Source: a virus
DNA: 39,182 nucleotides
IMG/VR virus record: IMGVR_UViG_3300009593_000046
Span: 1 to 39,182 of that record
Reading direction: 5' to 3' (one strand)
Shown here: piece by piece, positions 1 through 39,182 of the stretch
Position numbering within the stretch: the first letter of the stretch is position 1
Layout of the letters: every line of letters begins with the position of its first letter
The notes under the pieces: model-generated
Told to the model about the DNA's origin: nothing
Seen by the model: only the letters and a program-made list of their open reading frames with translations
Database searches by the model: none
Translations under genes and position numbers: made by a program

Positions 1-55
1 GACCTGCTATAGCCAAACGTGCAAAAAAACAACATACCATAGGAGGTAATATAAA

Positions 56-805
56 ATGGCACTTAATTTAGACGCAATGAAAGCGAAGTTAGATAAACTT
101 AATGGAAAGGGAGACGGAAAGAAAAATTTCTGGCGCCCTGAAGATGGAGAAAGCAATATTCGTATTGTTTCAACTCCCGACGGAGACCCTTTTAAGGAAA
201 AATTTTTCCACTACGGTGTTGGGGGACAGTCTTTTCTCTGTCCCAAGCGAAACTTTGGGGACGACTGCCCTGCATGCAATTTTGCAAACCAGCTTTGGAA
301 TGAGGGTACAGAAGAAAGTAAGAAGCAGGCAAAGGAGATGTTTGCAAAACAGCGTTTCTTTTCACCTGTCCTTGTAAGAGGGGAGGAAGATCAGGGAATC
401 CGAGTCTGGGGGTATGGCAAGATGGCTTATGAAAAGCTCCTTACAATTGTACTCGATCCTGACTACGGAGATATTACCGACCCTGAGACTGGAAACGACC
501 TCAAATTGATGTATGGAAAGTTGCCCGGAGCTAGCTTTCCACGGACAGATATCCGCCCACGACCGCGCAAGACCGCTCTATGTGATGAAGCTGTCGGGGG
601 CGACGATCGTTGTGCGGAGTTGCTAGAAACTATCCCGAACTTTGAAGATCTTTTTGAAAGAAAGTCGACAGAAGAGGTACAATCAATTCTGGATCAATTT
701 ATGGCCTCTTCAACAGGAAGCCCAGAGATGGAGAAGTTTGGTTCAACCCATACAAGTGAAGAAAGTAGCGTCGAGGCAGCTTTTAATGATCTCCTGAATC
801 AGTAG
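56..805 (+). CDS. Single-stranded DNA-binding protein, T4 gp32-like
   Basis: This 249-aa protein likely coats single-stranded DNA at the fork and during recombination. A gp32-type zinc site is visible: H52, C62, C71 and C74 (H-x9-C-x8-C-x2-C, close to T4 gp32 spacing). The basic N-terminus and the acidic, Ser-rich C-terminus (EESSVEAAFNDLLNQ) match the gp32 plan of a cooperativity domain, OB core and acidic partner-binding tail. AGGAGG lies 9 nt before the ATG. The recombinase starts 7 nt downstream, and UvsX/gp32 partnership is established in T4. Assignment rests on motif layout rather than alignment. Confidence 0.8.
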   Translation: MALNLDAMKAKLDKLNGKGDGKKNFWRPEDGESNIRIVSTPDGDPFKEKFFHYGVGGQSFLCPKRNFGDDCPACNFANQLWNEGTEESKKQAKEMFAKQRFFSPVLVRGEEDQGIRVWGYGKMAYEKLLTIVLDPDYGDITDPETGNDLKLMYGKLPGASFPRTDIRPRPRKTALCDEAVGGDDRCAELLETIPNFEDLFERKSTEEVQSILDQFMASSTGSPEMEKFGSTHTSEESSVEAAFNDLLNQ

Positions 806-812
806 GTAAAGA

Positions 813-1946
813 ATGCCAAAATCCAAAGTAACCAAATTAAAGAAGGGCGCCCTAGACATAGCCTCTATCCGAGGAATCATCAATAAGAAAGCAGGCAGAG
901 AGGTGGCTCATTCACTTCAGGACAGTAATCCAACAGAAGTGAATGAGTGGATACCTACTGGCTCACGGTGGCTTGATGCTATCATTTGTAAAGGCCGCGC
1001 CGCAGGGATCCCCGTCGGCAAGATCTCAGAAATTGCAGGTTTACCAGGAACCGGCAAGTCATTCTTAGCTGCACAAATCGCTGGAAATGCTCAAAAGATG
1101 GGTATTGACGTAGTTTATTTCGATTCAGAGTCTGCTATTGATCCTTCTTTTATGGAACGCGCAGGATGCGACTTGGACAGGCTTATGTATGTTCAGGCAG
1201 CATCTGTTGAGTTTGTTTTGGAAACCATCGAAGAATTGTTAGCTACTGGTAATAAGTGGCTCTTCATTTGGGATTCTCTGGCACTCACTCCATCGATTTC
1301 AGATGTTGAGGGGGACTTCAACCCTCAGTCTTCGATGGCAGTAAAGCCTAGAATCCTAGCTAAGGGAATGTCTAAATTAACTATCCCTATCGCTGATGCA
1401 GATGCTACCTTTCTGGTCCTCAATCAACTGAAGACTAACCTAGGAGCAAGAACACCAGCACAGGCCATGACTGAACCATATACAACTCCAGGTGGAAAGG
1501 CTATGATTTATGCTTATTCCCTTCGTGTGTGGCTCACTGCAAGAAAAGCTAAAGCTAGCTTCATCGTCGACGACAATGGCTTTCGCATTGGGTCTGAAGT
1601 TAAAGTAAAGCTAGAGAAGTCCCGTTTCGGTACTCATGGCCGCACCTGCAACTTCAAAATCCTATGGGGTGACGACTCAGTTGGTGTTCAAGATGAAGAA
1701 AGCTGGTTTGATGCGATCCAAATTTCTGAAAGACTTGAGCAGTCTGGTGCATGGTTTACACTGATTCACAACGATGGGTCGAAGGAAAAGTTCCAGCGCA
1801 AGCAATGGGTCACTAAACTTGAGAGTGAAAAATTTAGAGAAAGTGTCTTGACTATTATTGAAGAAGATGTTATTATGAAGTTCAAGAATAGAGAAGGCAA
1901 AGCAGACGACTTCTACGACGCGGATGACGCCCCGCCGACAGAATAG
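813..1946 (+). CDS. RecA/UvsX-family recombinase
   Basis: A 377-aa strand-exchange ATPase. Walker A is GLPGTGKS at residues 76-83, the catalytic Glu is probably E106 in FDSESA, and Walker B is around 149-156 (LFIWDSLA). The C-terminus is strongly acidic, as in RecA and UvsX, where the tail modulates DNA binding. It follows the SSB by 7 nt and is the last gene before a strong intrinsic terminator, so the two likely form the end of one transcription unit. It could be called RecA or UvsX. The neighbouring gp32-like SSB favours a UvsX-like role in recombination-dependent replication and repair. Confidence 0.88.
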   Translation: MPKSKVTKLKKGALDIASIRGIINKKAGREVAHSLQDSNPTEVNEWIPTGSRWLDAIICKGRAAGIPVGKISEIAGLPGTGKSFLAAQIAGNAQKMGIDVVYFDSESAIDPSFMERAGCDLDRLMYVQAASVEFVLETIEELLATGNKWLFIWDSLALTPSISDVEGDFNPQSSMAVKPRILAKGMSKLTIPIADADATFLVLNQLKTNLGARTPAQAMTEPYTTPGGKAMIYAYSLRVWLTARKAKASFIVDDNGFRIGSEVKVKLEKSRFGTHGRTCNFKILWGDDSVGVQDEESWFDAIQISERLEQSGAWFTLIHNDGSKEKFQRKQWVTKLESEKFRESVLTIIEEDVIMKFKNREGKADDFYDADDAPPTE

Positions 1947-1956
1947 TCACCCACAC

Positions 1957-1986
1957 AAGCCCGGCTCTTTGCCGGGCTTTTTATTT
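1957..1986 (+). terminator. Intrinsic terminator after the recombinase
   Basis: A 9-bp perfect stem (AAGCCCGGC, loop TCTTT, GCCGGGCTT) is followed by TTTATTT. It lies 10 nt past the recombinase stop and just before the HNH gene's Shine-Dalgarno. Confidence 0.9.
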
Positions 1987-1996
1987 GGAGAATTTA

Positions 1997-2515
1997 ATGA
2001 GAACAATTGAATTATGGGAAAACAAAAATACAAAGTCAGATAAAGTGTGCATAATCGACGATGAAGATTACGATAAAGTAGTAAAGTCAATAGGCCCGCG
2101 GGCAAAATGGTATGCTCACAAGCCGCCAGGCGCCACTTCATATTATGCGGTAAATGGAAACCGTCGCATCTCCATACACAGGATTGTAATGAACCCGCCT
2201 AAAGGTATGGTAGTGGATCATATAAATGGCAATGCGTTGGATAATAGAAAAGAGAACTTGCGAGTTTGTACATATTCGCAAAATAGTTGTAATAAAAAAA
2301 TTAGATCAGATAGTCAAACGGGATACAAAGGCGTTACTAAAGTTGGTAATCGCTTTGCAGCTTACATCGCGGACCCCGTAACCCCGGCAACAAAAAAAAG
2401 ACAAATTAGATTGGGAACCTATGATAGTCCTGAGGAAGCAGCCATGGTGTATGATAAAAAAGCAAAACAGATTCACGGAGAGTTTGCTCTCCTAAATTTT
2501 CCAGAGGATAAATAA
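1997..2515 (+). CDS. HNH homing endonuclease with AP2-type DNA-binding domain
   Basis: A 172-aa free-standing endonuclease of the HNH-AP2 type common in phages. The HNH core is at about residues 60-92, with D74-H75 followed by ING and two downstream Asn in NRKENLRV. Residues 109-168 form an AP2-like DNA-binding module (GYKGV, then a Trp-less core ending LGTYDSPEEAA). I chose ATG 1997 because GGAG lies 6 nt upstream; a TTG at 1985 gives four extra residues but no Shine-Dalgarno. It sits directly after the terminator and overlaps the next start by one base (TAATG), as expected for a selfish gene slotted between two essential replication genes. Homing activity is inferred. Confidence 0.87.
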   Translation: MRTIELWENKNTKSDKVCIIDDEDYDKVVKSIGPRAKWYAHKPPGATSYYAVNGNRRISIHRIVMNPPKGMVVDHINGNALDNRKENLRVCTYSQNSCNKKIRSDSQTGYKGVTKVGNRFAAYIADPVTPATKKRQIRLGTYDSPEEAAMVYDKKAKQIHGEFALLNFPEDK

Positions 2516-3474
2516 TGAAAAGAATGATGATAGTAGACGCGTATAACCAGTTTATCCGTGGTTATATAGTAGACCCTAGCAAGAACCCAAACGGCTCCCC
2601 TATCGGTGGTATGAGGACGTTTATCAACATCCTGAACAAACTTACTAGAGAGGTGAAGCCAGATTTATTAGTTTTGGTTTGGGATGGTAAAGGCGGCAGC
2701 AAAAAGCGACGCTCAATGAATAAAGATTACAAAGGCGGCCGCAAGCCACCAAGAACTAATTGGTCTCAGGTCGGGATGAGCGAAGAAGACATCCTGGACA
2801 ATAAGGTTTGGCAACAGATGAGAGTAATTGAATACTTTAATCAGACACCAATTATTCAGTTTATGGAACCTCTCGTCGAAGCGGACGATGTAATTTCATA
2901 TGTCAAGAATAGCTCCATGTTTTCGGAGTGGCAAAAAGTTATTGTCTCTGCGGATAAGGATTTTATCCAGCTTCTTGATGATAAGACTATTTTACATAGA
3001 CCTATTCAAAAAGAGTATCTTAATAAAAACAGTATAGTAGAGAAGTTTGGAATTCACCCGCTCAACTTTGCATTAGCTCGGGCCATAGTGGGAGACTCTT
3101 CAGATAACCTTCCGGGTGTTCCTCGTGTGGGTATCTCAACCGTCGCGAAGCGATTTTCTTTTTTAAGTGAGGAAAGAATATACTATTTATCTGACGTTGT
3201 CACTGAATGTGAAAAAACCGAGAACAAACAGAAGGTATACACAAATATTTTAGACAATGAGGAATTAATAGAAAACAATTATGATATTATGCAATTATCC
3301 TCCCCCATGTTATCCATCCAGGCTAAACAAGGAATTGATGATACGTTTGAACAATATAAGCCTCATTACAATCAGACGGAAATAAGAAAGCTCATGCTCC
3401 AAGACGGAGTACTCACAGTATCAACAACTGATTTGGAGCAGAGATTTAACAATATTATTGCTTCCTTTTCTTAA
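2515..3474 (+). CDS. 5'-3' exonuclease / RNase H, FEN-PIN family
   Basis: A 319-aa nuclease of the FEN family, likely removing RNA primers and flaps. The acidic metal-binding residues are all visible: D8 (IVDAYN), D57 (VWDGKG), E122/D124/D125 (VEADD), D147/D149 (SADKDF) and D194/D197 (GDSSDN). The last group leads into a helix-hairpin-helix-type motif (LPGVPRVG) at about 199-206. The length fits T4 RNase H (about 305 aa) and T5-type exonucleases. Its start overlaps the HNH stop by one base, suggesting translational coupling, and the helicase follows after a 38-nt gap. Confidence 0.85.
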   Translation: MKRMMIVDAYNQFIRGYIVDPSKNPNGSPIGGMRTFINILNKLTREVKPDLLVLVWDGKGGSKKRRSMNKDYKGGRKPPRTNWSQVGMSEEDILDNKVWQQMRVIEYFNQTPIIQFMEPLVEADDVISYVKNSSMFSEWQKVIVSADKDFIQLLDDKTILHRPIQKEYLNKNSIVEKFGIHPLNFALARAIVGDSSDNLPGVPRVGISTVAKRFSFLSEERIYYLSDVVTECEKTENKQKVYTNILDNEELIENNYDIMQLSSPMLSIQAKQGIDDTFEQYKPHYNQTEIRKLMLQDGVLTVSTTDLEQRFNNIIASFS

Positions 3475-3512
3475 TAAAGTATGATATTATAATCTAAATA
3501 AAAGGAAGACTA

Positions 3513-4889
3513 ATGGAACAAGAGAAGAGTTTCTCAAAATTTGGTAAGAACTTTCAAGAAGATTTGTGTCATTTAATACTCAATGATCGTGGTTTCGCAG
3601 ATCAAATCTTTGAAGTTTTAGATTTAAACTTTTTAGAGTTAAAACACCTCAGAGTTTTCATTGGAAAGGTTAGTGAGTATCGTAAAAAATACGGAGTCCA
3701 CCCTACATCTAACATTATGCTGTCCATCATACGAACAGGTTTGGATGGGGAAGCAGAATCAGTTAAGGTCAGAATACGAGAATATTATGCGAGAGTGCTC
3801 GCGAACGGACAAGTGCCGGATAGCGCCGATTTTATCAAAGATACAGCACTTGATTTTTGCAAAAAACAAAAACTCAAAGAAGCACTAATTAAGTCGGTTG
3901 ATTTAATAAAGTCGTCATCGTTTGACGAAGTATCAAAAGTCATCGATAATGCTCTTAAGTTGGGATCTGATAATACTCTTGGGTATGATTACTTGGCAGA
4001 TTTCGAAGCACGTTTCACTAAAAAAGCCAGAGACCCTGTAACTACGGGCTGGAAAGATATAGATGATATTTCAAAGGGAGGTTTAGGTAAAGGTGAATTG
4101 GGTGTCGTGGTTGCTCCTACTGGGGCAGGTAAGTCTATGGTTTTGGTCCATCTGGGCGCTCAAGCACTTAAGAGTGGTAAAAATGTCCTCCATTACACTC
4201 TGGAGCTTGCTGACACTGTCGTCGCAAATCGTTATGACTCTGCTATTACTGGCGTGGAGCTTAAAAATTTAACAATCTTTAAAGAAAAGATATATGACGA
4301 AATTAAGGATATTGAGGGCAAACTGATAGTAAAAGAATATCCTACACGAAGCGCCAACATACAGACAATTAAAAACCATGTAGACAAGCTAAAAAGGCGT
4401 AATTTCATCCCAGACCTGATCATCGTAGACTACGGAGACCTAATTCGACCAGAAAATAGCAGAAAAGATGAGAAAAGACACCAATTAGAAACTATTTACG
4501 AAGAGCTTAGAGGAATAGCTCAAATTTGCGAGTGTCCACTCTGGACAGCATCACAAACCAACCGGTCCGGGTTGAACGCAGAAGTGATCACAATGGAGTC
4601 TATCTCCGAGGCGTTTAACAAGTGTTTTGTAGCAGATTTTATCTTTACAGTCTCTAGAACTGTTGAGGATAAAAACACAAACCAAGGTCGTATTTTTGTT
4701 GCAAAAAACAGAAACGGGCCCGATGGACTGGTATATCCAATATTCATGGATACCAGTAACGTTAAAATAAAAGTTTTACCCAAAACGGGCGAAACTGCTA
4801 ATGATATTATCCAAAAATCTTCTGCGGAGAGGTTACAGAACCTAAAAGAGAAGTATGCGGTTTTCAAAAGAGAAGGAGGAAAAAAATAA
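3513..4889 (+). CDS. Replicative DNA helicase, DnaB/T4 gp41-like
   Basis: A 458-aa RecA-fold hexameric helicase. An N-terminal helical region of about 160 residues precedes the C-terminal ATPase, with Walker A APTGAGKS at 201-208 and Walker B in PDLIIVDYGDLI near 300-311. The DnaB-like TASQTNRSG stretch follows. The domain order matches DnaB and T4 gp41. The upstream 38-nt gap is AT-rich and contains TATTATAAT, a possible -10, but no convincing -35, so I do not call a promoter. AAAGGAAG precedes the ATG. The stop abuts the reductase ATG with no gap. Confidence 0.85.
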   Translation: MEQEKSFSKFGKNFQEDLCHLILNDRGFADQIFEVLDLNFLELKHLRVFIGKVSEYRKKYGVHPTSNIMLSIIRTGLDGEAESVKVRIREYYARVLANGQVPDSADFIKDTALDFCKKQKLKEALIKSVDLIKSSSFDEVSKVIDNALKLGSDNTLGYDYLADFEARFTKKARDPVTTGWKDIDDISKGGLGKGELGVVVAPTGAGKSMVLVHLGAQALKSGKNVLHYTLELADTVVANRYDSAITGVELKNLTIFKEKIYDEIKDIEGKLIVKEYPTRSANIQTIKNHVDKLKRRNFIPDLIIVDYGDLIRPENSRKDEKRHQLETIYEELRGIAQICECPLWTASQTNRSGLNAEVITMESISEAFNKCFVADFIFTVSRTVEDKNTNQGRIFVAKNRNGPDGLVYPIFMDTSNVKIKVLPKTGETANDIIQKSSAERLQNLKEKYAVFKREGGKK

Positions 4890-6752
4890 ATGGAATTATC
4901 AAATCAAATCTTATCAGAAATCACGGTGCACATGAAATATGCCAGGTATATACCTGAAAAAAAGAGGCGCGAAACTTGGAGAGAGTTGGTAACTCGAAAC
5001 ATGAACATGCATATAAAGAAGTTCCCCGAGCTTGAACTGCAAATTCGTAAAGCTTATAAGATGGTTTATGATAAGAAGGTGCTCCCCTCGATGAGGTCTA
5101 TGCAATTTGGGGGTAAGCCAATTGAAGTCGCTCCAAATAGAATATTCAATTGCGCGTTTATGCCAGCAGATGATTGGCGCTGTTTTGGGGAGTCTATGTT
5201 CTTACTCCTGGGCGGAACAGGAGTGGGGTACTCGGTACAAAAGCACCACGTTGAAAAGCTTCCTGAGATTACACGACCTAATATGAATCGCACTCGCCGT
5301 TTTCTTGTTAACGATTCCATCGAGGGCTGGGCGGACGCAGTAAAGGCATTGGTACGTTCTTATTTTAATGGAGGTTCACGCCTAAGATTTGACTATTCAG
5401 ATATTCGCCCGAAAGGTGCTGCTCTCATTACTTCTGGAGGCAAGGCCCCTGGACCACAACCTCTTCGAGAATGTTTGGTCAAACTAGAGGGAATGCTCTC
5501 GCAGAAGGAAAACGGAGATAAACTAACGCCAATCGAAGCACACGATATGATCTGCCATATAGCTGACGCTGTACTGGCAGGTGGTATCCGTAGGGCTGCT
5601 CTCATTTCACTCTTTTCAGCCGATGATGAGGATATGATAGCCGCTAAGACCGGCAACTGGTGGGAGACCAATCCTCAACGAGGCCGCGCTAATAATTCCG
5701 TAGTTCTCTTGAGGCATAAGATTGATAAAGAATATTTTATGAATTTATGGGACAGAGTTAAGGCCTCCGGCGCCGGCGAGCCTGGGTTTTATTTTTCAAA
5801 TGACAAGGATTGGGGGACCAATCCTTGTTGTGAAATAGGTCTACGTCCATATCAATTTTGCAACCTTACAGAAGTTAACGTATCTAATGTGCAATCACAA
5901 CAAGACCTTAATGAACGCGTCATTGCCGCGGCCTTCATCGGGACGTTACAAGCCAGCTATACTGATTTTCATTATCTTCGTGATATTTGGCGTAGGACCA
6001 CTGAAAAAGATGCACTCATTGGGGTTAGTATGACGGGTATTGCATCTGGCGCGGTCTTAGCCCTGGATATGAAAGAGGCTGCTAATTGCGTAAAAGAAGA
6101 GAATGCAAGAGCGGCAGAATTATTAGGTGTGCGCCCTGCGGCAAGAACTACTTGTGTGAAACCCGCGGGCACTACATCTTTAGCACTTGGAACTAGTTCG
6201 GGTATTCATGCATGGCATAATGATTATTACATTCGTCGCCTCCGCGTCGGGAAAAACGAGCCGATTTATAATTATTTGGTTAAAAATCACCCGGAACTGG
6301 TGGAGGATGAATATTTTAGCCCCCACACCACCGCGGTCATCTCAATCCCTCAGAAGGCCCCGGATGATGCAATATTGCGAATTGAGTCAGCATTGCAGCT
6401 TCTAAAGAGAGTGAAACTGGTCACCGACTCTTGGGTCAAGCCCGGGTTTCGAAAAGGTCAAAATACACATAATATTTCTGCTACTATATCGATAAAGGAT
6501 ACAGAATGGGTCGATGTGGGTGATTGGATGTGGGAAAACAGAAAAAGCTATAATGGCTTGTCAGTCTTACCTTATGATGGAGGCAGTTATACCCAGGCCC
6601 CTTTTGAGGACTGCTCCAAAGAGACCTATGAGGCAATGATGAATTCTCTGTCAAACATAGACCTGACTCAAGTTTTGGAGGAACAGGACAACACAGATCT
6701 TAAGGGAGAGGTTGCCTGCGCAGGCGGAGCCTGTGAAGTAAAATTTGTATAA
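4890..6752 (+). CDS. nrdJ: Adenosylcobalamin-dependent (class II) ribonucleotide reductase, monomeric RTPR type
   Basis: A 620-aa enzyme that reduces ribonucleotides to deoxyribonucleotides using B12 to generate the thiyl radical. The expected cysteines are present: C88 (FNCAFM) and C324 (FCNL) as the active-site pair, the class II NPCCEI motif with C313 as likely radical cysteine, and a C-terminal redox pair C610-AGGA-C615. It is shorter than Lactobacillus RTPR (about 740 aa). No NrdB-like radical subunit is nearby, consistent with class II. AAGGAGG is placed for the ATG that abuts the helicase stop. It needs host or scavenged B12 and a reductant, and a glutaredoxin is encoded at 24372. Confidence 0.88.
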   Translation: MELSNQILSEITVHMKYARYIPEKKRRETWRELVTRNMNMHIKKFPELELQIRKAYKMVYDKKVLPSMRSMQFGGKPIEVAPNRIFNCAFMPADDWRCFGESMFLLLGGTGVGYSVQKHHVEKLPEITRPNMNRTRRFLVNDSIEGWADAVKALVRSYFNGGSRLRFDYSDIRPKGAALITSGGKAPGPQPLRECLVKLEGMLSQKENGDKLTPIEAHDMICHIADAVLAGGIRRAALISLFSADDEDMIAAKTGNWWETNPQRGRANNSVVLLRHKIDKEYFMNLWDRVKASGAGEPGFYFSNDKDWGTNPCCEIGLRPYQFCNLTEVNVSNVQSQQDLNERVIAAAFIGTLQASYTDFHYLRDIWRRTTEKDALIGVSMTGIASGAVLALDMKEAANCVKEENARAAELLGVRPAARTTCVKPAGTTSLALGTSSGIHAWHNDYYIRRLRVGKNEPIYNYLVKNHPELVEDEYFSPHTTAVISIPQKAPDDAILRIESALQLLKRVKLVTDSWVKPGFRKGQNTHNISATISIKDTEWVDVGDWMWENRKSYNGLSVLPYDGGSYTQAPFEDCSKETYEAMMNSLSNIDLTQVLEEQDNTDLKGEVACAGGACEVKFV

Positions 6753-6757
6753 ACCAC

Positions 6758-6786
6758 TTGACATATTTTATAAAATAGTCTAATAT
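6758..6786 (+). promoter_or_regulatory. Sigma70-like promoter for the 6817 gene and groES
   Basis: TTGACA at 6758-6763, a 17-nt spacer, then TAATAT at 6781-6786; an overlapping TATAAT sits at 6787-6792. It lies 5 nt past the reductase stop. A leader of about 24 nt with AAAGGAAA precedes ATG 6817. Confidence 0.75.
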
Positions 6787-6816
6787 TATAATAGAGCTTA
6801 AAAAGAAAGGAAAAAA

Positions 6817-7092
6817 ATGAGTTTTAATAAAGAAGAAGATTTGATCACCAAAGAACAGCATTTGGCTAATTATATCAAAACATTTGTAGCCATCGAAGAC
6901 GCAATGGAGCCCTTCAAAGAACAAAGGAAAGACCTAAGAGAGTCTTACAATGAAAATGGCTGGTTAACTAAAGAGGAAATGAGGCTTGCCGTAAAGGCAT
7001 ATAGGCTTTATAAATCTGAAACAGATATGGAACTTTTAAACGATTATGTGAATAAATGCCAAAGATCTGTTGGGAGACTAACCGGTGTCTAA
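6817..7092 (+). CDS. Small charged helical protein, possibly GapR-like (DUF2312)
   Basis: A 91-aa, almost entirely helical and charged protein. The order of segments (MEPFKEQRKDLRESYNENGW, a short turn, then a second helix with AVKAYRLYK) is reminiscent of GapR/DUF2312, small coiled-coil proteins that bind overtwisted DNA. I cannot confirm this without a profile search. It is the first gene after a good promoter and overlaps groES by 8 nt, so it is probably co-translated with it. The alternative is an unrelated phage protein of unknown role. Confidence 0.75.
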   Translation: MSFNKEEDLITKEQHLANYIKTFVAIEDAMEPFKEQRKDLRESYNENGWLTKEEMRLAVKAYRLYKSETDMELLNDYVNKCQRSVGRLTGV

Positions 7093-7408
7093 TATACATA
7101 GGTTAAAACCGACAAACAGGCATATTTTGATAGTTCCTCATGAAAAAGAAAATAAGACTCAAACCGGGGTACTTCTACCTGAAAATTATGAGCCTGAAAA
7201 ATCAAGATACATCGAAGCAACAGTCATAGATGTTGCGGAAGATTGTAATGAATGTTTCAGACGCCTCAACACCAGCGCGCCTCAAGATGACAAAACAATT
7301 CTTATAGATAGAGCTATGATACAAGAAGTGAATATGTCAGACAAAAAACATTTTCTAGTTCTTGAGAATTATGTGTTAGGTTTTTATACTAATACTTCAA
7401 CAATTTAA
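7085..7408 (+). CDS. GroES-like co-chaperonin (T4 gp31-like)
   Basis: A 107-aa lid for a GroEL chamber. The GroES pattern is visible: an N-terminal strand KPTNRHILIVP, a mobile loop around 20-32 with the hydrophobic GEL-binding tip GVLLP, then ATVIDVAED matching the GEVVAVG strand. An insertion around residues 54-75, including two Cys, recalls the extended T4 gp31, which enlarges the chamber for the capsid protein. It starts with GTG inside the preceding stop region, with GGGAG just upstream. The window also encodes GroEL, about 15 kb away at 22219. Confidence 0.82.
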   Translation: MSNIHRLKPTNRHILIVPHEKENKTQTGVLLPENYEPEKSRYIEATVIDVAEDCNECFRRLNTSAPQDDKTILIDRAMIQEVNMSDKKHFLVLENYVLGFYTNTSTI

Positions 7409-7421
7409 ATAATTATTTAAA
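7404..7421. repeat. 18-bp perfect AT palindrome at the groES stop
   Basis: TTTAAATAATTATTTAAA is its own reverse complement and spans the groES TAA. It could be a weak hairpin or an operator. There is no U-tract, so I do not call it a terminator. The rest of the 71-nt gap to the next gene shows nothing clear. Confidence 0.5.
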
Positions 7422-7479
7422 AAGAAGTGAAAATGTGAAATGATAGTACTAAGATTGTTTTAAAATTGATAGGATCTTT

Positions 7480-9603
7480 ATGAAATATAAAATATTGGCA
7501 ATAACCCTAATACTGACAGCGGCATGCCAGGATAACCAACCAAACTCCTCTTCTTCCGACGAAGACGCCTCCAGAATAATCTCAAATACAATGGATGCAT
7601 CCGCAGTCGACCAAGAAGTAAATGTAATTGAATGGGTCCCCCCCGATATGTACATCGACCCATGTGTGGATATTACAAGTACAGACCCACGCTTTTGTGA
7701 TTGTAAGCCACAATGTTGTCAACGGCAGATGTGGTATTGCCCCCCTTCGGGGCTGGGAGTTCAGGCAGCAGAAGTTACGATGAACATTTGCGATGATGAA
7801 TACAACATTTGTGACAGGTCCATCGATTTGACCTGTCCCCCGAACGAGATTTTATCTAGATCAAATTGCAACACCATTTTAGAGTGTCCACCTGGAATAC
7901 AAAACGACATAACGATTACAGTCCAATGCGAAATTGAAGGCGTTCAAGGAGAACAAGAAATCTTATGTCAAAAGGGAGAAATAATATATGGAGAGTGCGT
8001 GATCTGTGAGCCTTCGGAGGAAAGATGCAATTATCAGGATGATGATTGCGATGGTCAAATTGATGAAGAACAGAGAAATGCTTGTGATGAATGTGGGCCT
8101 CTACCACCCGAATCCTGCGACAACGTCGATAATGATTGTAATGGTCAAATAGATGAGGAACTTGTCAGGGAGTGCCAGACTGCCTGCGGCCGCGGCCTTG
8201 AAGTATGTGAAGCGGGTAACTGGATATCTTGCACAGCGCGCCAACCGATAGAAGAGGAGTGCGATGGTGAAGATAATGACTGCGATGGTCAAATTGATGA
8301 AGGCTTAAATTGCCTTTGTACAATCGATGATGTGGGAAATCTTATACCCTGCTCGGAGCCTCCGCTTGTCTGTGGACAGGGGTTTAAGACTTGTGAATGT
8401 GTTGATCCCAATTGCACAGAGATGAGGATGACCGACTGCGCAGCGCTTTGCAATTATGTTCCGATCCCATCCCCACCTGCATGCGATCCATTGCGTGGGT
8501 TAATCACACAAGAAGAGTGTAATAATTTTGATGAGGATTGCGACGTACAAATTGATGAAAACCTCTCTCAAGCATGCTACACTGGTCCCCCAGACACTCT
8601 TTTGGTCGGCGTGTGCGCACCGGGCGAGGCATATTGTTTAAACGGTGCCTGGGGCGGAGATAGGAATAATCAATTCGAACCCGGTTTTTGTCCAGGCGAA
8701 ATTACCCCCCAAGAAGAAATCTGTGACGGCGCCGACAACGACTGCGACGGTGAGGTGGACTACGGAGAAGAAATTAGAGAAACAGATATATTATTCATAG
8801 TTGACTGGTCAGGCTCTATGGATGATCAAATCGGCGCTGTAAAGGTCGCTCTTAATCGGTTTGCTACCCATTTTGCTGCTGAGGAGCCATTGCAATGGGG
8901 CTTGGTCATCGGCCCTAAGGAGCTTGTTGAGGATGGGGACGAGACACTAGTTTTGGTTTCTGATATCTCTCCCTTTGATCAATTTTTAAATTCTTTTGCC
9001 GCCCTTGGCAGCGCAGGTATGGACACCGGTAGCGAAATGTTATTAGACGCCGTTTACCTAGCAGTTAGAAACATCTCAGCCGCGGCCAACGTTGACCTCG
9101 CGACAACTACCTGGTGGAGAAACACTGCATCTGTCCCTGAGAAAGAAAACTTTATAATTAATTGGCGCCCTACATCTGAAAGAATAGTAATAGTTTTTAG
9201 TGACGAAGAAGAGCAGTCATACCTGAGGGATATAGGGGACCCTGAAGGGCCCGGCAGACCAATCACACAAGCGATTGTCGAAGACGCCGTACGCGGTGGT
9301 ATAAATCTCAAAGTATATACATTTTCGTCCGGCAGAGCTTTCGGAGGTAGAAATTTCGACTGGGAAGATATCGCGCTAGCAGGAAATGGTTCTCATTTTG
9401 AGTTAACCTCTGACGCACTCAGTATGTATAACGATTTAATGTCTATTATAGATGAAGCTTGTTTACCCAGAGAACAGGATCAGCAGCCAGCAGCCCAAGA
9501 AGACGAAAATCAGCAAGGGGCATTTAACATCCCAGGTGGTTTTTTTTTCTCAAAGGCATCATATTCGGCACGGTATGATTACAAATATAAAGTATGCTTT
9601 TAA
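7480..9603 (+). CDS. Secreted lipoprotein with MopE-type metal-binding repeats and a vWA domain
   Basis: A 707-aa protein with a lipoprotein signal peptide (lipobox LTAAC, lipidated C16). A Cys-rich region then carries five copies of the pattern C-x5-D-C-(D/N)-x-(Q/E)-(I/V)-D at about residues 183-196, 213-226, 261-274, 347-360 and 415-428. This is the putative Ca/metal-binding motif typical of MopE-like proteins of Deltaproteobacteria. A von Willebrand A domain follows (about 436-660) with MIDAS D442-x-S444-x-S446 in FIVDWSGSMDD, and a later Asp in IVFSDEEE. It is likely anchored in a host membrane, binding metal and protein ligands. Superinfection exclusion or adhesion is speculation. The stop overlaps the next start by 10 nt. 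Confidence 0.82.
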   Translation: MKYKILAITLILTAACQDNQPNSSSSDEDASRIISNTMDASAVDQEVNVIEWVPPDMYIDPCVDITSTDPRFCDCKPQCCQRQMWYCPPSGLGVQAAEVTMNICDDEYNICDRSIDLTCPPNEILSRSNCNTILECPPGIQNDITITVQCEIEGVQGEQEILCQKGEIIYGECVICEPSEERCNYQDDDCDGQIDEEQRNACDECGPLPPESCDNVDNDCNGQIDEELVRECQTACGRGLEVCEAGNWISCTARQPIEEECDGEDNDCDGQIDEGLNCLCTIDDVGNLIPCSEPPLVCGQGFKTCECVDPNCTEMRMTDCAALCNYVPIPSPPACDPLRGLITQEECNNFDEDCDVQIDENLSQACYTGPPDTLLVGVCAPGEAYCLNGAWGGDRNNQFEPGFCPGEITPQEEICDGADNDCDGEVDYGEEIRETDILFIVDWSGSMDDQIGAVKVALNRFATHFAAEEPLQWGLVIGPKELVEDGDETLVLVSDISPFDQFLNSFAALGSAGMDTGSEMLLDAVYLAVRNISAAANVDLATTTWWRNTASVPEKENFIINWRPTSERIVIVFSDEEEQSYLRDIGDPEGPGRPITQAIVEDAVRGGINLKVYTFSSGRAFGGRNFDWEDIALAGNGSHFELTSDALSMYNDLMSIIDEACLPREQDQQPAAQEDENQQGAFNIPGGFFFSKASYSARYDYKYKVCF

Positions 9604-10355
9604 AAAATATAGTAATTGGTAGCGATTTGGCTTCTATAGCGTATGCCTTTGTTAATGATTATTATTTTTTAGTCAACAATAGCATTGGTCCTTTATTTTT
9701 TGAGCAGGGATTTGCTTTGTTTGGGAAGAAGAGATCAGATTATACTTGGTCAAGATTACAGATGCTACTTTCACTACAAGGCAAATTGTTAAACTATAAC
9801 AAAAATAAAACAATAAGACTACGAGAGCGAGAAATTAAAATATCCCAATCTGGATCTACGTTTAAATATAAATTTGAAAAATGTGAAATATTTGACCCTA
9901 CTGGTCTAGTTTTTGAAAATATTGTCTCGTCACCAATCGGGATATTTTATGAAGTTTATGACGATTTCGAATTAAGTTGCTTGGGGAAAAAACATAATTT
10001 TATAGAACCCAAACTGTCCGATGAACAGTTTGCAAAAGAAATACATTATTATACATCATCCCGTGTAGACGGAGCTAATTACGTAACTGATTGCGTTGTA
10101 AAATCAATACTGACACATAAGCAGCTAATGAACTTTGATTTTTCTGACACAATGGCTCGCTTCGCCGTCGATCGTCACCTGACCTCTCTTGGAATAAGGG
10201 GCAATTTTATGAATTTATATAAAAACGGAAATCCTAAGTATAGGAGGCCTAAAATTTTACATAAAAAAAGATTAGTGACTGAAAGGGATATGAATAAATA
10301 CATAGATTCTGAAACGATAAAATTTTCGAATAAAAAAATGGAGAACTTATTTTGA
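9594..10355 (+). CDS. Hypothetical protein
   Basis: A 253-aa protein I do not recognise. The N-terminus (LLKNIVIGSDLASIAYAF) resembles the beta-alpha opening of dinucleotide-binding proteins, but the Gly spacing is not a clear Rossmann signature. The C-terminal third is basic. It begins inside the 3' end of the lipoprotein gene and overlaps the next start by 4 nt (TTGA), so the three genes are probably translationally coupled. Its codon content is more AT-rich than the lipoprotein's. Confidence 0.75.
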   Translation: MLLKNIVIGSDLASIAYAFVNDYYFLVNNSIGPLFFEQGFALFGKKRSDYTWSRLQMLLSLQGKLLNYNKNKTIRLREREIKISQSGSTFKYKFEKCEIFDPTGLVFENIVSSPIGIFYEVYDDFELSCLGKKHNFIEPKLSDEQFAKEIHYYTSSRVDGANYVTDCVVKSILTHKQLMNFDFSDTMARFAVDRHLTSLGIRGNFMNLYKNGNPKYRRPKILHKKRLVTERDMNKYIDSETIKFSNKKMENLF

Positions 10356-11221
10356 TAACACCTTCTCCACGAGGAATAAGCCTCGCTGGAATTATTCCTC
10401 TTTCTGGTTGGAAAAACTCGTTTGATTTCCCTTGGCCTGACTATTTGCAACCGTTAAGGGAAGGTTTTTTGGCAATCGAAAGATCCGTTCATGAGTGTGC
10501 CCTAGCCGGCTGTGACACCATTTGGGTTGTCTGTAACGATGATGTGGCACCTTTAATTAGGAAGAGAGTGGGAGACTACGTTATGTCCCCGAGATATTTT
10601 CAGGAAAAAGATTTTGTAAAAAGAAAAGATTATCACGAAAAATGGATCCCAGTATTCTATACTCCGATAAACCAAAAAGATAGAAACCGCCGCGATTCTT
10701 TGGGTTGGTCTGTTTTGCACGGCGCCTTAACTGCTTTTAAAATTTCTCACAACATGAGTAAGTGGGTTTGTCCTACAAAATATTATATTTCTTTTCCATA
10801 TGGTATTTATAATCCAGAAATAGTCACAAAGAATAGGGCTTTAATCAGAGGCCGCGAATCAATATTTTTGGCCCACAAAGACGAGACAGTTAAGGATAAA
10901 AAGTATTTAGGCTTCACCCTGTTTCCTAGCCAATGGGTTGAATTAAAGAGGCATATAAAGAACTCTTGCACCGGGGGCTCTAGAATATTACCACCCCAGG
11001 AACGATGGTCTAGTCGTAATTTTACCCTTGACAAAATCTTTAATAATGATATAATGAATATAGATAAAAAATTAGAAATCATAGAATACTACGACATGGA
11101 CACCTGGCAAAATTTAAAAAATTATTATAGCTCCAAAATAAAAATACCGAGACCTACTAGAAAATTTATGAAACCTTACACTTTTGATAGCAAAGGACAA
11201 GATGAATACGAAATACATTGA
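10352..11221 (+). CDS. Hypothetical protein, possibly nucleotidyltransferase-like fold
   Basis: A 289-aa protein with an N-terminus like a GT-A/nucleotidyltransferase fold: GISLAGIIPLSG (residues 8-19), then IERSVHECALAGCDTIWVV, the 'aG...IwVV' strand-helix seen in sugar-nucleotide transferases. Neither a clear G-x-G-T-R-x9-K signature nor the metal-binding Asp is obvious, so activity is uncertain. The start is TTG 10352 with GGAG 9 nt upstream, overlapping the previous stop (TTGA). The unit 9594-11405 lies just before DNA polymerase and is closely packed. Confidence 0.7.
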   Translation: MITPSPRGISLAGIIPLSGWKNSFDFPWPDYLQPLREGFLAIERSVHECALAGCDTIWVVCNDDVAPLIRKRVGDYVMSPRYFQEKDFVKRKDYHEKWIPVFYTPINQKDRNRRDSLGWSVLHGALTAFKISHNMSKWVCPTKYYISFPYGIYNPEIVTKNRALIRGRESIFLAHKDETVKDKKYLGFTLFPSQWVELKRHIKNSCTGGSRILPPQERWSSRNFTLDKIFNNDIMNIDKKLEIIEYYDMDTWQNLKNYYSSKIKIPRPTRKFMKPYTFDSKGQDEYEIH

Positions 11222-11405
11222 ATCCATATACAACGAAATCCCATACCAGATAAAAGCAATGGTGAATTTCCCAGATGCCTATATTTTCTTGACAAACGAG
11301 CAAGAAAATTTTATAATCAATTTGTTTGAAAATGAAAGACAATTGGTAAAAGAGACACTACTTGAAACAATTGATGAAATGAAAGGAATAGTAGATGAAA
11401 TCTAG
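11202..11405 (+). CDS. Small hypothetical acidic protein
   Basis: A 67-aa acidic helical protein with no recognised domain. ATG 11202 is preferred over TTG 11184 because AAGGA sits 4-5 nt upstream. It starts inside the 3' end of the previous gene and its own 3' end overlaps the DNA polymerase start by 11 nt, so translation may be coupled to polymerase. Confidence 0.65.
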   Translation: MNTKYIESIYNEIPYQIKAMVNFPDAYIFLTNEQENFIINLFENERQLVKETLLETIDEMKGIVDEI

Positions 11406-14400
11406 AGTCAAAAATTCAATACCATTTGTGGGTCTTCACGCCCATTCTGTCGCAGGTTCTCCCTTCGACGCCCTCGGTTACCCGCCAGATCATATGGATT
11501 TCGCATATCAAAACGGAATGGACGCGCTAGCACTTACAGACCATGGCAACATGAATGGTCTTGCTTGGCAAGTTTTGCACGCGAAAAAGATGCTCCAAGC
11601 AGGTAAAGAATTCAAGCCTATTTTTGGATGCGAAGCATACTTTATTCCGTCTGTTAAGAAATGGAAAAAAGAATATGATGATGTCAAGGCAGCTTCAAAG
11701 AAAAAATCGGACTATGAGGCAGGCAATTCTGGCACCACAGTGGAGAATGAGGGAGCCTCAAAGAAGAAGATCAAGTCAATTTTAAATAGGCGCCGCCACC
11801 TCATCTTATTAGCCATGAACCAAACAGGACTACAAAACATCTTCAAAATGATTTCACAGTCTTACTCTGGAGATAACTTTTATCGGTATCCCCGAGTCGA
11901 CTATGATATGCTGCAAAAGCATAATGAAGGTGTTATAGCTGCCTCAGCATGCTTGGGTGGTATATATGCTGGGAATTATTGGGAGAATCGAGACACAGGT
12001 CCTGATGCAATTCTTCACGCGATGAGGGAAACAACGCAGAATATGCAGTCCATCTTTGGGGATAGGTGGTATGGAGAACTGCAGTGGAACAACGTCCCGG
12101 AGCAGCACGATCTCAATCAATATATTATCCAGATGCATCAGGAATTCGGAGTTGAACTCATCTCAACCGCTGATTCTCATTATTATAATGCGGATGTTTG
12201 GAAAGATCGAGAACTCTATAAACGACTAGGGTGGTTGGGCAAAGGCAAGCCAGATTACTTATCTGATGAACTTCCACTCTCCGTCGAAGAAGTTGGATAC
12301 GAACTATACCCAAAGAACGGTGACCAGATGTTCGAATCTTACAAGAAATATTCGAAAGAGTGCGGAGTGGAATATGACGATAAATTGATTCTTGATTCAA
12401 TTGCCAGAACTCATCAAATTGCTCACGATAGAATTGACACGTTCCTACCAGACAATACCGTCCGACTACCCGATTTCGTCGTCCCAGAGGGCTCAACCGC
12501 CGCTCAAACCTTGGCAGCGCTGTGTGTCGAGGGCCTTCGTTCTCTTGATTTACACACAAAGCCGGAGTATGTTACTCGTCTTAAACACGAGGTTGGCGTT
12601 ATTGAGGAAAGAGGCTTCTCTAAATATTTCTTGACGATGAAGTCCATCGCCGATGTTGCAGTAGACAAGCAGCTAGTCGGAGCCGGTCGCGGTTCGGCTG
12701 CTGGGTCGCTTGTTGCATATGTTTTGAACATTACTCAAGTGAACCCTATTAAATACGGCCTTCAGTTCGAGAGATTTTTGACTAAGGGAGGCGCCGGATA
12801 CCCAGATATCGATTATGATGTGTCTGACCCGATGGTTCTTAAAGAGATTCTAATTGACCAATGGGGAGATAACTCCGTTGTACCTATTACAAATTGGAAC
12901 ACGCTTCAGTTGCGGTCTCTCATCAAAGACATTTCTAAGTTCTATGGTATTGAATTCACTGAGGTTAACAATGTTACTAGCAAGATGGTTTATGAAGCCA
13001 CTCCGCTTGCAAAGAAAAAACATGGAATAACCGCCGGCGTTTATGTGCCAACATTCGAAGAGTTGATGGAATTTTCAGAGTCCTTGCAGAAGTTTTTACA
13101 AAAATATCCACATATTAAGACCCACATTGAAAAATTATATGGTCAAACACGGTCTGCCTCTCGCCATGCCGGCGGAGTTGTTGTAGGAGAAAACCTAGAT
13201 CAGTGGATGCCACTTATCAATTCCGGAGGCGTCCGCCAAACGCCCTGGTCTGAAGGTCAAAATGTGCGACATCTTGAGCCAATGGGGTTCATCAAATTTG
13301 ATATCCTTGGCCTTGCTTCCTTGCGAATGTTGGAAGGAGCCATCGAGCGTATCCTTAAACGACACCATGGGATGGTCAAGCCTACATTTGCGGATATTAA
13401 AGATTTTTATGATAAGAATCTACACCCAGAAAAGATTGATTTGGATGATAAGGAAGTTTGGCAAAATATCTTCCACAAAGGTAAGTGGGCTGGTATATTC
13501 CAATTTACTGAACCAGGCGCTCAGTCATTTTGCAAAAATGCGAAGCCAGATAATATCATTGACTTGTCTGCGATCACTTCTATTTACCGACCAGGCCCAT
13601 TGGGCGCGGGAGTGGATAGAAAGTATATTGGAGCAAAGTCAAACCCAGAGGATGTGGAGTATGTTAATAATCATGTTCGCGAAGTGACGGAAGAAACATA
13701 CGGTTTCCTTATTTTTCAGGAGCAGATTGCTATGTTGGCTCACAAACTGGGCAAGGACCTATCCTTGGATGAAGGCAACAAATTGAGAAAACTTCTAACA
13801 AAGAAAGGCACTGGCGAAGTCCAGACCCAGAAAGACAAGATCTTTGATAAGTTCAAGCGAGGGTGTTTGGAGAAAGGAATGAAAGACTATGAAGCTAGAG
13901 AACTTTGGGAAACTTTTGAATATTTTTCAGGCTATGGCTTCAATAAGTCTCACGCTGTATCCTATTGCGTGCTGTCTTATCAGTGTGCTTATCTTCTTAA
14001 CTATTATCCTGCGGAGTGGCTTGCAGCTTTTTTAGATAAAGAACCAGAAACACGCAAAGAACGGGCCATTGCCACAGCTAAGTCCCTGGGATATATAGTT
14101 GAGCCTTTGAATATTAATACATCAGGAGCCAACTGGGAAATCAGTGAAGATGGTCAGACGCTTATTCAGCCTCTGTCATCCATCAAGGGTCTCGGCATTA
14201 AAGCTATCGAACAAATTATTAATAATCGCCCGTTCAATACAATTGAGGAATTTCTCTTCCATCCGGATATAACTTATTCTAAATTAAATAAAAAATCGAT
14301 CCACGCTTTAACCTTGGCGCAAGCACTAAATATTTTAATGGATGACAGGTTCACAGGATTAAAACACTTCTGGACCGCGATATCAGAGAAGCGCCCACGG

Positions 14401-14829
14401 AAGGAGAAAAATTTAATTGAAAACATTAAATTGTATGCCCCGGAAGGAGATTTCTCAGAAGAGGAGAAGCTCGAACATTTGGTTAATTTGACCGGGGTTT
14501 TTCCTATTAGCGCAGTTGTTACACCGAGAGTCAGACAAAAACTAGATGAACTTTACATTCCGCCCATTTCTGAGTTTGATCCTGAGCTTGGAGTCACTTG
14601 GTTTATCCCTCGCGAGTGCAAGTTGAAGAAGTCAAAAAACGGTAAGAACTTTTATGTCGTTAAGGTTATCGATGATAATAACGAAGCAAGAGTGATACGT
14701 TGTTGGGGAGTGGACCCGGAGAGAGATATCGTACAAATTAATCGCCCATACATGGCTAGGTTAAATTATAATCAGCAGTGGGGATTTTCCACTTTTAGTA
14801 TGAGAAAAATGTTTAAATTATTAGCTTAG
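11395..14829 (+). CDS. dnaE: DNA polymerase III alpha subunit (DnaE, family C)
   Basis: The 1144-aa replicative polymerase, near the usual DnaE length. The N-terminal PHP domain keeps H15/H17 and D49-H50. The palm shows GAGRGSAAGSLVAY and the catalytic pair D471/D473 in PDIDYD. The finger region has TSIYRPGPLG, and FNKSHAVSYC is the usual conserved element before the beta-binding/HhH region. A C-terminal OB-like segment follows (about 1060-1130). No beta clamp, tau or epsilon gene is visible here, so it may use host subunits or ones encoded elsewhere. A family C enzyme beside T4-like SSB and recombinase genes is a mosaic arrangement. Confidence 0.93.
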   Translation: MKSRVKNSIPFVGLHAHSVAGSPFDALGYPPDHMDFAYQNGMDALALTDHGNMNGLAWQVLHAKKMLQAGKEFKPIFGCEAYFIPSVKKWKKEYDDVKAASKKKSDYEAGNSGTTVENEGASKKKIKSILNRRRHLILLAMNQTGLQNIFKMISQSYSGDNFYRYPRVDYDMLQKHNEGVIAASACLGGIYAGNYWENRDTGPDAILHAMRETTQNMQSIFGDRWYGELQWNNVPEQHDLNQYIIQMHQEFGVELISTADSHYYNADVWKDRELYKRLGWLGKGKPDYLSDELPLSVEEVGYELYPKNGDQMFESYKKYSKECGVEYDDKLILDSIARTHQIAHDRIDTFLPDNTVRLPDFVVPEGSTAAQTLAALCVEGLRSLDLHTKPEYVTRLKHEVGVIEERGFSKYFLTMKSIADVAVDKQLVGAGRGSAAGSLVAYVLNITQVNPIKYGLQFERFLTKGGAGYPDIDYDVSDPMVLKEILIDQWGDNSVVPITNWNTLQLRSLIKDISKFYGIEFTEVNNVTSKMVYEATPLAKKKHGITAGVYVPTFEELMEFSESLQKFLQKYPHIKTHIEKLYGQTRSASRHAGGVVVGENLDQWMPLINSGGVRQTPWSEGQNVRHLEPMGFIKFDILGLASLRMLEGAIERILKRHHGMVKPTFADIKDFYDKNLHPEKIDLDDKEVWQNIFHKGKWAGIFQFTEPGAQSFCKNAKPDNIIDLSAITSIYRPGPLGAGVDRKYIGAKSNPEDVEYVNNHVREVTEETYGFLIFQEQIAMLAHKLGKDLSLDEGNKLRKLLTKKGTGEVQTQKDKIFDKFKRGCLEKGMKDYEARELWETFEYFSGYGFNKSHAVSYCVLSYQCAYLLNYYPAEWLAAFLDKEPETRKERAIATAKSLGYIVEPLNINTSGANWEISEDGQTLIQPLSSIKGLGIKAIEQIINNRPFNTIEEFLFHPDITYSKLNKKSIHALTLAQALNILMDDRFTGLKHFWTAISEKRPRKEKNLIENIKLYAPEGDFSEEEKLEHLVNLTGVFPISAVVTPRVRQKLDELYIPPISEFDPELGVTWFIPRECKLKKSKNGKNFYVVKVIDDNNEARVIRCWGVDPERDIVQINRPYMARLNYNQQWGFSTFSMRKMFKLLA

Positions 14830-14838
14830 GAGTATATA

Positions 14839-15003
14839 ATGAATTTATACACAATTGTGTTAAAGAACACAGATCAGAATTCGATAAAAAAACAAACTGT
14901 AAAAAAGATAACCTTCCCTGAGGCCGCCATGGTCGCAAATAAACTCAAAGCCAGTTTGGGTTTTGAGTGGGAAATCACAAGTATCGTGAAAAAGGAGAAA
15001 TAA
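14839..15003 (+). CDS. Small hypothetical protein
   Basis: A 54-aa protein starting MNLYTIVLKN. TTAGGAG, which overlaps the dnaE stop, is placed 6-7 nt before the ATG, and the stop abuts the next ATG. The predicted pattern is strand, helix (FPEAAMVANKLKA), strand, giving a small alpha/beta fold. The function is unknown. The good Shine-Dalgarno and exact spacing between two real genes support it. Confidence 0.65.
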   Translation: MNLYTIVLKNTDQNSIKKQTVKKITFPEAAMVANKLKASLGFEWEITSIVKKEK

Positions 15004-15660
15004 ATGGCTAGAGTAAAGGGACTGAACGCAAAAATTGTAGCAAATCAGTATAAACAAATTTTTGATAATAAGGGTTATGCTTTTTTTGAAAATGGGGATT
15101 TCAATTTGAATATTGTAGGGGTCAGAAATGATTCTGGAGATGCCTCAAAATTTGATGATTTTATAATCATTCTGTATAAAGATTCCGCACAGTGGGTATA
15201 CGACGTTTACGCGGCAACTACGGAGCCTGGAACAAACATATTACGTCGACCAATAAAGGAAGTTAGACACAAAGGGACAGCAATTTTGGTACCAGATCAA
15301 TACCGATCTACTTATCGAATCGGTACCCACGGCGGCCGCAGAAAATATACTGCACTTTGCCAACGCGGAGGAAAGGTCCGAGTTGTCAGGGATAATAACA
15401 GAGATACAAAGCCAGACTACCACAATCCAGAGGAAACTGGATGGTTTGGGATCAATATCCATAAGCACTGGGGATCCGACGCGCGAATTAATACTGGCGG
15501 CGTATCTGCAGGCTGTCAGGTTTTTCAAAGTAGTAAAGACTTTTACGAGTTTATGGATACTTGTGAAAAAGCATCGGATAAGTGGGGTAACAGCTTTACT
15601 TACACGCTTATTGAGGAAGTCGATTTAAAGAATTATGGATTGGAGTATGACATTGTCTAA
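15004..15660 (+). CDS. Putative L,D-transpeptidase-like (H...SxGC) cell-wall enzyme
   Basis: A 218-aa protein whose C-terminal half carries a YkuD-like active-site pattern: H153 in INIHKHWG, then 14 residues, then S168-A-G-C171-Q. L,D-transpeptidases have H-x(14-17)-(S/T)HGC, so the catalytic His and Cys are in the right place, although the usual His before Gly is Ala. No signal peptide is seen, so a phage enzyme would need holin release or packaging. It could be a peptidoglycan-remodelling or lysis enzyme, or a structural protein retaining the fold. AAGGAG precedes the ATG. Confidence 0.7.
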   Translation: MARVKGLNAKIVANQYKQIFDNKGYAFFENGDFNLNIVGVRNDSGDASKFDDFIIILYKDSAQWVYDVYAATTEPGTNILRRPIKEVRHKGTAILVPDQYRSTYRIGTHGGRRKYTALCQRGGKVRVVRDNNRDTKPDYHNPEETGWFGINIHKHWGSDARINTGGVSAGCQVFQSSKDFYEFMDTCEKASDKWGNSFTYTLIEEVDLKNYGLEYDIV

Positions 15661-16114
15661 AGAAGTAAGAATATTTAAGGTCAGAGAAAATTCAAAATTA
15701 CCGTCGCGCGCTCATTCGACCGACGCTGGTATGGATCTATTCTATTGCCCCGATGGGGGCATAAAATTCACAACCCTATTGCCTGGAGAATCAAAATTAT
15801 TCTCAACAGGTCTAAAAATACAAGTACCCAGCAATCACATGCTTCAGATTATGAATAAATCTGGCATTGCCTCGAAAAGATCTTTGATTGTAGGCGCCTG
15901 TGTGGTCGATGAGGGATACACAGGAGAAGTGTTTGTAAACCTGCACAATATTGGAAAACACACACAAATAATTGAAGCCGGCAATAAATTAGCCCAAGGA
16001 GTTTTTGTAAAAATAGAAAAACCACCTTTCAAAGTAGTCAAAAACTCAGAAGATCTTTACGGAGAAGCCACCAGCCGCGGCACCGGGTCTCTTGGGTCAA
16101 CTGGAGATACATGA
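15653..16114 (+). CDS. dut: dUTP pyrophosphatase (dUTPase)
   Basis: A trimeric dUTPase of 153 aa that hydrolyses dUTP to dUMP, keeping uracil out of phage DNA. All five motifs are present: AHSTDAGMDLF (20-30), NKSGIA (68-73), VDEGYTGE (85-92), NKLAQGVF (111-118) and the Gly-rich P-loop-like RGTGSLGSTG (142-151). I prefer TTG 15653 because GGAG is 7 nt upstream; ATG 15647 (GGAG only 1 nt away) and ATG 15635 are alternatives. It overlaps both neighbours by a few bases. Confidence 0.9.
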   Translation: MSKEVRIFKVRENSKLPSRAHSTDAGMDLFYCPDGGIKFTTLLPGESKLFSTGLKIQVPSNHMLQIMNKSGIASKRSLIVGACVVDEGYTGEVFVNLHNIGKHTQIIEAGNKLAQGVFVKIEKPPFKVVKNSEDLYGEATSRGTGSLGSTGDT

Positions 16115-16356
16115 TGACGAGTTTTGCTAGAAAATTAAAGAGAAAACAACTTACTTTAGCAAGAAAACAATTTATGAAAGATTTTAAAAAATCAATGAAA
16201 AAGTTCAAGAGACAAGTTGTGTGTTCAATTTGCCAGAGGCCACCCGTTTCTGGTGAAAATATAGATGATTGGCACATCGAAAAAAAGTCAAATAATATTG
16301 ACTTAGTGTGCACAAGCTGCTACTCTGATAAAGGTGAGGACAAAAATAATGATTAA
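16111..16356 (+). CDS. Small zinc-ribbon-like protein
   Basis: An 81-aa protein with a Lys/Arg-rich helical N-terminus (residues 7-34) and a C-terminal pair of CxxC knuckles (CSIC and CTSC), suggesting one structural zinc. The layout suits nucleic-acid binding, but no function can be assigned. It starts in an ATGA overlap with the dUTPase and overlaps the next gene by 8 nt. Confidence 0.7.
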   Translation: MMTSFARKLKRKQLTLARKQFMKDFKKSMKKFKRQVVCSICQRPPVSGENIDDWHIEKKSNNIDLVCTSCYSDKGEDKNND

Positions 16357-17383
16357 AGACTCTTTGTGTTTTGACGATGTTCTACTTGTGCCAAAAAGAA
16401 GCAATATCAACAGTAGAGATGAGATAAGTTTATCGACAGAATTAGGAAAATATAATTTTAGACTTCCAATAATTTCTAGCCCCATGGATACGGTAACTGA
16501 AGCCTCAATGGCAATCTCTATGTTCGCCGCTGGTGGCCTTGGGATAATTCACAGGTACAACTCTATCCCCGACCAGAAGATGATTGTGAGAAAAGTTTTC
16601 GAGCATCTCGAGGAGACAAACGACTCAAATGTCTCCCGAATCGCTGCCGCAATTGGCACGTCGAGTGATTTTCTTGAGCGCGCCCTTTGTCTCTTTGCCG
16701 CCGGGACGCGAATTTTGTGTATTGATGTCGCCCACGGCCACCACACTTTGGTAGAGAGGTCAATAAAGGCAATAAGGGACGCATTAGGCTCAGAGGTGAC
16801 AATTGTTGCAGGAAATATAGCAACGCCCGAAGGGTTCAAAGACCTGTCGGATTGGGGTGCTGATGCAGTCCGTATTGGGATTGGTGGCGGATCTATATGT
16901 TCAACCCGAATACAGACTGGCCATGGAGTCCCTACTTTGCAATCAGTTTTAGACTGCAGAGATGCCGCAGACGCCTCAATAATCGCCGATGGGGGAATTA
17001 AAACTGCCGGCGATATTACCAAGGCCCTCGCCGCCGGCGCAGACATGGTAATGCTTGGGTCAATGTTGGCGGGATCTAAGCAGACTCCGGGAGAAATATT
17101 TCAGAGTAACGATAATAAGAAATATAAAGTATATAGGGGTATGGCCTCGCCCGAAGCCCAAATAGCTTGGAGGGGCCAAGCACGATCTCTAGAAGGTGTT
17201 TCAACGACTATAGATTATAAGGGATGCGTATCGGATATTCTATATAAGCTTGATAGAAATATAAAATCAGGCCTTTCATACACAGGCGCCCGGAATCTTG
17301 CTGAATTTCGCCACAAAGCCGAGTTTATAAAACAAACCCCCTCTGGCCTACTTGAAAGTAAGACTCATATTTTAGCAAAATGA
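16349..17383 (+). CDS. IMP dehydrogenase / GMP reductase family enzyme
   Basis: A 344-aa TIM-barrel enzyme of purine metabolism. The barrel start FDDVLLVPKRS, the phosphate site and Cys loop GIGGGSICSTRI (C184), IIADGGI and MLAGSKQTPGE are all clear. There are no CBS domains, and the length equals GMP reductase (about 347 aa) rather than IMPDH (about 490). Some IMPDH-like features (YRGMASPEA) remain, so I do not choose between GuaC and GuaB. ATG 16349 with GAGGA 8 nt upstream is preferred over GTG 16334. With dUTPase and reductase it makes a nucleotide-supply set. Confidence 0.88.
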   Translation: MIKDSLCFDDVLLVPKRSNINSRDEISLSTELGKYNFRLPIISSPMDTVTEASMAISMFAAGGLGIIHRYNSIPDQKMIVRKVFEHLEETNDSNVSRIAAAIGTSSDFLERALCLFAAGTRILCIDVAHGHHTLVERSIKAIRDALGSEVTIVAGNIATPEGFKDLSDWGADAVRIGIGGGSICSTRIQTGHGVPTLQSVLDCRDAADASIIADGGIKTAGDITKALAAGADMVMLGSMLAGSKQTPGEIFQSNDNKKYKVYRGMASPEAQIAWRGQARSLEGVSTTIDYKGCVSDILYKLDRNIKSGLSYTGARNLAEFRHKAEFIKQTPSGLLESKTHILAK

Positions 17384-17703
17384 TGGAAGATAAAGTAAGG
17401 GTGGTATTTTCCTGTGAAGAACACTTATCAGCGCGCTTTAAAATAAGACTACAGTATGATAATTTACAGCAAACACAGTTTTTTAAATATATCATAAAGA
17501 AGTATTTAAAAAACGACCCTAGGATGATTCAGATAATTCAAGAGATTAAAGAAGAAAAAACAACAATGAGCAAAAAGAAGATTCATTCGTCAGCAAAAGA
17601 GCATGCATCCGCGGATGATTTAATGAAGAACCTAGGCCTGACGGATTCTGATAAAAACGAAATTTTTGATTTGATAGAAAATAGTTTGGAGGATTATGAC
17701 TAA
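17380..17703 (+). CDS. Hypothetical protein, possible ribbon-helix-helix regulator
   Basis: A 107-aa protein that starts in an ATGA overlap with the IMPDH/GMPR gene. Residues 5-45 (a strand, then helices with FFKYIIKKYLKNDP) could be a ribbon-helix-helix DNA-binding unit; the C-terminal half is charged and ends very acidic. It directly precedes the sigma-like gene and overlaps it by 8 nt, which suggests a joint role in transcription control. This is inference only. Confidence 0.7.
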   Translation: MMEDKVRVVFSCEEHLSARFKIRLQYDNLQQTQFFKYIIKKYLKNDPRMIQIIQEIKEEKTTMSKKKIHSSAKEHASADDLMKNLGLTDSDKNEIFDLIENSLEDYD

Positions 17704-17911
17704 AAAAACAACTAAAAGTTGCTGCAAAAAAGAAGAGTGCCGATGTTGGATCGATTTTCCAGAAGACGACAATTGTATAAACACAGCCATAGAAAAACAC
17801 GGAGCAATGACTCTAGAGCAAATAGCTAAAAGGTTGGGAATATCTCTTGTTAGGGTCTCCCAAATAGAAAAAGCTGCTCTTAAGAAACTGTCAAAAAGGA
17901 TAAAAATCTGA
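17696..17911 (+). CDS. Sigma70 region 4-like HTH protein
   Basis: A 71-aa protein whose residues 38-66 match sigma factor region 4.2: MTLEQIAKRLGIS, a turn, then RVSQIEKAALKKL, the usual helix-turn-helix that contacts the -35 element. The N-terminus contains a Cys cluster (CCKKEECRC) that could bind metal. Regions 2 and 3 are absent, so it cannot be a complete sigma. It may act as a phage transcription co-factor, in the way small T4-like late proteins redirect host RNA polymerase. It ends a coupled run that began upstream. Confidence 0.78.
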   Translation: MTKKTTKSCCKKEECRCWIDFPEDDNCINTAIEKHGAMTLEQIAKRLGISLVRVSQIEKAALKKLSKRIKI

Positions 17912-17993
17912 CTTTAATCTCTTGAACAACTATTTATAATTGTATTGTAAGAATCTGTATTTTTACGCAAAATAAACAAAGGAGAAATAAGTA

Positions 17994-18524
17994 ATGAGTG
18001 GTAATAAGCTTCTAAAGGAAAATACAATCAGAAGATTTATGAAATTGGCCAATGTCGGGCCCCTTTCCGATAATTTTATAAGCGAAATGGGTATGAAGAA
18101 CCCAGGCGAGGAAGAAGATGATCTTGAAGAAGGTGTCTACAAAGAAGAAGATGAAGAGACCTTAGAGGAACAAGAAGAGGAAGAGGAGATGGATCTTGAC
18201 ATGGGTGAAGAAGAGCCTCTTGCTGATGATGACATAGAGATGGTAGATGACGAAGCACCTTCAGAACTCGGCTCAGCGGATATCAGCCTCACCGAAGAAG
18301 AAGCTCAGCTTCTAATTGACTTAGGCGAGCGACTCGGCGCCGCAATGGAAGCAGATCCCGAAGAAGAATTAGATATGCCCGATGATGAAGCAGACCTTGA
18401 ATTAGATGATTTGGGTCCACCAGAAGATGCGCCCGAAGAGATGGGGGAAGAGGAAAGAGAAGAGATTATGCAAGAAGTCTTGAAAAGGGTCACGAAAAGA
18501 CTGTTGTCCTCAAGAAGAAAGTAG
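17994..18524 (+). CDS. Highly acidic protein, candidate prohead core/internal protein
   Basis: A 176-aa protein that is mostly Glu and Asp between residues 38 and 155, with a basic C-terminal tail (KRVTKRLLSSRRK). Its N-terminus (NKLLKENTIRRFMKLANV) contains LKE, and ISE follows at residues 28-30. Both fit the (L/I)-x-E pattern cut by T4 prohead protease. It stands alone between an 82-nt leader region and a terminator, and just before a ClpP-like protease. A scaffold or core role is inference; a DNA-mimic function is an alternative. AAAGGAGAAA precedes the ATG. Confidence 0.75.
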   Translation: MSGNKLLKENTIRRFMKLANVGPLSDNFISEMGMKNPGEEEDDLEEGVYKEEDEETLEEQEEEEEMDLDMGEEEPLADDDIEMVDDEAPSELGSADISLTEEEAQLLIDLGERLGAAMEADPEEELDMPDDEADLELDDLGPPEDAPEEMGEEEREEIMQEVLKRVTKRLLSSRRK

Positions 18525-18556
18525 TTCCCCTCGATATAGCATATTACCAAATTAAG

Positions 18557-18582
18557 CCCCACACTTCGTGGGGTTTTTTTTT
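18557..18582 (+). terminator. Intrinsic terminator after the acidic protein gene
   Basis: CCCCAC, loop ACTTC, GTGGGG (6-bp G+C-rich stem), followed by nine T. It lies 32 nt after the stop codon. Confidence 0.9.
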
Positions 18583-18584
18583 GC

Positions 18585-18613
18585 TTGCTTAAAAACATTA
18601 TTTGTGGTATATT
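18585..18613 (+). promoter_or_regulatory. Promoter for the ClpP-like gene
   Basis: TTGCTT at 18585-18590, a 17-nt spacer and TATATT at 18608-18613. It directly follows the terminator, so transcription restarts here. A leader of about 30 nt with AAGGAG precedes ATG 18650. Confidence 0.6.
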
Positions 18614-18649
18614 TATTTTAGGTGAAAAAACAAAAAGGAGCAAGAAACA

Positions 18650-19288
18650 ATGGCAAAGAAGAAGAAAAGTAAAAATGATCAAATTGTTATTATTAATAAT
18701 ATCCCCGGTACCGAGCCATCGGATGAAAATCAATTAAGAACAATCAATCTTTACGGGGACATTTCAGAGAGAAAAGCATCAGAGGTCGTCGCCGGGTTAT
18801 TGTTTCTAGAAAACACATCGCATATTCAAATGCCTCAAAAGACAGAAAAAGACGAACCAATAATAATGGCGCGCCCAATAAGCATGGTTGTATCGACCCA
18901 TGGTGGCATCGCCTCTGAAATGTTCTCGATCCTTGACTCTATGGATATGATTAAATCCAGAACTTGCGACATCGAAACAATTGGTTTAGGTAAAGTAATG
19001 TCAGCAGGGGTTCCAATCCTCGCCGCAGGAACCAAAGGCAAGAGGGCAATAGGGAGAAATTGCAGGATTATGTTACACAACGTTCTCGCCGGTACCGGCG
19101 GTACAATATTTTCTATGGAAAATGAACTGGAAGAAATAAAATGGACCCAAGAGAGATATATTTCATGTCTCGCTAATTACACTAAATTAACCCCATCAAA
19201 AATCAAGAGATTATTAAAGGCACAAAAGGATGTATATATCTCCCCAGAAGAAGCAATAAAAATGGGAATTGTAGACGAAATTATCTAA
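18650..19288 (+). CDS. ClpP-like serine protease
   Basis: A 212-aa member of the ClpP fold (S14). The strand RTINLYGDI is followed by VSTHGGIASEMFSILDSM and the nucleophile S118 in KVMSAGVPILAAG. The catalytic His is H143 (IMLHNVLAG) and the Asp is D194 in KDVYISPEEA, so the triad is intact. An N-terminal Lys-rich stretch replaces the usual propeptide. It could be a ClpP homologue acting with a host unfoldase, or the phage prohead protease, since S14-fold prohead proteases are known. Its place after an acidic core-like protein favours the latter weakly. Confidence 0.85.
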   Translation: MAKKKKSKNDQIVIINNIPGTEPSDENQLRTINLYGDISERKASEVVAGLLFLENTSHIQMPQKTEKDEPIIMARPISMVVSTHGGIASEMFSILDSMDMIKSRTCDIETIGLGKVMSAGVPILAAGTKGKRAIGRNCRIMLHNVLAGTGGTIFSMENELEEIKWTQERYISCLANYTKLTPSKIKRLLKAQKDVYISPEEAIKMGIVDEII

Positions 19289-19310
19289 TTATTAAGGAGA
19301 TACTAATATA

Positions 19311-21170
19311 ATGTGGTTTGATAAATACCTAAAAACTAAAGAGAGTAGCCCTATTTTGAAAATAGCAGACATCTACAGCCTCATAGAGGAAGTTTTCGAA
19401 GTTGAGAAGGGCAAATTTTTTGGAGTGCAAAAATCAGAATTACAAATTCTGAAAGAACAGTTCCTTAACGAACGAAAGTCTATGACCCTGACTTTGGATG
19501 CTATTCCTGAAATAGCAGTCACAGAATTGGGTTGGACCGACGTCACCGGCGCTGGCGGCGACAATCCAGTGAACGGTCCTGAGAGGCAAAAACTGCTGCA
19601 GTTCTTGGAGAACATTCCAGGCGGAGACTTTGTAGAAAAGATTAGGTCGCTTTCTAATTTCTATGACAATCCTGATGCTGCAATGCAAGAGATGTTTGGC
19701 GACGGGGGAAGTACCTCAACCGCGCAACAGATAGCGGTAGCTTTATCTTATTTGGTCTTCTACAAAACCTTAACGAAGGTCATAGCGAATTTTAACGCTG
19801 CCTCTGCGGGTTTTAGTTTTGAAGCATTTCTAGCGGTCTTGATGGAGGGTGAACAAATACCAGCTAATACTGGAACTATTGCAGACTTTCTTTCTAGAAG
19901 TGACGGTACCGCCATGCCTGTAAGCTTGAAACTGTATCAAGACGGAAACCTGCACGTTGGAGGCTCTTTCAGAGATCTCGTTGGAGATATAACGAACCCT
20001 AAATTTGATAACGATCTTATGCGTTATGTTGCTGTGACTAAGCGGTTCGAAGGCGGCAAGAAAGAAGGGCAGGACGTCAATGGTTTCTTGAAATGGTATA
20101 GATTTGACTTTACTCTAGATAACATTTTTGATATACTTTCCAGGTCTTCAAAACACTCCAGGCTGTGTATTCAGCTTCCGAAAAAAGGCCAAGCTTTTAT
20201 AAACAGTTTGCCGGGCATTGCAGCCCCGTCTTCAGAAGAGATGGAAAACAAATATGCAGTAGCTTTCAAAAAGGAGCTAGAAATAGTAAACCAGAAGAAT
20301 TCGGAAGAATTTCAAGTTGATGATGCATTCGCACAACAGTTTCTTAAAAACTTGAGTTGGGCCACGCAATTGAGTGACAAGTTTTTCCAGCCGTTTGATC
20401 CCGATGCGGGATTATCAGATGAAGAAAAAGCATCCCCTGACTATGAAACGCGGCTACCATATGTAAAGAGGGGTACATCTAAGATGCCAGCGTCGCCCGC
20501 CCACAAATCTGACATGCGAGATATTGTTCTTGGCACATTGTCGGCGATTAATGGTGAAACACAGCAGACTCGATATAATCTCGAAAACACCAAGGCTTTT
20601 AAAGCTCTTGCTGACCAAATAGGCAAAGCAGCGCGCGATGCCAATAACGGTACCGGAGTCTTTCCTAAATTAAGTATCCTTAAGCAGTATTCGGCTACGA
20701 AAGAAACTGCGAAGCGTAATAGAATTTTGAATCTAAAAAGCAACTGGTACACACCAGAGCAATCTGCAAAGTTATACAACGGCATGAACAGAGAACAAAA
20801 GCTGGCAGCCTTAGTTCAGACCCGCGGCTTTCTCTCTACAGAGCAGTTTGGTTTAACTCAGAATATGGTAGCAGAGATTGACACTTACAGCAAAAGCCGC
20901 GTTCTTGGGCCTAATCAAGAAAAGGCGTGGTTCGGTACAATAAACGTCGGAAGAAAGAACACACAGAAAATGTTAAACAGAGTTACGGGAATCCTTAACG
21001 AGTCTTTGTTTGACATTTTTGTGAATGTAAAAGCAATACAAGATAACACCCATGCTTATATCGCCGGCGGAATGCAGAAAGACGAACAAGCAGAAGAAGC
21101 AATCAAAGCCTCTACAAATGTTATCTCAAAGACAGAAGAACTTCAGACCACAAAGGGCGGGAGTGTATAG
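19311..21170 (+). CDS. Large hypothetical protein with a possible PD-(D/E)XK-like core
   Basis: A 619-aa protein I do not recognise. Around residues 168-225 the sequence FSFEAFLAVL, then GTIADF, then PVSLKLY gives E171, D192 and K207 in the order of a restriction-nuclease-like core, although Ser replaces the usual acid before LK. The N-terminus (MWFDKYLKTKES) is short and charged. The downstream gene starts within the stop (TAGTG), so the two are coupled. The nuclease idea is weak; it may also be a structural or internal protein. Confidence 0.78.
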   Translation: MWFDKYLKTKESSPILKIADIYSLIEEVFEVEKGKFFGVQKSELQILKEQFLNERKSMTLTLDAIPEIAVTELGWTDVTGAGGDNPVNGPERQKLLQFLENIPGGDFVEKIRSLSNFYDNPDAAMQEMFGDGGSTSTAQQIAVALSYLVFYKTLTKVIANFNAASAGFSFEAFLAVLMEGEQIPANTGTIADFLSRSDGTAMPVSLKLYQDGNLHVGGSFRDLVGDITNPKFDNDLMRYVAVTKRFEGGKKEGQDVNGFLKWYRFDFTLDNIFDILSRSSKHSRLCIQLPKKGQAFINSLPGIAAPSSEEMENKYAVAFKKELEIVNQKNSEEFQVDDAFAQQFLKNLSWATQLSDKFFQPFDPDAGLSDEEKASPDYETRLPYVKRGTSKMPASPAHKSDMRDIVLGTLSAINGETQQTRYNLENTKAFKALADQIGKAARDANNGTGVFPKLSILKQYSATKETAKRNRILNLKSNWYTPEQSAKLYNGMNREQKLAALVQTRGFLSTEQFGLTQNMVAEIDTYSKSRVLGPNQEKAWFGTINVGRKNTQKMLNRVTGILNESLFDIFVNVKAIQDNTHAYIAGGMQKDEQAEEAIKASTNVISKTEELQTTKGGSV

Positions 21171-22156
21171 TGAGGGCCTACAAGCAAATATGGCAAACTT
21201 GGGACGATTATTTGCTTTTAGAACAAGCCACCGGCAAACTATCTAACGCCACAGACAAACGACTTTTTGAGCTTGCAAGAACCCTGCAATTAAAATTACA
21301 TCCGGATAATCTCGGCAGAGAAGCCGAAAAAGTTGTTACCCAAGTTCTAAAAAACGACGGCACCTTCGAGAAAAAGGTAAAGTTTCTTTTATCACCAGAG
21401 GTCATTTCTGATTACAAAAAACAACTCTCATTACTAAGCGATGAGGTTTCAAAAAGAATACGCACTAATAAAAATAGTGATTTTCTAAGAAGAGCCGCGG
21501 AGAAAATCGAGTTCGCAAAAGTTAGATTAAGAAGCACTGTCTTACCAACAACATATTCATCCAAGAAGAAGAAGATAAAAAGGATTTCAACCAACACTGC
21601 GAAGAAAAAACCAAGTGGAGGAAATATCTATTCAGCAGATTCACCAGAAGCAAAATCAGCAAAGGCAGCCTTTCAAAAGAAAGACCCCAAAATAAGCCAA
21701 CCATCCTGGGCTCAAAAGCGTCAACCAACTATTACAAAGCCAAATTGGGCAGAAGCTCCCAACTCAGCAGAAAAGAAAGACTTAACCAAAGAGGTTGAAA
21801 AGGCCCTGGAGAAAAGCACAAAGCCAGTTTCAAAAAAGAAGGCCGAGCGAGCCCTTAAGAGTGCTGCAAAAAAAGTCGGAGGAAGGATTCTTAAAAAAGT
21901 CCCAGTCATTGGTTGGGGCATCCTTGCTAGTTCTATAGCAACACAAGCGGAAGCCGCCAGCAAAGAAACTGATCCACAAAAGAAAGAGAAAATCTATGCT
22001 AGTATAACAGATGAAATCATAGCAGCTTCCCCGGTAGGCATACCATATGATGTTATGAAGTTATTTTTCGCCGCATTGAAAAGTAATATATCGTCTGATC
22101 CTGAAAAAGCACGCGTGGTCCATCACAATAAGAGAGCGATGCTGGATTTATTGTAA
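21170..22156 (+). CDS. Basic Lys/Ala-rich protein, candidate internal head protein
   Basis: A 328-aa protein starting at GTG 21170, which overlaps the previous stop by one base. The N-terminus (YKQIWQTWDDYLLLEQ) resembles the tag on the minus-strand genes and ends in L-L-E. The middle (about 125-245) is very rich in Lys, Ala, Ser and Pro, like histone H1 tails. A hydrophobic stretch, KKVPVIGWGILASSIATQAEAAS (given here only as its span, about 239-261), may be membrane-active. DNA binding and packaging are inference. It precedes the groEL promoter. Confidence 0.72.
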   Translation: MRAYKQIWQTWDDYLLLEQATGKLSNATDKRLFELARTLQLKLHPDNLGREAEKVVTQVLKNDGTFEKKVKFLLSPEVISDYKKQLSLLSDEVSKRIRTNKNSDFLRRAAEKIEFAKVRLRSTVLPTTYSSKKKKIKRISTNTAKKKPSGGNIYSADSPEAKSAKAAFQKKDPKISQPSWAQKRQPTITKPNWAEAPNSAEKKDLTKEVEKALEKSTKPVSKKKAERALKSAAKKVGGRILKKVPVIGWGILASSIATQAEAASKETDPQKKEKIYASITDEIIAASPVGIPYDVMKLFFAALKSNISSDPEKARVVHHNKRAMLDLL

Positions 22157-22164
22157 AATATTAT

Positions 22165-22192
22165 TTGACATTTGTAAAAAGTGTGATATAAT
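22165..22192 (+). promoter_or_regulatory. Promoter for groEL
   Basis: TTGACA at 22165-22170, a 16-nt spacer and TATAAT at 22187-22192. A short leader with AGGAAAGG precedes ATG 22219. This gives groEL its own transcription start, apart from groES. Confidence 0.85.
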
Positions 22193-22218
22193 ATTATATA
22201 TCACTAGGAAAGGAAATC

Positions 22219-23787
22219 ATGGATACACATCTACAAGCCGGACCAGAATTACGCAGCAAAATTCTGGAAGGTGTTAATATTTTAAGCGACTATGTTGCTG
22301 CAACACTTGGCCCAAAGGGCCAGAACGTAATAATCAGACAGAAAGACAGGAGGCCTTTTGTGACGAAGGATGGTGTAACAGTTGCTCAAAATGTCTTTCT
22401 TGAGGACCCTCACGTAAACGCCGGCGCGGAAATCGTAAAACAAGTCTCTGCAATGACTAACGCAGAGGCGGGTGATGGTACCACTACCAGCACTATATTG
22501 GCAAGAGAGATTCTATCACAAGCAAACAAGCATATATCGACAGGTACATCTCCAGTTGATATAAAGAGGGGCCTTGAAAAATGTCTAGATCAGGCTGTCG
22601 CTTTGATTGAGGATATCTCAAAGCCCATATCCTCATCGGAAGATATAAGACATATAGCTTCAATATCAGCAAACAACGACAAGGTCATCGGAGAACTTAT
22701 TTCCACCGCGGTAGATAAGGTGGGCAAAAACGGCACCATAACTATCACAGAGGCCCGGTCCATGGACACTACTTTGGATTTGGTGGAGGGTTTTAGGTTT
22801 TTTTCAGGATATGCTGCAACAGCTTTTATCACTGATGAGAGAAAAAACGCGTGCTTTTTTGACAGGCCGATGTTTTTCATTACAGATACCCGAATTGAGC
22901 AAGTAAATCAAATACTTCCGGCTCTTGAAATTGCAGCTAGAGAATCACGCCCATTGGTTATTGTTGCTGAAGAAGTGGAAGGTCAGGCTTTAGCAGCACT
23001 AATTATGAACACAGTCAGAGGCTCAATGAAGGTCGCTGCAGTAAAAGCTCCAAAATATGGCGAAGAGCGCATAGCAATAATGAGTGATCTAGCAATCTCT
23101 ACTGGTGCAAGGTTTTTCCGACAATCATCTGGAGATAAACTGACAGATGTTTCGCTTTCTGACTTCGGCCAGGCATCGAGCGTGGAGATTACCAAAAATA
23201 CAACTACCGTTGTAGACGGAGAGGGGGACGGTGATCAAATTGAAAAAACAATTAATCAAATTAAAAGGCAAATTAGAGAGACTGAAGATACTCATGAGGC
23301 AGAACGACTCCAAGATCGTGTTACTCGCCTCTCTTCTGGTGTTGCTATTGTCCGCGTTGGCGCATCATCTGAGGTAGAAATGATAGAAAAAAAACACCGA
23401 ATCGAAGATGCGTTAGAGGCAGTGAGATCCGCACAACAGGAAGGCATAGTGCCTGGAGGCGGAATGACGCTTCTTAGCATCGCAGAGAAAGTAGCTCCTA
23501 ATTTTGATAACCTAGAACAGTCTGTGGCTTTGCCCATATTTAAGACAGCGCTCAGGGCCCCCTTTAGAACGATGGCAACAAACTCCGGCCTGTCACCAGA
23601 TACAATGCAGTGGGTTGTCGCAGACTGTAAAGAGTTCGAAGGTATTGACTTTTCTACAGGCAACAAAGAGAATTTGATAGAAAGAGGGATCATAGACCCT
23701 GCAAAAGTCACGAGGTGTGCACTTAAGAACGCTGTATCAGTAGCGGGAACACTTTTGTTGACAAATCACAGTATTGTCCATCAGTAG
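22219..23787 (+). CDS. groEL: Chaperonin GroEL
   Basis: A 522-aa group I chaperonin subunit. The ATP site is conserved: TLGPKGQNV (29-37), DGVTVAQ (51-57) and AGDGTTTSTILA (84-95), plus VPGGGMTLL in the C-terminal equatorial domain. The GGM-rich C-terminal tail of bacterial GroEL is absent and the protein is about 25 aa shorter, so the cavity floor may differ. A phage GroEL would fold virion proteins independently of the host. A phage GroES is encoded at 7085. The divergence from typical GroEL is visible in the apical domain, but I cannot quantify it. Confidence 0.94.
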   Translation: MDTHLQAGPELRSKILEGVNILSDYVAATLGPKGQNVIIRQKDRRPFVTKDGVTVAQNVFLEDPHVNAGAEIVKQVSAMTNAEAGDGTTTSTILAREILSQANKHISTGTSPVDIKRGLEKCLDQAVALIEDISKPISSSEDIRHIASISANNDKVIGELISTAVDKVGKNGTITITEARSMDTTLDLVEGFRFFSGYAATAFITDERKNACFFDRPMFFITDTRIEQVNQILPALEIAARESRPLVIVAEEVEGQALAALIMNTVRGSMKVAAVKAPKYGEERIAIMSDLAISTGARFFRQSSGDKLTDVSLSDFGQASSVEITKNTTTVVDGEGDGDQIEKTINQIKRQIRETEDTHEAERLQDRVTRLSSGVAIVRVGASSEVEMIEKKHRIEDALEAVRSAQQEGIVPGGGMTLLSIAEKVAPNFDNLEQSVALPIFKTALRAPFRTMATNSGLSPDTMQWVVADCKEFEGIDFSTGNKENLIERGIIDPAKVTRCALKNAVSVAGTLLLTNHSIVHQ

Positions 23788-23816
23788 ATACTATTTACCT
23801 ATGGGAGGGTTCACCG

Positions 23817-24086
23817 ATGGTTGATCAACAAGATTTGAATTTAGAAATACAATCAAAATTAGATAGAATATGCTCAGGCATGGATGTTATGAGCGACAAA
23901 CAAGAGTCTATGTCCGAAGATGTAGCGAAAATAAAAGAGGCTGTTTATAATCCTGATCAGGGGTTATATGCTAGACTTAGAGAGCTAGAAACCTGGAAAC
24001 AAACTTCATCCAGAATGATTTGGACCTTGTTTACCTCAGTTGTTGGACTCATCGGAGCATTTGTGTTGAAAAGTATAGGATCATAA
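23817..24086 (+). CDS. Coiled-coil protein with C-terminal membrane anchor, holin-accessory-like
   Basis: An 89-aa protein with a charged coiled coil (residues 5-65) and a single C-terminal TM segment (MIWTLFTSVVGLIGAFVL, about 68-85). This is the XhlA-like plan found in phage lysis or holin-accessory proteins, but no unique signature confirms it. GGGAGGG lies 7 nt before the ATG. The stop overlaps the next start (TAATG). An ACTATTTA motif lies in the 29-nt gap upstream. Confidence 0.7.
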   Translation: MVDQQDLNLEIQSKLDRICSGMDVMSDKQESMSEDVAKIKEAVYNPDQGLYARLRELETWKQTSSRMIWTLFTSVVGLIGAFVLKSIGS

Positions 24087-24379
24087 TGTTAGTAGAACTA
24101 AAGAAACTAAATATTATAAATGATGGATATGCCAGGAAGATATCCATAGATAATATCTATATCAATTCTTCTCACATTATAAGTATAAAAGATTACAACG
24201 AGGTCAGGGAATTTTTGATTACTGAGGGTCACACCTCAGCAGGAGAGAAGGAATATTCAATTATCAAAGTTATGAGTGGAGACAAGACAGAAGAGATTAT
24301 AACCCTGGGCACTTCTAGTGAAATATTTTCTTCGATTCAAAATTCTGTAAAAAATCAAAAAAGGTTACTAAATGGATAA
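24086..24379 (+). CDS. Hypothetical beta-rich protein
   Basis: A 97-aa protein with alternating short strands (IYINSSHIISI, YSIIKVM, EEIITLG) and a final helix. No domain is recognised. ATG 24086 is chosen because AGGA is 6 nt upstream and it overlaps the previous stop by one base. The stop overlaps the glutaredoxin start by 8 nt. Confidence 0.65.
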   Translation: MLVELKKLNIINDGYARKISIDNIYINSSHIISIKDYNEVREFLITEGHTSAGEKEYSIIKVMSGDKTEEIITLGTSSEIFSSIQNSVKNQKRLLNG

Positions 24380-24617
24380 TAAATACATTATTATTGGAAG
24401 ATCAACTTGTAAATTCTGTATATTAGCGGAAGAATTTTTAATTGCAAGCCAGAGACAATTTCAGTTTCTCGATTATGTTCAGCGCCCAGACATATTAGAA
24501 GAGTACAAGAGCTTTTATGGCCAAAATACAGTGCCAATTATTTTAGCTTCAAATATCGATACCGGAGTGACCCACAGGGTGGGTGGCTACACAGACTTGT
24601 TAGACTTTGAAAAGTGA
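24372..24617 (+). CDS. Glutaredoxin-like protein
   Basis: An 81-aa thioredoxin-fold redox protein. The CxxC active site CKFC (residues 13-16) follows IIIGRST, the cis-Pro TVPIIL is at about 54-59, and VGGYTDL matches the glutathione-binding Gly-Gly region. It could supply electrons for the class II ribonucleotide reductase at 4890, as T4 thioredoxin does for its reductase, though the genes lie 18 kb apart. It overlaps both neighbours. Confidence 0.85.
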   Translation: MDNKYIIIGRSTCKFCILAEEFLIASQRQFQFLDYVQRPDILEEYKSFYGQNTVPIILASNIDTGVTHRVGGYTDLLDFEK

Positions 24618-24943
24618 AAAAGATCCCCGTAAAACTTCAGGTGCTAAAATTAATACAAACTAGTAATTTGTCCTCTTTAAATAGACTTCAAGCACTACTA
24701 GAAGGTCTTGCAAAAAAAGAATACAATATGAGTCAAATAGACCATTCAGCTTTATTGGAATCTTTGTCTTGTTCTATGGCACTCAACGTATTATTTGAAG
24801 AATTTTCTGAACAAGCATCTGATGCATCAGTGGATGTTCTTTATTTACCAGAAGATGAGTTCGCAAACATAATTCAAATGGCAAAGATTGTAGAAAAGTC
24901 TAATTCGCACCTTTATGGGTTTTCAGGTACCTGGACTCATTGA
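24614..24943 (+). CDS. Hypothetical helical protein
   Basis: A 109-aa protein that starts at GTG 24614, overlapping the glutaredoxin stop by 4 nt (GTGA). It is predicted mostly helical and acidic toward the C-terminus, with no recognised motif. Its stop overlaps the next ATG by one base. Confidence 0.65.
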   Translation: MKKIPVKLQVLKLIQTSNLSSLNRLQALLEGLAKKEYNMSQIDHSALLESLSCSMALNVLFEEFSEQASDASVDVLYLPEDEFANIIQMAKIVEKSNSHLYGFSGTWTH

Positions 24944-25281
24944 TGGCTCTTTATCTCGGAATCTTATTATTTTTTCTGGGACAGATAATGGGTTGGTTTC
25001 AGCTTAATGCTCAATATTTATCAGATTGGTGGAGTGATAAGCCGTTTGTGGCAGCATTAACTATCGGCGCGCCAACGTCCGTAGCCTTTTGGTATGCTTG
25101 GAGAATTATTGTAGAGTCAACAGGCTCAGTGTGGACAGCCAGGTTTATAGGATCTTCAACTGGCCTGATTATATTCCCAATTCTAACTTGGTTTTTGTTG
25201 GGAGAATCAATGTTTACTGCAAAGACTATAATTTGCTTAAGTTTGGCTGTTTTGATTATTGTTATTCAATTAGCTTGGTAA
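24943..25281 (+). CDS. Small polytopic membrane protein
   Basis: A 112-aa protein with four hydrophobic segments (about 3-22, 35-56, 66-85 and 90-110), the last ending in IIVIQLAW. The size and four-helix layout recall small drug/metabolite-type transporters, but no EmrE-like Glu is seen in helix 1. ATG 24943 is used; TTG 24940 adds one Met. It closes the plus-strand run and lies tail to tail with the next minus-strand gene, 1 nt apart, with no terminator visible. Confidence 0.7.
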   Translation: MALYLGILLFFLGQIMGWFQLNAQYLSDWWSDKPFVAALTIGAPTSVAFWYAWRIIVESTGSVWTARFIGSSTGLIIFPILTWFLLGESMFTAKTIICLSLAVLIIVIQLAW

Positions 25282-25282
25282 G

Positions 25283-26386
25283 TTATACAATCCCGTTTTT
25301 ATTTAGTATTTCGTAAATTTTTCCGGCTAGCAATTTTCTTAAAGCATTATTGCCTACCTGCTTATTTTCTCTACCGTAGTCAGTGTATATAGATAAGATA
25401 TATTCTTCATTGATTACAAATGCCAAGTGAAGTGCTTGATTGTATTTTCTTGTGACGCCACCTTTGCCCCACATTTGCAAAGATCCTCCTCGACCACCAG
25501 ATCTTTTAAATATTTCTCGATTGATAAAATCGAAAGTATCCTTTTCCGGCTGATTAGGTTTTTCAAATTTTGTTCTTAGTCCCTTGGTTAGTGCTTGGAT
25601 TTCATCAAACACTGGTCTTAAAAAAGTATTAATAACGCTGCTCTCAAGAGCCCTTGGATCTATCTCTGGCTCTTTGGGCCGCGGCTCATCTAAGGACATT
25701 CCTGCTTCTTGTTCTCTTGCCTCTAAATCCTTCTTTAACTTTACAAATTCATCATATAAACCAGTTCTAGAAGATTCATCATGGGCTAATTCATCAGCCT
25801 GGTAGATCAAGGACATAAATTTAAAAAAACCTAACGCTGTCTGTCGATTAGGGGCCACCCACTTTCCCTTGCGGGACCCAATTCCCGCGCGACTTCTACA
25901 AATCCCAGGCAATAATTTTTCTAGACCCATGCCTTTTAGAAATTTTTCTTCTTCTTTTCTACTGACAATGCCCAATGAGAGCGACTTATCCGGCACCATC
26001 TGTCCTGTTTTCGGATCCTTTTTCAGCTTAGCTTTTCTTGTATATGATTGTCCCTGTGGACTAGTATAATCACCTCTACATAACGACCTGAATATCTCAT
26101 TCGATGAAGCACTTGACTTATGCTTTCCTCTTAGGGCTAGTTGATAAGCTTTGGAATAATCCAATAACATACTCAGTTCTTTATTTGTTAAGGCCATGCC
26201 TGTTCCTTTAAATTTCCTAAGCTGAGCTAAAGCCATTGGCAATTTTGGCATCGAGGCGCCATAGAAAACCTTTTCTGGATTTTGTTGATCTATTATTTGT
26301 CCGTCAACAGTTCCAAGGACGTAACCAACACTTCCTTTTTTGTATTCTAAATCCTGTCTTTCAATTATCAGTCTTATTTTTTTCAT
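25283..26386 (-). CDS. Serine beta-lactamase/penicillin-binding-protein-fold enzyme
   Basis: A 367-aa protein with the three motifs of penicilloyl serine enzymes in order: S45-M-P-K48 (SxxK, in YGASMPKLPMA), S94-S-N96 (SxN) and K308-G-G310 (KTG-like, in WGKGGVTRKYNQ), followed by a beta strand LAFVINEEYILSI. The long middle region (about 115-300) differs from standard class A enzymes. It may be a D,D-peptidase or peptidoglycan-acting enzyme rather than a drug-resistance enzyme. It overlaps the M15-like gene by 4 nt (ATGA), so two cell-wall-type enzymes are coupled. No signal peptide is seen; the N-terminus is charged. Confidence 0.72.
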   Translation of the reverse strand: MKKIRLIIERQDLEYKKGSVGYVLGTVDGQIIDQQNPEKVFYGASMPKLPMALAQLRKFKGTGMALTNKELSMLLDYSKAYQLALRGKHKSSASSNEIFRSLCRGDYTSPQGQSYTRKAKLKKDPKTGQMVPDKSLSLGIVSRKEEEKFLKGMGLEKLLPGICRSRAGIGSRKGKWVAPNRQTALGFFKFMSLIYQADELAHDESSRTGLYDEFVKLKKDLEAREQEAGMSLDEPRPKEPEIDPRALESSVINTFLRPVFDEIQALTKGLRTKFEKPNQPEKDTFDFINREIFKRSGGRGGSLQMWGKGGVTRKYNQALHLAFVINEEYILSIYTDYGRENKQVGNNALRKLLAGKIYEILNKNGIV

Positions 26387-27558
26387 TTCTTTTTTATCTT
26401 CTTCTTCTTCTTCTTCTTCAACCCGCCGGCTGCACCTTTAGCTAAACTTGTTTCGTCAAATTTATATTTCTCGGCTTGTTCTTTTCGCGCCTTATCGAAA
26501 ATTGCTTTTTGCCATTTATTTTTTGCTTGATCCTTTAAGCCATCGGATAAATACGGTATATAGCTGAGGAACCGATTATTCTTTTTTACAACAGCAAAGT
26601 TTTTATCCCGCTTTTGATACCATTTGAAACCTTTCTCTTCAGGGTCTGTTTTGTTAAAGGGTTTGAGGTGATAATTTAAAATATCTCCACTATAGATCGT
26701 ATCAGAAGCATAGACCCACATGAAATCTGCAGATGATGCAGGTTTCGTATCAATATGTATATTGTTTAGGCCAAATCCAAACCGCGTAAATCCAACTTCC
26801 CCTGCAGCATTTACAACTTTTTCGAGCCACTTCATCTTATCACGCACCTTTTCATTATATAGATCTCTACCCTTTTTGCCTCTGCCCCATTTAATATTTT
26901 TATATTCATCTGGCAACACAATATCGAATGCATTGCCTGCTTTGTGTTGATTGTGTCCTTTAACTTCTTTTGTTTTATCTGAACTTAGGGATCTGCTCGT
27001 CCCGGATCCCCACTCATCAAAAGACGGCCTCGCATGACTTTTGTTGTGAAAGATCAAATTTATAGAATCTACCGTCGGGTCATCATTTAAAATTTTTATC
27101 AACTCTATGAATTTTTCACCTGTTTCTCTTGTACATATAGCAGGCGCGTTTTCCCAAGAGTCATCAAATCCTTGGAGTTTTCCGTATCTAACAACCCACA
27201 TATCATCGGGCCATTTTTGATTACCTGATTGCTTTTTTGGAAAAACTGGGTACTTACCTTTTCCATCTTTTCGAAAAGGGTCATTATCTTTCCCATGTAG
27301 CTCTAACCAATCGTCGTACCTAAAAAATACATCTGTGTTATAGTTGTCATAAAACTGCATATCTTGAAAAGCTTCGCGACTGTCAGGAGATCTGTTGGGT
27401 TCGACTTCCCGCGTGTCTGAGTAATAATCCATCTCCTTTTCGGGATTTTCCGGATCGGGACAATGCTCAAACCTCGGGTCACAATAGCCACGATCATCTT
27501 CTTTCTTTTCTTCGTTTAGGAATTTTCTCCAATTTTCCATTATAAGTTTATGTTTCAT
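26383..27558 (-). CDS. M15-like (D-Ala-D-Ala carboxypeptidase-type) zinc peptidase with capsid-tag-like N-terminus
   Basis: A 391-aa protein. The N-terminus has the tag LIMENWRKFLNE (residues 5-16), shared with neighbouring genes. The M15 zinc motif is visible as H205-K-A-G208-N-A-F-D212 (H-x2-G-x3-D) and the second ligand pair as H268-I-D270. M15 enzymes cut D-Ala peptide bonds in peptidoglycan. The C-terminus is Lys-rich, from an (AAG)7 tract. ATG 27558 is chosen because AAGGAG lies 6 nt upstream; ATG 27564 adds two residues. No secretion signal is seen, so delivery by packaging is inferred. Confidence 0.75.
   Translation of the reverse strand: MKHKLIMENWRKFLNEEKKEDDRGYCDPRFEHCPDPENPEKEMDYYSDTREVEPNRSPDSREAFQDMQFYDNYNTDVFFRYDDWLELHGKDNDPFRKDGKGKYPVFPKKQSGNQKWPDDMWVVRYGKLQGFDDSWENAPAICTRETGEKFIELIKILNDDPTVDSINLIFHNKSHARPSFDEWGSGTSRSLSSDKTKEVKGHNQHKAGNAFDIVLPDEYKNIKWGRGKKGRDLYNEKVRDKMKWLEKVVNAAGEVGFTRFGFGLNNIHIDTKPASSADFMWVYASDTIYSGDILNYHLKPFNKTDPEEKGFKWYQKRDKNFAVVKKNNRFLSYIPYLSDGLKDQAKNKWQKAIFDKARKEQAEKYKFDETSLAKGAAGGLKKKKKKKIKKK
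26398..26418. repeat. (CTT)7 microsatellite coding a poly-lysine tail
   Basis: Seven CTT units on the plus strand read as seven AAG codons on the minus strand, giving Lys7-Ile-Lys3 at the C-terminus of the M15-like protein. Slippage would change the tail length without shifting frame. Confidence 0.85.
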
Positions 27559-27579
27559 TTCCATCTCCTTTGAATAGTC

Positions 27580-28707
27580 TTACCAAGAACCACTAGCACC
27601 GCCACCTCCGAATTTTTCCCCTTCGGAATTTCCCCACCAGTCTTTGAATCTATCAAATAAGCCGCGACCACCAGAGCCATCTGGCTCTACTGTATCGGGT
27701 ACTTGGGTTTTTGTCCTTTCCTCGCAACCTTGCGGGTGAACCGGGTCTCCATTTTTTAGTTTTGCACAAGGCAAATTCCCTCTTGCATATTTTAATATTG
27801 CCTTTTTCCACTCAGGTAACCGCTCTATTAAGTCTCTTTTTGAGTCTACTCTTTGCATATACTTTTCAGCATCTTTGGGGTCTTCCGCCCCGGACGCTTT
27901 TTTTAGAAGATGAATCACTTGTCTTTCGCTCCGAGCTTTGATCATTTCTATTCTTTCGTCGAGGATTTCTTCGAAAGTTGTTTTTGTAATTCTCGCTCTT
28001 TCATAGTAACCTCTCGCGTGGCCCTTGATTTCTCTAGGTGCAAAATAATATTTGGCATCTTTCTCTACTGTTATGAGAGTTCCCATGATTCGCGTATCCC
28101 TAGCATGTTGAAATTCATGAGCAAGCGCCTCTCTTAATTCTTCCCTTACCAGGGGTAGTCTGCGAAGAAGATCGCCTTTTGTTTTTATATAATTAGTATT
28201 TATATTTAAATCAACATACAAGAAATTGTTCTCGGGCCTGATCTCCTCCATATCCGGATCTTCGGCGTTTTTATATATATTTTCCTTAGAAGAGAATCCA
28301 GCTTCGATACCAATTTGTTTCTCATCGGGCTGAGCATTCCAAGACCTAAAATCGAGCGATAATCTAAATGCCTCAATCGGGACAATACCTTTAGGGGTCT
28401 TGGACTTTAGTTTACCGCGTCTATGGATTACCCCCCCGGTATATTTTTCAGGTATACCATTACACCACCCACTACATTCTTTTCTGGTTGGAAAGTCCTT
28501 TCCAAGATTTTGAACCCAAAGATCATATTTAATTTTATATGCTTGTCTTAGCGGTTCTTCATTTTCGGCATCTTTCATTCCAGACTTTATAAGAATCATA
28601 ATTATTTTTGTCCATTCTGTAATTAGATTTCTTGTCATGGTCTCTGTCACTAAGAGTCCTTGGTGATAGTTTTTCCAATTTTCCATTATAAGTTGATGGT
28701 TTGACAT
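27580..28707 (-). CDS. HExxH zinc metalloprotein with capsid-tag-like N-terminus
   Basis: A 375-aa protein. The tag LIMENWKNYHQG opens the protein (residues 6-17). The zincin motif H197-E-F-Q-H201 lies in LREALAHEFQHARDT; a third ligand is probably a Glu or His in PREIKGHARGYYERA downstream. The C-terminus ends in a Gly-rich tail (FGGGGASGSW). The substrate is unknown. It sits between another HExxH gene and the M15-like gene in one minus-strand run, so a set of peptidases seems likely. Confidence 0.75.
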   Translation of the reverse strand: MSNHQLIMENWKNYHQGLLVTETMTRNLITEWTKIIMILIKSGMKDAENEEPLRQAYKIKYDLWVQNLGKDFPTRKECSGWCNGIPEKYTGGVIHRRGKLKSKTPKGIVPIEAFRLSLDFRSWNAQPDEKQIGIEAGFSSKENIYKNAEDPDMEEIRPENNFLYVDLNINTNYIKTKGDLLRRLPLVREELREALAHEFQHARDTRIMGTLITVEKDAKYYFAPREIKGHARGYYERARITKTTFEEILDERIEMIKARSERQVIHLLKKASGAEDPKDAEKYMQRVDSKRDLIERLPEWKKAILKYARGNLPCAKLKNGDPVHPQGCEERTKTQVPDTVEPDGSGGRGLFDRFKDWWGNSEGEKFGGGGASGSW

Positions 28708-28714
28708 TGATTCT

Positions 28715-30007
28715 TTATTTCCCTTGTTGCCCCGCGGCGTCTTCTACTTTTTTACGTATAGCTTGTTTTTCGGAATGGTAATTCCATCCAGGTTTTTCAG
28801 AATCTTCAAGCTGTTTTACAGCTTGTCTTCTAAACATCATTACTGATTCCTCTAATCTTGGTATTAAATACATTCTTATTTTTTTCTTGACTCTTCGAAG
28901 GTCTGTTGGCGTCACCGCGCCTCTTTGTTGATTTTTACTCCACCAAACAGATAATATTTTTTCTAATTTCGAATAAACCCTTGCTTTTAGCCATCGGTCC
29001 ACCTTGCTTGTAAACTTGGCAGTGTCTCTTCTGGCTATCCTTTCACCCTTATTCTCCCATGGCATCATATGCGAATGATATCGCTCAGTGTCTTTTTCCG
29101 GATCCAATTCCAAGAGGCCGTAGATAAAACTATTCGAATATCTACCTTTCTTTTCATTGGCCCATTTTTCGTTCGTCACGGCGTGACTACATTCGTGCAC
29201 GACAAGTATACTAACTATCGTGGCGCATAAATCTTCGAAAGGTTTTGTTAGAGCATTTTCTAATTCTTTTATTGAATTTGGTTCGAAAACCATTCCCTGT
29301 GCTCCTGTGAAGAGTCCTAAGGTTCTAGTCAATATTCTGTCTAAGTTTTCTGTGATTTGCTGAACAAACCGCCGCGACAAAGCAATTTTATGAACTTGGA
29401 TATCTCTCACTGCGTCAGCATATTTTTCGAATTTGAAATTCACCGCAGCGCGTTTCTTCCTGGAACATGCGGGCTTCGAAGCGCGCCTCGTCCATGGGTG
29501 ACTCCGATCGCTTCTACAATCGAAAGCAGAATCTAACCACTTGTCGAAAGTATTATTACCATTGCTCCTCGCCGCGGAAACTGATTCGGTCTCCGCCGAT
29601 CCTATATCTATACCTCCGAGTATAAACTTTATAGGCTTTTTGACCTTTGCTCTCTCTCGATAGGCCATCTGGATTGCTCTGGTAATAATTCTTTTCTTAT
29701 TAAATCTTATTTCCAAATCAGTGTCCTGCGCCGGACCATATTGTATATCTTCTTTGTCCCACGGTATTCTAATATTCGCTCTCTTAGCTGCCTCAATATT
29801 GTATTGACACAAATCAGAGTCCCTGCATCCCGGATTTTCATTGCAAATATCTAAGTTATGTTGTATGCCCCGTTTCGTTATAGTTGATAAGAAGCTTACA
29901 TCACTGTCAGGGTGTGTAGCTCCTTTTGGACATTCTTTCGTGGATCCAAGTTCTTCTTTTAAAGCTCTCCTCCAGGTCTCCATTATGGTTTTGAAATCAT
30001 TTTTCAT
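28715..30007 (-). CDS. HExxH zinc metalloprotein with capsid-tag-like N-terminus
   Basis: A 430-aa protein. The N-terminal tag is a divergent form, TIMETWRRALKEELG (about residues 7-21), and includes L-K-E. The zincin motif is H271-E-C-S-H275 in SILVVHECSHAVT. A Cys-rich region spans residues 26-67 and a basic region about 170-190. ATG 30007 has GGAG 8 nt upstream, within the preceding 22-codon ORF. The gene differs in sequence from the neighbouring HExxH gene, so the two are not recent duplicates. The substrate is unknown. Confidence 0.75.
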   Translation of the reverse strand: MKNDFKTIMETWRRALKEELGSTKECPKGATHPDSDVSFLSTITKRGIQHNLDICNENPGCRDSDLCQYNIEAAKRANIRIPWDKEDIQYGPAQDTDLEIRFNKKRIITRAIQMAYRERAKVKKPIKFILGGIDIGSAETESVSAARSNGNNTFDKWLDSAFDCRSDRSHPWTRRASKPACSRKKRAAVNFKFEKYADAVRDIQVHKIALSRRFVQQITENLDRILTRTLGLFTGAQGMVFEPNSIKELENALTKPFEDLCATIVSILVVHECSHAVTNEKWANEKKGRYSNSFIYGLLELDPEKDTERYHSHMMPWENKGERIARRDTAKFTSKVDRWLKARVYSKLEKILSVWWSKNQQRGAVTPTDLRRVKKKIRMYLIPRLEESVMMFRRQAVKQLEDSEKPGWNYHSEKQAIRKKVEDAAGQQGK

Positions 30008-30010
30008 TTT

Positions 30011-30079
30011 TTATGCTCCTGAGTTTTGCTTTTCACTAAGAAAGTTCTTCCAGTTCTCCATTATTAGTTCATAGTTCAT
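30011..30079 (-). CDS. 22-codon ORF encoding only the LIMENW-type tag
   Basis: The ORF reads MNYELIMENWKNFLSE and six more residues, then stops. TGGAG lies 6 nt before the ATG on the minus strand. It carries the shared tag with L-S-E at the putative cleavage point but has no cargo domain. It could be a leftover of a deleted cargo gene, a translation leader or a decoy substrate. It lies directly upstream of the 30007 gene. Confidence 0.55.
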   Translation of the reverse strand: MNYELIMENWKNFLSEKQNSGA

Positions 30080-30098
30080 ATTTTTCTCCAAAAAAAAC

Positions 30099-30127
30099 TT
30101 GACATCATAATAAATAGTGTTTATAGT
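30099..30127 (+). promoter_or_regulatory. Promoter for hsp20 (possible divergent promoter on the minus strand)
   Basis: TTGACA at 30099-30104, a 17-nt spacer and TATAGT at 30122-30127. The spacer contains ATAATAAATAGT at 30107-30118, a 12-mer found twice more near 31180-31220. On the minus strand, TTGCGG (30151-30146) and TACTAT (30128-30123) form a weaker candidate for the minus-strand genes. Confidence 0.65.
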
Positions 30128-30199
30128 ATTATTATAGCCGATTTGCCGCAAGGATTTTAGCTATAACTATGTAACTTGCTTAATAAGGAGGAATACAAA

Positions 30200-30625
30200 A
30201 TGAACGCAATCACTACATATCGACCAGGGTTACTAGGTCACAAAGTCATAAACGAGGTCTTTGATAATTTTTTCAACGACTTCCCCACTCACCTCAAGGC
30301 ATCCACACAGGGTTATCCCGTCGCCGACATTTATCGAGACGACGATGGCTCTACGGTGTTGGAATTCGCTTTGGCTGGTTTCAAGAAAAAGGAGCTATCC
30401 ATCGACATTCAGCCTGATAAGAGGTCTATTACTATCACTGGTAAGGCAAACGAGGAAAACTCAAAGCGCCAACGCATTGCTCGTCGAAACTTTACAAGAA
30501 CATATGTAAATTATGATGACAATTTAGACCTTTCGGGTGCTAAGGCTGCATTTACGGACGGCCTGTTGACAGTCAGGGTGCCACAACGTCCAGAGGTGAA
30601 GCCGGTCTCAATAGATATAAAGTAG
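30200..30625 (+). CDS. Small heat shock protein Hsp20
   Basis: A 141-aa alpha-crystallin-type chaperone. The core is visible from PVADIYRDDDGSTVLEFALAGFKKKEL to GLLTVRVP (about residues 38-130), with the beta-strand pattern and the conserved GLL(T)V(R)VP end. ATG 30200 with AAGGAGG 8 nt upstream is chosen over TTG 30176. Hsp20 is frequent in marine T4-like phages. It lies tail to tail with the next gene, 1 nt apart. Confidence 0.9.
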   Translation: MNAITTYRPGLLGHKVINEVFDNFFNDFPTHLKASTQGYPVADIYRDDDGSTVLEFALAGFKKKELSIDIQPDKRSITITGKANEENSKRQRIARRNFTRTYVNYDDNLDLSGAKAAFTDGLLTVRVPQRPEVKPVSIDIK

Positions 30626-30626
30626 A

Positions 30627-31178
30627 CTATTTATATCCAGCGTACATGCCAAGCCTAGCGGTAGTATCTGACCTAGCCTGCCGCTGGGCTCTTTTTAGTG
30701 CTCTTTTAGCTTCAAAGTATTTTGGATGACTCACACCAATTTTTTCTTTTGAGAGTACTTTGATTTTCTTTTCTTTCTCGCTGTAAACAATTGAGAATAC
30801 TCCGTCTGGGTCTCTATAAAATACATGTGCTTTTAATTTTTTATCACCCTTGCAATTGCTATATTTGGACATTTTACCATAGTCGTGAGCACCGCCATGA
30901 CAAGGAACACACGTTGCAGTTTCGTTGCAACGATACCCTGGAGGGCACCACCGCTCGTTATCGAACCCTGATCCAACTAATTTGCCGCACTCTGGAGTTT
31001 TATACCCCCTCATGGCACAGTCGGATGCTTTTCCGTTGTCTTTTGTCATTACGCTTATGCCCTTCTTTTTGCAAACACGTAATTGTTCCGCATCTAATCT
31101 ATCACTGTCTAGCTGCGGATGCTTTTGTGAATTTTCTACAAATTTCCGCCAACTTTCCATTATTAGCCTATGTTCCAT
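30627..31178 (-). CDS. Cys-rich protein with capsid-tag-like N-terminus
   Basis: A 183-aa protein that begins with the tag LIMESWRKFVENSQ (residues 5-18). The middle (about 36-110) is Cys-rich, with spacing like small disulphide or zinc modules (CPPGYRCNETATCVPC). The C-terminus is basic (KRALKRAQRQARSD). No enzyme motif is seen. It starts divergently from the 31241 gene and has no clear Shine-Dalgarno. Confidence 0.7.
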   Translation of the reverse strand: MEHRLIMESWRKFVENSQKHPQLDSDRLDAEQLRVCKKKGISVMTKDNGKASDCAMRGYKTPECGKLVGSGFDNERWCPPGYRCNETATCVPCHGGAHDYGKMSKYSNCKGDKKLKAHVFYRDPDGVFSIVYSEKEKKIKVLSKEKIGVSHPKYFEAKRALKRAQRQARSDTTARLGMYAGYK

Positions 31179-31179
31179 A

Positions 31180-31220
31180 ATAATAAATAGTATAGCTCTT
31201 TATTGTTGACTATTTATTAT
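31180..31220. repeat. 12-bp inverted repeat between divergent genes
   Basis: ATAATAAATAGT at 31180-31191 and its exact reverse complement at 31209-31220, separated by 17 nt. The same 12-mer occurs at 30107-30118. The right arm overlaps the -35 and spacer of the 31241 promoter. It may be an operator or T4-late-promoter-like ATAAATA elements. Confidence 0.65.
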
Positions 31221-31234
31221 AAAAAGGATATAAT
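31206..31234 (+). promoter_or_regulatory. Strong promoter, predicted leaderless
   Basis: TTGACT at 31206-31211, a 17-nt spacer and TATAAT at 31229-31234, followed by ATTAAT and ATG 31241. Transcription would start at or near the ATG. AAGGA within the spacer would not be on that transcript. Confidence 0.75.
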
Positions 31235-31240
31235 ATTAAT

Positions 31241-33121
31241 ATGAACTTTAACAACGCTTGGAGAAAGTATTTATCTACTCCAAAAAAAGGCAGACTTAAA
31301 ATTTTGTCTGAACAAAAAAGGAAAAACTTTTTATTAATTTTAGAGGGCAGAAAACAGGATGCGAAGAAGAGGTATCCAATTACAGCACAATTTGAAGTTG
31401 TAGACGTACTGGCGACACAACTCCGAGCACAGTTTGGGGAAAGAGGAGTATCTCGGTACATCATGTTCGCGGCGAAGTGTATGGAAGAATTCTACGAAAC
31501 CCACACAACAAAAGAAGAGGGGAAGTACAGGCTCCGACCCGGAGTGCGCGCAACTACTTTCTTCGAACAAGTAATGGGCCTCGTAGTGGAATTTCATACA
31601 GCGGCACAGAGATTGGAAGAGAAGGACATAAACAAATATACCTATGATACTTTATATCAAATCCTTGAAGAACTTCCTGAATCACCCGGAGAAAGAAAGA
31701 GAAGACTGCAAGACAAAGCTGCCGCCTATCGCAACTCGGAACTTGTTTATAATGAAAACGGTATCTTCGGTATCAGACCACTTACAACCCAGTCCGCGTG
31801 CTACTTTGGAGAAAATCCAAGACTAACCACTTGGTGTATTTCAACCAAATCTGCGAGAAACTATTTTGAGGAATACACTCAGAAGGAAGGAAAGGCATTT
31901 GTCATAGTAAAATTTTCAGGCATACCAGAAGATAACAAAAATCACATAGTTGCACTGGAATTTGATCATGATGGAGATTTGGTAATGTTCTGGGATGCAC
32001 CAAACGAATCGCAAAACCCTGATGATCTTGACACGCTGATCCTTTCCCATCTTTCCGGCATGGAGGAGGACGTCGGACAGGACGAAGATTTTGAAGAACT
32101 AGCGGCCCGCATCGAAAGAGATATAAGAGAATACAGCAAGAAGGCGATAGTAGAAAACCCACCTCCAAGTCCTCTGGAAGCTTCCGAAATACGATGCCAC
32201 GACGCTGAAAGGCTAGCCGACCAAACCTATGAGTTTGTAAACGTGAGTTGGGATATGGAATCTGGTGAGCCTGGTGAGCCTCCAAAAGTTTTATTCTATG
32301 CGACATTGAATATCGCCTGGGATGTGGATAAGGTTGAATATGAGAATGAATCAGACCCTAAAGTGAATTTCATTTTAGACAAAGATTATGATTTCTGGAG
32401 AACTTTTGAGGATAAATTTTCAGATAATTTAAGAAAAATGGGCCGGCCATGGTCGGATATGGCAGGTTTAGTGAATTGTTATACAGAGGATGGTTATGTT
32501 AAACTAGAGGTTAGATTCGACGGGTATGACTCATACCACCCAGAAACCGCGGAAGGGTTCGAATCCTTTACAATAGAGGATTGCCGGGCCATAGAAAATA
32601 GAGGTGAACAAATGCAGGAGTTACTCGGTAAAATGTTGGAAATGGAGGCCCAATGCGCAAGGGATCCGTCTCTATGTAGTCTTGAAATATCTGGGCTTGG
32701 CGCAGCGGGCTATGATAATTCGAACCCGCCATGGGTGAAAGAGAACAAATTTTATAAAAGTTTAGAAAAGCAAATATTAGGTGAGGAAAAAGGTCGCAGC
32801 CGCCAACGTGGAATATATAAATTTTATTGTATGATTTCATATAACCTCACTGCAGACGGCGAGAAATCTAGGGGTTTGGATGATATCCTGGCGGATCTGC
32901 GTGCTCTTGAAAACGTTACCATCGTCACGGTAGCGATAAGAAACCAGAAAATAGCAGAAGGGAGATATATAGCGGGACTGGCAATTAAATTTATTCCTTC
33001 AACACCAGGGGATATCAACACGCCAGAAAACGTAAAGGCCAGAGTAGTAAGGGATATCAAGAGGCTAGACAATGTTCAATCTTTGTTTAAATTATCAACC
33101 GGATTAATAAGGCTGGAATAG
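31241..33121 (+). CDS. Large hypothetical protein with WCIS-type motif
   Basis: A 626-aa protein. An N-terminal tag-like segment (NAWRKYLSTPKKGRLKILSE, residues 5-24) contains L-S-E. Residues 186-201 hold A-C-Y-F-G, then T-W-C-I-S, a pattern I recall in unassigned phage proteins. The C-terminal 100 residues look like a ferredoxin-like beta-alpha-beta module (IYKFYCMISYNL, then ILADLRALENVTIVTVAI). The function is unknown. It ends next to the following gene's ATG with no gap. Confidence 0.75.
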   Translation: MNFNNAWRKYLSTPKKGRLKILSEQKRKNFLLILEGRKQDAKKRYPITAQFEVVDVLATQLRAQFGERGVSRYIMFAAKCMEEFYETHTTKEEGKYRLRPGVRATTFFEQVMGLVVEFHTAAQRLEEKDINKYTYDTLYQILEELPESPGERKRRLQDKAAAYRNSELVYNENGIFGIRPLTTQSACYFGENPRLTTWCISTKSARNYFEEYTQKEGKAFVIVKFSGIPEDNKNHIVALEFDHDGDLVMFWDAPNESQNPDDLDTLILSHLSGMEEDVGQDEDFEELAARIERDIREYSKKAIVENPPPSPLEASEIRCHDAERLADQTYEFVNVSWDMESGEPGEPPKVLFYATLNIAWDVDKVEYENESDPKVNFILDKDYDFWRTFEDKFSDNLRKMGRPWSDMAGLVNCYTEDGYVKLEVRFDGYDSYHPETAEGFESFTIEDCRAIENRGEQMQELLGKMLEMEAQCARDPSLCSLEISGLGAAGYDNSNPPWVKENKFYKSLEKQILGEEKGRSRQRGIYKFYCMISYNLTADGEKSRGLDDILADLRALENVTIVTVAIRNQKIAEGRYIAGLAIKFIPSTPGDINTPENVKARVVRDIKRLDNVQSLFKLSTGLIRLE

Positions 33122-33736
33122 ATGCTCACCACCCCACAACAAATCAAGAGAGAAGAGTTAAAATCTATTACGGACAAAATCCTACAGGAAGATAGGGTAG
33201 TTCTCACCGCCCTTTCAATCGTCGCCACACATGTATTAGAGAAAGGCCACACATCCACTAATTTTTCTTTTGAATTTCGGAACCCAAAAAAATCGGTAGT
33301 GACTCTAAAAGCCCAACAAGGCTTGGGCTTCATTGACAGCCTTTTCGTGGGTTTACATGCGAAATTTGCCCCAAAATACAGTAGTTTGCAGAACATTCAA
33401 CTTTGCGATTTCAAGGTCAATCCAACAATATTAAGTTCTATGAACCGGATTGGTACAGATGCTCAAGCTTCAGTCTCATTATCCGTCCGCGTTAAAAATC
33501 ATGACGTAGCAGAATTCTACCACCGCTCACGTTCGATAATGAGATCTAGTTTCATCGCTGTACTCGATGCATTTGAATTCTATATTAATTGCGAAAAATG
33601 TTTTGTTAAACTTCAAGACTTTATTCAAGAAGCAAAATCTCGAAACCGCGGAGATGTGGTCAATAGTTATATATACGACTTATGCAAACTTACAGAGGTG
33701 AACACATACAGTGAAAAAGAGGAAAAAGGAAATTGA
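33122..33736 (+). CDS. Orphan LeuA-type allosteric (dimerisation) domain-like protein
   Basis: A 204-aa protein whose residues 45-157 follow the C-terminal regulatory domain of 2-isopropylmalate synthase: GLGFIDSLFVGL (67-78), LCDFKVN (94-100), GTDAQASVSLSVR (111-123) and a final helix IAVLDAFEFYI. There is no catalytic TIM barrel in this gene or nearby. It could sense a small molecule or serve only as a dimer fold. I base this on pattern alone. The stop lies inside the next gene's start region. Confidence 0.65.
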   Translation: MLTTPQQIKREELKSITDKILQEDRVVLTALSIVATHVLEKGHTSTNFSFEFRNPKKSVVTLKAQQGLGFIDSLFVGLHAKFAPKYSSLQNIQLCDFKVNPTILSSMNRIGTDAQASVSLSVRVKNHDVAEFYHRSRSIMRSSFIAVLDAFEFYINCEKCFVKLQDFIQEAKSRNRGDVVNSYIYDLCKLTEVNTYSEKEEKGN

Positions 33737-33939
33737 CCGATCACTCGCGTTGGCTGCAGCTATTTTTACGGCAGCTTTATATATTTGGAGAAATTCTGGA
33801 TAAATATAGGAACCATATGGTTATAATTTGGTTTGTCTTGTTAATTATACTAGGGTTAGTATATAAATATGGGACAAGGCAAATCGAAAATCAAAGACTT
33901 GAGAGTGGGAGACCTGGTGACGCACGTCCTATACGGTAG
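33733..33939 (+). CDS. Small membrane protein
   Basis: A 68-aa ORF from TTG 33733 with one TM segment (MVIIWFVLLIILGLVYKYG, about 29-47) and a basic tail. A shorter start at the ATG near 33817 (AGGA a few nt upstream) would give about 40 aa and may be the real one. The 3' 71 nt overlap the next gene in another frame. Confidence 0.5.
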   Translation: MTDHSRWLQLFLRQLYIFGEILDKYRNHMVIIWFVLLIILGLVYKYGTRQIENQRLESGRPGDARPIR

Positions 33940-34201
33940 GGATTGGATAGGCGTAATACTAGCTTTTAAAGACCATCAAAATGCCAACCCTCGATCAGAA
34001 CGGGCATTAGTACAAATCCAACCAGGCACCAAATTTGAAAACTTTTTCAAAACAAAGGTTTCCGAAAAAGAAAGAGTAAATGATAGTTTGGGGTGGATTA
34101 CAAGTAATTGGCTTTACAAAATAGAGGTCATCAATGCAAAAATTAGACTTACACGGAACGAGACACCACCAAGCGGACGAAAAAATAAGAAGATTCCTTA
34201 A
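33869..34201 (+). CDS. SH3/KOW-like small protein, VGDLV family member
   Basis: A 110-aa protein with KDLRVGDLVTHVLYGRDWIGVILAF at its N-terminal third, an outlier of the MKVGDLV family described from 36.7 kb onward. It has a longer C-terminal extension that is basic and Pro-rich. It overlaps the membrane protein gene upstream and the Smr gene downstream in other frames. Confidence 0.65.
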   Translation: MGQGKSKIKDLRVGDLVTHVLYGRDWIGVILAFKDHQNANPRSERALVQIQPGTKFENFFKTKVSEKERVNDSLGWITSNWLYKIEVINAKIRLTRNETPPSGRKNKKIP

Positions 34202-34352
34202 TTTTGTTCTACTGCCTTGTGAAATAATTACAGGAAACTCACCAACCATGAAAAGCATTGTAAGAAAAGTCATTCAAGAATACGGCTGGCACTCTTACGA
34301 AAAGGACACCTACAACTCAGGCACACTCGTAGTGATAGAAAAAAATACTTGA
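34134..34352 (+). CDS. Smr-domain protein
   Basis: A 72-aa stand-alone Smr domain. LDLHG (residues 4-8), a helix with the ADEKIRRFL stretch, IITGNSPTM (about 32-40), then a C-terminal strand TLVVIE follow the family. Smr domains bind or nick nucleic acids, the HG and TG-x(G/S) loops forming the active site. It overlaps the preceding gene by 68 nt in another frame, with AGAGGT before the ATG. Alternatively it binds without cutting. Confidence 0.75.
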   Translation: MQKLDLHGTRHHQADEKIRRFLNFVLLPCEIITGNSPTMKSIVRKVIQEYGWHSYEKDTYNSGTLVVIEKNT

Positions 34353-34378
34353 CATATTAGTTTGAATTATGTTATTAT
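34349..34378 (+). promoter_or_regulatory. Promoter, predicted leaderless
   Basis: TTGACA at 34349-34354, an 18-nt spacer and TATTAT at 34373-34378, followed by 6 nt (TAAATA) and ATG 34385. No Shine-Dalgarno is present before this ATG. Confidence 0.65.
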
Positions 34379-34384
34379 TAAATA

Positions 34385-34585
34385 ATGGTAAATGAAGAAC
34401 AATTAGAACTAGGCGATGTGGTGGTCATCTTGGATGATATGCTTCATCCAACGAAGATTAAAGGAGTAATTACATCTGTGTTCACAAATGCTTATAATGT
34501 GATTGTTTCTAATGGATTAAACAAGGGTGAGAATAAAAAAATAAATTCTCTAAATTTAAGAAAGGTTGAAAACCATGGTTTTTGA
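34385..34585 (+). CDS. SH3/KOW-like small protein
   Basis: A 66-aa protein beginning MVNEEQLELGDVVVILDD. The LGDVV start and the later KGVITSVF strand match the small-barrel family of this region. There is no upstream Shine-Dalgarno; the promoter -10 is 6 nt away, so it is probably translated from a leaderless mRNA. Confidence 0.7.
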   Translation: MVNEEQLELGDVVVILDDMLHPTKIKGVITSVFTNAYNVIVSNGLNKGENKKINSLNLRKVENHGF

Positions 34586-34847
34586 AAAGAAAAGAAAAGG
34601 TCGATACATACAAACAACAATCCGAGATGAGAATCATGAATCTGTTTTCCACGAGATTGATAACCTAGATACGAAGTCCCTCGATCATGCTGAAGATGAA
34701 TACGAGAAGGTGTTTGTTGTAGTACGTCAAGCTTTGGAGACAAACGAGCAATTCTGTTGTGATAGTGAGGAAGATAGGCTGTCGCTAGCCCAAATTATCT
34801 CAGACAATCTAAAAAATAACAGACTTATCAGGAGAAGTGAAAAGTGA
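34575..34847 (+). CDS. Small hypothetical protein
   Basis: A 90-aa charged protein from ATG 34575 (AAAGG 9 nt upstream; TTG 34566 is an alternative). It is acidic and helical with no recognised motif. Its start overlaps the previous gene and its stop overlaps the next by 4 nt (GTGA). Confidence 0.6.
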   Translation: MVFEKKRKGRYIQTTIRDENHESVFHEIDNLDTKSLDHAEDEYEKVFVVVRQALETNEQFCCDSEEDRLSLAQIISDNLKNNRLIRRSEK

Positions 34848-35092
34848 AAAGAGGAGAAACAGTCAGATGCATAGTAGATTACGATTTATTTGATCTAAAC
34901 ATAAAAGGAAAAGAGGGGTGTTTAGTAAAGGAAGACGAAAAAACAGGAAAATTCCTAGTCCATTTTCCAGAAAACGGAGAGTGGGCAGAGCTACGTAGAG
35001 AACAATTTGAACCTGTAAACGCACCGGGTTACATTCCAGAAAAAAACAAAAAATTTGTAAAAAACGTAAAAACTTTAGAGTATACATATTAA
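34844..35092 (+). CDS. SH3/KOW-like small protein
   Basis: An 82-aa protein opening MKRGETVRCIVDYD, close in plan to the MKVGDLV family, with a beta-strand pattern (KGKEGCLVKEDEKTGKFLVHF) typical of a KOW/SH3-like barrel and a longer C-terminus. It starts in a GTGA overlap. Confidence 0.7.
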   Translation: MKRGETVRCIVDYDLFDLNIKGKEGCLVKEDEKTGKFLVHFPENGEWAELRREQFEPVNAPGYIPEKNKKFVKNVKTLEYTY

Positions 35093-35101
35093 GGACTAAG
35101 G

Positions 35102-35371
35102 ATGAAGTATCTTATAATTTTTATAATTTTAACAATATCTTGCGCAGATAATTTTAATTCGAATCACGAAAGCATCCCATCACATGCTGGGGAGGTTTGG
35201 ATATGTCACAACCCACAATCAGAATATCATGGTCATATATGTTCAGACGAGTGTTATTGGGTCGGTCAGTTATTGGTAAAAAATTCTTATTGCTGGGTTT
35301 TAGAAGAAGAGGATTGTACCCCGCCTTTGACGTATGGGTGGCAAGATCAAAACTGTCATTTTTTTAATTGA
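35102..35371 (+). CDS. Small Cys-rich lipoprotein
   Basis: An 89-aa protein with signal peptide and lipobox LTISC (lipidated C14), followed by a Cys-rich mature part with seven Cys, likely disulphide-bonded outside the cytoplasm. It may block superinfection, as small phage lipoproteins can, but that is inference. The next promoter overlaps its stop. Confidence 0.72.
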   Translation: MKYLIIFIILTISCADNFNSNHESIPSHAGEVWICHNPQSEYHGHICSDECYWVGQLLVKNSYCWVLEEEDCTPPLTYGWQDQNCHFFN

Positions 35372-35396
35372 CTAAAATATTAATACAAAGTATAAT
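35368..35396 (+). promoter_or_regulatory. Promoter for uvsE
   Basis: TTGACT at 35368-35373, a 17-nt spacer and TATAAT at 35391-35396. A leader of about 20 nt with GAGGA precedes ATG 35423. Confidence 0.8.
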
Positions 35397-35422
35397 TAAC
35401 AGATAATCAAAAAAGAGGAACC

Positions 35423-36370
35423 ATGAACTACGGATATGCTTGCATTAATGTGACCCTATCTGATGTGCCTAGATCTAAGCGCATCACAACCAATCGCACG
35501 ATGATTAAAAGAACATTTAAAGAGAAGGGAATCAAATATGCGTCTGAACTGGCATTACAGAACGTCCTAGATTTGGAAAAGATTCTCAAGTGGAACGAAA
35601 ATAACGACATTAAGTTCTATCGTATGTCTTCTGACATCTTTCCATGGGCCTCAGAATACGAGTTTGACGCTCTGCCGAACATTAGAGTGATAAGAAGGGT
35701 ACTAGCTAGGGCTGGACTATACGCGGTCAACAACGGCCATCGACTTACGTTTCATCCTGGTCCTTTTTGTTGCCTTGCTTCGCCCAACGACGGAGTGGTA
35801 GAGAAAACATACAAGGAACTCAACAATCACTCTAGAATATTCGACATGATGGGGTTCTTTCCTAGTCACTACAACAAGATTAACATCCACGTCGGCGGCA
35901 CATACGGAGACAAGGATGAAACAATAAAACGTTTCATCCAGAACTTCCACAAACCTGGCGGACTTGATGAAAACACCAAGAAGCGCTTCACGCTAGAGAA
36001 CGACGACAAAGCTAGCATGTGGAGCACAAAGGAGATTTATGAAAAAATTCATCACAAAACTGGAATCCCGATTGTTTTCGATTACCATCACCATCGATTC
36101 TGCACCGGAGGACTCACAGAAGAAGAAGCAGTCAAGCTCGCAGCCTCAACCTGGCCTAGCGGAATCACTCCCGTTGTTCACGTCTCGGAGTCGAGAGCTA
36201 TTGAACAAGGCGACCCAAAAATTCGCAAACAAGCTCATTCAGATTTTATCCAAAGGCCAGTAGATAATCATGGGCAAAGGCATGACATTATGCTGGAATG
36301 TAAAAAGAAAGAAAAAGCACTACTAAGACTCAGGAGTCAGTTAAGTGAAGTCAAAAGACGTAAAGTGTAA
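35423..36370 (+). CDS. uvsE: UV damage endonuclease (UvsE/UVDE)
   Basis: A 315-aa TIM-barrel nuclease that nicks 5' of UV lesions. Metal-site motifs are seen in order: LTFHPGPFC, NIHVGGTYGDK, LENDD, FDYHHHRF, HVSESR and HDIMLECK, matching UVDE. It has its own strong promoter. The last 26 nt overlap the next gene in another frame. It would support DNA repair during infection, typical for sunlit-water phages. Confidence 0.9.
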   Translation: MNYGYACINVTLSDVPRSKRITTNRTMIKRTFKEKGIKYASELALQNVLDLEKILKWNENNDIKFYRMSSDIFPWASEYEFDALPNIRVIRRVLARAGLYAVNNGHRLTFHPGPFCCLASPNDGVVEKTYKELNNHSRIFDMMGFFPSHYNKINIHVGGTYGDKDETIKRFIQNFHKPGGLDENTKKRFTLENDDKASMWSTKEIYEKIHHKTGIPIVFDYHHHRFCTGGLTEEEAVKLAASTWPSGITPVVHVSESRAIEQGDPKIRKQAHSDFIQRPVDNHGQRHDIMLECKKKEKALLRLRSQLSEVKRRKV

Positions 36371-36548
36371 TAAAACATACTGGTCTACTCGTTTTAATCG
36401 AAAATGTGTTTGCAAAGGTATCGCAAGATGGCTTATAGAACTTGAATTTCAAGATTCAAAAAAGAATGGCTGGTATCATTGTCAAGAGATAGAAGAAGTA
36501 CCAAGATCACAAGAAAAAGTTATTGACGTTACAAACATAATAGGGTAA
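36345..36548 (+). CDS. Small Cys-containing protein
   Basis: A 67-aa protein from GTG 36345, overlapping the end of uvsE by 26 nt; AGGAG is upstream. The middle (GIARWLIELEFQDSKKNGW) has the strand layout of the small-barrel family, and the last residues overlap the next promoter. No function is known. Confidence 0.6.
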   Translation: MKSKDVKCNKTYWSTRFNRKCVCKGIARWLIELEFQDSKKNGWYHCQEIEEVPRSQEKVIDVTNIIG

Positions 36549-36551
36549 TAT
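36523..36551 (+). promoter_or_regulatory. Promoter, predicted leaderless
   Basis: TTGACG at 36523-36528, a 17-nt spacer and TAATAT at 36546-36551, then ATTAAT and ATG 36558. The six bases between -10 and ATG are the same as at 31235-31240. Confidence 0.65.
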
Positions 36552-36557
36552 ATTAAT

Positions 36558-36725
36558 ATGGTTGAAGTTTTAATAGCAGCGGCAGTTATTCTATTTATTC
36601 GCAACCGAGTCAAACATGCACACTATCAGCGCCAGAAAGAAGAATTTTGGCGTGAAGTAATTCGTCGTGTTGATCAGCAGAAAAAGATTGATGCACTTTA
36701 TGGAAGGGGCAAACATGATGATTAA
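36558..36725 (+). CDS. Small single-pass membrane protein
   Basis: A 55-aa protein beginning MVEVLIAAAVILFIRNRV, one N-terminal TM segment followed by a charged helix. It lies at the leaderless promoter and has no Shine-Dalgarno. It overlaps the next gene start. Confidence 0.6.
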   Translation: MVEVLIAAAVILFIRNRVKHAHYQRQKEEFWREVIRRVDQQKKIDALYGRGKHDD

Positions 36726-36882
36726 AGAAGGTGACTTTGTACAATACCGCTCAGCACAGGGCGAGGTGATGGGCTATGGTATCATTGTGGAGATAACCGA
36801 ATACTGGCACATCCTTGTAGACCAACACACAGGCAAGCGAGAGCATTGGTCAGAAGATCTGATGGTGCAGATTGTACCGTGA
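36715..36882 (+). CDS. VGDLV-family SH3-like small protein
   Basis: A 55-aa protein with IKEGDFVQYRSAQGEV, the family's N-terminal strand-turn. ATG 36715 or 36718 follows GGAAGGGG. The stop overlaps the next GTG (GTGA). Confidence 0.7.
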   Translation: MMIKEGDFVQYRSAQGEVMGYGIIVEITEYWHILVDQHTGKREHWSEDLMVQIVP

Positions 36883-37073
36883 AAGTTGGAAATATTGTAG
36901 AAATCCAACCGCACATTGACTTTGATATAACAAAGACTGTCTTTACGGAGACATCAGTCGGTATGATCAAGAGTAGATTAAATGGAGATGGTTACTATGA
37001 TGTTCTGCTTTGTAACGGCAAAGTATTATTCATTTCGGGACGCAACCTAAAGGTAATCAATGAAAGTCGGTGA
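36879..37073 (+). CDS. VGDLV-family SH3-like small protein
   Basis: A 64-aa protein starting at GTG 36879 (VKVGNIVEIQP), C-terminus INESR. Its stop lies inside the first copy of the 14-bp junction repeat. Confidence 0.72.
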   Translation: MKVGNIVEIQPHIDFDITKTVFTETSVGMIKSRLNGDGYYDVLLCNGKVLFISGRNLKVINESR

Positions 37074-37248
37074 TCTAGTGAGAAACGGCCAAGGACACAT
37101 AGGTATTGTGATGGGCATTGGCTATGCAGGTAATTGTCAGAGTTATGAACAAACCCCCTTCTTGAACCCAGACATTCATGTTGTCACAGCACACGGCAAG
37201 CGTCTATGGAGCTACAAAGCGCTGGAGACTATCAGTGAAAGTCGGTGA
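37060..37248 (+). CDS. VGDLV-family SH3-like small protein
   Basis: A 62-aa protein, MKVGDLVRNGQGHIG to TISESR. It starts with ATGAAAGTCGGTGA, which holds the previous gene's stop, and ends in the same repeat that starts the next gene. Confidence 0.8.
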   Translation: MKVGDLVRNGQGHIGIVMGIGYAGNCQSYEQTPFLNPDIHVVTAHGKRLWSYKALETISESR

Positions 37249-37405
37249 CTTAGTCGAGTTCAAGGGTCACATTGGTATCCTATCGGAAATCAGAGCTAAC
37301 CAATATCCGCCTTACCGACCTTGGTACAGAATACGCTGGCAAAGCAAAAAAGGGTTCGCCTGGGTCATAAATCCACCACAAGACTGTCCAATAAAAAAGC
37401 TATAA
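37235..37405 (+). CDS. VGDLV-family SH3-like small protein
   Basis: A 56-aa protein from GTG 37235, MKVGDLVEFKGHIGILSEI to PIKKL. It begins in the junction repeat with GGAG 7 nt upstream, but its own C-terminus lacks SESR and ends before a promoter, so it closes this sub-array. Confidence 0.75.
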   Translation: MKVGDLVEFKGHIGILSEIRANQYPPYRPWYRIRWQSKKGFAWVINPPQDCPIKKL

Positions 37406-37410
37406 AACAC

Positions 37411-37439
37411 TTGACTTTCAACGACCTACCTGATATACT
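37411..37439 (+). promoter_or_regulatory. Promoter for the second part of the small-gene array
   Basis: TTGACT at 37411-37416, a 17-nt spacer and TATACT at 37434-37439. A leader of about 20 nt with GTGGAGAAG precedes ATG 37467. Confidence 0.75.
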
Positions 37440-37466
37440 TATAGTACAGAGAAGTGGAGAAGTTAA

Positions 37467-37670
37467 ATGAAAGTCGGTGACTTGGTAAAGTACGCAGAGT
37501 TTCCTCACAAAGAATTAAGTGAAACTTCCCTGGTGGGCCTTGTTGTAGAAATAGAAACCTTTCTTTATTTAGAAAAAGTTCACGTAAGATGGAACTCACC
37601 GCGCCCCCAAGGAGAAAAACTGCTATGGGAATACATCGACGAGTTGGAGATAATCAGTGAAAGTCGGTGA
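37467..37670 (+). CDS. VGDLV-family SH3-like small protein
   Basis: A 67-aa protein, MKVGDLVKYAEF to ELEIISESR. It is the first gene after the promoter. Codons for L-E near the end contain GGAG, positioned as the Shine-Dalgarno for the next gene. Confidence 0.8.
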   Translation: MKVGDLVKYAEFPHKELSETSLVGLVVEIETFLYLEKVHVRWNSPRPQGEKLLWEYIDELEIISESR

Positions 37671-37848
37671 TTTAGTAAGACATTCTATGTATTCAAGTGA
37701 AATGCCAGCCTCTATTGTGCTTAAAATCCGCTACAATTATGATGAACGAAGGCGTTCGAGAAGAATACCACAGATCTTGATCCTTGAGAAAGGTGATGTC
37801 TATTGGGATCGGATATGCGATTACGAGGTGGTTAGTGAAAGTCGGTGA
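37657..37848 (+). CDS. VGDLV-family SH3-like small protein
   Basis: A 63-aa protein from GTG 37657, MKVGDLVRHSMY to YEVVSESR. It is Arg-rich in the middle (DERRRSRR). It overlaps both neighbours by the 14-bp repeat. Confidence 0.8.
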   Translation: MKVGDLVRHSMYSSEMPASIVLKIRYNYDERRRSRRIPQILILEKGDVYWDRICDYEVVSESR

Positions 37849-38155
37849 TCGAGTCTGGAGTTGGATGAATGAGCATATTTATGTAACCGTGTTTGTCCTG
37901 GCCCTCATCACTGACTTTTGGGCGAATTGGTACAGTTATGCTATTGTTCACGACTGGATTGTGCTTCAGGCGTTTTTAGGTATGGCTTTGCCTTTCTTGA
38001 ATCTGCCCGGTATCTTGTTTTTTATAGATAGAAAAGACATGAAGGTACGTCTCAAGCTCTGCGCTGTCACTGCGGTTGCCATGTCGCTTGGTTCAACCTT
38101 AATGCTTCTCATGCTCAGGGCAGGAATAGGAGTTGGAGAGGATATGATACCATGA
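37835..38155 (+). CDS. Chimeric membrane protein with a VGD-type start
   Basis: A 106-aa protein from GTG 37835. Only the first six or seven residues (MKVGDRV) match the family. The rest holds three TM segments (about 13-35, 42-64 and 75-98). It starts in the junction repeat and lacks the SESR end, stopping at MIP in an ATGA overlap. It appears that a membrane-protein gene has been attached to the array's start module. Confidence 0.72.
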   Translation: MKVGDRVWSWMNEHIYVTVFVLALITDFWANWYSYAIVHDWIVLQAFLGMALPFLNLPGILFFIDRKDMKVRLKLCAVTAVAMSLGSTLMLLMLRAGIGVGEDMIP

Positions 38156-38331
38156 AAATCGGTGACTTAGTGAGATTCAAGGTGCATCATTACCATAAAT
38201 CATATGGCGTTGGTATTATACTAGAGGAATTTTATTCCGCGAGAGTTGGCAACCGACATTGGGCGTGGTTTAACGGCGAACATGTAATGGTCAGGCTTGA
38301 TGAATTGGAGCTTGTAAGTGAAAGTCGGTGA
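38152..38331 (+). CDS. VGDLV-family SH3-like small protein
   Basis: A 59-aa protein, MKIGDLVRFKVHHYH to ELELVSESR, from an ATG that overlaps the membrane gene's stop (ATGA). The start repeat has one change (ATGAAAATCGGTGA). Confidence 0.8.
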   Translation: MKIGDLVRFKVHHYHKSYGVGIILEEFYSARVGNRHWAWFNGEHVMVRLDELELVSESR

Positions 38332-38518
38332 TCTGGTAAGATTGTCTCGTGGCGTGGGCAATCATTTTAATCTCAAAAGTTATGTTGCTCTCTTGATCAA
38401 GAAGCGCCCAAGAGTCGATTCTTATGAGTATGACTGGATCGTTCTGACGGATGGTAGGTACATTGCACTAGGTAGACAGATAGAAATGAGTGCGGAGTTA
38501 ATCAGTGAAAGTCGGTGA
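38318..38518 (+). CDS. VGDLV-family SH3-like small protein
   Basis: A 66-aa protein from GTG 38318, MKVGDLVRLSRG to AELISESR, overlapping both neighbours by the 14-bp repeat. GGAG 7-8 nt upstream lies in the previous gene's last codons. Confidence 0.8.
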   Translation: MKVGDLVRLSRGVGNHFNLKSYVALLIKKRPRVDSYEYDWIVLTDGRYIALGRQIEMSAELISESR

Positions 38519-38687
38519 CTTGGTAAGATGGCGGAGTGACGGCGACACAGGTATTGTGCTGTCTGTGAGAAAAGGTTCACTCATCGGTGGTGACAGCGTG
38601 GTGTATGTCATGTGGTTTGAGGGCCCACCTACGGGCCCACTCCCAGATGACCATGAAGAACTGGAGTTGGTAAGTGAAAGTCGGTGA
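38505..38687 (+). CDS. VGDLV-family SH3-like small protein
   Basis: A 60-aa protein from GTG 38505, MKVGDLVRWRSDGDTGIVL to ELELVSESR. TGIVLSV followed by a W-containing strand fits a KOW/SH3-like barrel. Confidence 0.8.
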   Translation: MKVGDLVRWRSDGDTGIVLSVRKGSLIGGDSVVYVMWFEGPPTGPLPDDHEELELVSESR

Positions 38688-38868
38688 TTTAGTAAAAGAG
38701 ACCTGGGGGATGGAAAGAGCCGGTATTATCTTTGCAGAGGTTCCTCGCCCACCGTCATCTCGCAGGAGATTGTTCAAAGTCTTATGGGATACGCACTCTC
38801 CAACGCTACCCACCTTGATAGGTCCACTATGGGAATCACAAGCGGAGGTTATCAATGAAGGTAGGTGA
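38674..38868 (+). CDS. VGDLV-family SH3-like small protein
   Basis: A 64-aa protein from GTG 38674, MKVGDLVKETWG to EVINEGR. The last codons already carry the changed form of the repeat (ATGAAGGTAGGTGA). Confidence 0.8.
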   Translation: MKVGDLVKETWGMERAGIIFAEVPRPPSSRRRLFKVLWDTHSPTLPTLIGPLWESQAEVINEGR

Positions 38869-39055
38869 TGTTGTAAGGTGGACACCTATGGAAACGGCAT
38901 ACCATCACGCCTGTCTTGCTCCTGGCATTACAGACTTGACAGATGATAGAAAATGTGGTATTATCGTAGATAGAAATCCTAAATACTTTTTTGTATTATG
39001 GCAAAACAAAGAACTTTTAGCACAACTACCAAACACAATCGAGGTAATCAAATGA
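38855..39055 (+). CDS. VGDLV-family SH3-like small protein
   Basis: A 66-aa protein, MKVGDVVRWTPME to IEVIK. GGAGG is upstream in the previous gene. It is the last family member seen; its stop overlaps the lipoprotein ATG (ATGA) and a promoter lies inside it. Confidence 0.78.
   Translation: MKVGDVVRWTPMETAYHHACLAPGITDLTDDRKCGIIVDRNPKYFFVLWQNKELLAQLPNTIEVIK
38936..38964 (+). promoter_or_regulatory. Candidate internal promoter for the 3' lipoprotein
   Basis: TTGACA at 38936-38941, a 17-nt spacer and TATTAT at 38959-38964, inside the last small-gene ORF and about 90 nt before ATG 39052. Confidence 0.5.
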
Positions 39056-39182
39056 AAAAATTAATGTTGTCAACACTTTTCCTTTTAGTTGCAGGTTGTA
39101 TCGAAGCACCAGAACGAGCAGAATATAAATACGCATCCGAAGAAGCATGGGATCACTGTTATGATAGTTGCCCTGGTTCTGA
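39052..39182 (+). CDS. Lipoprotein, 3'-truncated by the window
   Basis: The first 43 codons of a lipoprotein: MKKLMLSTLFLLVAGC, with lipobox LVAGC (lipidated C16), then an acidic start with two Cys. The rest is outside the window, so family and length are unknown. Confidence 0.75.
   Translation, partial: MKKLMLSTLFLLVAGCIEAPERAEYKYASEEAWDHCYDSCPGS

Follow-up and report, generated by a model that had tools for sequence, protein, structure and literature searches.

The compact array of small genes on the + strand at positions 36718–39055 of the window raises the question of why genes whose interiors differ so widely should be joined by one almost invariant short sequence, and whether this sequence is a feature of the encoded proteins or a DNA module through which whole genes are exchanged. 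The window, i.e. the whole stretch of DNA analysed, is a 39,182-base IMG/VR virus record. It encodes UvsX, ribonucleotide reductase, a DNA polymerase and GroEL, and is therefore likely to belong to the genome of a large tailed phage. A sequence-only reading had placed the array at 37060–38868; the array is indeed present there, but it extends further on both sides.

The 14-mer RTGAAAGTCGGTGA was detected in the window in eight exact and two near copies, all of them on the + strand and at gene starts. The exact copies (0 mismatches) begin at 37060, 37235, 37467, 37657, 37835, 38318, 38505 and 38674, and the near copies at 38152 (1 mismatch) and 38855 (2 mismatches). A chance origin was ruled out, since only 0.46 copies are expected at ≤2 mismatches and a count of 10 was reached by none of 100 shuffles. 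Read in the downstream frame, the 14-mer gives M-K-V-G-D; in the upstream frame, the GTG copies give S-E-S-R-stop, the ATG copies N-E-S-R-stop, and the last copy in the window N-E-G-R-stop. Both the MKVGD and the SESR-stop readings had been noticed from the sequence alone, together with the central claim that a single 14-bp repeat serves as both stop and start between adjacent small genes. This claim was borne out by eight of the ten copies, which also terminate the preceding gene in the shifted frame (AGT or AAT, GAA, AGT, CGG, TGA). The module was thus found at most junctions, as proposed; the copies at 37467 (61-nt gap after the stop at 37405) and 38152 (4-nt ATGA overlap) are starts only. 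The gene at 37835–38155 is not a paralogue of the other units. At the first junction of the array (36879), the module is degenerate and the genes overlap by 4 nt (GTGA). The Shine-Dalgarno (SD) motif GGAG, expected 7–8 nt before the next start, lies 7 nt 5' of it at seven junctions (37235, 37467, 37657, 38318, 38505, 38674 and 38855) and is weaker or shifted at the remaining three (37060, 37835 and 38152).

Unit 1 (36718–36882; 54 aa, MIKEGDFVQY...), which was matched by the family HMM and has relatives at 83–88% in the related loci L156 and L152, ends in the GTGA overlap with unit 2 (36879–37073). The latter begins MKVGNIVEIQPH..., has a GTG start with the degenerate module GTGAAAGTTGGAAA and ends in NESR-stop. 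The exact module ATGAAAGTCGGTGA (37060–37073) combines the stop of unit 2 with the start of unit 3 (37060–37248; 62 aa), whose relatives (82–84%) are found in L152, L156 and L159. A GTG form of the exact module (37235–37248) leads into unit 4 (37235–37405; 56 aa), which lacks the ESR tail and is followed by the sole non-coding gap of the array (37406–37466); intergenic DNA is absent at most junctions of the window. The gap carries a TG-extended promoter-like site, TTGACT-17-TATACT, at 37411–37439. Such sites were not enriched in the region 34000–39182 (12 vs 12.8 in shuffles), and the two terminator-like sites detected there (3.2 expected) do not coincide with any junction. The exact start-only module (37467–37480) opens unit 5 (37467–37670; 67 aa, ending in IISESR-stop), and a further one (37657–37670) opens unit 6 (37657–37848; 63 aa, VVSESR-stop). 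At 37835–37848 the exact module joins the stop of unit 6 to the start of a cargo gene outside the family (37835–38155), which has the module at its front (MKVGDRVW) and encodes a very hydrophobic, probably membrane, protein of 106 aa with an interior unrelated to the family. Unit 7 (38152–38331; 59 aa) starts with the variant ATGAAAATCGGTGA, and exact modules identified by sequence match (38318–38331, 38505–38518 and 38674–38687) open unit 8 (38318–38518; 66 aa), unit 9 (38505–38687; 60 aa) and unit 10 (38674–38868; 64 aa, NEGR-stop). Relatives of unit 8 (80–83%) occur in L152, L137, L156 and L161, at other positions. Unit 11 (38855–39055; 66 aa) starts with ATGAAGGTAGGTGA (38855–38868), ends in EVIK-stop with the SD codons kept and without an ESR tail, overlaps the next gene by 4 nt and has a 98% relative in L239.

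Nucleotide alignment revealed that conservation is confined to the junctions, in agreement with what had been proposed. Among the 11 units of the window, mean pairwise identity was 0.92 in the core, 0.28 in the gene interiors and 0.25 upstream, and at 571 distinct junctions with the 14-nt overlap the core carried 1.471 bits/nt, compared with 0.056 at −60 to −31 and +45 to +89. The exact 14-mer is present at 271 of these 571 junctions, while about half use variants. The conserved block, GGAGGTNATCA-RTGAAAGTCGGTGA, includes the start codon; its SD is GGAGGT at −11 to −6, and the wobble base of the GAG codon (−8) is G in 85% of cases, whereas the next wobble, at −5, is free. A codon test, restricted against search bias to loci fetched via flanking genes and not via the 14-mer, gave a GTC:GTA ratio of 321:62 at Val3, although replacing C by A alters neither protein (Val in one frame, Arg as CGG/AGG in the other). 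The interior controls were 963:827 for GTC:GTA and 252:473 for CGG:AGG, and at Val7 GTC was used in only 33 of 436 cases. Starts without the overlap (class 'other') were more variable, with GTC in 70/126 Val codons and GGT in 94/401. The constraint on the 14-mer therefore exceeds the demands of both reading frames. Module likeness was 0.875 within one genome and 0.856 between genomes, an effect too slight for strong within-genome homogenisation, and the module is therefore uniform throughout the pool, and individual phages do not have versions of their own.

The sequence-only reading had further regarded the conserved C-terminus as a by-product of the module, which turned out to apply to part of it. 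The Glu of the LEVI motif is present in 81% of genes followed by the 14-nt overlap, but in only 33–34% of those without a coupled successor. Its codon, which forms the SD, shows a GAG:GAA ratio of 655:31 before the overlap (655/686, 95%), 46:61 in uncoupled genes (46/107, 43%) and 692:813 in gene interiors. The ESR tail likewise falls from 63–73% before the overlap to 2–19% without a coupled successor, its R from 63% to 2%. The Glu and the ESR tail are thus by-products of the downstream junction. In contrast, the hydrophobic positions persist in uncoupled genes (L in 58–64%, with V/L/I at the next ones), and in unit 9 the L-x-V-I residues form the fifth and last strand of the predicted barrel; for these two reasons, the hydrophobic L, V and I are a protein feature.

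The AlphaFold model of unit 9 (pLDDT 90) comprises five strands, and its best structure matches include Tudor, CAP-Gly, Spt5 and NusG KOW barrels, with weak E-values; comparison of the unit-family profile with an Spt5 chain gave 5.6e-5. Pfam and PHROG scans of 70 members yielded no credible family, only single, scattered weak matches. The units represent a highly diverse pool of KOW/SH3-like barrels of 55–70 aa, which plausibly act as host-takeover or anti-defence accessories. Foreign genes have also been captured with the linker at both ends. One array contains a GIY-YIG domain gene (L105:8663; PF01541, 5.4e-14, residues 8–82) with MQVGEKV in front and INASR-stop as its end, in a variant of the module, and another a DUF2061 gene (L148:3332; PF09834, 9.5e-8, residues 8–58) with MKVGDT in front and DESR-stop behind. 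A SlyD-like match (L167:11844) was dismissed as a probable chance match.

The module is widespread. In viral contigs, the 19-mer TGAAAGTCGGTGAYYTRGT was found in at least 120 stretches. In 50 records drawn from these matches, as many as 17 exact copies of the 14-mer were counted per record, all of them on a single strand within a record, and a reversed control pattern gave 0 matches in the same 50. A profile built from the 14-mer-linked genes identified 2,224 units in 225 of 309 loci (4.45 Mb), a count that may be too high, given nine minority-strand HMM matches (the only ones observed) and the overlap of some loci from one contig. In prokaryote genomes (257 Gb) the 19-mer was detected in 88 stretches, mostly as a single copy; some ten of these, possibly of viral origin, contain several units of the family, and a three-copy array sits within a 2.85-Mb bacterial MAG contig. 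The array DNA had no match among isolate phages, and tblastn searches with single array sequences returned chance-level matches only.

Comparison of related contigs, nearly all of them metagenomic, revealed that gene order and number are not kept. Where a unit had a homologue at 70–99% identity in a different lineage, the neighbouring unit was homologous in 4–10% of cases, compared with 76–93% for ordinary genes (the pairs behind these values are not independent), which reflects unit-by-unit shuffling. In the window relatives L152 and L156, the flanking genes are mostly collinear and homologues of the units occur in other orders. In 95 unit pairs with at least 85% nucleotide identity, identity drops from ~0.9 to ~0.3 where the module on either side is reached. 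These arrays therefore look like draws from a shared pool of units.

The predicted consequence of recombination at the repeat, i.e. that a whole gene is added or removed with both neighbours intact, was observed directly in close pairs as single-unit gains or losses with breakpoints in the module. Apart from one 176-bp unit, L132 and L134 are 99.3–100% identical over ~19 kb, and the break lies inside a common 20-nt repeat, ATGAAAGTCGGTGATTTGGT, with both neighbours intact. One 176-bp unit at the module is also the difference between L159 and L160 (99.99% over 14.6 kb), while L159 and L161 are 98.4% identical over 13.5 kb, after which the unit order differs and homology ends at junctions. L148 and L203 have exchanged a unit and a DUF2061 gene, with the break at a junction; between L066 and L361 a unit is replaced from the module onward, and in L311/L339 a unit was lost through exchange in the SD part. 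In total, six of nine independent close-pair differences fall at junctions; the remaining three (L333/L337, L329/L330 and L308/L309) lie in or near arrays but not at the module. Of the two outcomes named in advance as refuting the proposal, namely interiors as conserved as the junctions, and constant gene order and number with no breaks at the repeat, neither was observed.

We consider it quite probable that a coding linker supplying SD, start and stop allows recombination between linkers to move whole units safely. The 14-mer is the core of a coding linker of ~34 nt, TGGAGGTNATCA-RTGAAAGTCGGTGA-TYTRGTAAR. This linker places the SD of the next gene in the final sense codons of the gene before it, and also holds the next gene's start codon and, in the shifted frame, the stop of the preceding gene. 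Since the linker is the same at both ends of every unit, any two copies of it, whether in the same genome or in co-infecting phages, could serve as sites of homologous or annealing recombination. Such an event would add, delete or swap one or more whole units and leave each neighbour with an intact reading frame, its stop and start codons and its ribosome-binding site. Translation of successive units would be coupled by termination-reinitiation. The exchanges themselves may be made by recombination or replication functions of the phage itself, which in most genomes include UvsX. The window encodes a UvsX-like recombinase (813–1946, + strand; phrog_97, E 1.8e-58), a candidate for this function, and 31 of 36 records carry one. 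No tyrosine recombinase/integrase (PF00589) exceeded the cut-off in these 36 records, which may be fragments, nor was a serine recombinase/resolvase found in them. Homologous or annealing recombination is therefore the likeliest mechanism. Exact repeats between the modules of one contig measure ≤18 nt in 95% and ≤24 nt in 99% of unit pairs, whereas RecA-type recombination usually requires longer repeats to be efficient; with such short repeats, rare events, annealing or template switching must therefore be assumed. The uniformity of the linker might reflect selection for a shuffle-safe, expression-ready form combined with recombinational spread of the commonest version, and the module may be 'self-propagating'. 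A more far-reaching and rather doubtful extension would be an integrase-free, virus-wide cassette system, in which the linker is selected as both expression signal and recombination site, possibly with a dedicated cutting or annealing enzyme, and many large phages draw mini-genes for their arrays almost at random from a shared pool and take up foreign genes in functional form.

The module could instead be kept purely as an optimal termination-reinitiation signal (the extended SD GGAGGTGATCA, an A-rich start region and a short back-step), shuffling being a side effect of any repeat. This is a real possibility, although we do not think it the probable one. The SD lies in the upstream gene, its strong GAG bias is seen only where a gene follows, the module also occurs as a start only (e.g. 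at 37467), and GGAGGTNATCA fits the extended complement of the 16S 3' tail. However, GTC outnumbers GTA (321:62) although the change is silent in both frames, a preference not readily seen as a translation signal, and starts without the overlap are more variable. Such a role is, moreover, compatible with shuffling, and both can act together. Movement of the units by a dedicated site-specific system, in which a phage or host nuclease, nickase or recombinase recognises the 14-mer as in integron cassettes, seems unlikely. The units resemble cassettes, being bounded by a short asymmetric site and lying in a single orientation per genome; cargo genes have been captured, and in one array the cargo is itself a GIY-YIG protein. 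The absence of tyrosine recombinases above the cut-off and of serine recombinases from the 36 records argues against this, and the breakpoints fall within a homologous stretch of 20–40 nt, including its SD part (L311/L339), which fits homology and not one cut site. The sequence of the asymmetric module is also largely accounted for by the two reading frames.

That short-read assemblers fused different viruses at the repeat is very improbable, even though all key comparisons were made on metagenomic contigs and some single close-pair differences could be assembly choices. The shortness of the module repeats argues against assembly error, as repeats of this length should not confuse the usual assemblers. 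Furthermore, flanks of 5–14 kb on the same contigs are 98–100% identical, the pattern recurs across hundreds of contigs, and the three-copy array mentioned above lies inside a long bacterial MAG contig. Simple tandem duplication, i.e. a young array of recently copied units, would explain the start, fold and orientation common to all units, but is refuted by the divergence of the interiors and hardly deserves any credence. Interior homology is detectable equally rarely within and between genomes (0.0017 vs 0.0015), whereas the core is 0.92 identical in the window, and is recognisable in only 28 of 16,820 within-locus unit pairs, none of them listed for the window.

With recombination between coding linkers as the preferred reading, several known systems invite comparison. 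The promoter early stem-loop (PeSL) elements of T4-type phages, reportedly treated by Arbiol in 2010 and Comeau in 2014, are said to be mobile regulatory cassettes: short repeats at the boundaries of small accessory genes, thought to drive modular shuffling via homologous recombination in large tailed phages, and reportedly consisting of an intergenic promoter and terminator-like stem-loops. The module described here also mediates the shuffling of small accessory genes. However, it is coding on both sides, with SD, start and stop and no intergenic DNA, and it contains no early promoter (promoter-like sites being at shuffled level and the junctions coding) and has no stem-loop or terminator at junctions. 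Integron cassettes form one-orientation arrays of small genes that are bounded by a common site and drawn from a large pool. In contrast, no integrase exceeded the cut-off here (0/36 for PF00589, in records that may be fragments), the genes overlap without an intergenic attC site, and exchange appears to be homology-driven. In the mosaicism of lambdoid phages, recombination takes place at short conserved boundary or linker sequences between genes; there, each border has a distinct linker, whereas here one linker occupies nearly all borders, so any order is possible.

Among sequences at gene starts, the Start-Associated Sequences (SAS/ESAS) of Cluster K mycobacteriophages include a 13-bp asymmetric repeat, GGGATAGGAGCCC, which is mostly in one orientation, precedes genes of different families and is suspected to play a role in translation start (PMC3203893). 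SAS lie 5' of the start, without a start codon or stop, and are not dual-frame (PMC3203893). No sequence of the GGGATAGGAGCCC type was found upstream of the starts here; the conserved block of the arrays includes the start codon. Repeat regions with a 13-nt core, AAACTTAAAGCAA, enclose genes in Campylobacter group II phages and vary in number between close relatives, for which recombination was proposed; they differ in being mostly extragenic, both direct and inverted, and in linking large modules (PMC4546147). The linker is a relative of the T4 PeSL cassettes and the mycobacteriophage SAS that is itself coding and probably couples translation. No description of MKVGDLV or of such coding linkers was found in the literature searched. 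What distinguishes it from known shuffling linkers is that it is coding on both sides and unites SD, start and stop in one exchange point.

If this reading is true, the arrays would offer a clear case of a conserved protein terminus that is in large part a by-product of a module at the nucleic-acid level, and of dual-frame coding that itself provides the recombination site for modular evolution. In practice, the linker could be used to search for members of a large small-protein family absent from Pfam and PHROGs, and the way in which phage mosaicism meets gene borders would become directly testable. For large phages, it would represent a concrete route by which hypervariable banks of tiny genes may be built and renewed while their operons remain unbroken.

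Genes that do not belong to the array family were also found within the arrays of related loci. In L105, a captured gene encoding a GIY-YIG nuclease domain (8663-8932) is bordered on both sides by a CAA variant of the module, the second of which carries a TAG stop. One array of L148 holds two genes for DUF2061-like membrane proteins (3332-3532 and about 4596-4800), the second of which is missing from the near-identical locus L203. The close pair L329 and L330 differs by a 216-bp stretch (L330:3188-3404), present only in the latter; this stretch contains a small ORF together with a sequence resembling a tRNA.

The module itself occurs in a second dialect, RTGCAAGTCGGTGA, which gives the upstream gene an ASR tail and, in some genomes, outnumbers all or nearly all other forms (junctions in L305, L313 and L315).

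The flank of the array in the window is also rearranged, since the gene at 35423-36370, presumably encoding a UV-damage endonuclease, is placed differently relative to the genes at 34385-35092 in the relatives L152 and L156. Further upstream, a minus-strand block of four genes (25283-30007; 367, 393, 375 and 430 aa) looks like an insertion, judging from gene order, because homologues of its bordering genes adjoin each other in both relatives. A PHROGs scan of two of the four genes gave no match.

Three exact modules were detected in a 2.85-Mb bacterial MAG contig (L442; CP070664.1, WOR-3), where they may stem from a prophage or from a virus binned in error. Moreover, the best viral structure matches of the unit in BFVD include runs of near-consecutive accessions (A0A516M7xx, A0A516MB5x-8x, A0A516LBZx), which suggests that paralogue arrays exist in deposited but uncharacterised virus genomes.
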